Source: Zygnema cylindricum
Taxonomy: Eukaryota > Streptophyta > Zygnematophyceae > Zygnematales > Zygnemataceae
DNA length: 52,423 bases
Direction of reading: 5' to 3'
NCBI GenBank assembly: GCA_037447655.1
Contig: JBBHKE010000795.1
Location: 1-52,423 of the forward strand
Positions 1-52,423 of the stretch are shown piece by piece; position 1 is the stretch's first letter; each line of letters begins with the position of its first letter. The notes under the pieces are model-generated. The model saw nothing but the letters and a program-made list of their open reading frames with translations, did no database searches and was not told the origin of the DNA. Both the position numbers and the translations under genes were made by a program.

Positions 1-939
1 ATGACTCATGCGGGTGTGTCGGTTGTTTGTGGCATTCGTTCGGCGGGGTCGGTGGGATATGAAAGGACGGTTTGGCGTGGCTCGACGACTCATGCCGATG
101 TACTTCGTACAACCCAATGTAGAATGTCGTACTTGACCGTACTTTTAGGGCCGCATTTTTCTGGACTTCAAAAAGTACAGTACTGTTGCTTGGGTAAAAA
201 CCCTTATTTTTTGGCTTTTGCGGTTAATCGTAAATAGTTTGGTAGATGCCTCAGTTTGGACGTCATGTGTCTGGTTTGTAAGAATCTCCTCGCGATGGCT
301 AACGATAAGCGCTAACGACGAGAATAAAAGGTCGGAAGGACAAACGAGGGCTCGATGCAAGATTCCCGCGGCCCTATGTCTGAATCTTTAAGTTTTCGGC
401 CGTACGGCACCCGGAAGGGCTCGCGGAACCCGTCTTGGAGGCGTCCACGTCGCCCCTCAGATTTTTCGAGTAACGACTCCGCGCGCCGCGAGGCGCATTG
501 GTACCTCCTAACGGGAAACGAAACTGACAAAAGCAGCCGTTCCCCGCGCGGCAACGAGTCGAAACATTCTTATGCCCATTGATTAGTTTAAAAATTTATT
601 TAGTTTAAGTTTTACTTTTTCACTCGTTTAAACAGAACCGTTGATTGAACTTTGTTCATTATTTTTTCACTTTTGTTACTTTCCTCTTCACGCCTTTGCT
701 TTATGGTTGCCCTTTCTCTTTTCTCTCTAGGTGGTGCTACGTTCATAGTGATCCGTCATCTCAGTTATGTTGAGTGTCCTAATGCAAATGTAGCGCAATT
801 TATTTTGATTCTTTTATTATTTGTTTTGATTGGTTAGTTTATAGTATTATTGTACTACGTTTGCTTAGTTGATAGAGTCTATAGTAGTATTGTTATCGAA
901 GGCTCTTTGCCCGTATTCGATATGTACATAATTTTGAGT
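1..939. other. Unclassified sequence, no gene seen
   Basis: I see no coding region or recognisable element here. Positions about 330-560 are clearly richer in G and C than the flanks and keep an open frame on each strand, but the translations are arginine/serine-rich and match no family I know, so I treat them as chance. The rest is AT-rich. It could be the 5' flank or LTR of the gag fragment that follows, but no terminal repeat partner is in the window. Confidence 0.4.
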
Positions 940-1255
940 ATTTGATGATTGATACATCGCTTCGATATATCGAGAAGCTCAATATCGAGATAATTAGGCG
1001 ATACATCGACCGATATTGCGATATAGTGACGTTAGGTCAGATTTTTTTCAAAAGCTCCCCCATTGCGGCGCTCCCCCGGCGGGGGGGGGGTTCTTCCATA
1101 CGCTTTACCGTGATATTTATCGTACAATTTACAATAGTATATCTGTACGCCCCCCACTTCTTACCAAATATATCGCAATAATTTGTGTTGGTCCCGGAGC
1201 GATATATCGAGCCTTCTTGCAGTTTGATATGAGATATACCGAATATCAAATTAAC
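940..1255 (-). repeat. Degenerate TATCG-rich MITE relative
   Basis: The stretch is dense in TATCG/CGATA motifs. Near 1186-1212 it contains an inverted counterpart of the 'GGGACCAACAAATTC' box found in the two better preserved TATCG elements at 7075-7564 and 51156-52019. I therefore read it as a third, decayed copy in opposite orientation. Its ends are not defined, and a run of ten G lies inside it at 1081-1090. Confidence 0.35.
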
Positions 1256-1487
1256 ATGATTATTTTTACCGACTACACAACAGTAGTATTTAGGGACTTA
1301 GGCGTTTTGAGAGAGTATCAATCTTTTGTAAGGGGAAAAATTTCTGGTGAAATTTATTTGTCTTTTTTTGGAGTCTCCTCTTACTCTTGTCTTTTGCTTC
1401 CGCATTTTGCCTGTTTGTCTTTTTTGCAATCATTTATTGTATTAATCTTATAATAAGGATCACAGCATCTGTGCTCCCTAAGAGAAT

Positions 1488-3010
1488 GTGAAGGTGGCAA
1501 GTGTTGCTGCCATTGGGGGGGGGGGGGGGGGGGAGTCCTCCACTACTCCTTCTCCAATTGTGGCTCCTCAACCGGATCAACCGAATTTGTCGGATCTATC
1601 GTATTTGTCATCGGAAAAGAGTACCAAAGACTTCGGTTTCAAAGGGGAAGCTTTTGATGCGGCCTCTCCCTCTTGTCCACTTCCACAAAGAAAGGAAGAG
1701 AAGAAGATATGGGTGATTTTGACGGAAGACTAGCGTCAATAGTTGTTCGAAAGCTTCTTGTATCACGTAGATCAATGGATTTTTTTTGCTAATCAAAAAG
1801 GGAAGTTTAAGGTGGTCGAAGATCCGATCTTTCATCCCTTTGAGGGAGCCCCAGATGTAGGAGTGGAGAACGATGAGGAGAGAAGGGAGGCCCTTCGAAA
1901 GGTGAAACAAATTCTCGAAAATGATTCGGATCTCGATAAGGAATCCAATGAGGAGGTGTCGATCCTTTCAATGCCGACGAAAATCTTCCTCTTCAAGGGA
2001 TCCAACACGACTTTAGTGCATGGTCATTTTCTTATCGACATATTGTTCACGAATGTTGGAAAGCCCGTGAAGGGCAACTCGAAAAAAAAACTACAAAATA
2101 AAGGTCAATATGCTAACTCCGATTTTAATCAATTAAAAATAGAATCAAACAAATGTATCGATGATGCAATCAAAAGATAAAACATTATCGTTGAGCAACT
2201 CTCAAACAACGGAAAGTTATTATAGAGGAAGACAAGGTTATATAACCGATGAACTCTTTACCTGGTAATCTCACTTACCTCAAAGAAAATCTTTGGGCAC
2301 AAAATAATCCCGAGTTATGAATTTGTCATCAACTATCTCAAAACGACTGACAGAAGGCGCGACGGTCATTCAAAGGCTTCCACCTCTAGTGGATCTCTAA
2401 ATGTTGCCTCTCATGAATCCGCAGATTTACATCTTCTCCACGTAGGAAGAGGGGGGAGGGGAGGAGGAGGTGGAATGAGAGGAAAGGGAAGAGGCACTAA
2501 AAAGAGGGGAAATTTCTAGAGTTACACTCCTTTCTAAGATCAAACTAATCTCACGTGCTTCAAATGCAAAAAAATCGTACATATGTCCTCTTCTTGTCCC
2601 AATAAGAAGAAGCAATATCACTTTTGTGGGAAGTGGGGGCACATTACCCCTCAATATTACGCAAAATAATATGGAGATGGCGGTCGAGGCGGTCGATTCG
2701 GTGGACGGGGTGGTGGCCGCTTTGGTGGACGGGGTGGAAGTGGCGGCCATTTTGGCGGCTATGGCCATTTCTTGGGAGAAGTGGGAAACAACGAAGAAGC
2801 CGATGGTGCGAACAATTTTCAATCCTAAGCATTGCGATTGACTCTTTTTTTAGTAATTTGCAAAAGGACAAAGAGTGGATAATTGATTTTGGTGCGTCCC
2901 ATCATGTTTGTACGGACACAATTGTTTTTGACAAAATGCGCGTGCTAACGATCCCAAAAAGAATCACAGTTGCCAGTGGATCTAAATGGATCGAATCTCA
3001 AGAGATCTAA
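1488..3010 (+). pseudogene. Ty1/copia gag-protease remnant (family G)
   Basis: This is a broken gag plus the start of protease from a Ty1/copia retrotransposon unlike the other families in the window. One frame runs from an ATG at 1488 to about 2833 with stops near 1731, 2178 and later. It carries a zinc knuckle CX2CX4HX4C (CFKCKKIVHMSSSC, about 2556-2597), a second knuckle that has lost its first and last cysteines, and Gly/Arg-rich RGG-type repeats (about 2436-2500 and 2670-2760). After a frameshift near 2840 the protease begins with WIIDFGASHHVC, where the usual DSGA catalytic triplet is altered to DFGA, and it ends at a TAA at 3008-3010. The N-terminal 1743-2180 part is acidic and I do not recognise it on its own. 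The element cannot be functional. Confidence 0.7.
1515..1533 (+). repeat. Homopolymer run of 19 G
   Basis: Nineteen consecutive G residues close to the start of the decayed gag frame; in that frame they encode glycine. A shorter run of ten G is at 1081-1090. Runs of this length are prone to slippage and to sequencing error, so the frame on either side should not be trusted as joined. Confidence 0.8.
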
Positions 3011-4700
3011 AAAGTTATAGCAAAATATCTCACCTCATCTATTTATTTATTTGTAAGGACTACTAAACAAGTTTTCGTAATCGCTTTTAAAATAATTAAT
3101 ATATACCTCATAAATAATTATCATTATCGTTTTATCATTCATTTTAAGAACCGCTTTTTTACGTCAAAATTTGTATTTTGTAGGTATTTAAGATGTTGCC
3201 ATTGTGATCGATGTTGTTAACGACTATTGCAAAAACCACACATATGTGTTCGAAAGGTTCTCGACACTTGACATAACGCATTAAACTTTTGGTTGTTTAG
3301 CACTCTATACGCGTATTCACTTATGAGAACTCGTAACTTAGTTCTATAAAATTGAAGTAATTAATATAAAGCATGTTATTACAAAGTGTTGAAAACAATT
3401 ATGTCTTCCCAAAGTCATTTATCCACACTCAGCATAAAAAATTACAATTTTGGTTCTTATATTTGTAGTTGATTTCTCTAATTGTGCAAATTTGTAACGA
3501 AGTTAAACATAATGATTTATTACGTTCGGACAACCCATAAAACGATTTCAGGTAATTGCACCTATCTTTATACTTCGTGAAATTAAACAACCACCAATAC
3601 ATGCCATAAACGCCATTGTTGACTCTCAACCAGTCGCATTGTTTATTTGGCTTAGTAGGCCTAGTTGTGGCTTCCAAGTAATGACAACGCATACAAATTT
3701 TTCACCAATTATTGAAATATTTGTCCTTTTGGTATTGCATTAACCACCCATATATGTCGCAATCACCATTGTTGGCCCTCGACAAAACGCATTTGATTTG
3801 TGTTTTACAGTGCCTAAGTATAATACATGATTTAATAAACGTTCGTTGTTTATTTTTTTTTAATAAATCTTGCATAATTACCCATATGTGTAAAACAACA
3901 ATGCTACTAGTGAATAAAGAATATCACCTTTAGGCTTCGTAATGTATGCACTTACTTAGCCACACTTATACAAGCAAAATAATATGAGTAATATCTCGAA
4001 ATCATCTTTTAGTAACTTCTATAGTTTTCCCGTAATGTATACACAAATTTGTACAATTTTATATGTAACATGAGTTCCTACCTCTCAAAAAATCCCATTA
4101 CTATAACCTATTTCAACCGCACATTCCATTCATTGAAATACACACATTTCTATTGGACAACACTCACATAAGGATCAAATTTTAAGTAGAAGAAGCTTCG
4201 GTCCACATGACATTCAGCTTGGTCTCTTGTCCTCTTGGCTCAACCCTTCCTTTAAAGTTTTTTCTATTGCCCTCCACTCTTAAATTATTCTATCTCTTAA
4301 CTACTAAACTACTACTTAGTAAAAGATTTTAATGCAAAATGCCATTGCTCCAATTTGGTATTATTCGCCCAAGACCAGGATTTGTCAGAATTTCCCCAAA
4401 CTTTTCCAAAGAAAAAGATGCCTACTTTTCTTTTTGACTTCACCATTTATCCATCATGGCCCTAGACCAGCCAAGCCACAGTCAACGCTCCGTTGAACAG
4501 GCTTTTACCTGGGCCAATCATTGATCCGCTAGGACTCAGACTGACCAATGCAAAATTGTGCGAAATCTCTGACTAACTACGTAGCATTTCTAACCAATCA
4601 AATGCTACCTTTCACTAGGTAACATTTACGTGCAAAATTGCGCGCAAATTGAAACGCGAATTCAAACGTTCGCGCGTCACAAATTTCACACGCGAAACTA
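3011..4700. other. AT-rich unclassified sequence
   Basis: About 1.7 kb of AT-rich DNA without a supported gene or clear terminal repeats. Short open frames are present on both strands but show no family motif. Confidence 0.5.
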
Positions 4701-5084
4701 CCTACGTAACTTACAAAATTTGAATTATGAATTTTCGTACTACAAATCGTAAGAAACGAAACATCATGCGGACCAAACGACTATTACTACTTTATCGAAC
4801 GTACGCCAAAAATTCTGCTACTAATTTGACCCTTAACTCGCTATTACGAACACCCATTTGTTATTTTGATCTCGCGTTGTTGCCTAAATACACCAATCCC
4901 TATAACTTTTAAAATACAACTCCAAATCGTGCGATTCTTTCGCCGACGTCTACCAAATTTATAACTCTATATTTGTGACACTTAAATACCCATTTAGAAA
5001 CAAGTTTGATCCTTTATTACTGTTACAGTATACCAGTAAACCTTTCAAACATAATGCAACATATACTATCTTTAACCCTAAAAA
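4701..5084 (+). repeat. Direct duplication, left copy (384 bp)
   Basis: It is nearly the same as 5512-5897 in the same orientation, starting at CCTACGTAAC and ending at TTTAACCCTAAAAA. The two copies bracket a decamer array and a fragment of the TAA-flanked MITE. The 61-codon open frame inside each copy is conserved only because the DNA is, and has no known motif. Confidence 0.85.
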
Positions 5085-5108
5085 ACCCTAAAAAACCCTA
5101 AAAAACCC
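5074..5108 (+). repeat. Decamer repeat CCCTAAAAAA, about 3.5 units
   Basis: The end of the left duplicate copy (AACCCTAAAA) is repeated head to tail between it and the MITE fragment, while the right copy has the motif once. The unit resembles expanded plant telomere repeats, but so few units at an insertion junction look like local repair slippage. Confidence 0.75.
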
Positions 5109-5470
5109 TTGCAATTTTTTTTTCGTACATGCTCGTCTTTTTCGTACATGCACGTGATGGGCAGGGAGAAAAATAGCGAGTTCTCTCCCTTGTCCTTAAA
5201 TTTTACCACTCGTGTTACGCGTGCGTGGATTGTTTTTCATTAATTGTTTGGGTAGTATTTTCCCTAAAATCAGATGGCAAGGTGATTTTTGATGAAGTTT
5301 TTTGAGAGGCTGTAATCTCTTGCTCGGGGGTCGAAAAAAGGAAAACGCCAAAATTCGTTAACTTGACGAAAAACATGAAGTAAATTTAGAGTATCGACTT
5401 GACGTTTGGTGTACTTTTATATTATTGATTTTCTTGTACAGCTAAAGTTTTTCTTGTACTTTGTTTTTTT
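5104..5470 (+). mobile_element. Truncated copy of the TAA-flanked MITE
   Basis: Closely matches 9296-9650, the outer part of the right-hand MITE at 8764-9711, in the same orientation. Both terminal inverted repeats are missing, so it is a fragment. It sits exactly between the two 385-bp direct copies, which suggests it arrived as filler in a repaired break, not by transposition. Confidence 0.75.
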
Positions 5471-5511
5471 ACTCTAATTTTTTCATTACTCTAATTACGA
5501 TTCGCGGTGTA

Positions 5512-5897
5512 CCTACGTAACTTACAAACTTTGAATTATGACGTTTCATACTACAAATCGTATGAAACGAAACATCATGCGCACCAAACGACTATTAGTA
5601 CTTTATCGAACGTACGCCAAAAAATCCGCTACTAATTTGACCTTTAACCCGCTATTACGAACACCCATTTGTTATTTTGACCTCGCGTTGTCGCCTAAAT
5701 ACACCAATCGCTATAACTTTTAAAATACAACTCCAAATCGTGTGATTCTTTCGCCGACGTTTACCAAATTCATAACTCTATATTCGTGACACTTAAATAC
5801 CCATTTACAAACAAGTTTGATCCCTTATTATTGTTACAGTATACCAGTCGAAACCTTTCAAACATAATGCACCATATACTATCTTTAACCCTAAAAA
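5512..5897 (+). repeat. Direct duplication, right copy (386 bp)
   Basis: Partner of the copy at 4701. It differs by scattered substitutions and one or two small indels, so the duplication is not very recent. Downstream sequence to 6525 is unclassified and AT-rich. Confidence 0.85.
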
Positions 5898-6525
5898 TAG
5901 TAATAAGTAGTGTTTTACATTGGAGAATAATTTTTTGTGTGTGTACATTACTACAATACCACCATAAAATTATGGTAAACATACGTGATATTTTCCTCTT
6001 AGGAAAATTACCCATTTGCGTCCCTAATGGTGCATCGTAAAAGAGTTTTGTTTTAGATGATGCTATATGCTTCATTATTTACGCATGTCATTCACCCATT
6101 TTGTATAAACATACATTACCGTACACTTTTATTCTAAGGAATAACTATAGGAATGTTCTATACATTACAACTTAATATCGAGAAATCGTTTTTATATCAT
6201 ATGATTACAATAGTTTGAGTAAAGGTGTTCTTAGTTATGCAATTCTAGCTTAAACACCACGAATGTACCATTGTCGCCTTGAGCGTTACACGTAACTTTG
6301 GCAATCACAATATATAAGCTATTTACACACATGAACTCGATACTTCATTAACATAATGATTATTGTACCATTGTGCTATTGTGAGTGAATTATTTTACAA
6401 GTAATGAACATTACTAATTTAATCTAATTGAATGTTGATGGATTGTAACACAAAAAAGACAAAGTGCAGAAATAAGACGAAGCAAAAGATAATTCTACAC
6501 ACTAGAGAGAGCACTCCACGGATGC
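5898..6525. other. AT-rich unclassified sequence
   Basis: No coding motif and no obvious repeat partner elsewhere in the window. Confidence 0.5.
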
Positions 6526-6527
6526 TA

Positions 6528-6741
6528 CATTGTGTATCGTTATTAGTGTTTATAATATTTCCGCCACTTAAAGCGTCTTTTCTCCGAACACACTTGTCCG
6601 ATTATCAATTTGAAACTGCCAATGGAAAGGGGAGAATATTCGCTTTCAATCGCAACAGTCAGATCCATAATCCGACAAGTGTGTACGTAGAAAATATGTT
6701 TTAATGGCGAAAATTATTAACACTAATAGCGATACACGGTG
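6528..6741. mobile_element. TA-flanked MITE with long inverted repeats (214 bp)
   Basis: The arms (about 6528-6607 and 6664-6741) are inverted copies of each other, with outer ends reading CACCGTGTATCGCTATTAG and the imperfect CATTGTGTATCGTTATTAG. A TA dinucleotide stands at both borders (6526-6527, 6742-6743), as expected for Tc1/mariner-mobilised MITEs. There is no coding capacity. A weaker relative is at 22446-22631. The superfamily is inferred only from the TA duplication. Confidence 0.6.
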
Positions 6742-7072
6742 TACAGTAATTTATTCCATGGATAATTCTTCTTGCAAAAAGATTGACGCTCTCTATCCAC
6801 GCCTCACTCTATCACTTCAAACGTAACATTGCAAACCGTATATTTAATGCGCAAAATGTGCGTGCCAATTGAACGACGCCTAAAACGAAAGGACAAAGTA
6901 CAACTAGTATTGCTCAATACATTTGACAGATGCGTAAATGTAACGTCACATGGCCAACAAATTGAAAGGTAACTACGGCAAACCAAACTTAAACAAATAA
7001 AGCATAAAAAGAAACCAAACTAAAGCCTACTCATAAAAGCGTTTAGTCGAGCGTCGGCCGATTATATTTTTG
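6742..7072. other. Unclassified sequence
   Basis: About 330 bp in which I see no gene or repeat. Confidence 0.5.
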
Positions 7073-7074
7073 TA

Positions 7075-7564
7075 GTGTTGTATATCGGCAAGAAGTTTAT
7101 CCTGATAGCATCGATATCGATAGTTATCGGTTATCAAACGGTCAGGGGTCCCGATATATGACTCCGAGACCAACAAATTCTTTATTGGAGATAAGTAGAA
7201 AAATATAGTACATTATATAATAATACTTTAAAGTAAACTATATTATATTTTCACTGTATATAGCATGGTATGCCACTTGTAACAATCTTTTCCGTAATCT
7301 GTGTAACGGAATAACAACGGTTTAGTGCGACGGACTAAATTCCACAACTGTACGGTACGATCCGTATAATTATCGCCGATAGTTATCAGTACCGGTGATA
7401 TTGCTGATAAAAATCCGATAATTATCGGTTTTTTATCGCGATAATTATCGGTTTTATATCGGCGATAACACCTGTTTCGATACGTGGTGACGTTATATCG
7501 ATTATTGGCAAGCCAAGAAAATGTACATATCGATTATCGGCAAAACCTTGCCGATACACAACAC
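7075..7564. mobile_element. TATCG-rich MITE, TA-flanked (490 bp)
   Basis: It begins GTGTTGTATATCGGCAAG and ends CTTGCCGATACACAACAC, nearly perfect inverted termini, with TA on both sides (7073-7074 and 7565-7566). The interior is packed with TATCGG/CCGATA motifs and more internal inverted pairs. It has no open frame of note. A longer relative lies at 51156-52019. It abuts the end of the copia RNase H remnant on its right, so it inserted just beyond, or within, that element's 3' region. Confidence 0.7.
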
Positions 7565-7566
7565 TA

Positions 7567-7800
7567 TGATTTTTGAACTTAACAATGCCCCGCTCAAATG
7601 TGCGTCGGCACCAATCGTTACATCAACCCCAATTTTGGTATCCCCCTCTACATACAAAAATCTGATATCCTTCTCTGCAACCAAATCGCGAACAAAACGC
7701 CACGTTATCGGGATGTGTTTTGTCCTCTTGTTGAATACTGTATTCTTAACCGACGACAAAAAACTCATGTTGTCAATGCAAATATTCCACCAACCAAGAG
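7567..7800 (-). pseudogene. Ty1/copia RNase H, C-terminal part (family H)
   Basis: On the minus strand this encodes the C-terminal end of a copia RNase H. IDNMSFLSSVKN corresponds to the CDNxSAxxLxKN block, NKRTKHIPI to the HxRTKHI block, and RFVRDLVAEKDI plus YVEGDTK follow in the family order. The aspartate-bearing 'ADxxTK' end is degraded. The upstream part of the same gene continues at 9715-10080; the two are separated by the MITE pair at 7804-9711, which lands between the 'WIKEMLRGLGV' block and the 'IDN' block. Confidence 0.75.
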
Positions 7801-7803
7801 TAA

Positions 7804-8760
7804 AGGTATGTGCCCATGTATTAAAGTATCCACTTTTTCTTGTCGATTTCCCCCAAAACGCAGTTCTGTACGAGAAAAATTTTAGCCGCACAAAAAAATC
7901 AATTATTTGAAAGTACAAAAAAAAGACGAGTCAATACATTGAATGTACTTCATGTTTGTTGTCATGTGAACGCATTTTGGCGTTTTTCTTTTTTCGGCCT
8001 CCGGGCAAGAGAATCCACCTCGTCAAAAAATTTCATCAAAAATCGCCTCACGAGTGGATTTCAAAAAAGTACCACCCAAACAACGAAAGAAAAACAGTCC
8101 ACGCACGTGCCACACGAGTGGGAAAAATTTAGGCCGAGGGAGAGCACTCACTATTTTTTTTTGTGCCAGTCACGTGCATGTACGGAAAAGACGAGCATGT
8201 ACGAAAAAAAAATCTGTAGGGGTCTCGGACCTCCATTTTCATTCATGGGTCATTCGTATAATTTTGCGCCGTCGTCGCCTCTCCCTCTCCCTCTTACACT
8301 ATCGCTTTTGTCTCACAGTTTTTAGAATGAGGCACGACAATACTTGTAACAAATGAAAGATACTTGAAAAATAATTCTTTTTACTACCTTTATGTATATT
8401 TTTATGCCAAGTTGAGTGAAAAAAGTGGAAAAAACAAAATCGGATAGCTATGGCAGAAAGTTCTTGAATTTGTCACGTCGACGTTGTCACAATGTCACAA
8501 AACACGAAACATCTATAATTTCACGAAATTACAAAAATCTAGACGTCTACAACTGTTGCAGTTTTTGTTGGCGTCACCATTTGTCGAAAGTTTTGTAGTC
8601 GTCTTCATCTGTCACAAAGTTGTACCTACGTCTACAACCGTCATATGTCAAAGTTTCGATTTCATTTTCGCGCATTGGGACGCTCTTCAAAGTAGTACGG
8701 AGAATCTCACTCCAGTCCAAAATATTTTCTCAAAGTACCGATTAAATCGGGACATACCCT
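7804..8760 (-). mobile_element. TAA-flanked MITE, left copy of inverted pair (957 bp)
   Basis: It is the mirror image of 8764-9711 over its whole length with many mismatches. Ends read GGTATGTGCCCATG (left, 7805) and, on the opposite strand, GGGTATGTCCCG (right, 8760), so the copy has its own short inverted termini. TAA stands immediately outside both ends (7801-7803 and 8761-8763). A 3-bp TAA/TTA duplication is typical of PIF/Harbinger MITEs, which is how I classify it tentatively. It carries CT-rich tracts near 8280 and no coding sequence. Confidence 0.7.
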
Positions 8761-8763
8761 AAG

Positions 8764-9711
8764 GGTACGTCCCCATGTAAGCGATACTTTGAAAAAGTAT
8801 TTTGGACTGTAGTGAAGTGTTTCGTATTACTTTGAAAAGCCTCCATATATGCGAAAATGAAATTGGAACTTTGAAATGTACGCCGGTAAATAACTTTAAC
8901 AATTGACGACGATGAAACTTTAAATCGATGAGCTAACAAAAACAGCGACGGTTCTAGACGTCTAGATTTGTAATTAGACATGGCGATGTTTGGGTTTTGT
9001 GACACTGTGACGCGATGCTCACTTGTGACAACGTCGACGTCACAAAATTCAAGAGTTTTTAGCCATGACTATACGATTTTGTTATTCCGACTTTTCTCAA
9101 TCGACTTGCCATAAAAATATACATAAAGGTAGTCAAAAGAATTATTTTTTAAATATCTTTCATTTAAAACCAGTAATGTCGTGCCTCATTATAAAAAGTG
9201 AGAGATAAAAGCGATAGTGAGAGAGAGAGAGGGGAGAAGCGACGACGGCGCAAAATTCTGCAAAGGACCCATGAATGAAAGTGGAGGTCCGAAGACCCTT
9301 GCAAATTTTTTCCGTAAATGCGCGTCTTTTCTGTACATGCACGTGATGGGCAGGGAGAAAAATAGCGAGTTTTCTCCCTTGTCCTTAAATTTTACCACTC
9401 GTGTTGCGCGTGCGTGGACCGTTTTTCATTCGTTGTTTGGGCGGTATTTTCCCTAAAATAAGATCTCAAGGTGATTTTTGATGAAGTTTTTTGACAGGCT
9501 GTAATCTCTTGCCTAGGGGTCGAAAAAAGGAAAATGCCAAAATTCGTTAACTTGACAAAAAACATGAAGTAAATTCAAAGTATGGACTTGACGTTTGGTG
9601 TACTTTTAAATTATTGATTTTCTTGTACGGCTAAAGTTTTTCTTGTACGAAACTGCGTTTTGAGTGAAAACGACAGGATGAAGTTGATACTTTAATGCAT
9701 GGGGATGTACC
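8764..9711 (+). mobile_element. TAA-flanked MITE, right copy of inverted pair (948 bp)
   Basis: It begins GGGTACGTCCCCATG and ends CATGGGGATGTACC, flanked by TAA at 8761-8763 and 9712-9714. Together with the left copy it makes a 1.9-kb near-palindrome whose centre is the shared TAA. A fragment of the same family is at 5104-5470. A GA-rich tract lies near 9216-9236. Transcripts across the pair would form a very long hairpin. Confidence 0.7.
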
Positions 9712-9714
9712 TAA

Positions 9715-10080
9715 CACCCAATCCGCGAAGCATTTCCTTTATCCAAGTCGAAGCGTATGGCACGCCGCCACGTATTCAGCTTCCCCTGAATGAACGGCAA
9801 TTGTCGACCGAAGGCGCGGGCTCTTAGAAACCGCGGCTCCGCCAAAAACAAACCAAAAACCCAACGTTAACATCGTCGGACCAATCTACATCACAAAATC
9901 TAACACAATCCAAAGAGTCCAATGCGGATCAAAGTATCAATCTTAATTACTTCAACCGGATCAAAAATCCGATTTTGACTGTACAACAATAATTCCTATT
10001 AGCGTTAATTCGGCGCCCCCAAAATTTGACACTTGAACCTAAAATAGAAATAACATATCTAATTGTTTTTTTTACGTTAA
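9715..10080 (-). pseudogene. Ty1/copia RT-RNase H junction and RNase H N-terminal part (family H)
   Basis: Read on the minus strand, VKKTIRYV (the conserved 'AxKRxLRYxxGT' block that links RT to RNase H) is followed by FCDVDWSDDVN, the first RNase H aspartate block. Then come GGAAVSK, the HSGEAEYVAAC block bearing the catalytic glutamate, and WIKEMLRGLGV. At least three frameshifts and stops separate these pieces. The gene continues at 7567-7800 after the inserted MITE pair. The motif spellings differ from families A, E and F, so this is a separate copia lineage. Confidence 0.7.
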
Positions 10081-10832
10081 TATAGGTACTATGTAATATC
10101 GTTAATAGCTCTAATTTAGGGTGAAGTTCCTTTAGACGAAAAGTGAGGTTGTTTACAGAAAAAAAGTCCATAAATGCCCGTAACGCGGGCATGGTTCCTT
10201 TTGTGTTTGTTTATGCTTATACAGAGTTTTTGTACACTATATATTTGGGAACGACCACATGTGGGTTTTTTGATGAACTATACGAATGTAGAGTAGATGT
10301 GGGAATAACAACCCTAGGGTGTTTTGATTTACAACACCAATATAGACAATTTTAAACCGAAGAATGTCCCTGGTAAGATATAATTGAGTGCAAACATAAA
10401 TATTTTGAAGTTCATAATCGTATTTAGTATACTTCACAACAGGAATATCGTAATTGAGATTAAATGGGTTTATTGATGATTGAGCTTCACCTTTGTAATA
10501 ATTTTTAATGGTGTGTTGCTCTCGCATTTTCACTTGTTAACTAACTATAATTAACTAATCACACTCCGCTTATATATATGTGTAACTGCTAGAAATTAAA
10601 TGTCAAATTTTAGACTACATTTAATGTTGGTGTGTTTTGTTACACAATGTGCATTTGAAATCATAACCTTAACATATCATTTGTCTACTTGTGTTCACGA
10701 ATAATTGAACTGATGTACACTATGCATTAATAACCCTTTTGTAATCATTATTCTTGGTATACGTTCCGTTTTCATCATCAAGTATTGATTCTTCAATCAA
10801 CACCTTTACAATGGCGCGTGAAGTGACTCCCA
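10081..10832. other. Unclassified AT-rich sequence
   Basis: No coding motif or repeat partner seen. It may hold further decayed family H copia sequence but nothing is recognisable. Confidence 0.45.
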
Positions 10833-11044
10833 TGTTGAAAAAAGGTATTTTATATTCTATCTTTTTTGGTCTATGGCTATTCTATAGTTCTCATACTTGT
10901 TATAATCACTAAGAACTGGCACGCAGCCATGGATGAGTTTTACGCAGCCATGGCTGTCTCACAGGCAGATAAGACACAAACAGAAAAGAAGACCAACAGA
11001 AGACAAAGCCCCTGCAAAAGATAACATGTCAGCAGGAGGAATTG
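10833..11044 (+). mobile_element. Copia family F 5' LTR, first segment
   Basis: It starts TGTTGAAAAAAGG and follows the layout of the family C LTR, including the U3 box ACTTGTTATAATCACTAAG. It breaks off at 11044, where inverted family A-like DNA begins. The segment 10955-11044 is repeated at 12283-12374, where the LTR resumes. Confidence 0.7.
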
Positions 11045-11650
11045 TCACTTTTCCACTCGTTCGAATATTCTCCGGAATTCTCGTGACCGAATGTCATCCT
11101 TCCACGCGGCGCCACGTCATGCCACGTCCATAAAATCCAAAGTGACCATTCCGCGATCTCGACAATGATATGCATTGTCGGATTAAATCCGACATTAAAT
11201 GTCGACCGTTTAAAACAAATGTCCGTTTCATTTGTTTCGTGCGAATTGACGTTCACACTAAACCTTAACAAGTTTTATGTCCGTTCGTCCATATTTCAGT
11301 TAAATGGTTTCTCTATTATACAACAGTTTAAATACTAATGAAACCCTATATCTCCTAACAAACTTCTACGACAGACTGGTTAGATCTAACGGCTACGCCG
11401 CGCTCTGCCGGTCGGGGGTTCGAGTCTTGCAGGACTCAACCTTTTGTTCAGAGTGACTTAAGTCACTCTTTAGTCCTTCCTATGGAGCTGAGGCAGCCAT
11501 GGCTCCATCGCTCTCTCTCCCCTTCAATGACTACAACAAGTATGGGGGCAAGAGAGAAGAGATGGAGGCAGGCTGCCTACATTTTTTTTACGTGTTTCCG
11601 CTAATTAGTTTTAGACCTAGAAAATAAAACAAAAACTACTTATTTCAACA
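11045..11650 (-). mobile_element. Truncated LTR of an inverted family A-like copia
   Basis: On the minus strand it starts TGTTGAAATAAGTAG at 11650, right after a purine-rich tract (11651-11665, minus strand AGAAAATAAGGGGAG), so it is the 3' LTR of the RNase H remnant next to it. It contains the palindrome GAGTGACTTAAGTCACTC (11450-11467) and, on the plus strand, a B-box GGTTCGAGTCT (11417-11427). It stops at 11045 inside the family F LTR, before its own 3' end. Confidence 0.75.
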
Positions 11651-12282
11651 CTCCCCTTATTTTCTAGTCTAATTTTAACTTTTCTTTTAATCCACATTTT
11701 TCCCTACAGTATTTTAACTTTGGAGAGGGCGCAGGTTTGGTCATCATGTCAGCCACCATTTCCTCATCAGATCTATATACAAGATTCACTATTTTATTCT
11801 CAACTTTTTCCCTTCCAAAACTTAATCTTATGTTCATATGTTTAGCCTTAAAATGATATTTTGGATTGGCTGCAATTGCTATGGCCGCTTGATTATCACA
11901 AAACACTTCATGCACTCCCTCCTTCATATACCCCAGTTCTTATAGCAAGGACTTCACCCACATCAACTCTTTCACAGCAGAATAAGAGGCCATGTACTCA
12001 GCCTCCATAGTGGACTGAGCAACCACCTTTTGTTGCTTACTGCTCCAACAGCATGCACCTTCCCCAACATACAACACATACCCAGAAGTGTATCGTCTCA
12101 TAGGTGCATCCCCATAATTGGCATCACTCCAAGTGGTGATATCAGTGTGCTCCCCTCCCAAATGCAACCATAATTCTCTAGTTCCAACTAGATATCTCAT
12201 GACTCTCTTGGCTACCTCCCAGTCTCTCTTTCTAGGATCATTTAGACTACAACTGAGGACTCCAACTGCTGCCGCTATGTCC
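11651..12282 (-). pseudogene. Copia RNase H fragment, family A-like
   Basis: This is the RNase H domain of a copia pol on the minus strand, in two open pieces (12282-11940 and 11927-11664) separated by one stop near 11940. All RNase H landmarks are present: TWSDANYGDAP, QSTMEAEYMA, CDNQAAIAI and the C-terminal MVADMMTKPAPSP. It is less damaged than the copies in the tandem array at 23-48 kb. The gene begins abruptly at DIAAAVGVL, where the sequence switches to family F LTR at 12283, so RT and everything upstream are missing. Confidence 0.85.
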
Positions 12283-13170
12283 TGTCTCACAGGCAGATAA
12301 GACACAAGCAGATAAAAAGAACAACAAAAGACAAAGCCCCTGCAAAAGATAACGTGCTGCAGGAGGAGGAATTGATCATGTGACCTTGATTTTGTGACCT
12401 ACCAGATAATTCTCGTACGGCGTAGCCGTTCGCCTTATCCAATAGGTCTTGATGAAGAATTACGTACTTTGTATGTGATATATATTTAAATTGTGATGCG
12501 ACAACACATACGAAACAAAATCAATGTGAAACGTACAGCACCGCACGAAATACTGTACCATACGAAACGACATTTAATTTTCAACGGACGAAATCAAATG
12601 TCGTTCAGGATCGACGGCTCGCAGAGCTGCCGGAATTTCGGAGTGGACATTTGGCGGTTTGCAAGCTAATATCGGCAGACGACGCGTGGCGCGATATGGT
12701 TGGACAACGCCTATTTAGGGGGGAGCAACTACGGTTCAGGAAATGACACGCGTAAGTAGAGCGGCCATGCCATACTATGGCTGTACAAAAAGTACAACGA
12801 TACATATACCTTCTTGTACCTTACAGTAATTTTATTATTTAGGGTACACTAGTAGTAGGTTTAGAGAGGGAGCTTAGGACTGGGAAAAAATCAAGGTAGC
12901 CACCTCTCTCTTAGAGTGCTTCTGTATTTACTGGCCATCTTTGGCCGGCCATAACTTAATGCTCGGATAACCAATTTTAGTGATTCTTTTGGCTGCGAAC
13001 TCATAGGAGTCCAAGCTACACAAAGTTGTATTTGGTCAGAGTTTTTGCGTGCCAGGGTGGCACCTATTCATTGCCAAAGTCAAAATTGCAAATATTATCC
13101 TATAGGCTTCATATAAGCTGGACATTTTGTGGACGACATTTTGTGGACCAATGGAGGTTAGAGAATTACA
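12283..13170 (+). mobile_element. Copia family F 5' LTR, second segment
   Basis: The LTR resumes, first repeating about 90 bp of the first segment, and runs to GAATTACA at 13170, directly before the primer site. Its sequence parallels the family C LTR (solo copy at 24036-25151, read on its minus strand). Its last 20 bp (13151-13170) read ATG plus five codons in frame with gag. No 3' LTR of this element is in the window. Confidence 0.8.
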
Positions 13171-14441
13171 GGTTATGGGCCCACCCTCTAGGGTGCCCAT
13201 TTTCAATAGGATAGGGTTCATTAATTGGGAAACCATGATGAGGGGTGCATTGTTTGAAAAACCACTGTTGGGTATTGTGAGTGGCCGTGTGCGTCGTTCA
13301 TCCGCAAAATTGGGAGTTCCACCAGGTTTTGGAGGATCTCCGTTCACAAGAGGATTTGCACGGGCAGAGGTGATAGAGGACGTGAAAAAAGCATCGTGTC
13401 GGACACAGAGAAGGAGAAGGGGAAGGAGAATCTCACACCGATGCCTAATGGATCGGTTACGGTAGCAGATGTTCACAAAACCGAGGCTAATGATAGTGAA
13501 ATCTGGGATTTCAACAATACCGTGGCGACTCATTTTTTTCTCGAGCATCTCACCTAGGCAGTGCCTACACCTTATCTTCATGTGGATAGGGCGAAGAGTT
13601 GTGGGAGGCTCTTGTCAACATTTACAAGAGTGGTATGATTTAGCAGTAGAAGCTGGCAGATTAGAAGGTACATGCATATGTGTACAAAGGGGGAAAGATG
13701 TTAGATTTTTGTAATGACTTGGCCGTGTTATTTATGGAGTTGGAGAGTGCACGGAAAAGGGAGACCGACAAAGAGAAGGTGAACACTTTGTTGATGAAAC
13801 TCCCAGATGATTATAGAAACATTGTTAACAGGGTTCAAGACTTGCCAGATCATCGATGGATCTAGAACTCCGTTGTGGGAATGATTTTGGTTCGGGAAAG
13901 CACAATTGAGATTCGGAGAGGAGGAAAGAGTGTTAAGGCATTGGCTGCTGGAACTAATTGGGGAGATAAGGATTCCAAGAAACCTTATGGAAACTTTGGT
14001 GGAGGTGAAAGACGAAATCAATCGGAAGGATCTGGATTGAGGCCTCTAAAAGGGCTTTGCCACTTTTGTAAGAAGCCGGGACATTACATGGCGGAGTGTA
14101 CCAAACTCACAAAGGTGAGATTGAAGGAGCAACAGGTCGAAAAACCAACCGCAAGGAAAAAGAAGGCATTTGTGGCAACACAAGTCACCGGAGAGGATTG
14201 CAAGGAGGCCCATAGAGAACTCATCCTCAACGAGGAGCTAGAGGCGAAAGGTAAGCCGGAGATTCCAAGGAGGCAAAAGTGTGTTATCGGTGGAGTAAGA
14301 GAAGATCCTGAAGAATGAAAGATTATTGATTCAAGAGCCTCTATGCATATGTGCAGAGAAAAACCATTGTTTACCAAGATGAGAAAGATCCCCACTGTAG
14401 AGATAGAGTATGGGGATGGGAGAATAATAACCACTAATTTA
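13151..14441 (+). pseudogene. Copia family F gag and start of protease, truncated
   Basis: Gag opens at an ATG inside the LTR (13151), passes through the primer site and reaches the gag landmark 'FINWETMMRGALFEK'. A frameshift near 13400, a stop near 13552 and others break it. The middle gag block (KGGKMLDFCNDLA...KLPDDYRNIVNRVQDLP) ends at a stop near 13863. Then come IRRGGKSVKAL and a perfect zinc knuckle CHFCKKPGHYMAEC (about 14058-14099). Protease starts with IIDSRASMHMC, so the catalytic DSGA is DSRA. Homology stops at about 14441 in unrelated DNA, so integrase, RT and the 3' LTR are missing. Confidence 0.85.
13171..13185 (+). promoter_or_regulatory. Primer-binding site, half initiator tRNA-Met type
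   Basis: GGTTATGGGCCCACC directly follows the LTR end. It is the complement of the anticodon stem-loop of plant initiator tRNA-Met as I recall it (GGUGGGCCCAUAACC), not of the tRNA 3' end that most plant copia elements use. The ATG at 13175-13177 pairs with the CAU anticodon and is in the gag frame. Confidence 0.8.
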
Positions 14442-16067
14442 GAGGTACATCACCATTTACATAAAAATTTGAGCCACGACACGTTAGATTATAAATATAC
14501 GTGTCAGGACGACAACCAATGGAACTCGAAAAATTCACATATGATATAAACATTCAAAAATCCAACCGAAATCACAAAAAATATTTCTTAACGAAGTTTC
14601 GTCGCGCTATTTTTGTTACAAGCCATTCGTCACACTATTTGTGGCAACGCTCATTCGTCAAGCAAAAAAGCAAAAACCCTAAAAAAATGCGCTTGCAAAT
14701 AGTACAAAATTTGTGTGGTACAATGCCTTGGTCCGCACGTACATGGTATGCAAATGATGATTTTGAGTTGAAGTTGGTCGGTGTAAAAAATATTTGACGA
14801 TTTTCAATATACGATCTTATCTTACGTGGCACCACTCATTCGCGAGCACGTGGATTACAAACTCTACGCGATAGAACATCGTTAAAAATGTAGCATCCTC
14901 TAATGTTGGCCGTATTTTAGGAAATCTTGATGGAACGCCACCCTTACACGCAAATTGAAACGAAACCTCTCAAAACTGAAGTATTGTACTTCGATTTTGA
15001 GAGGTTTTGTTTTAATTTGTGTCTAAGTTCAATGTTATGCTTAGACGATTAAATTCATAGTTGTTAATATCGCGTGATGTTTTCATTTTTTACTGATTTC
15101 TACGTATTATTTGTGACTTTTGAAAAAATCACAAAAAAACGTGATGTACTTCCTGTTTGGTAAACTGAACGAACAATTTACACAAACTCTATAGTTACTG
15201 TACGGTTTTTTACGGGAAATGTACGAAGTTTGATGAAAACATACGTTGGACGTATTAATACTTTCTGCTCGGTAAAGTGAATAGGAAATTTCACGAATAA
15301 TGTACGAATTTTATCGTTCATGTGCGGACATATTTGAAAAGAGATGTTGCAGCATCACACTATTTGCGCGCTGTAAGTTTAAAATGTGTAGGAATCAAGG
15401 AAGCCGCCATAAAAACTTGAAAGCTAATCTTAAAGGAAGACGCCATTATTGACGCCACGGCAGTAGACGTGAAACTGCCGTTGAAGCCGTTGTCGAAGAA
15501 GTTACAAACCTCGAATTAAGCATCCATTTGGTTAGTGTGATTGTTTTTTTTATATTATTAACATGTTACGTCGTGGAATGCCGAATGATTCAAAATGTCA
15601 TCTGCATATGGCTTGTACTTTGTTCTTTTGCAGTCGCATGCTCTCGAAGAGGTAGAGAGAGAAGGCCATGGCTGCCTATCAAATAGTATGAGACAGACAT
15701 TCAATATTATTACAACAAGAAGGCCGCATTATCCAAGATTTGAGAATGCGACATTATCCAAGCTTTGAACCTGGCCCTACATATTGTGACAATATCCTCA
15801 GAGAGTGTTGTCCGTAACCAGTTGATGTAGATGTTGCGATACACACATGGAGTGTGATAATTATTTAAATCATTACAATTTTTTACCGCTCATTTAACGG
15901 AAAACATTCAAACTGCGGTAAATGTTCAATTCAATTTTTTTACATGCACGCAATTGTACGAATTTAACTTCATGAACAATTTTTTACGTTTTTTTAAAAT
16001 TGACCTCTCCGATTTCTACGTATTATTCACACGTTTGAATCGTGCACAAAATGCGTTTTGAAAAATT
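14442..16067. other. Unclassified sequence with one inverted repeat
   Basis: About 1.6 kb without coding motifs. Apart from the inverted repeat near 14950-15036 I see no element. The phrase GATTTCTACGTATTATT occurs near 15093 and again near 16010, hinting at a further old repeat. Confidence 0.4.
14949..15036. repeat. Short fold-back of the TAGACG family
   Basis: Arms around 14952-14987 and 15000-15033 pair (CGAAACCTCTCAAAA with TTTTGAGAGGTTTTG). The right side runs into TGTCTAAGTTCAATGTTATGCTTAGACGATTAAATT, which recurs almost unchanged at 18740-18775. It looks like a shorter relative of the element at 18419-18763. Confidence 0.6.
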
Positions 16068-16776
16068 ATAATTCAATTTTGCAGCTAAGTTAAAATCCAA
16101 CATGTGCTCTCACCGTGGAGCTCACGTAACAACAAAAAATGACTGTGCGCAACAATTTTATTTACATGTTGTTGCCGAAGTGTTTTTACCGAAAATCTTC
16201 GCCGGCCGTGTGAATTCCTAATTTTGTTAGTGCGGTTGACGTTCGCGGTAAAATTTTAAACGGTTGTAACAATATTTTGAAAGTTAAAGTTGTCGAATTG
16301 AATAACCGTCAAATTTTAGCTCAACGGTACTTTACTTGTACCGATAGGTACTTCAAAAGTACAATCTTTGACAAAATGACGTGAGTGGCTGGACGCAACC
16401 AAAATAGTCACTGCCATGATCAATTCTCTACCAGAGGGAAACAAAAGTGGCATCTATTTGCGATCGGGAATTGATCAGGGTAGTGACTGTTTTGGTTGCG
16501 CACAGTCACTTACATCATTCTGTCAAAAATTGTACGTTTGAAGTACACATTGGTACAAGTAAAGTACCGTGTTTCAACTCCTTAAACTATTGCCGCGCTT
16601 GCAAACGTCGACCGTCATAATAAAATTTGCAATTCAAACGGTCGGCGAACGTTTACTGTAACAAAGCTACATCCACCACATGTAAGTAAAAGTGTTGAAT
16701 CATACACTTTTGGTTGTTACGTGAGCTCCACGGTGAGAGCACGTTGGATATTAACTTAGCCCCAAAATTGAAATTT
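16068..16776. mobile_element. Fold-back element with about 300-bp inverted arms
   Basis: The left arm (about 16074-16430) and right arm (about 16465-16770) are inverted copies, for instance GTGCTCTCACCGTGGAGCTC on the left and its complement near 16718-16740. The centre holds a second tight pair around GATCAATTC / GAATTGATC. It has no coding sequence. A partial left arm recurs at 18764-19028. Target duplications were not identified, so the superfamily is open. Confidence 0.7.
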
Positions 16777-17420
16777 AGGGTCAAGTTCCACCAGTCGTTT
16801 CTGTAATTGTACGGTTAACTCTACAGACCGGGTCGATTGAGTGGATGTTCCATCACGTATAGTTTGTAAAACACGTGTTCTAGATTGAGTGGCGCAACGC
16901 AAGCTAAGATGCGATAGTGAAAATCTTTCAGATTCTTAGCACCGACAAACTTAACTGCAAATCTTCACTTGCGTACCATGTACTTGCGAACTTCGACATA
17001 ACTATTATACTTTTGCAAACGCCAATCTGTACGCCAGCTCATATTTTTGGATTTCTGTTTTGGAACATAACGGAAGTCCTTTGAGGGAAATAGTGTGATG
17101 AACAAAAATTACCGAAAATAGCGTGACGAAGGAATGCTACGAGATTTCGTTTTATATTCGGTGTTATTTTGGAAAGCGCGTGTCATGTGCAAATCTTAAG
17201 TTTTTCGTTGGTTTTACATCATGTCACGTAGCTTAATCGTCCAGCGTGTCACGCATTTTTGTTAATTTTTGTTTTATGTATCAGTCAACCCACCTCTTCA
17301 AGGTGGGTTGACAGTTACATAGAAAAATGAAGCGAACTCCTCGCAGATGAAGATCGGACGGCCAATACTGCCTCCAAGACCTTTGGAGAGTATTGACAAG
17401 ATTATCTGTAATGTTGTTTC
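16777..17420. other. Unclassified sequence
   Basis: No gene recognised. An open frame on the minus strand across 17298-17618 runs out of a solo LTR and carries no known domain. A perfect hairpin lies at 17284-17312. Confidence 0.45.
17284..17312. repeat. Perfect 12-bp hairpin
   Basis: GTCAACCCACCT, a 5-nt loop CTTCA, then AGGTGGGTTGAC. The stem is GC-rich, but there is no adjacent T-run or gene to suggest a terminator. Confidence 0.8.
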
Positions 17421-18320
17421 TGAAATTTTGTGGGCTCCGTTGCCCCACATAATGCACATTTCACAAGTAGCCACTAGGATAGCATCAACCCACTTTGGTT
17501 TCCCCAATAATAAATGCCACCCTGGCAGGCAATGACTCTGGCCATCCTCACCCTTGTGAGGACAAGACTCCCTTGAGTCCAATGCAAAAAGAATCACCGA
17601 ATTTGCTCCCCTGAGCAATTAGTTATGGATGGCCAAAGACAGCCTATTTATACATAAAGTCACTTGGAGAGAGGCGCCTCAAATATTACGAAGTCCTAGT
17701 CTGCCTACTCTTAGCAACCTGTTACTAAACCCTAGTCCAATAGGAACACTATACTGTACAAAAAGGTACAGTGGCCGATATACTTATTGTACAGCCATTG
17801 TACGACATGGCCTTCAAGGTGAGGCTTGTCATATCGGGAGCCATGGTTCCTCCTCCCATCTTCTCTAGTATCCAATAGTGTGACGCCACGTGGCATTGCG
17901 TGACGCTATCTCCAAAGGCCGCCAAAAGCTCATTCCGGGTGGCGGCTGCAACGACGACCGTCCGATCAATTAAATTTACACGGTTCAGATTCGCGTTCGT
18001 GAAATAATTGTTTCACAGGCGTCTCGTAGTGAGTTTGGTGTGAATTTACCGTCTTGTCACAATTTAAGTACGTATCAAATGTAAAGTGTTCAGCGTTGCG
18101 TCGCCGACTTAATAGTTAAGGCCTCCCATTACACGAGGTTGGTAGGACTCAGGTTGAAATCCGGTCAAGGGCGACATTTTGGTAAAAATGCCCTTTACTT
18201 CAGTCTACCACCTTTTTGAATAGCGCGGCAACCATGGCGTGTCTTTCATTCTCTCTCTCTCTCCCTCTCGTTAGAGACTAAAATTAAATAGAGAAAAGAT
18301 ATAAATTACCTTTTTCAACA
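17421..18320 (-). mobile_element. Solo copia LTR, TSD GTTTC (900 bp)
   Basis: On the minus strand the LTR starts TGTTGAAAAAGG (18320) and ends AAATTTCA (17421). The 5-bp duplication GTTTC flanks it exactly at 17416-17420 and 18321-18325. It resembles family C and E LTRs in layout, including a B-box-like GGTTGAAATCC on the plus strand (18152-18162) and a CT microsatellite near 18252. The terminal 20 bp have ACG in place of the ATG seen in relatives. No internal region accompanies it, so it is a recombination remnant. Confidence 0.85.
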
Positions 18321-18418
18321 GTTTCTCGAATAAAAACAAAATAGGTGGTACGATTTGGTACGGAGAGTCGCGGATTTGTGTAAACTTCCCCATTTTTCGC
18401 CGGATGGAACGTTACTCT

Positions 18419-18763
18419 TAGTCGTCTAAGCGTTACATTGAACTTAGACGCAAATTGAAACGAAACCTTTTTAAAAAAAAAGTACTGTAAGTATTGTACG
18501 GAAAGATTAAAACGCACGAAATGAAATTTCGCTGTCATGTAAGAATGTAGATTCATAGGTAGTGTGGCTTAATTTTGTTGCACATGACGACGCGCATTTT
18601 TTTCATTTAATTTCAATTGATTTTTTTACGCCGGGTCGTTTTATTATTTAGTGTACAAAGTTTATTTCGTTTCGTGCCTTTTAATATTTAAGTACAAGAC
18701 TTACAGTACTTTCAATTTAAAAAGGTTTGGATTCAATTTGCGTCTAAGTTCAATGTAAAGCTT
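18419..18763. mobile_element. TAGACG fold-back/MITE (about 345 bp)
   Basis: Left arm (18419-18495) and right arm (18678-18763) are inverted copies with outer ends around CGTCTAAGCGTTACATTGAAC and GTTCAATGTAAAGCTTAGACG. It is non-coding. A short relative lies at 14949-15036. Confidence 0.65.
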
Positions 18764-19028
18764 AGACGATTAAATTTCAATTTTGCGGCTAAGTTAATAT
18801 CCAACGTGCTCTCACCGTGGAGCTCACGTAAGGACTAAAATTGACTGTCTACAACACTTTTATTTACATGTGATTGCCGTAGTTTTGTTACCGTAAACGT
18901 TCGCCAACCGTGTGAATTGCAAGTTTTATTATGACGGTCGACGTTCGCAAGCGCGACAAAAGTTTTAGCGGTTGAAACAATATTTTGAATGACAAAGCTG
19001 TCCAGCCGATTGACCGTCAAACTTAGGG
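18764..19028 (+). repeat. Partial left arm of the 16-kb fold-back
   Basis: Parallels about 16068-16325, including GTGCTCTCACCGTGGAGCTC and the later CGTTCGC/GACGGTCGACG stretch, then diverges. The matching right arm is missing. Confidence 0.7.
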
Positions 19029-19217
19029 TACTTTCGCATGTGCTAAAGTTAAAATTTTTTTTTGTCGCTTTCCTTCATAACTTAGAAATATAAGAGAAAA
19101 TCCCCAACCGTACCAAAAAAATGAAATTACTATCATACAAGTTGCGTTACCTTGAAACTTTATACGTATAGTAATTTGTCGTCTAGCGCTATGCAATTTG
19201 TCGTCTAGTGCATTTCG

Positions 19218-20332
19218 TGTAATTGTGTGACCTCCATTGGTACACAGAATGCCCAGCTTACGTGAAGCCTCTAGGACAGAATATGCACTTTTGACTTTGA
19301 AAATGAATAAGTCCCACCATGGGACGCAAAAACTCTGACTGACTACTCCCTTCTGTAGCCTGGACTCCCCTAAGTCCGCTGCAAAAAGAATCACTGAATT
19401 TGCTCACCTGAGCATTAAGTTATGGCTGTTCAAAGACAACATATTTGTACAGATGGCCTCTAGGAGAGAGAGGACTTTTCAATATTTTTCTAAGTCCTGA
19501 AAAAATCCTAATAGCAATTCTAAACCAATCAAAAACGAGTACCCTAATTATCGTACACACAAAGTACACAAGCCGCCGTACTTTATGTACGGAAATATTC
19601 GGCACCACTCCGGTTTGCCACGTGGCTTATGGGTCAACGTCATTCTGTCCTTTTTCCTCTTCCGGCATCCAGTAGGATGATGCCACGTGTCATTTCCTCC
19701 CATTTCGCCGAACTTCTCCCAGATAAGTTTTCCGTCATCTCGGCACTCATGCGTGCCGTCCGTTCTTTTACGGCGACCGATTTCAGCCGTTGGATCTGAT
19801 GGCGCGCCGAATAAATGTTGACCTTTGAATTTCACCGGTCAATGTTCCGTGTTGACCGTTGAATTTTGACGGTCAATATTCCGTGTTGACCGCGTGAAAT
19901 TCGTTCTCGCTTTGTGAATCGTTGATCGCAACATTTAATTTCGTCCGTTGAAAATTAAATGTTTGTTTCATTAATTTCGTGCGGTACTGCATTTCGTGCG
20001 GTACCACACGTTCCATGTAGCGTTTCGTTTCGTAGGATGTTAAATCGAATATGCGGTAGATATAACTTTTAAATCAATATCAAATACAAAGTATGTTACG
20101 TTTCACCAAGACCTAACGGATAAGGCGGATACCTAGGCCGTACGGTTCTTCTCCGGAGGATACAGGATCAAATCCTGTCTGTGGCATTGTTACTTTTGCA
20201 GGAGCCATATCTCATGTCTATCTTCTCATCTGTCTAAGGCAGACATGGTTGCCAGTCAGTTCTCAGTGACTACGACAAGTATGACAAATGTAGGACCCTA
20301 AAAGATAAAATATAAAATACGATTTTTCAACA
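19218..20332 (-). mobile_element. Copia family C LTR, chimeric copy (1115 bp)
   Basis: Same family and orientation as the solo LTR at 24036-25151. Differences are dense over the first 200 bp and fall to very few toward 20332. The right flank is identical to the right flank of the 24-kb copy, but the left flank (CATTTCG) lacks the GTTTA duplication. A genuine second LTR would not share a flank, so the right part is probably misassembled. Confidence 0.7.
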
Positions 20333-20603
20333 GTTTATCTATTAAGAAGCCATGATGACAGGGGCTTTGTGTGAAAAACGATACTGGGGTATTGTTAGTG
20401 GACAAGTGAAACGTCCACCTCCGGAACACCACCGGGATTTGGTGTAATAAGGTTTTCTAGATGAACATCTGCTGTAGCAGAGGAGGCAAATGATGGGGAC
20501 AGCAGTGTGTCCGAAAAAGGGAAAGAAAAGGAGACACCTCTTACTCCTATTGCACCTATTCCCAAGACACCCGGAGCGGCGATCGTGAAGACCATGGAGA
20601 CCG
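20333..20603 (+). repeat. Duplicate of family A gag leader, ends at assembly gap
   Basis: Matches 25152-25422 base for base as far as I compared, including the W-to-stop TAA shortly after the TSD and the damaged gag frame. The adjacent N run and the lack of any following family A sequence point to an assembly duplicate. Confidence 0.85.
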
Positions 20604-20613
20604 NNNNNNNNNN
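20604..20613. other. Assembly gap (10 N)
   Basis: Ten undetermined bases. The true distance across the gap is unknown, so linkage of 1-20603 to 20614-52423 depends on the scaffold. Confidence 1.
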
Positions 20614-22836
20614 CGTTGATGAGAATTCGTTTGGTTAGTAGGTCAGGTCACTGGGCTGTTTTGTTTGTCTGACCAGTTAATAGTCGTTGCGAACGATAGT
20701 TGGAGTCGGTTTGTCGAACAAGTCGTAAGTCTGTGAAAAGGTGTTCTGTCAATTAAGAGTTACCGGTATAACTGATTGTGGTCTGTCGCCTCGTTTGGCA
20801 AATACTTACTGCTGTCATTGTTTGTTTCGAGAGTTTTATTCGGTTTGTGGAATCTCAATCGTAGAGGTGGCGGTAACAGTAATTAAAATTAGCAGTTGTG
20901 CAATGAACACCCAGAGAGGTGGCGTTTGCTTCAGTGCAGCTGCATAATCGGTGGTTATGTATAGACTGGCTGCTGGTATTGCCCATGTTTCGGTCGGAGC
21001 TGGGCATTATGAGGGCTAGATCATTTCATGGTTACCTGTTCTGTTGACGATTAAAATTAATGACAATGGCGGTGGAGATGCTAACTCTAAGGTGTTTGGC
21101 TTATTTTGAGAGCTTTGTTTGTTACTGTCGTCATTCATAAACGGTTTGCTCCGCTGTCTGGTGTTAGTCAATATGGCCATTGAGAATTAACTGTCTTGTG
21201 GAAAAGTGTCTGAATGCTGAACAAGCTGTTTGGCTGAGGTTGATAGCAAGCGTTGCTGATAATTGACCAGTCTGTTTGTTTTGTCGGGTCACTGGACTGG
21301 ATGATTGGTTTGCTTAAGAGTAGTTGCCATTATCTGATGTGCAATATAAGAGAACTATTGTTACATGCTTCCAATTCAACCTCCTAGCTTATTTCTTTCT
21401 GATATTTTGTTTAGTTCCCCAGATGCCTGAAAGTTGAGTGGTACCAACTTATTTATTGGTGACAGCTTCTTTTTGGGGATTTTTTTTTTCATGGAGAACA
21501 CAGGTTATCATAATTTGATGTGATGAGACATCTTTATCGCATATGTTTGAGGTGTTAGTTTTTGAAGAGCTCTGTGAAACTTGTAGCTAGATATAATCTG
21601 AAGCCGCAGATTTCAGCGTGTGTAGCTGTCGTGCCATATGTTGCATGATGTTTAGCTGTTGCACAATCTTGGTGTGTAGTTGTATTGTTTATTTGAGATT
21701 TTAAAATGCTTATGAAACCTAACAAAGTTGTCAATGTTTTTCAGAACTGTTGAATCTAGCAACACTTTTGTTTTACAAATTTGTTGTATATCAATGGCTG
21801 AACAGAATTGATGTCGGTAACCTGTATGACAGTCAAGAGATTGGTTCAGGTTTTTGATGTCAATGTTACCTGTCATGTGTGCATCACTGTTAGGTTGCCC
21901 TATATGTTATGTTTTTGATTTAGTTGCCAAACATTTTGTTAGGGTTGAATGAAATGTTTTTTATGAAAATCACCGTGTGGTTAAATCTTTTGAGCAGATG
22001 GAAACAAATTAATGGAAAAGCTGAAACAAAGTTGAACAACCTTGCATGATAGCAGAAAAAATACAATGAAATTGAAGATTGAATGAACTTGTGATGACAA
22101 ATGAACGCAGTAAAATTAGTAATGTGAAGCACTAGCAAACGTCACTTTTCAGATGACAGACTTGTGGTTAGTATATTTCTGCTGACTCTTTTACACCTAT
22201 ATCTGAAGAAGACCACCCGAGTTGTGTTTTTGTGTGTGAGAAGCTTCCAAATGAATGTTTTCTGCTTTGTCTTACCAACTGCAACATTTCTCTGTTTTAA
22301 CTCTTCCAAAGTTCAGCCGTGTCACATATATCTGCCTACTTGTCACATATCTACACCAACAACGCTGCAAGACAGCGTCTATAGACAGCTAAAAATCTCA
22401 CATCAGAAACTGTTTAATGGACAAATATCATGTACAGGACAAGTATTGTATTGCTGTTGGTGATAGTATTTTTTCCGCTGCATACAACACATTCCCTAAT
22501 CTGGTGTTTGCTACTGAAAGAAACTATGCTCACCCTCTAATTGGCACTCCAAGAGAAATATGGACGTGCGAACAAAGAAAAGTTGTCTATAGTGGCGAAA
22601 AACATATTGACAATTACAGCGATACACGGTGTAATACACTGCTGGTAGGGAAGTTAGCCCCATGTTTGACCAGTATGTAAGTTATCAATAGATTGGAAAA
22701 GCTTGAAAGTGAAAGGCATAGAGTCTGCAATTTACATCACTACCTGAAAGCTTTGTGGAAATACCTTTAAAGGTTTACAAAGAGGGTATATCAAGGGGGG
22801 ATGAGTCTATTTAACTCTGTGACAATGAAAAATTAG
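20614..22836. other. Unclassified sequence before the non-LTR RT
   Basis: About 2.2 kb with many short phrases built on TGTTTGTCTGACCAG/GGTCAGGTCACTGG near 20640 and again near 21270-21300, suggesting an old internal repetition. I find no coding motif. It may be the 5' part of the non-LTR element or plain flank. A possible MITE sits inside at 22446-22631. Confidence 0.4.
22446..22631. mobile_element. Possible TA-flanked MITE, relative of 6528-6741
   Basis: The right end GTGGCGAAAAACATATTGAC...AGCGATACACGGTG closely follows the right end of the 6.5-kb MITE, and the left end pairs with it imperfectly. TA is present at 22632-22633 and roughly at the left border. The overlapping 87-codon open frame has no known motif and I do not call it a gene. 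Confidence 0.4.
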
Positions 22837-22993
22837 AAAAGGCACAAGGAACAACAATTGGTTATTCAGTTGGTTTCAATTGGTTTCCATGATTATTTCT
22901 CTCCTCATCAGTTTGGAGTGGCTACCCAGGGAGGTTGCGAAGCTGTGGTTCACGGGATTCGAGCGTTGATGGATGCCCATCCGGATTATTTAG
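22837..22993 (+). pseudogene. Non-LTR retrotransposon RT, N-terminal part (split gene)
   Basis: The plus frame reads SPHQFGVATQGGCEAVVHG then IRALMDAHPDYLVL, the block that precedes RT motif A in a class of non-LTR reverse transcriptases with C-terminal nuclease. It is cut at 22993 by the family A array, and the reading frame resumes in phase at 48842 after the duplicated TTTAG (22989-22993 and 48837-48841). Upstream of a TAG at 22834 I cannot follow the protein. Confidence 0.8.
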
Positions 22994-23985
22994 TGTTGAA
23001 AATAAGTATTTTCTAGGTCTAAATTAAATAAAAAGTGAAGAGAGCGCAAGCAGTCTGTCTCCACCTCTCTCTCTCCATCCCCCATACTTGTTGTAGTCAC
23101 TGAAGGAGAGAGAGAGAGAGAGTAGTGGAGCCATGGCTGCATCAGCTCCACTTGTGCAGGACTAAAGAGTGACCTAAGTCACTCTCAACAAAAGGTTGAG
23201 TCCGGCAGGACTCTAACCCCCAACCGACAGAGCATGGCGTAGCGGTTAGCTCTAACCGGTCTGTCGTAGAAGTTCGCTAGAGAATATAGGGTTTGATAAA
23301 TACTTATCCAGTATTACGGTAGTTATTCCGATTAACGGAAATACAAACATAAGTACATGGAGCGGATCAAATACAGTACGAATATGATTGCGCACGAAAC
23401 AAATGAATCAGCCATTTGTTTCAACGGTTGAGATTAAATACGAAATCCCATCCAACGGCACACGTCATCGCTTGAATCCCATGATGGTCACTTCGGCATT
23501 TAGACACGTGGCATGATCTGGCGCCACGTGGAGCGATAACAATCGGGCGCAGGAATTCCGAGGAACGTACGGATGAGTGAAAAGTGGACACGCGTCCGCT
23601 TAATAGCCTTGTCGTACATACGCCGTACAAAAGGACCACCGGCAACAGTACTTTTGATACGGTAGACTATTCTGATTGGTCCGTTCTCCAGTAGATAGGA
23701 GTTATTAGAGGGAATCAGGACTTAGTAAAATTTGGTAGACAGTAACCTCTCGCTTTGAGAGTTTGTACAAATTGGCATTTTTACTGCCTCATAACTTATC
23801 GCCTGGTTGCTCGTTTCAAAGATTGTTTTTCCTACCGACTCAAGGGAGTCCAGGGTGCACAGAGATGGAGTCATATTGTCTGCTTGTCTGCTTGGGTAGC
23901 AGTGGTTGCCATTGAAAGTGGGTTAGTTAATAACTATCTAGAGGCTTCTTGAATTCTGTAGTCCAATGGAGGACACAAAATTGCA
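22994..23985 (+). mobile_element. Family A LTR 1 (992 bp)
   Basis: Runs TGTTGAAAATAAG...AAATTGCA. It carries the U3 box ATACTTGTTGTAGTCACTGA (23084-23103), a GA microsatellite, the near-palindrome GAGTGACCTAAGTCACTC (23167-23184) and the antisense tRNA-like module. The last 20 bp are an ATG-led reading frame in phase with gag. Confidence 0.9.
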
Positions 23986-24000
23986 GGTTATGGGCCCACC
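23986..24000 (+). promoter_or_regulatory. Unit 1 primer-binding site
   Basis: GGTTATGGGCCCACC immediately after the LTR, a 15-nt match to the complement of the initiator tRNA-Met anticodon arm. Equivalent sites are at 30435-30449 (unit 2, perfect) and 35771-35785 (unit 3, first G changed to A). Confidence 0.85.
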
Positions 24001-24035
24001 CTCTAGGGTGCCCATCTTCAAGGGATCAGGGTTTA

Positions 24036-25151
24036 TGTAATTATGTGACCTCCATTGGTACACAGAATGTCCAGCTTATGTGAAACCTCTAGGATAGTAT
24101 ATGCACTTTTGAGTTTGACAATAAATAAGTCCCACCCTGGGACGCAAAAATTATGATTGACTTCACCCTTGTGTAGCCTGGACTCCCCTGATTCCGTTGC
24201 AAAAAGAATCACTGAATTTGCTCACTTGAGCATTAAGTTATGGCTGTTCAAAGACAGCATATTTGTACAGATGGCCTCTGGGAGAGAGAGGACTTTTCAA
24301 TATTTTTCTAAGTCCTGAAAAACTCCTAATAGCAATTCTAAACCAATCAAAAACGAGTACCCTAATTATCGTACATACAAAGTACACAAGCCGCCGTACT
24401 TTATGCACGGAAATATTCGGCACCACTTCCGGTCTGCCACGTGGCTTATAGGTCAACGTCATTCTGTCCTTTTTCCTCTTCCGGCATCCAATAGGATGAT
24501 GCCACGTGTCGTTTCCTCCCATTTCGCCGAACTTCTCCCAGATAGGTTTTCCGTCATCTCGGCACTCATGCGTGCCGTCCGTTCTTTTACGGCGACCGAT
24601 TTCAGCCGTTGGATCTGACGGCGCGCCGAATAAATGTGGACCGTTGAATTTCACCGGTCAATGTTCCGTGTTGACCGTTGAATTTCGACGGTCAACATTC
24701 CGTGTTGACCGCGTGAAATTCGTTCTCGCTTTGTGAACCGTTGATCGCAACATTTAATTTCGTCCGTTGAAAATTAAATGTTTGTTTCATTAATTTCGTG
24801 CGGTACTGCATTTCGTGCGGTACCACACGTTCCATGTAGCGTTTCGTTTCGTAGGATGTTAAATGGAATATGCGGTAGATATAACTTTTAAATCAATATC
24901 AAATACAAAGTATGTTACGTTTCACCAAGACCTAACGGATAAGGCGGATACCTAGGCCGTACGGTTCTTCTCCGGAGGATACAGGATCAAATCCTGTCTG
25001 TGGCATTGTTACTTTTGCAGGAGCCATATCTCATGTCTATCTTCTCATCTGTCTAAGGCAGACATGGCTGCCAGTCAGTTCTCAGTGACTACGACAAGTA
25101 TGACAAATGTAGGACCCTAAAAGATAAAATATAAAATACGATTTTTCAACA
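24036..25151 (-). mobile_element. Solo copia family C LTR, TSD GTTTA (1116 bp)
   Basis: It lies in unit 1 shortly after the gag start, between two copies of GTTTA (24031-24035 and 25152-25156). On the minus strand it reads TGTTGAAAAATCG...CAATTACA. Its terminal 20 bp again form ATG plus five codons, and the plus strand has the module TAACGGATAAGGC...GGATCAAATCC (B-box-like at 24984-24994). It has no internal region, so it formed by LTR-LTR recombination after insertion. Confidence 0.92.
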
Positions 25152-25156
25152 GTTTA

Positions 25157-26412
25157 TCTATTAAGAAGCCATGATGACAGGGGCTTTGTGTGAAAAACGA
25201 TACTGGGGTATTGTTAGTGGACAAGTGAAACGTCCACCTCCGGAACACCACCGGGATTTGGTGTAATAAGGTTTTCTAGATGAACATCTGCTGTAGCAGA
25301 GGAGGCAAATGATGGGGACAGCAGTGTGTCCGAAAAAGGGAAAGAAAAGGAGACACCTCTTACTCCTATTGCACCTATTCCCAAGACACCCGGAGCGGCG
25401 ATCGTGAAGACCATGGAGACCGATACTCAAATGTGGGAAGACACCAACATGGTTGCTAAGAACCTCATTCTGAGACACCTCACACAATCTTTGGCAACTC
25501 CCCACCTTCACGTTTACAAGGCCGAGGAGTTGTGGGTGAGTTTGATAGAGATCTATAGAGCTGGTACCATTTAGGAGCTCCAGTTGGCACGAAAAAAGTT
25601 GGGAAATTATTCTTACAAAGGGGGAAAGATGTTAGATTATTGTAATGATCTTTCTTGTTTGTATATAGAGATGGAGTGCCGGATGGACAGGTACAATGAA
25701 GATGAAGGTTAACATTCTTATCATGAAGTTACCCGACAAGTATGAGAATATAGTGTACAGGGTTCAGGGAATGAGTGATAGTTCATAGACGTGGAATACA
25801 GTGGTCCGCATGATACTTGTGCAGGAGAACACGATTGAAGTCAGGAGAGGAGGAAAGATCGTGCAAGCTTTAGCCGTCGAATGGGACAGGTGGAGACCAG
25901 ATCCGAAAAAGCCATACAAACAAGAAAGAATTCAGCCTAGAGGACCGAGGCCCCCAAAGGGCCTATGTCATTTTTGCAAAAAGCCAGGACACTTTATCGA
26001 TTATTGTGTCAAGCTGTCGGAGCTGAGGCTCCAAGAGGATCATGGAGGGGGTTCTTCCGGAGGGAAGAAAAAGGCACTTTTGGTCACAAAGGTGACAAAA
26101 GACACCGAGGACGAGTATTCTGAGGAGGATGGGGCGCTTCTTCTTGAGGAGAGTCTGGAGGAGAAGGAGATCCCTCGGAGAATGAAGTGTGCCCTTGGAG
26201 CAATTTGGGAAGCTCCACAGGAAGGATGAATTTTCGACTCAGGTGCATCCATGCATATGTGTTGTGACAAGGACCTCTTCACTAAGCTAAGGAAAATCCC
26301 AACTGTAGAAACATAGTATGGGGATGGGAGAGTGGTAACTACAGATCTAGTGGGATAAGTAGATCTAAAAGTCTTAGTAGAGGGTAAGACTTCTATACTC
26401 ACTTTCTCAGAT
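25157..26412 (+). pseudogene. Unit 1 gag and protease remnant
   Basis: Gag is separated from its start (23966) by the solo LTR. An early TAA replaces a conserved tryptophan, a frameshift follows near 25243, and more stops are seen near 25572 and 25786. Recognisable pieces are KGKEKETPLTP, HLHVYKAEELWVSLIEIYRAGTI, IEVRRGGKIVQAL and the zinc knuckle CHFCKKPGHFIDYC. Protease has IFDSGASMHMC with the DSGA triplet intact, but stops flank it near 26227, 26314 and 26356. Confidence 0.85.
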
Positions 26413-27480
26413 GTGCTGTATATTCCTCAGCTGAGTAAAAATCTTGTCTCTACATCTGTTTTAGATGACAAAGAATTTGATACCTTCACTAGAAAGGGAG
26501 TCTTTACAACTAAGTTTGGGGATGAGGTTTACTTCATTGCAGAAAAGGGTAGCCAAGGAATGTTTAGGCTTAACCTGAGTAATGAAAAGAAGAATGCTTA
26601 TAATTTTGGTGTCCCAAAGTTGATGATATGGCATAAGCGGTTGGGGCATGTGCATTTTGATTGGTTGAGGGAAATGAAGAGGCTTGGTGTAGTGGAAGGC
26701 ATTCCGTTCAGTGACACTGAAATGGTGGATGATTGTAGTGGCTGTGCCCAAGGAAAGGCTAACAGACTTCCTTTTCCTAAAGCCACCACATATAGAGGAG
26801 AGAAGGTATTTGATTTAATCCACACAGATATCTGGGGACCAGCAAGGGTACCCTCAGTTGGAGGGAAGAGGTATATGTTGACAATTACTGATGACTGGTC
26901 TTGATATTCCAGAGTCTACTTCCTAAAAACCAAGTCTGAAACACCAAGTTACTTCAAAGAATATAAAGCCTGGAGTGAGAAGTTGCATGGAACCCCCATT
27001 AAAAGAATAAGGAGTGATAACGGGGAGAATATACCTCTAACCAGTTTGAGGAATACTTGAGAGATGAGGGAGTTATGCACCAAAAAACTGTACCACATAA
27101 TCCAGAGCAAAATGGAGTAGCTGAGAGGTTAAACCGAACACTAGGAGATAGTGTAAGCAGTATGTTGGCTAACAAGAAAATAGGAAAGAGATTTTGGGCA
27201 GAAGCCATGAACTGTGCCAACTATATTAAAAATAGAGTCCATACCTCAACAGTCAAAGGTATGACACCTTATGAGAGATGGGTTGGAAGGAAACCGGATA
27301 TCTCTCACTTTAAAATATTTGGTAGCCAAGTTTACAATCTAGATACGGATAAGAAAAACTGAAAACTTGATGCTAAGGGAAAACCCACATATTTTGTAGG
27401 ATATGATGAGGATGTCAAGGGATATAGAGTCTATGACTTAGCAAAGCATGATATCATCTGGTCAAACATCTAGATTTTAT
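26413..27480 (+). pseudogene. Unit 1 integrase remnant
   Basis: The 163-codon frame 26413-26904 covers the GAG-pre-integrase region and the HHCC zinc finger (WHKRLGHVHF...CSGCAQGK), plus the first catalytic aspartate in LIHTDIWGP. It ends at a TGA replacing arginine after ITDDWS. A lost G near 27024 shifts the frame within the second catalytic block (RSDNGGEY in relatives). The frame resumes at 27057 with the catalytic glutamate in NGVAERLN and continues to a TGA in place of tryptophan at 27359-27361. Confidence 0.85.
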
Positions 27481-27821
27481 AGATGAAGGAAAGTCAATTG
27501 ACCCCTTCAAATATACCAAAAAGATAAGAATCAGGTTTGAGTCAAAAGTGAGGAGAACTTTGTTTTTCCCGAAAAGGACACGAGTGAGACAGTGATTGCA
27601 CATTCAAGGGAGATCCAAGAAACAAGAGAGTTATCGGATACCTCACATATTATTATGGAATTTGAGGAGACAAAAGTGGAGGAACCAGACTCGACTTCCA
27701 TGGATAGGAGAGACGATGAGACAGTAAGGAGAAACCCAAGACTTCCCTCTATTCCAGCCTAAGAGTTTGAGGGAGGAAGAAGAAGCAACAAAAGGATATA
27801 GGAGAAACAAGCTGCTTGAAA

Positions 27822-29425
27822 GGTAACTAAGCTATCTCATCCTGATGAGCCTCAGTCATTTCCTGAGGTTGTGAACAACCTAGAAAAAGACAGATGGATT
27901 AGAGCCATAAATGATGAGATGGCCTCCATCATGGAAGCAAATAATTGGGAGGTAGCATATTGTCATCCAGACAGAAAACCTATAGGCTGTAAATGGGTAT
28001 TTAAACTAAAACTAAACCCAGATAATACCATTGAAAGAAATAAGGCTCGTTTGGTAGCAAAGGGGTTCACCCAAAAGAAAGGGATTGACTATGAGGAGAC
28101 ATTTGCTCCAGTTGTTTGGTTCCCATTAGTAAGGATTCTCCTTAGTCTGGCAGTAGCGGAAGACATAGAAATACATCAGATGGACAATAAAACCGCCTTC
28201 CTCAATGGTGAGTCAAAGGAAGAAATCATCATGCGGCAACCGGAAGGGTTTGTGGAGAATGGGGAAGAGAGCAAAGTCTGCAGGCTCATAAAGTCATTAT
28301 ATGGACTTAAGCACGCTCCCTCACAGTGAAATATGAATCTAGATGAGTTTCTTACATGTCTTGGATATATTCGGATCAGCTATGACCATTCTATCTATAT
28401 GTTTGAAGATGAGGATGGTGTGATTTTTATTGCAATTTATGTGGATGATCTGCTGGTGTTAAGTAAGTCTTTGGAAAAGATCAATAAATTAAAGAAAGAT
28501 CTTAGAAGCACGTTTGACATGAAGGATTTAGGGGAGGCAAGATAGCATTTGGGAATCCAAATGGAAAGAAATAGGGGGAAAAGGATCATTAGACTCACTC
28601 AAAAAGAAGCAATAGGAAATATGCTTGAGAAATTCCAGATGGAGAAAGCAAACAGTTGTACCACTCCCATAGACTTAAAGAAAGTAAGTGATGGGAGTGT
28701 AGAAGGAGGAGTGATAATCTTAGATGATCAGATGAGTCAGAGGAGAGAGAGTTTATGAAGTCCCTCCATTCCAAACAGGTTGTAGGAAGTTTAATATACT
28801 TTATGAATTGTACCAGGCCGGACATAGCGGCAGCAGTTGGAGTACTCAGTAGAAGTCTTAATGATCCTCGAAAGAGAGACTGGGAGGCAGCCAAGAGAAT
28901 CATGAGATATCTGGTAGGAACCAGAGAATTATGGTTACATTTGGGAGGGGAGCACTCTGATATCAATACTTGGAGTGATGCCAGTTATGGGGATGCACCT
29001 ATGAGAAGATGCACTTCTGGATATGTTTTGTATGTGGGGAAAGTGTTTGCTGTTGGAGCAGTAAGCAACAAAAGATGGTTGCTCAGTCTACTATGGAGGC
29101 TGAGTATATGGCCTCTTGTTCTGCTATAAAAGAATTAATGTGGGTCAAGTCATTATTGCAAGAACTGGGGTATATGAAGGAGAGAGTGCCTGAAGTCTTT
29201 TGTGATAATCAAGTTGCAATTGCAATTGCAGCCAATCAAAAACATCATTTTAAAGCTAAACATATGGACATAAGATTGAGCTTTATGAGAGAAAAAGTTA
29301 AATATAGAATTTTGAATCTAATGTATAGACCTGATGAAGAAATGGTGGCTGACATGATGACCAAATGTGTGCCCTCTCCTTAACTAAAATATTGTAGAGA
29401 AAAATGCGGGTTGAAAGAAAAATAA
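27822..29425 (+). pseudogene. Unit 1 reverse transcriptase and RNase H remnant
   Basis: RT begins around KLSHPDEPQSFPEV and covers GCKWVFKLKLN, the motif A region MDNKTAFLNG (relatives have [10 protein letters not shown]), SLYGLK and the catalytic YVDDLLVLS. It is interrupted by TGA at 28327-28329 and TAG at 28543-28545. RNase H follows with WSDASYGDAP, a frameshift near 29040, MEAEYMASCS, CDNQVAIAI and MVADMMTK. The block is almost identical to 33.15-34.56 kb in unit 2, lesions included. A purine tract (29435-29449) precedes the next LTR. Confidence 0.88.
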
Positions 29426-29449
29426 AAATAGGCTAGAAAATAACGGGAG

Positions 29450-30434
29450 TGTTGAAAAAAAGTATTTTCTAGGTCTAAACTAAATAAAAAGTGAAGAGAG
29501 CGCAAACAGTCTATCTCCACCTCTCTCTCTCCACCCCCCATACTTGTTGTAGTCACTGAAGGAGAGAGAGAGTAGTGGAGCATGGCTGTCTCAGCTCCAC
29601 TTGTGCAGGACTAAAGAGTGACCTAAGTCACTCTCAACAAAAGGTTGAGTCCTGCAGGACTCGAACCCGCGACCGACAGAGCATGGCGTAGCCGTTAGCT
29701 CTAACCGGTCTGTCGTAGAGGTTCGCTAGAGAATATTGGGTTTGATATATACTTATCCAGTGTTACGGTAGTTATTCCAATTAACGGAAATAGAGACATA
29801 AGTACATGGAGCAGATCAAATACAATACGAATATGATTCCGCACGGAAGAAATGAATCATCTATTTGTTTAGACGGTTGAGATCAAATACGAAATCCCAT
29901 CCGACGACACACGTCATCGCCGGGATCACGGAATGGTCACATCGGCATTTAATCACGTGGCATGACCTAGCGCCACGTGGAGAGATAACATTCGGTCGCG
30001 GGAATTTCGAGGAACGTATGGACGAGTGAAAAGTGGACACGCGTCCGCTTAATAGCCTTGTCGTACATGTGCTGTACAACAGGTACACCGGCAGTAGTAC
30101 TTTTGATACAGTACACTATTTTGATTGGTCTGTTCTCCAGTAGATAGGAGTTATTAGAGGGAATCAGGACTTAAGAAAATTTGGTAGGTAGTCACCTCTC
30201 TCTATGAGAGTTTGTACAAATTGGCAATTTTACAGCCTCATAACTTATTGCGTGGTTTGGCGTTTCAAAGATTCTTTTTCCTACGGACTAAGGGGAGTCC
30301 ATGCTGCACAGGGATGCAGTGAGATTGTCTGGTTGTCTGCTTAGGTAGCAGTGGTTGCCATTGAAAGTGGGTTAGTTAATAACTTTCTAGAGGCTTCCTG
30401 AATTCTACATTCCAATGGAAGACACAGAATTGCA
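29450..30434 (+). mobile_element. Family A LTR 2 (985 bp, shared by units 1 and 2)
   Basis: Runs TGTTGAAAAAAAG...AGAATTGCA with no target duplication of its own: purine tract on the left, primer site on the right. It acts as 3' LTR of unit 1 and 5' LTR of unit 2. The antisense tRNA-like module is best preserved here (29643-29715), with B-box GGTTCGAGTCC on the minus strand (29657-29667). Confidence 0.9.
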
Positions 30435-31740
30435 GGTTATGGGCCCACCCTCTAGGGTGCCCATCTTCAATGGACAAAGGTTTATCTATTGGGAAGCCAT
30501 GATGACAAGGCTTTGTGTGAAAAACGATACTAGGGTATTGTTAGTGGACAAGTGAACGTCCACCTTAGGGAACACCACCGGGATTTGGTGTAATAAGGTT
30601 TTTTGGAGCAACATCTACTGCAGCAGAGGAGGCAAATGATGGGGACAGTAGTGTGTCCGAAAAGGGGAGAGAAAAAGAGACACCTCTTACTCCTATTGCT
30701 CCTATTCCCACAACACCCGAAGCGGCGATCGTGAAGACCATGGAGACCGATACTCAAATGTGGGAAGACACCAACATGGTTGCCAAGAACTTCATTATGA
30801 GACACCTCACACAAGCTTTGGCAACTCCCCACCATCACGTTTTCAAGGCCAAGGAGTTGTGGGTGAGATTGATAGAGATCTATAGAGTTGGTACCATTAA
30901 GGAGCTCCAATTGGCACAGCAAAAGTTGGGAAATTATACTTTCAAAGGGGGAAATATGTTTGATTATTGTAATGATCTTTCTTGTTTGTATATAGAGATG
31001 GAGAGTGCCGGATGAACAGGTACAATGAAGATGAAGGTTAACACTCTCATCATGAAGTTACCCGACGAGTATGAGAATATAGTGTACAAGGCACAGGGAA
31101 TGATTGATAGTTCATGGACGTGGTATACAGTGGTCCGCATGATACTTGTGCAAGAGAACACGATTGAAGTCAGGGGAGGAGCAAAGAGCGTTCAAGCTCT
31201 AGCCGTCGGAGGGGACATGTAGAGACCATATCCAAAAAAGCCATACAAACGAGAAAGAATTCAGCCTAGAGGAGCGAGGCCCCCAAAGGGCCTATGTCAT
31301 TTTTGCAAAAAGCCAGGACACTTTATCGCAGATTGTGTCAAGCTGTCAAAGCTGAGGCTCCAAGAGAATCATGGAGAGGGTTCTTCCGGAGAGAAGAAAA
31401 AGGCACTTTTGGTCACAAATGTGACTGGAGACACCGAGGACGAGTCCTTTGAGGAGGATGGGGAGGTTCTTCTTGACGACAGTTTGAGGAGAAGGAGATC
31501 CCTCGGAGACAGAAGTGTGCCGTTTGAGCAATTTGGGAATCTCCACAGGAAGGATGGATTTTCGACTCAGGTGCATCCATGCATATGTGTCGTGACAAGG
31601 ACCTCTTCACTAAGCTAAGGAAAATCCCAACTGTAGAAACCGAGTATGGGGATGGGAGAGTTGTTACTACAGATCTAGTGGGATCAATAGATCCAAAAGT
31701 CATAGTGGAGGGTAAGACTTCTATACTCACTTTCTCAGAT
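30415..31740 (+). pseudogene. Unit 2 gag and protease remnant
   Basis: It opens at the LTR-borne ATG (30415), reads through the primer site into gag, then loses frame by a base deletion near 30510. A 120-codon gag frame (30653-31015) holds QMWEDTNMVAKNFIMRHLTQ and VRLIEIYRVGTIKELQLAQQKL. Later come MKLPDEYENIVYKAQGM, the knuckle CHFCKKPGHFIADC and protease WIFDSGASMHMC with DSGA intact. Confidence 0.85.
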
Positions 31741-32802
31741 GTGCTCTATATTCCTCAGCTGAGTAAAAATCTTGTCTCTACATCTGTTTTAGATGACAAA
31801 GAATTTGATACCTTCATTAGAAAGGGAGTCTTTACAACTAAGTTTGGGGATGAGGTTTACTTCATTGCAGAAAAGGGTAGCCAAGGAATGTTTAGGCTTA
31901 TTTTGAGTAATGAAAAGAAGAATGCGTATTATTTTGGTGTCCCAAAGTTGATGATTTGGCATAAACGGTTGGGGCATGTGCATTTTGATAGGTTGAGGGA
32001 AATGAAAAAGCTTGGTGAAGTGGAAGGCATTCCGTTCAGTGACACCAAAATGGTGGATGATTCTAGTGGCTGTGCCGAAGTAAAGGCTAACAAACTTCCT
32101 TTCCCTAAAGCCGCCACATATAGAGGAGAGAAGGTATTTGATTTAATCCACACAGATATCTGGGGACCAGCAAGGGTACCCTCAGTTGGAGGGAAGAGGT
32201 ATATGTTGACAATTACTGATGACTGGTCCTGATATTCTAGAGTCTACTTTCTAAAAACCAAGTCTGAAACACCAAGTTACTTCAAAGAATATAAAGCCTG
32301 GAGTGAGAAGTTGCATGGAACCCCCATTAAAAGAATAAGGAGTGATAACGGGGGAGAATATACCTCTAACCAGTTTGAGGAATACTTGAGAGATGAGGGA
32401 GTTCAGCACCAAAAAACTGTACCACATAATCCAGAGCTAAATGGAGTAGCTGAGAGGTTAAACCGAACACTAGGAGATAGTGTAAGCAGTATGTTGGCTG
32501 ACAAGAAAATAGGAAAGAGATTTTGGGTAGAAGCCATGAACTGTGCCAACTTTATTAAGAATACAGTCCTTACCGGAGCAGTCAAAGGTATGACACCTTA
32601 TGAGAGATGGGTTGGAAGGAAACCGAATATCTCTCACCTTAAAGTATTTGGTAGCCAAGTTTATAGTCTAGATACGGATAAGAAAAATTGGAAACTTGAT
32701 GCTAAGGGAAAACTCAGATATTTTGTAGGATATGATGAGGATGTCAAGGGATATAGAGTCTATGTCTTAGCAAAGCATGATATCATCTGGTCAAACACCT
32801 AG
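31579..32802 (+). pseudogene. Unit 2 protease C-terminus and integrase remnant
   Basis: The 217-codon frame 31579-32232 covers the rest of protease, GAG-pre-integrase and WHKRLGHVHF; the zinc-finger cysteines are altered (SSGCAEVK for CSGCAQGK). It ends at the TGA after ITDDWS, which unit 1 shares. The next frame (32311-32802) has the second catalytic aspartate in RSDNGGEY and the glutamate in NGVAERLN, 35 residues apart as in DD(35)E integrases, and the FGSQVY and GYDEDVKGYRVY blocks. Confidence 0.88.
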
Positions 32803-33150
32803 TTGTTATGGATGAAGTAAAGTCAACTGACCCCTTCAAATATACCAAAAAGATAAGAATCAGGTTTGAGTATGAAAGTGAGGAGAACTTTGTTTTTCCC
32901 GAAAAATATATTAGTGAGATAGTGATTGCACATTCAAGGGAAATCCAAGAAACATGATAGTTACCGGATACCCCACATATTCTTATGGACTTCGAGGAGA
33001 CATAAGTGGAGGAACCGGACTCGACTTCCATGGATAGGAGAGACGATGAGACAGTAAGGAGAAACCCAAGACTTCCCTCTATTCCAGCCTAAGAGTTTGA
33101 GGGAGGAAGAAGAAGCAACAAAAGGATATAGGAGAAACAAGCTGCTTGAA

Positions 33151-34766
33151 AGGTAACTAAGCTATCTCATCCTGATGAGCCTCAGTCATTTCCTGAGGTT
33201 GTGAACAACCTAGAAAAAGACAGATGGATTAGAGCCATAAATGATGAGATGGCCTCCATCATGGAAGCAAATAATTGGGAGGTAGCATATTGTCATCCAG
33301 ACAGAAAACCTATAGGCTGTAAATGGGTATTTAAACTAAAACTAAACCCAGATAATACCATTGAAAGAAATAAGGCTCGTTTGGTAGCAAAGGGGTTCAC
33401 CCAAAAGAAAGGGATTGACTATGAGGAGACATTTGCTCCAGTTGTTTGGTTCCCATTAGTAAGGATTCTCCTTAGTCTGGCAGTAGCGGAAGACATAGAA
33501 ATACATCAGATGGACAATAAAACCGCCTTCCTCAATGGTGAGTCAAAGGAAGAAATCATCATGCGGCAACCGGAAGGGTTTGTGGAGAATGGGGAAGAGA
33601 GCAAAGTCTGCAGGCTCATAAAGTCATTATATGGACTTAAGCACGCTCCCTCACAGTGAAATATGAATCTAGATGAGTTTCTTACTGGTCTTGGATATAT
33701 TCGGATCAGCTATGACCATTCTATCTATATGTTTGAAGATGAGGATGGTGTGATTTTTATTGCAATTTATGTGGATGATCTGCTGGTGTTAAGTAAGTCT
33801 TTGGAAAAGATCAATAAATTAAAGAAAGATCTTAGAAGAACGTTTGATATGAAGGATTTAGGGGAGGCAAGATATCATTTGGGAATCCAAATGGAAAGAG
33901 ATAGGGGGAAAAGGATCATTAGACTCACTCAAAAAGAAGCAATAGGAAATATGCTTGAGAAATTCCAGATGGAGAAAGCAAACAGTTGTACCACTCCCAT
34001 AGACTTAAAGAAAGTAAGTGATGGGAGTGTAGAAGGAGGAGTGATAATCTTAGATGATCAGATGAGTCAGAGGAGAGAGAGTTTATGAAGTCCCTCCATT
34101 CCAAACAGGTTGTAGGAAGTTTAATATACTTTATGAATTGTACCAGGCCGGACATAGCGGCAGCAGTTGGAGTACTCAGTAGAAGTCTTAATGATCCTCG
34201 AAAGAGAGACTGGGAGGCAGCCAAGAGAATCATGAGATATCTGGTAGGAACCAGAGAATTATGGTTACATTTGGGAGGGGAGCACTCTGATATCAATACT
34301 TGGAGTGATGCCAGTTATGGGGATGCACCTATGAGAAGATGCACTTCTGGATATGTTTTGTATGTGGGGAAAGTGTTTGCTGTTGGAGCAGTAAGCAACA
34401 AAAGATGGTTGCTCAGTCTACTATGGAGGCTGAGTATATGGCCTCTTGTTCTGCTATAAAAGAATTAATGTGGGTCAAGTCATTATTGCAAGAACTGGGG
34501 TATATGAAGGAGAGAGTGCCTGAAGTCTTTTGTGATAATCAAGTTGCAATTGCAAATTGCAGCCAACCAAAAACATCATTTTAAAGCTAAACATATGAAC
34601 ATAAGATTGAGCTTAGTGAGAGAAAAAGTTAAATATAAAATTTTGAATCTTGTGTATAGACCTGATAAAGAAATGGTGGCTGACATGATGACCAAACCTG
34701 TGCCCTCTCCTAAACTAAAATATTGAAGAGAAAAATTCGGGTTGAAAGAAAAATTAAAACTAGACT
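33151..34766 (+). pseudogene. Unit 2 reverse transcriptase and RNase H remnant
   Basis: Same arrangement as unit 1. RT (33201-33659) ends at the same TGA, but the following YVDD piece is intact for longer (33663-34088) because the TAG of unit 1 is absent. RNase H (34085-34726) has the frameshift seen in unit 1 plus one more near 34552. Purine tract 34767-34781. Confidence 0.88.
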
Positions 34767-34781
34767 AGAAAATAAGGGAAG

Positions 34782-35770
34782 TGTTGAAATTAAGTATTTT
34801 ATAGGTTTAAACTAAATAAAAAGTGAAGAGAGGGCAAACAGTCTGTCTCCACCTCTCTCTCTCCACCCCCCATACTTTTAATAGTCACTGAAGGAGAGAG
34901 AGAGAGAGTAGTGGAGCCATGGTTGCCTCAGCTCCACTTGTGCAAGACTAAAGAGTGACCTAAGTCACTCTCAACAAAAGGTTGAGACCGGCAGGACTCG
35001 AACCCCCGACCGGCAAAGCATGGCGTAGCCGTTAGCTCTAGCCGGTCTGTCGTAGAAGTTCGCAAGAGAATAAAGGGTTTAATAAATACTTATCCAGTGT
35101 TACGGTAGTTATTCCGATTAACAAAAATACAGACATAAGTACATGGAGCGGATCAAATACAATACGAATATGATTCCGCACGAAGAAATGAATCATCCAT
35201 TTGTTTGGATGGTTTAGATCAAATACGAAATCCCATCCGACGGCACACGTCATCGCTGGGATCACGGAATGGTCACATCGGCATTTAATCACGTGGCATG
35301 ACGTAGCGCCACGTGGAGAGACAACATTCGGTCGCGGGAATTCCGAGGAACGTACGGACGAGTGAAAAGTGGACACGCGTCCGCTTAATAGCCTTGTCGT
35401 ACATGTGCTGTACAACAGGTACACCGGCAGTAGTACTTTTGATACGGTACACTATTCTAATTGGTCCGTTCTCCAGTAGATAGGAGTTATTAGAGGGAAT
35501 CAAGACTGAAGAAAATTTGGTAGGTAGTCACATCTCTCTATGAGAGTTTGTACAAATTGGCATTTTTACAGCCTCATAACTTATCGCATGGTTGGGCGTT
35601 TCAGAGATTTTTTTTCCTACGGACTAATGGTAGTCCACGCTGCACAGGGATGCAGTGAGATTGTCTGCTTGTCTGCTTAGGTAGCACTGCTTGCCATTGA
35701 AAGTGGGTTAGTTAATAACTTTCTAGAGTCTTCCTGAATTCTGTATTCCATTGGAGGACACAGAATTGCA
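34782..35770 (+). mobile_element. Family A LTR 3 (989 bp, shared by units 2 and 3)
   Basis: Runs TGTTGAAATTAAG...AGAATTGCA, again without its own target duplication. The B-box GGTTCGAGTCC is intact on the minus strand near 34998-35008. The terminal ATG (35751) starts a 114-codon frame reaching far into gag, the longest preserved example of the LTR-to-gag frame. Confidence 0.9.
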
Positions 35771-37110
35771 AGTTATGGGCCCACCCTCTAGGGTGCCCAT
35801 CTTCAATGGACCAGGGTTTATCTATTGGGAAGCCATGATGACAGGGGCTTTGTGTGAAAAACGATACTGGGGTATTGTTAGTGCACAAGTGAAACGTCCA
35901 CCTCATGGAACACCACCGGGATTTGGTGTAATAAGGTTTTTTGGAGCAACATTTGATGCAGCGGAGGAGGCAAATGATGGGGACAGCAGTGTGTCCAAAA
36001 AAGGGAAAGAAAAGGAGACACCTCTTACTCTTATTGCTCATATTTCCACGACACCCGGAGCGGCGATTGTGAAGACCATGGAGACCAATACTTAAATGTG
36101 GGAAGACACCAACATGGCTGGGAAGAACTTCATTATGAGACACCTCACACAAGCTTTGGCAACTCCCCACCTTCACGTTTACAAGGCCGAGGAGTTGTGG
36201 GTGAGTTTGATAGAGATCTATAGAGCTGGTACCATTGAGGAGCTCCAATTGGCATAGCAAAAGTTGGGAAATTATACTTATAAATGGGGAAAGATGTTAG
36301 ATTATTGTAATGATCTTTCTTGTTTGTATATGGAGATGGAGAGTGCCGGATGGACAGGTACAATGAAGATGAAGGTTAACACTCTCATCATGAAGTTACT
36401 CAACGAGTATGAGAATATAATGTACAGGGTACAGGGAATGACAGATAGCTCATGGACGTGGAATACAGTGGTCCGCATGATACTTGTGTAGGAGAACACG
36501 ATTGAAGTCAATAGAGGAGGAAAGAGCGTTCAAGCTCTAGCCGCCGGAGGGGACAGGTGGAGACCATATCTGAAAAAGCCATACAAACGAGAAAGAATTC
36601 AGCCTAGAGGACTAAGCCCCTCAAAGGGCCTATGTCATTTTTGCAAAAAGCCAGGACACTTTATCGCACATTGTGTCAAGCTGTCGGAGCGGAGGCTCCA
36701 AGAGAATCATGGAGGGAGTTCTTCAAGAGGGAACAAAATGGCACTTTTGGTCACAAAGGTGACAGGAGACACCGATGACGAGTCCTATGAGGAGGATGGG
36801 GCGCTTCTTCTTGACGAGAGTCTGGAGGAGAAGGAGATCCCTCGGAGACTGAAGAGTGCCCTTGGAGCAATTCTGGAAGCTCCATAGGAAAGATGGATCA
36901 TTGACTCAGGTGCATCCATGCATATGTGTCGTGACAAGGACCTCTTCACTAAGCTAAGTAAAATCCCTACTGTAGAAATAGATAATGGGGATGGGAGAGT
37001 GGTTACTACAGATCTAGTGGGATAAGTAGATCTAAAAGTCTTAGTGGAGGGTAAGACTTCTGTACTCACTTTTTTAGATGTGCTCTATATTCCTTAGCTG
37101 AGTAAAAATC
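35751..37110 (+). pseudogene. Unit 3 gag and protease remnant
   Basis: The frame starts in the LTR, crosses the primer site (QVMGPPSRVPIF) and continues through FIYWEAMMTGALCEKRYWGIV to a TAA at 36093. Stops near 36256 and 36490 break the rest. The knuckle CHFCKKPGHFIAHC has its four ligands. Protease reads WIIDSGASMHMC. Of the three units this one keeps the best gag N-terminus. Confidence 0.85.
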
Positions 37111-39430
37111 TTGTCTTTACATCTATTTTATATGACAAAGAATTTGATACCTTCAGTAGAAAGTGAGTCTTTACAACTAAGTATGGGGATGAGGTTTACT
37201 GCACCGCAGATAAGGGTAGCCAAGGAATGTTTAGGCTTAACCTTAGTAATGAAAAGAAGAATGCTTGTTATTTTGGTGTCCCAAAGTTGATGATTTGGCA
37301 AAAGCGGTTGGGGCATGTGCATTTTGATAGGTTGAGGGTGTTGTTCTTTGGTCTAAAATAGACCGCAGAAGCGACCCAAACTATCATGCAAGAAGCTAAG
37401 CAAAAATAGGTCGACGAACAATCATTTGAAATGCATCCTCCATTTAACATACATCAACTAAGGTTTGATGGAAAAATCAACATAAACAAACCTTAGGACA
37501 ACATCTAAAGTTTGATGGAATAATCAACATAAGCAAACCTTAGGACAAATGCATAAACAGTGCATATCAAACATATATAAAATAACATAAAAAAATAATA
37601 ACAAACAAATGCATTTCACATAAACAAAAGTATAATCAAAGTATAATTAAATAATCATTATATCATTCAAAGTGCATGACCTAATCGACAACCCTAAAAT
37701 ACTACATCTTTGGTCCCCACTTTACTAACCAGCATTGATGATTAATTCCTAACAAAGCTCATTCCTATATATACACTTGTGAGCTGTCAACGAATCACTA
37801 AGTGTCAAAATAACCAACGTAAAGTATGTAACTGTCACTAAATCAAACTAATCGTAAGCGTACACCTGAGAGTCAAGCAATCGTAAGCGTACACTTGTCT
37901 ACAAGTACGACATCGTACACACACAAATTAAACTATCGAAAACCCTAATAGATCACTTAAATATATACATCATTATCAACTCTAATTTATTAATACATAT
38001 ACGACAAGAAAATGTTTCTTCAAATATTTACACCGACGCATCCACAAATCCGCGTCATAAGTGACAACTTGCTTAGTCACTTGTCGATAAGTCCACGTAG
38101 TGAACCGACATCGCATATGTACGGTCCACCTAATAATACGTCATTAAAGATAATGAGATCCCTTGAAAATATCAACGGAAGTCGTCCGCCCTCCACGTGT
38201 AGCTCGAACCACTTGCCGAAATAAATCGTACCATTCAAATCCTGTCCGTACCGAAATCACGTACTTCGTCATAAATGTCGCCTGCCGAAATTAGAGTACA
38301 CCTGTCAAATAAGACGAACCGTACCGGCGGCGTCCCATTTATTAAATGTTGTTTGTCGCATTATGTTTCGTATGGTCGGCGTACTTTTCAAATCCTTCGA
38401 ATATTTCAGAGCGGATCGCGAAGCGATCCGCCGTCCATTTCTATTTCGCATTCCGTATTTTTCGTACGCTTCTTCGCGTCACTCAATTTGTACTTTACGT
38501 CACTTTAAATTCATTTTGCTTCTACCCTAAACCTGTAAATCCATTCGTAACACCACATTTCTTTCAGTATTTACGTACACACGCAAACATGCGCACGCAC
38601 GTACGAAACTGAATCTTCAAAAACAACAGAGGGAAATAAAGATGCTTAGTGTAGTGGAATGCATTCAGTTCACTGACAATGAAATGGTGGATGATTGTAG
38701 TGGTTGTGCTCAATTAAAGGCTCACAGACTTCCTTTTCCTAAAGCCGCCACATATAGAGGAGAGAAGCTACTTGATTTAATCCACACAGATATTTGGGGA
38801 CAACCAAAGGTACCCTCATTGGAGGGAGGTATATGTTGACAATTACTGATGACTGGTCCAGATATTCTAGAGTCTACTTTCTAAAAACCAAGTCTTAAAC
38901 ACCAAGTTACTTCAAAGAATATAAAGTTTGGAGTGAGAAGTTGCATAGAACCCCCATTAAAAGAATAAGGAGTGATAACGGGGGAGAATATACCTCTAAC
39001 CAGTTTGAGGAATACTTGAGAGATGAGGGAGTTTAACACCAAAAAACTGTACCACATAATCCAGAGCAAAATGGAGTAGCTGAGAGGTTAAACTGAACAC
39101 TAGGAGATAGTGTAAGCAGTATGTTGGCTGACAAGAAAATAGGAAAGAGATTTTGGGCAGAAGCCATGAACTGTGCCAACTATATTAAGAATAAAGTCCT
39201 TACCTCAGCAGTTAAGGGTATGACACCTTATGAGAGATGGGTTGGAAGGAAACCGGATATCTCTCACCTTAAAATATTTGGTAGCCAAGTTTACAATCTA
39301 GATACGGATAAGAAAAACTGAAAACTTGATGCTTAGGGAAAACCCGGATATTTTGTAGGATATGATGAGGATGTCAAGGGATATATAGTCTATAACTTAG
39401 CAAAGCAAGATATCATCTGGTCAAACACCT
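37111..39430 (+). pseudogene. Unit 3 integrase remnant, split by solo LTR D
   Basis: The GAG-pre-integrase part is riddled with stops. The gene is cut after HVHFDRLR at 37338 and resumes at 38629. The second part keeps CSGCAQLK, DLIHTDIWG, DDWSRYSRV (the arginine that is a stop in units 1 and 2), RSDNGGEY, NGVAERLN and FGSQVY, with stops near 38896, 39034, 39094, 39319 and 39334. Confidence 0.85.
37339..38628. mobile_element. Solo LTR D, unrelated family, TSD GAGGG (1290 bp)
   Basis: It begins TGTTGTTCTTTGG and ends AAAACAACA, flanked by GAGGG at 37334-37338 and 38629-38633. TG...CA ends with a 5-bp duplication fit a solo LTR. It shares neither the U3 box, nor the terminal coding frame, nor the B-box of the copia LTRs here, so the family and orientation are unknown. 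It holds a tandem duplication at 37452-37548, units of 50 and 47 bp, each with CTAAGGTTTG/CAAACCTTAG inverted ends. Open frames inside have no known motif. Confidence 0.82.
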
Positions 39431-39755
39431 AGTTGTTATGGATGAAGGAAAATCAATTGACCCCTTCAAATATACCAAAAAGGTAAGAATCAGGTTTGAG
39501 TCGAAAGTGAGGAGAACTTTGTTTTTCCCGAAAAGGACATGAGTGAGACAGTGATTGCACATTCAGGGGAGATCCAAGAAACATGAAATATCGGATACCC
39601 CACATATTCTTATGGACTTCGAGGAGACATAAGTGGAGGAACCGGACTCGACTTCCATAGATAAGAGAGACGATGAGACAGTAAGGAGAAACCCAAGACT
39701 TCCCTCTATTCCAGCCTAAGAGTTTGAGGGAGGAAGAAGAAGCAGCAAAAGGATA

Positions 39756-41358
39756 TTGGAGAAACAAGCTGCTCGTAAGGTAACTAAGCTATCTCATCCT
39801 GATGAGCCTCACTCATTCTTAGAGGCTGTGAACAGCCTAGAAAAAGACAGATGGATTAGAGCCATAAATGATGAGATGGCCTCCATCATGGAAGCAAATA
39901 CTTGGGAGCAAGCAGATTGTCCTCCAGAAAGAAAACCTATTGGCTGTAAATGGTTGTTTAAACTAAAACTAAACCCAGATAATACCATTGAAAGATATAA
40001 GGCTCGTTTGGTAGCAAAGGGGTTCACCCAAAAGAAAGGGATTGACTATGAGGAGACATTTGCGCCAGTTGTTTGGTTCCCATCAGTAAGGATTCTCCTT
40101 AGTCTGGCAGCAGCGTAAGACATAGAAATATATCAGATGGACATTAAGACCGCCTTCCTCAATGGTGAGTTTGAGGAAGAAATCTTCATGCGGCAACCGG
40201 AAGGGTTTGTGGAGAATGGGGAAGAGAGCAAAGTCTGCAGGCTCATAAAGTCGTTATATGGACTTAAGCACGTTCCCTGACAGTGAAATATGAAACTAGA
40301 TGAGTTTTATACCGGTTTTGGATATATTCGGATCAACTCTGACCATTCTATCTATATGTTTGAAGATGAGGATGGTGTGATTTTTATTGCAATTTATGTT
40401 GATGATCTGCTGGTGTTAAGTAAGTCTTTGGAAAAGATCAATAAATTAAAGAAAGATCTTAGAAGCAGGTTTAACATAAAGGACTTATGGGTAGCAAGAT
40501 ATCATTTGGGAATCCAAATGCAAAGAGATAGGGGGAAATGGATCATTAGACTCACTTAAAAAGAAGCAATAGGAAAAATGCTTGAGAAATTCTAGATGGA
40601 GAAAGCTAACAGTTTTACCACTCCCATGGACTTCAAGAAAATAATTGATGGGAGTGTTGAAGGAGGAGTGATAATCTTAGATGATCAGATGAGTCCAGAG
40701 GAGAGAGAGTTTATGAAGTGTATCCCTTACAGACAGGTTGTAGGAAGTCTAATATACTTTATAAATTGTATCAGGCCCGACATAGCAGCAGCAGTTGAAG
40801 TACTCAATAGGAGTCTTAATAATCTTAGAAAGAGAGACTGGGAGGGAGCCAAGAGAATCATGAGATATCTGGTTGTAACAAGTGAGTTATGGTTGCATTT
40901 GGGATGGGAGCACACTGATATCAATACTTGGAGTGATGCCTGTTATGGGGATGCACCTATGAGAAGATGCACTTCCAGATATGTTTTGTATGTGGGGGAA
41001 GGTGCTAGTTGTTGGAGCAGTAAGCAACAAAAGGTGGTTGCTCAGTCTACTATGGAGGCAGAGTATATGGCCTCTTGTTCAACTGTAAAAGAATTAATGT
41101 GGGTCAAGTCATTATTGCAAGAACTGGGGTATATGAAGGAGGGAGTGCATGAAGTCTTTTGCGATAATCAAGCTGCAATTGCAATTGTATAGCTAAACAT
41201 TTGGACATAAGATTGAGCTTCGTGAGAGAAAAAGTTGAAAGTAGAATTTTGAATTTTGTGTATAGACTTGATGAAGAAATAGTGGCTGACATGATGACCA
41301 AACTTGTGCCCTCTCCTAAACTAAAATATTGTAGAGAAAAATGCGGGTTGAAAGAATA
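39756..41358 (+). pseudogene. Unit 3 reverse transcriptase and RNase H remnant
   Basis: RT runs from KVTKLSHPDEPHSF through GCKWLFKLKLN (ending at a TAA near 40116) and [10 protein letters not shown] to YVDDLLVLS. It shares with units 1 and 2 the TGA that replaces the tryptophan before NM(K/N)LDEF. RNase H (40596-41192) is open for 198 codons with WSDACYGDAP, MEAEYMASCS and CDNQAAIAI; a small deletion after IAIV removes the NPKHHFK block. Purine tract 41373-41387. Confidence 0.88.
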
Positions 41359-41451
41359 ATTAAAACTAGACTAGAAAATAAGGGGAGTGTTGAAAATAAG
41401 TGTTTTCTAGGTCTAAATTGAATAAAAAATGAAGAGAGCGCAAGCAGTCTG

Positions 41452-42499
41452 TGAAACTCTGAGACCTCCATAAGTCCTCAGAGTAGACAGCTTCCAAGAA
41501 GCCTCTAGGATAATCCTAACCCCTTTGTGTTCCAGCAAAAATAATTGCCACCCTGGCAGACAAAATCCTTCACCACCTGCACCCCTGTAAAGGTAAGACT
41601 ACCCTGAGTCGGTAGCAAAAAGAATCTCTGAATTTGCTCCCCTGAGCAGTAAGTTATGGAGGGTCAAAGTTGACCTTTTGTACAGAAGCTCTCTGGGAGA
41701 GGGGGTCCTATCTTCTAATTTTTCTAAGTCCTATCTCTCTCACAGACTCTATCTACTGATGTACGGAACCAATCAGAATTGAGTTCCGTACGCAAAATTA
41801 CAGCTGCCGGTGTACTTTATGTACGGACATTGTACGACATGGCCAAAATGTCGACACATGTCAAATCCGGATTCGGTGCCATAATCTCCGTAGATTCCAC
41901 AATCCAACGGAATTTCGCCACGCGTCACCGATGTGGCGATGGCCACAAACCGCCGAAATCTTCCTCCGCGATCTCGACGCTAATCCCGGCCGTCCGATTA
42001 AATTCGGATTTAATCGTAGCTGTAATAAATACATGCGCGGTATTTGTTTCACTTACGAAACAAATGCGCGATACTGATTTTTGTCCGTATCGTAATTCGT
42101 ACATTATATATTACTGGATCTATGTATCCCGTAATTCATTCCAGTTAAATGATTTATCGCACGTATAATCATTTAAATAAATATCAAACTATATGCTACG
42201 TAACACTACGGCTAGACTTAACGGCTAAGGCTACCGGCTACTTCCTGTCTGCCGGCCGGTAGGTACAAGGATCAAATTTTGCCGCTGGCACATACATTTT
42301 AAATAAATAAATAAGCCCTAATATAAAATTCCCGTAAACCTCAGGATAGCCAAGGTAGCCATGGCTCTAGCTTCCTCTCCAATTTCTCAGTGACTGGGAC
42401 AAGTTTGAGAGTTGGAGTGAGAAGTTAGAGATAGACTGCCTTGACTTCTATATTTCTTTTCAGACCTAGAAAATACTAATAAAACCATTAGTTTCTACA
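41452..42499 (-). mobile_element. Element E 3' LTR (1048 bp)
   Basis: Partner of 46851-47899. Terminal ATG at 41471-41469 is conserved. The tRNA-like module is less intact here (GGATCAAATTT near 42268). Confidence 0.93.
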
Positions 42500-42514
42500 C
42501 TCCCCTTATTTTCT
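42500..42514 (-). promoter_or_regulatory. Element E polypurine tract
   Basis: Minus strand AGAAAATAAGGGGAG directly before the 3' LTR. The same tract is at 41373-41387, 11651-11665 and, with single changes, 29435-29449 and 34767-34781. It would prime plus-strand DNA synthesis. Confidence 0.88.
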
Positions 42515-43190
42515 AGTCAATCTTTAATTTCAGACCACACTTCTCCCTGCAAAAAATTAGCTTAGGGGAAGGCACAGGTTTGGTCATCATATCTACTACC
42601 ATCTCACTATCTGGTCTGTACTCTAAACTGATTATTTTGTTTTCTACTTTCTCTCTAACAAAGCTGAGTCTGATGTCCATGTGTTTGGCTTTAAAATGGT
42701 GTTTAGGATTGGCAGAAATAGCGATTGCTGCCTGATTATCACAAAAAAAAATCTGCACACCACTCTTAAGGTGACCAAGCTCACCAAGCAAAGACTTGAC
42801 CCACATCAATTCTTTTACAGCAGAGCAAGAGGCCATATACTCAGCCTCCATGGTGGATTGAGCAATAACCTTTTGCTGTTTGCTACTCCAACAGCAAGCC
42901 CCATCACCCACATATAATACATATCCAGAAGTGCATCTCCTCATCGGAGCATCACCATAACTGGCATCACTCCAAGTAGTGATGTCAGTATTCTCCCCAC
43001 CCAAATGCAACCATAAATCTCTAGTTCCTACCAAATATCTAAAGACTCTCTTAGCTGCCTCCCAATCCTTCTTAGTGGGAGCATTTAGACTTCTACTCAG
43101 TACTCCTACAGCTGCAGCTAAATCCGGCCGGGTACAATTCATAAAATAGATTAGACTTCCCACTACTTGCCTATAAGGAATAGTCTGCAT
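42513..43190 (-). CDS. Element E RNase H frame (225 codons)
   Basis: The copia RNase H domain with its connection. YRQVVGSLIYFMNCTRPDLAAAV and the AAKRVFRYLVGTR block lead to catalytic residues D75 (WSDASY), E115/E117 (STMEAEYM), D151 (CDNQAAI) and D200 near the C-terminal MMTKPVPSP. It ends in a lysine-rich tail just before the purine tract. It would degrade the RNA strand of the minus-strand cDNA. Apparently undamaged apart from the upstream TAA that separates it from RT. Confidence 0.93.
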   Translation of the reverse strand: MQTIPYRQVVGSLIYFMNCTRPDLAAAVGVLSRSLNAPTKKDWEAAKRVFRYLVGTRDLWLHLGGENTDITTWSDASYGDAPMRRCTSGYVLYVGDGACCWSSKQQKVIAQSTMEAEYMASCSAVKELMWVKSLLGELGHLKSGVQIFFCDNQAAIAISANPKHHFKAKHMDIRLSFVREKVENKIISLEYRPDSEMVVDMMTKPVPSPKLIFCREKCGLKLKID

Positions 43191-43196
43191 GAACTT

Positions 43197-44075
43197 TTAT
43201 CCATCAGGAGATAATTCCTCGTCTAAGACTATGACTCCTTCTTCCTCACTCCCCTCACTTCCCTTCTTCAACTCCATTGGAGTTGTACAACTATTAGCTT
43301 TATCCATTTGGAATTTTTCAAGCATGTTCTCTATTGCTTCCTTTTGAGTCAATCTTATAATATTCCTTTTTCGGTCTCTCTCTACTTGAATTCCCAAAAT
43401 ATATCTTGTTTCTCCCATATCCTTCATTTCAAATCTCCCCTTAAGATCGGTTTTCAGTTTGTTAATTTTTTCCATTGATTTACTTAATACAAGCAAATCA
43501 TCAACATAAATTGCAATAAATATCAAACCTTCCTCATCTTCGAAAACATAGATTGAGTGATCTGAGCTGATCCGAATATATCCCAGACCGGTAAGAAACT
43601 CATCAAGCTTCTTATTCCATTGTCGAGGTGCCTGTTTCAAACCATAAAGAGATTTAATCAGCCGGCATACCTTACTCTCCTCTCCTTCCTCCACAAAACC
43701 TTCGGGTTGTCGCATGAAGAACTCCTCTTCCAATTCTCCATGCAAAAAGGTTGTCTTGATGTCCATCTGATGCACTTCTATGTCTTCCGCCGCTGCTAAA
43801 CTGAGAAGTATGCGGACGGAGGGAAATCTGACCACCGAGGCAAAGGTTTCCTCGTAGTCAATTCCTTCCTTTTGTGTAAATCCCTTTGCCACTAATCTGG
43901 CCTTGAAGCGTTCGATTGTGTTATCTGGGTTCAGTTTTAGTTTGAAAACCCACTCACAACCGATTGGTTTTCGGTTAGGTGGACAGTCCACCAGCTCCCA
44001 AGTATCGGCTGCCATGATTGAAGCCATCTCCTCATTGATGGCTGTCTTCCACCGGTTTCTTTCTGGACAAGTCAT
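43197..44075 (-). CDS. Element E reverse transcriptase frame (292 codons)
   Basis: A complete copia RT palm and fingers. GCEWVFKLKLNPDNTIERFKAR is the N-terminal block; motif A has D105 in QMDIKTTFLHG; SLYGLKQAPRQW is at 142-153; the catalytic YVDD is at 190-193. GYIRISSDHSIYVF and the KDMGE(T)RYILG block follow. All catalytic aspartates are present. It is in the same frame as integrase (TAG between) and RNase H (TAA between), so three single changes separate it from one polyprotein. Confidence 0.93.
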   Translation of the reverse strand: MTCPERNRWKTAINEEMASIMAADTWELVDCPPNRKPIGCEWVFKLKLNPDNTIERFKARLVAKGFTQKEGIDYEETFASVVRFPSVRILLSLAAAEDIEVHQMDIKTTFLHGELEEEFFMRQPEGFVEEGEESKVCRLIKSLYGLKQAPRQWNKKLDEFLTGLGYIRISSDHSIYVFEDEEGLIFIAIYVDDLLVLSKSMEKINKLKTDLKGRFEMKDMGETRYILGIQVERDRKRNIIRLTQKEAIENMLEKFQMDKANSCTTPMELKKGSEGSEEEGVIVLDEELSPDG

Positions 44076-44135
44076 CGCCTCTCCATAAGTTTGAGGTTCA
44101 TCTTGATGAGATAGTTTAGTTACCTTGTTATTAAC

Positions 44136-45074
44136 CTATTTTTCTTGCAGTCTTTTGCTACTTCTCCTCCCCCCCTCAAAATCTGAGGCCGGAATAGATG
44201 GTTCTCGTGGATTCTTTCGAACAAATTCGGCTTCTCCCCTATCCTTTGATTCCGAATCAATTTCCACCACGTCTTTCGCTACGAGTAGAGTTGTCACTGG
44301 AGTTTCCACAGCCGAGTCCTTTTCAGTCTGATTTGTTCCTACAAGAATGTCATCTTCTCTAAAACCTGGATAGTTAGGAAGCTCAAAGTCATCGGAATTT
44401 TCTGACTCAAATCTGATTTTTACTGACTTCGTATATTTGAAGGGATCCACATACTTTCCTTCATCCATAACTACTAGATGCTTTACTAAGATTATATCTT
44501 CCCTTTTTAGATCATAAACTTTATATCTTTTAACATCTTCATCATATCCTAATAAGTATCCCGGTTTTCCTTTGGGATCTAGCTTCCAATTGGACCGATC
44601 AGTATCTAGAGTGAACACTTGACTGCCGAAAACCTTTAAGTGAGATATGTCTGGTTTCCGGCCTGTCCATCTCTCATAAGGTGTTTGATCTTTTATAGCT
44701 GAAGTAAGAACTCTATTCTTGAGGTAATTAGCACAGTTCATTGCTTTTGTCCAAAACCTTTTCCCTATCTTTTTATCTGACAACATACTTCTAGCACTAT
44801 CACTTAGTGTTGTATTTAACCTTTCAGCTACCCCATTCTGTTCCGGATTTTCTAGAACTGTCTTTTGGTGTTGAACCCCATCTTCCCTCAAAAAATCCTC
44901 AAACTGGTTAGAAGTATACTCTCCACCATTGTCACTCCTTACTCTCTTGATTGGAGTTTCATGGAGTTTTTCGCTCCATGCTTTATATTGTCTAAAACAA
45001 TCCTGAGTTTCGGACTTGTTTTTCAAAAAATATACCCGGGAATACCGAGACCAATCATCAGTTATAGTCATCAT
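44136..45074 (-). CDS. Element E integrase frame (312 codons)
   Basis: Integrase catalytic core: D48 in VRSDNGGEY and E84 in NGVAERLN are separated by 35 residues, the DD(35)E spacing; the first aspartate is in the preceding frame. WTGRKPDISHLKVFGSQVF and GYDEDVKRYKVYDL are the C-terminal copia integrase blocks, followed by an acidic linker to RT. The true protein start lies upstream; the ATG here only follows the frameshift. It ends at a TAG in frame with RT. Confidence 0.9.
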   Translation of the reverse strand: MMTITDDWSRYSRVYFLKNKSETQDCFRQYKAWSEKLHETPIKRVRSDNGGEYTSNQFEDFLREDGVQHQKTVLENPEQNGVAERLNTTLSDSARSMLSDKKIGKRFWTKAMNCANYLKNRVLTSAIKDQTPYERWTGRKPDISHLKVFGSQVFTLDTDRSNWKLDPKGKPGYLLGYDEDVKRYKVYDLKREDIILVKHLVVMDEGKYVDPFKYTKSVKIRFESENSDDFELPNYPGFREDDILVGTNQTEKDSAVETPVTTLLVAKDVVEIDSESKDRGEAEFVRKNPREPSIPASDFEGGRRSSKRLQEK

Positions 45075-46426
45075 AAATCTCTTCCCCCTGGTGAGGGCAC
45101 TTTAGCCGGTTTCCAAATATCTGTGTGTACTAGATCTAGAATTTTTTCTCCCTTATAGGTGGCTGACTTAGGAAAGGGTAATCTGTGTACTTTACCTTGA
45201 GCACATCCACTACAATCACTTATATCATCACTCTCACTGAACTGAATCCCTTCCACCACTCCCATCTTTTTCATCTCTCTTAACTTATCTAGATTCACAT
45301 GCCCAAGCCTCTTATGCCACATCATAATATCATGAACACCAGCATAATAAAGTTTCTTCTTTTCATTACTTAAGATCAGCCTAAACATCCCATGGCTACC
45401 TCTCTCAGCAATGAAATAGACATCATCCTCAAAACTAGCAGTAAAGACTCCTTCCCTAGTGCTAGTAAAAAAACCCTTATCATCTAATACTGATGTAGAG
45501 ATAAGATTTTTGTTCAACTCCGGAATAAACAATACATCTGAGAATGTTAATATGGATGCTTTTCCTTCTACTAACACTTTTAGATCTACCGATCCTACAA
45601 GAGTAGTGGTGACTATCCTCCCATCCCCGTACTCTATCTCTACGGTGGGAATCTTTCTTATCTTAGTGAACAGTTGTCTATCCTTACACATGTGCATGGA
45701 GGCACCTGAATCTACAATCCAGCCTGCTTCACCTTTCAATCCACCGTAAGCACATTTCTGCCTTCGTGGAATTTTGACCTCATTTTTCGCCTCCAACTCC
45801 TCATCCAAAAGGAGCTCATCGTCCTCGTCCTCGGATTCAGCCTCAAGTACCTGTGTGACAAGGGCCTTTTTCTTTCCTCTCGGGGTACCACCGGTCTGCC
45901 CCTCCTTTAACCAAAGCTCGGTTAGCTTAGTGCACTCTGCCATATAGTGCCCCGGTTTCTTACAAAAGTGACATAGTCCTTTGGGAGCCCTTGGTTCGAA
46001 CTCATCGGCCTGTTTTTTCTGCTCCCTACCCCCATAGTTTCCGACCGGTTTTCGAGAATCCCTGTTCCTCCAATCAGTCGCTGTTGCCAAGGCTTGGCCA
46101 CTCTTTCCTCCCCTTCGGATCTCAATTGTATTCTCTTGAACGAGAATCATCCCTACCACTGAGTTCCATATCCACCTTGAGTCAGGCAAGTCCTGCACAC
46201 GGTAAACTATGTTCACGAACTCATCAGGTAACTTCATAAGTAAACAGTTAACCTTTTCTTTTTCACTAAAATCTTTTCCCGCACTCTGTAGCTCCATGAA
46301 GAGTGTAGCAAGCTCATTGCAAAAATCCAACATATTTCCCCCTTTGTATACATACTCCTTCACTTTTTGATCAGCCAACTGTTGTTGCTGAATCGTACCA
46401 CTTCGGTACATCTCTATAAGAGCCAT
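45071..46426 (-). CDS. Element E gag-protease-integrase N-terminal frame (451 codons)
   Basis: The open frame includes the gag middle domain (residues about 1-100, with MLDFCNELA and KLPDEFVNIVYRVQDLP). A zinc knuckle has ligands C152, C155, H160 and C165. An acidic linker (about 185-210) precedes the aspartic protease, with DSGA at 229-232. GAG-pre-integrase follows, with H361, H366, C395 and C398 of the integrase zinc finger, and the first catalytic aspartate D426 in VHTDIW. It belongs to one polyprotein with the neighbouring pieces. Upstream it is bounded by an in-frame TGA. Downstream a one-base loss in a run of G near 45082 shifts the frame, and the next piece overlaps it by 4 bp. Confidence 0.9.
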   Translation of the reverse strand: MALIEMYRSGTIQQQQLADQKVKEYVYKGGNMLDFCNELATLFMELQSAGKDFSEKEKVNCLLMKLPDEFVNIVYRVQDLPDSRWIWNSVVGMILVQENTIEIRRGGKSGQALATATDWRNRDSRKPVGNYGGREQKKQADEFEPRAPKGLCHFCKKPGHYMAECTKLTELWLKEGQTGGTPRGKKKALVTQVLEAESEDEDDELLLDEELEAKNEVKIPRRQKCAYGGLKGEAGWIVDSGASMHMCKDRQLFTKIRKIPTVEIEYGDGRIVTTTLVGSVDLKVLVEGKASILTFSDVLFIPELNKNLISTSVLDDKGFFTSTREGVFTASFEDDVYFIAERGSHGMFRLILSNEKKKLYYAGVHDIMMWHKRLGHVNLDKLREMKKMGVVEGIQFSESDDISDCSGCAQGKVHRLPFPKSATYKGEKILDLVHTDIWKPAKVPSPGGRDL

Positions 46427-46441
46427 CCAAAGATCGGATGC

Positions 46442-46870
46442 TCATTCTACGTGCAAATGAGGACATGCAAGTCTTTGAGTGAGATGGCGTAGGATGAAGT
46501 GCTTTGCCGCCATATTGTTGAAGTCCCAGGTTTCAGTGTCATTCTCCTCATTCCTCGGAATAGGTGACATGAATGCTGAAACAGTTGCTATTGGTGTGGT
46601 CGCCTCCTTCTCCTTTCCTTTGTCCACCACCTCTCCTTCTTTTATTTCATCCGTTGAAGGTGAATCCTCTTTCTTGGTGAATATGCTTCCTCCAAACCCT
46701 AAAGGAATTCCAAGACTTGATGGACGCCCCAACTGTCCACTCACTATCCCCCAAAACCTTTTTTCGCATAGAGCTCCTATCATCATACTTTCTTAGTATA
46801 TGAAGCCAGTTCCATTAAAGATTGGTACCCTAGAGGGTGGGCCCAAAACCTGAAACTCTGAGACCTCCAT
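46442..46870 (-). pseudogene. Element E gag, N-terminal part
   Basis: Reads from the LTR ATG (46870) through the primer site into FNGTGFIY, where TAA replaces the conserved tryptophan, then MMIGALCEKRFWGIVSGQ and a Ser/Glu/Lys-rich stretch to WDFNNMAAKHFILRHLTQ. It ends at TGA at 46442-46444, in frame with the next piece. This is the capsid-forming region of copia Gag. Confidence 0.85.
46836..46850 (-). promoter_or_regulatory. Element E primer-binding site (one mismatch)
   Basis: Minus strand GGTTTTGGGCCCACC. Compared with family A, one A-to-T change lies at the position paired with the U of the tRNA CAU anticodon; it also turns the primer-site ATG into TTG. The ATG in the LTR is unaffected. 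Confidence 0.8.
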
Positions 46871-47899
46871 AAGTCCTCAGAGTAGACAACTTCCAAGAAG
46901 CCTCTAGGATAATCCTAACCCTTTTGTGTTCCAGCAAAAATAATTGCCACCTTGGCAGACAAAAACCCCGACCACCTGCACCCCTGTAAAGGCAAGACTC
47001 CCCTGAGTCGGTAGCAAAAAGAATCTCTGAATTTGCTCCCCTGAGCAGTAAGTTATGGAGGGTCAAAGTTGACCTTTTGTACAGAAGCTCTCTGGGAGAG
47101 GGGGTCCTATCTTCTAATTTTTCTAAGTCCTATCTCTCTCACAGACTCTATCTACTGATGTACGCAACCAATCAGAATTGAGTTCCGTACGCAAAATTAC
47201 AGCTGCCGGTGTACTTTATGTACGGACATTGTACGACATGGCCAAAATGTCGACACATGTCAAATCCGGATTCGGTGCCATAATCTCCGGAGATTCCACA
47301 ATCCAACGGAATTTCGCCACGCGTCATCCGATGTGGCGATGGCCACAAACCGCCGAAATCTTCCTCCGCGATCTCGGCGCTAATCCCGACCGTCCGATTA
47401 AATTCGGATTTAATCGTAGCCGTAATAAATACATGCGCGGTATTTGTTTCACTTACGAAACAAATGCGCGGTACTGATTTTTGTCCGTACCGTAATTCGT
47501 ACATTATATATTACTGGATCTATGTATCCCGTAATTCATTCCAGTTAAATGATTTATCGCACGTATAATCATTTAAATAAATATCAAACTATATGCTACG
47601 TAACACTACGGCTAGACTTAACGGCTAAGGCTACCGGCTACTTCCTGTCTGCCGGCCGGTAGGTACAAGGATCAAATCCTGCCGCCGGCACATACCTTTT
47701 AAATAAATAAATAAACCCTAATATAAAATTCCCGTAAACCTCAGGATAGCCAAGGTAGCCATGGCTCTAGCTTCCTCTCCAATTTCTCAGTGACTGCGAC
47801 AAGTTTGAGAGTTGGAGAGAGAAGTTAGAGATAGATTGCCTCGACTTCTATATTTCTTTTCAGACCTAGAAAATACTAATAAAACCATTAGTTTCTACA
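46851..47899 (-). mobile_element. Element E 5' LTR (1049 bp)
   Basis: On the minus strand it runs TGTAGAAACTAATGG...GAGTTTCA. It has the U3 box ACTTGTCGCAGTCACTGA and, on the plus strand, the tRNA-like module (47611-47690) with GGATCAAATCC at 47669-47679. Its terminal 20 bp give ATG plus five codons (start 46870). Confidence 0.93.
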
Positions 47900-48841
47900 G
47901 TCTGTCTCCACCTCTCTCTCTCTATCCCCCATACTTGTTGTAGTCACTGAAGGAGAGAGAGAGAGAGAGAGTAGTGGAGCCATGGTTGCCTCAGCTCCAC
48001 TTGTGTAGGACTAAAGAGTGACCTAAGTCACTCTCAACAAAAGGTTGAGTCCGACGGGACTCGAACCCCCGACGGGCAAAGCATGATGTAGCCGTTAGCT
48101 CTAACCGGTGTGTCGTAGAAGTTCGCTAGAGAATACAGGGTATGATAAATACTTATCTAGTGTTATGGTAGTTATTCTGATTAACGGAAATACAACTCTA
48201 AGTACATGGAGCGGATCAAATACAATAAGAATATGATTCCGCACGAAACAAATGAATCATACATTTGTTTCGACGGTTGAGATCAAATACAAAATCACAT
48301 CCGACACCACACGTCATATTTGAGATCGCGAAATGGTCACTTCGGCATTTAGTCACGTGGCATGACCTGGCGCCACGTGGAGAGATAACATTCGGTCGCG
48401 GGAATTTTGAGGAACGTATGGACGAGTGAAAAGTCGACACGCGTCCGCTTAATAACATTGTCGTACATGTGTCGTACAACAGGTACACCGGCAATAGTCC
48501 TTTTGATGTGGTACACTATTTTTGATTGGTCCGTTCTCTAGTAGATAGGAGTTATTAGAGGGAATCAGGACTTAAGAAAATTTGGTAGGTAGTCACCTCT
48601 CTCTTTGAGAGTTTGTACAAATTGGCATTTTTACTGCCTCATAACTTATCACCTGGTTGGGCGTTTTCAAAGATTATTTTTCCTACGGACTCAGGGAAGT
48701 CCAGGCTGCACAAAGGTGTAGTTACATTGTTTGCATGTCTTTTTGGGTAGCAGTGGTTGCCATTGAAAGTGGGTTAGTTAATAACTATCTAGAGGTTTCA
48801 TGAAATCTGTAGTCCAATGGAGAATACAGAATTGCATTTAG

Positions 48842-49231
48842 TCCTTCAAGTTGATGTTTTTAATGTTTTCAATATAGTGGATTGTAATGCCATTTTTTCC
48901 AAGCTTATGGTTGCACATTCTCCAATTGTCCTGATATTTCCTTTTTTAGGGCCTTTTATACTTTGAGCCGCAACCTCTCTTTTTCCACTGATGGTGATTT
49001 TGTCCCCCTTTCTTCCACGACGGGCACTCGTCAGGGCGATCCTCTTGGGGGCCCATTGTTTGCCCTTGCTCATTACCAGGCCCTCTGAGCTTCCGCGGCC
49101 GCTTCTCCATCTTGCCTCTTCTTTTGAGTTGCGGACGACACACACATTACTGGTCTTTTGGACCAAGTTTTACCGGCCTATACCTTTTTTAAAGATCGTT
49201 TGGCCGAACTCAATCTTTTTGTCCAACCCAC
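48842..49231 (+). pseudogene. Non-LTR RT, catalytic part (split gene, continued)
   Basis: Continues the frame cut at 22993. RT motif A is VDVFNVFN, with its aspartate kept. A frameshift near 48950 follows, then TRQGDPLGGPLFALAH (motif B region) and the catalytic VADDTHI (motif C, with VADD for the usual YADD/FADD). Stops occur near 49078, 49123 and 49231. The 'RQGDPL' and 'ADDTHI' spellings mark a non-LTR retrotransposon, not copia. Confidence 0.85.
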
Positions 49232-49234
49232 TTA

Positions 49235-50755
49235 GTGTGTTGTTTGGTCTCCAGTTATTTTCCTCCATCTTTCACTCCCCCTCGTGGTTTTCATACTCCT
49301 CCTCCATCCGAAGGAATTCGTGTATTAGGTTGCGCGCTCGGTTCTGATCTATACATCAAGCAATTTCTTGATTATGCTCTTCAGACATATTTGTCCTATG
49401 TGGATGACCTTCCTCACCTTTCTGATCCCCAAGTGGCTTTTGCACTCTTGACCCGATGTTTCCCCCATCGCCCCTCCTACCTAACTCGTACTTCCCCTCC
49501 CACTCCTACTTTTGTGTCGTCCATTTGTGCATTTGACGATCGCCTCATGGACATCCTTCATACTTTATTAGGTTGTGGGGCTTTTGATCGTGAGTCTAGG
49601 CCAACCCGTATCCAAGCCTCTCTTCCATTCTTTGCAGGTGGTTTGGGTTTACTGTCGACAGCCCGGGTTGCTCTCGCTGCCTATTTGGGAAGTTGGTATC
49701 TTGTTGCCTCCACTATTGTCTCTCGTTTTTTGGCTGGGGACACTCATATTCTTGCTACCATTGTACCTCGAGTTTCAGACAGTGTGCTCGCATTCCAGCG
49801 GTCCCTTCTCGATGCATCTCGATCTCTTATTCTTGCTGCTATAGCATATATGCCAATTCTTTCGACTCTTGTTTCGACATCGGTTGCACGTGTTCCTGAA
49901 TCTATTTCGGATAAGGTAGTCGCCACTGTTTTGTCCGAGCTTCTTGAGGCAATTCTTTCTGATACTTTGCGTGCACTCTTTCTTTCCTCTGGCGGATCTC
50001 GTTCCGGAGCTTGGCTATTGGCTATCCCTATCTTATCTACCCTCCGATTCACCCTGGCTCAATTCACCACGGTCCTTAGGTTTCGGTTTGGCCTCCCTCA
50101 CCCACCTTTGCTTGGCTCTCTTGTTTGCATTTCTGACCACGTTCTTGAGCCTGACGTCGTTCGTTTGCTTTGTTGCTCCCACGGGGGCGAGTTGATTTGG
50201 GCGCACGACACGATACGAGACACCATTGAAACTATCGCTTTCGAGGGGGGATATTTTGTCCGTCGGGAAGTTTCCAACATTATTTCTTCATGTCAAATTG
50301 ACATTGTACTACTTGATGGTGCGCGTCGTACATTTGGTGACGTTGTTTTGGCGAACCCTACCTCTGATACAGTTGTCAGTCAGGCAGCTCGACATGTGGG
50401 TGTGGCCGCATGCGACGCGACTAAGAGGAAGAAGTGTGATTATGCCCATCGCGATGCTATGGATGGTTTCATTCCGATGGCGGTCGAGATATTTGGTTGT
50501 TTGGGTGTGGCTTTGGAAGAGTTCCTCCGTGGTTGTGGTCGACATTCGTTCGAGTGGCGGGGACTGGGAGCCCGTCTGTTTCAATACTTACTTCCTTTTA
50601 CCGTCAACGTTTATCGGTGGCCCTTCAGCGAGTACAAGCTTTATCCTCCTTGGATTGTCTATTGCGACTATGGATTGTCGACGTGTCCCAGAACTCCCTC
50701 CTCTTGCTCCTCCGGGGTTCGGGGACCTACGTGGTTGCGTTGCGTAGATTTTTAG
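49235..50755 (+). pseudogene. Non-LTR retrotransposon C-terminal region with nuclease-like domain (506 codons open)
   Basis: The frame is shifted relative to the RT motifs just upstream; its first 20 or so codons come from the shifted region and the ATG at 49235 is unlikely to be a natural start. Residues about 30-70 are the RT thumb (IRVLGCALGSDLYIKQFL). IQASLPFFAGGLGLLSTAR (about 128-146) and LAAYLGSW are typical of the region after RT in RLE-type elements. Near the C-terminus IDIVLLDGARRTFGDVVLANP, an alanine-rich helix with KRKKCDY, and FIPMAVEIFG follow the D...D-x-V...K...F-x-P-x-x-x-E layout of a PD-(D/E)XK-like nuclease. The nuclease assignment is by motif pattern only. No stop in 1.5 kb suggests recent decay. 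Confidence 0.75.
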
Positions 50756-50758
50756 TTA

Positions 50759-51155
50759 TGTTAGTGTTTTTTTGATAAGTGTTAGCTCTTTCCTTTGATG
50801 TTTCGTTTGTTGGTTTTTGCTACTTTGGGTGTTTTATGTTTACTAGCCATCCTTTCATGTTTTCGTTGCTATTGCCTAGAGTATTGTTTTTGTTTCTTCC
50901 CCCGACATGTAGTTTTTCAGATTTTGTCGTGCTACTTCCTTTTGTTCCCATGGACTCAGATGGTCTACCATCGTGATTTTTAATAAAGTCAGCCATTTCA
51001 CTTTTTTTTTGTTTATGGTATCAATGATGACTTTGGTAGAGTTGTAGAAAACCCATGATGTCTGAGAATAACGGGGACCATGATCTTTGAGAATAACAAG
51101 GACGATGGTCTCATGCACTTAATTTGTGTACTATCACAATAATGTGTAAAGATTT
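50759..51155 (+). other. Probable 3' untranslated end of the non-LTR element
   Basis: T-rich sequence after the stop, with AATAAA at 50983-50988 and a T-run shortly after. I cannot place the true 3' end of the element; there is no clear poly(A) tail or matching target duplication. Confidence 0.45.
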
Positions 51156-52019
51156 GTGTTGTGTATCGGTATAAATTCTATAGCGATAACACAGATACCG
51201 ATAGTTATTGGTTATCGAACGGTTAGAGATTTCGATATATCGGGCTGGGACCAACAAATTCCTTATCGGCGATAACTTAAAAAATATATAGTATGTTACA
51301 ATATTACTTTATAACATACTGTAAGCGTGGCATGCCACGTATAAAAATATGTTCCGTTGTCCTTTAACTGCAATTTATTACGGACAGCGCAACATATAAA
51401 CGCTGGTCGGTAAACTGAAAAAAAAAATTACGGCGACGAACATAATTTTACTAAAACACTGGTGAACATGGAACTGGAAAAAGACGGCGGACACAAAAGT
51501 ACAACGGACGCAATATAACATTCTGCGCGCCGCCGAAATTGAACGGATGACTTGGAATGAGAAAACACGAGCGGACGGGCCACCGTGAGCGCCGACATCC
51601 CGGAATGGCTCTTTTGGCAGCTTATGCCACAAAAGTTGATAGATTGACACGTGGCAGGTCCCCAATGGATCTCAAGGAATAAAAGGACAAAGCCATGACG
51701 TCGGATGTGAAAGGTACATCGTTTTTATTGGAACCGTATCAAAAACGTACATATCTCATGGCTGCTACTGTACTTTCTATGCTTGTACACGTCCGGGGAA
51801 TAAGACGTACAGTTGAGTGTACAGGCCGTACAGGCCTTACAATTATCTGTATGACCCGTACAGTTATCGCCAATAGTTATCGTAATTGGCCTTATCACCG
51901 ATAAGTACCCGATTTTATCGGCTACTTATCGGCGATATATCGTACCAATATATCGATTATCGGACACCCGGAAAAAGGTCCATATTGGTTATCGGCAAAT
52001 CCTTATCGATTCACAACAT
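51156..52019. mobile_element. TATCG-rich MITE, longer copy (864 bp)
   Basis: Starts GTGTTGTGTATCGGTATAA and ends TTATCGATTCACAACAT, inverted ends like those of 7075-7564. Shared internal boxes include GATAGTTATYGGTTATC, the GGGACCAACAAATTC box and the GATATATCG clusters. The extra length is in the middle. The TA target duplication is not clean here. Confidence 0.65.
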
Positions 52020-52164
52020 TAGTAAAGATCATTATTCAATGTGGCCATTGTATAAGTAATACAGTTGTTTCAACATGGATGATATTTTGTTATCTTAAAA
52101 TTTTTAATGACAATTCAAAGAGCATCCCACTTAAATATTTGTTGGCTGTTAGATCCATTGTACC
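52020..52164. other. Short unclassified spacer
   Basis: AT-rich sequence between the MITE and the LTR end. Confidence 0.5.
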
Positions 52165-52423
52165 TGAAATTCTGTGGTCTCCATTGACCCACAGAATGAG
52201 CAGCCTATGTAAAGCCTCTAAGATAATATTTGCCCCTTCTACTTTCCCGCTGAATAAGTGCCGCCCAGGCACACAAATATTCTGACCACTCTCACACTTG
52301 TGAGGATAAGACTCCCCTGAGTCAAACGCAAAAAGAATCACTGAATTTGCTCACCCGAGCAGTAAGTTATGGCTGGTCAAAGATGACCTTTATAGTTACA
52401 AGCTCTCTTAGAGAGAGAGGTAC
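52165..52423 (-). mobile_element. Copia LTR end, cut by the window edge
   Basis: Matches the 3' end of the E, C and 17-kb LTRs read on the minus strand. The terminal 20 bp again encode ATG plus five codons (start at 52184). The base left of the LTR is C and no primer site follows in the minus direction (GGTACA instead), so this is a solo LTR or the 3' LTR of an element extending beyond the window. Confidence 0.75.

Follow-up and report, generated by a model that had tools for sequence, protein, structure and literature searches.

The yeast retrotransposons Ty1 and Ty2 share one arrangement at the start of gag, and in Drosophila copia gag opens after the primer-binding site (PBS). Ty1 has a 5' UTR of 53 nt and a PBS at nt 95-104, according to passages of PMC5454406. 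The ICTV profile of the Pseudoviridae presents LTRs as non-coding and gives the 5' part of the initiator tRNA as the primer in the genus Hemivirus, e.g. in Drosophila copia and yeast Ty5 (PMC8515867). Passages of PMC10886601 and PMC5371799 describe such half-tRNA priming, in which the initiator tRNA is cut within its anticodon region and the 5' part is used, for fungal copia elements as well as for Drosophila copia and Ty5. Among plant copia elements, a half-molecule (1/2tRNA-Met) PBS is assigned to the lineages Osser, Bryco and Gymco-II in part of PMC6317226; the term "start codon" is absent from the main text of that paper, where the Gag start is not described under that name. A literature search of limited coverage found no report of a Gag start inside the LTR of half-tRNA plant elements.

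Here, we studied the LTR retrotransposons of a window of 52,423 nt (the whole stretch of DNA that was analysed) from Zygnema cylindricum, and their relatives in the assembly. Gag(-Pol) of these half-tRNA-primed Ty1/copia elements probably opens at an AUG in U5, exactly 20 nt before the end of the LTR, and would continue uninterrupted across the 15-nt PBS into gag. As in Ty1, the PBS would be translated within GAG from an AUG lying upstream in the LTR part of the RNA (passages of PMC5454406 and PMC4974528), the likeness holding here at the level of sequence. The first-pass annotation knew of no LTR retrotransposon with this arrangement; the PBS of Ty1, described as lying within GAG in parts of PMC4974528 and PMC5454406, contradicts this. 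The two systems differ in detail. The Ty1 AUG lies about 41 nt before the PBS, as computed from numbers in part of PMC5454406, and the AUG of the elements described here 20 nt before it. In Ty1, gag and pol are separated by a +1 frameshift (in part of PMC7175516), whereas one copy sampled here holds a single frame of about 1330 codons and shows no such frameshift. In contrast to Ty1, the PBS of our elements pairs with nt 25-39 of the tRNA. The 5' part of the initiator tRNA as primer is shared with Drosophila copia and yeast Ty5 (parts of PMC10886601 and PMC5371799; PMC8515867), and the type of PBS with Osser, Bryco and Gymco-II (part of PMC6317226). Hence, the arrangement itself is already known, and what is new is its half-tRNA version together with a hotspot that writes stops at codon 5. 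The features of the window are the following.

13151..13170, plus strand: last 20 bp of the F LTR (tip read), ATG start and codons 1-6.67
13171..13185, plus strand: F PBS, 15 nt complementary to tRNA-iMet nt 25-39, in which 13175-13177 is another in-frame ATG, facing the CAU anticodon
13151..13462, plus strand: F open frame that begins at the LTR ATG, crosses the PBS and runs within gag up to the first stop (codon index 104)
23966..23985, plus strand: A1 LTR tip, ATG (MEDTKLQ)
23986..24000, plus strand: A1 PBS, complementary to tRNA-iMet over 15 nt
30415..30434, plus strand: A2 LTR tip, ATG (MEDTELQ)
30435..30449, plus strand: A2 PBS, complementary to tRNA-iMet over 15 nt
35751..35770, plus strand: A3 LTR tip, codon 1 is TTG
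35771..35785, plus strand: A3 PBS, one mismatch
48817..48836, plus strand: A-family LTR tip, ATG, no PBS after it
46851..46870, minus strand: E 5' LTR tip, ATG (MEVSEFQ)
46836..46850, minus strand: E PBS, in which A>T abolishes the PBS ATG (VLGPPS), the LTR ATG being kept
41452..41471, minus strand: E 3' LTR tip, ATG; this LTR is 97.4% identical to the E 5' LTR over 1052 bp
45071..46426, minus strand: E gag, protease and pre-integrase, in frame with the LTR ATG (46870); Retrotran_gag_2, Pol_BBD, gag_pre-integrs
44136..45074, minus strand: E integrase core and SH3-like domain
43197..44075, minus strand: E reverse transcriptase (RVT_2)
24036..24055, minus strand: family C LTR tip, ATG, codon 5 is TAA
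19218..19237, minus strand: family C LTR tip, ATG
52165..52184, minus strand: tip of the 52-kb LTR, ATG
17421..17440, minus strand: tip of the 17-kb LTR, ACG

The elements belong to the Ty1/copia superfamily (Pseudoviridae), as given by the gag/pol domain order on E: Retrotran_gag_2, Pol_BBD, gag_pre-integrs, rve and RVT_2, i.e. the integrase precedes the reverse transcriptase. The assembly has six matches to the anticodon arm of the initiator tRNA, and ARAGORN called tRNA-Met(CAT) in the three loci submitted to it; the letters of this tRNA presumably resemble those of land-plant tRNA. F, A1 and A2 have a PBS whose 15 nt are complementary to nt 25-39 of the assembly's own tRNA-iMet genes (counted from the gene start seen in an ARAGORN-called locus); in E, where the PBS has one substitution, 10 nt are complementary. 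Since the pairing stretch ends at nt 39, the primer would be the 39-nt 5' half of the initiator tRNA, and complementarity to this internal 5'-half stretch points to half-tRNA-primed (Hemivirus-like) elements.

An ATG exactly 20 bp before the LTR end had been claimed for ten tips of the window. We read nine of them so directly (13151, 23966, 30415 and 48817 on the plus strand; 24055, 19237, 46870, 41471 and 52184 on the minus strand), but the tip at 35751 has TTG. The 17-kb LTR does have the ACG reported for it (tip at 17440, read directly), so that overall nine of the eleven listed LTR ends carry the ATG. Where an internal region follows (13151, 23966, 30415, 35751 and 46870, all read directly), the frame of the tip runs on as Q-V-M-G-P-P-S-R-V-P-I-F, as had been described, with L instead of M in E. 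Its continuation into gag held in part. In A3 and E it is in phase with the gag frame that holds the zinc knuckle (stops occur in both), but F and A2 shift frame further into gag. In A1 gag is broken by an inverted family C LTR (24036-24055, minus strand) that starts about 50 bp past the LTR/PBS junction. That the tip never shifts frame was too strong a statement: two of 58 distinct junctions sampled from the assembly (L015 and L016) have a 1-nt shift in it, and a third, L010, has no such tip.

These junctions are very abundant. The exact junction between LTR end and PBS, i.e. CA followed by GGTTATGGGCCCACC (CAGGTTATGGGCCCACC), occurs 2655+2526 times in the 353-Mb assembly, or 5181 times against 6 (3+3) for the reversed-pattern control. 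In this assembly-wide pattern count, ATG stands at -20 in 4366 of the 5181 exact junctions (2227+2139; control 3+2). In the fetched sequence it is present in 48 of 54 LTR ends that have a PBS next to them and in 24 of 27 that have none, the latter not having been picked by their PBS. Junctions were fetched from the top of the contig-ordered list and thus match the PBS exactly, the exceptions being junctions of the window itself and others that a fetched stretch contained by chance. The list holds 60 junctions, 58 of them distinct, and 55 of the 58 entered the position table and the trees. The rule for setting junctions aside, ATGGAG within two substitutions, is biased toward ATG and took out three of the 58, namely the two with the 1-nt shift and the divergent copy L010. 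Only three changes, all private, break the ATG among the 55. In 13 of the 58 junctions the frame stays open at least as far as codon 330; the LTR ATG is present in all 13, one of which has a stop at codon 5. In the divergent copia copy (L010:703, plus strand) the PBS is the same and a start resembling that of gag comes next (VMGPPPWLPIFDGSNY), but position -20 lacks the ATG and the frame has a stop 20 nt upstream of the PBS.

Selection on codons was analysed on trees built from the LTR upstream of the tip and the sequence downstream of the PBS, with tip and PBS excluded. We took changes on terminal branches mostly as decay after insertion and changes on internal branches as those of lineages that replicated. 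In the main run (55 of 58 junctions, none picked for a stop or a lost ATG), changes in codons 13-20 at positions 1/2/3 number 3/1/18 on internal and 13/14/18 on terminal branches (p 0.0016). With a tree built without codons 13-40 they number 2/2/17 and 16/14/19 (p 0.0016). A larger run of 61 of 65 junctions, which includes six loci picked for a stop or a lost ATG (L053, L055-L057, L059 and L060), gave 2/1/19 and 17/18/19. This excess of third-position changes on internal branches indicates that translation of gag includes the very first codons past the PBS in the lineages that replicate. Upstream of these codons there are only two in-frame ATGs, codon 1 in the LTR and codon 9 in the PBS, opposite the anticodon. 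Since selection at the level of codons acts directly after the PBS and no in-frame AUG lies in between, the PBS is very probably part of the coding sequence. The earlier claim that both the LTR end and the primer site are coding is thus supported for the PBS by the selection right after it, but not for the LTR-encoded peptide, as codons 2-6 show no third-position excess. On internal branches, positions 1-2 of these codons have 12 changes and position 3 has 5 to 6, against 31 to 32 and 13 on terminal branches (p 1.0 and 0.77 in the two trees). Codon 2 is kept. Codons 3-6, with 17 to 18 internal changes among the 55 junctions, vary irrespective of the amino acid, and a search by codon position found no amino-acid constraint in them.

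The start codon itself behaves differently from its neighbours. Among the 55 junctions the LTR ATG has no internal and three terminal changes and the GAG next to it none and four, whereas positions -26 to -21 have 19 and 16 (17 and 18 in the second tree). At the internal rate of these neighbours, zero changes in the three sites of the ATG have a Poisson probability of 7e-5 to 2e-4. The contrast between internal and terminal branches is not significant for the ATG alone (0:3 vs 19:16, p 0.23, 55 junctions); it is so for ATG plus GAG (p 0.011 and 0.030 in the two trees). The p of 0.0065 obtained for the ATG in the larger set is inflated by five copies picked for a lost ATG. The result for the ATG depends on few changes.

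The leader is poor in ATG. Only 5 of 81 LTR ends hold an ATG in the 60 nt before the tip, whereas in mononucleotide shuffles 58 do on average and never fewer than 47. In the same 60 nt GTA is present in 35 of the ends, TGA in 49, AGT in 62, GAT in 33 and TAG in 77; the 81 rows are related, i.e. they are not independent tests. Up to about 370 nt upstream, ATG density remains low, between 0.5 and 10.4 per 1000 positions; beyond that it rises to as much as 37. Other trinucleotides swing widely across bins too, some falling as low as 1.0 to 3.5. TATAWA motifs in 58 rows cluster near -370 (8 hits) and at -220 to -230 (14 hits). Together, the ATG-poor leader and the positions of TATAWA suggest that transcription starts well upstream of the tip. 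The transcript would then begin far upstream in the LTR with an AUG-poor leader, so that a scanning ribosome would meet the U5 AUG first.

Pairs of LTRs tell the same for young copies. We obtained 24 distinct 5'/3' LTR pairs, three of them picked for a stop (L020:686 and L021:3755 are one element). The partner is a matching LTR found downstream and the pairing thus a candidate one, with one alignment spanning only 80 bp (L028); 12 of 20 elements with a fetched downstream stretch yielded no pair. Nine of the 24 pairs, one of them picked for a stop, are at least 97% identical, and all nine have the ATG in both LTRs, with a codon-5 stop in the 5' LTR of one. The absence of internal-branch changes, the ATG-poor leader and the ATG in both LTRs of young pairs make the LTR AUG the likelier start than the PBS AUG.

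The first 6.7 codons of Gag would thus lie in the LTR and the PBS would encode most of Q-V-M-G-P-P. Judging from complementarity, the same 15 nt would anneal to the 5' half (nt 1-39) of the initiator tRNA-Met and prime minus-strand DNA. In reverse transcription of the retroviral type both LTRs receive their U5 from the 5' end of the RNA, and selection on the Gag start would therefore be carried to both LTRs of each new copy. The same three bases may serve the initiator tRNA in two ways, as a pairing site when it is the primer and as the start codon that it reads. If the LTR end and primer site are part of the gene, an annotation that opens Gag after the PBS would miss its N-terminus. For a copia group present in thousands of copies in this plant-like genome, these results suggest that a gene can extend over the LTR end and the primer site, as Ty1 shows for yeast.

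Gag might instead start at the PBS AUG, which is complementary to the anticodon of the initiator tRNA, and the U5 AUG would then be an in-frame upstream AUG of little use. We consider this unlikely, even though it too would explain why selection on codons begins right after the PBS and is consistent with the lack of constraint on LTR codons 3-6. The PBS ATG has G at both -3 and +4, whereas the base at -3 of the LTR ATG is mostly C (C 53, G 10, T 8, A 1; n=72). L010 has the PBS AUG as its only AUG, and the codon-5 stop occurs in an otherwise sound-looking copy. This copy, with 99.8% identical LTRs, is otherwise open across 511 fetched codons, so that Gag could be made only from its PBS AUG. But a start at the PBS leaves unexplained both the conservation of ATG and GAG at -20, amid varying neighbours, and the ATG-poor leader. 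In E, moreover, the PBS ATG is lost (46850) and the LTR ATG kept, although this is one copy only. The stop carriers also speak against it. For seven of fifteen we found a 3' LTR without PBS, which has G in six and T in one, indicating that the stop was mostly absent at insertion. Two others have a partner that itself carries a PBS and T (one being a tandem array on contig C109, the last LTR of which counts as one of the six G cases), and six have no partner. A pair was also looked for in two more stop carriers, the long loci L017 and L024, and none was obtained. The scarcity of codon-5 stops in 3' LTRs fits selection against stops, but is not decisive, as a hotspot confined to the 5' LTR would alone give the same picture. 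With the U5 AUG as the preferred start, the PBS AUG may still serve as a second one: C at -3 of most U5 AUGs may let some ribosomes slip to the PBS AUG, 24 nt downstream, and stop carriers and L010 have only the latter.

The main alternative named in the first-pass annotation was conservation of the LTR tip for binding by integrase. In this view, extended here to strand transfer, the frame would be fortuitous. The terminal CA and the A at tip positions 12 and 14 are indeed near-invariant without any coding reason. Yet the remaining conservation is focused on ATGGAG, 15-20 nt from the end, with variable flanks on both sides. Depletion of upstream ATGs is a signature of scanning, at odds with a role in integration alone, and the gag frame has to open at or before the PBS anyway. 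ATGGAG hence does not need this alternative, which we find very improbable; integrase may still account for the few bases at the very end. The least credible account of the constant ATG is common descent within one recent family, with no selection: the copies in the trees are all related and share the PBS, and the contrast for the ATG alone is not significant, but internal branches of the same trees carry 17 to 19 changes in the six bases upstream and 17 to 18 in codons 3-6 and none in ATGGAG.

Tip position 13, which is 8 nt before the PBS and the first base of codon 5, is a hotspot of substitution. In the trees of 55 junctions it has 14 to 15 terminal changes, against 6 at the next tip site. 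It differs between LTRs in 7 of the 21 pairs not picked for a stop, the other 19 positions together differing in 15 of 399 comparisons (p 3e-5). In four of the seven (L013, L041, L047, L048) the 5' LTR is non-G and the 3' LTR is G, in two the reverse holds (L009 and L036, 91% and 85% identical; the tip of L009 looks shifted) and in one (L019) both LTRs are non-G. The change is to any base and mostly specific to the 5' LTR, as in the contrast between L001 and L049. Genome-wide, junctions with a PBS have at this position 2336 G, 383 A and 206 T, i.e. the hotspot makes codon 5 a stop in 206 of the 2925 junctions counted with one of these three bases. The 51 fetched ends with a PBS, which include some picked for a stop or a missing ATG, comprise 32 G, 9 T, 7 A and 3 C. 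Among the 39 without PBS are 28 G, 7 A, 3 C and 1 T; three of these 39 look unrelated, and another (L015) is a decayed junction. The ratio of T to A is thus 9:7 with and 1:7 without PBS (p 0.08).

Tentatively, and with somewhat less than even confidence, we attribute this to a hotspot of reverse-transcription errors inside Gag, with misincorporation mostly in the 5' LTR as the minus strand runs off a short U5 RNA before the second strand transfer. RNase H would leave this short RNA beside the tRNA, and minus-strand synthesis would end there and add a wrong base, which would become fixed in the 5' LTR only. Errors of Ty1 at this place were reportedly ascribed to variable RNase H cleavage beside the primer by Mules, Gabriel and co-workers in 1998. 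Were Gag to begin in U5, the hotspot would fall within the protein and the stop would be its direct by-product. If this is true, changes of GAA/GAG to TAA/TAG would leave several per cent of new copies unable from birth to make Gag from the LTR AUG. Such copies would be dead or reliant on the PBS AUG, the complement of the initiator anticodon, and hundreds of copies would form a genomic record of the stop site of RNase H and of the second strand transfer.

Searches for similar proteins returned distant relatives. With the gag-protease ORF of E, 25 distant hits of 22-33% identity were found, and none of the nine inspected has an N-terminus of the M-E-x-x-x-x-Q-V-M-G-P-P type. The gag piece of another copy gave 1647 candidates, none with E <= 0.01. 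When viral contigs were scanned for CAGGTTATGGGCCCA, 9 stretches matched.

Two stretches look like tandem arrays with a common middle LTR. One is probably the run LTR-internal-LTR-internal-LTR at 23132-35770 of the window. The other, also probable, lies at 55000-67200 of contig C109 of the assembly (G000; L098-L100) and has TAA at codon 5 in its first two LTRs and GAA in the last. Arrays with a shared middle LTR are probably the product of unequal recombination between LTRs, of which this is the expected pattern. The window further holds an ORF of 402 aa with no Pfam match (49547-50755, plus strand) and, at 8283-9233, an inverted repeat with arms of 189 nt, 85% complementary and spaced by 573 nt.
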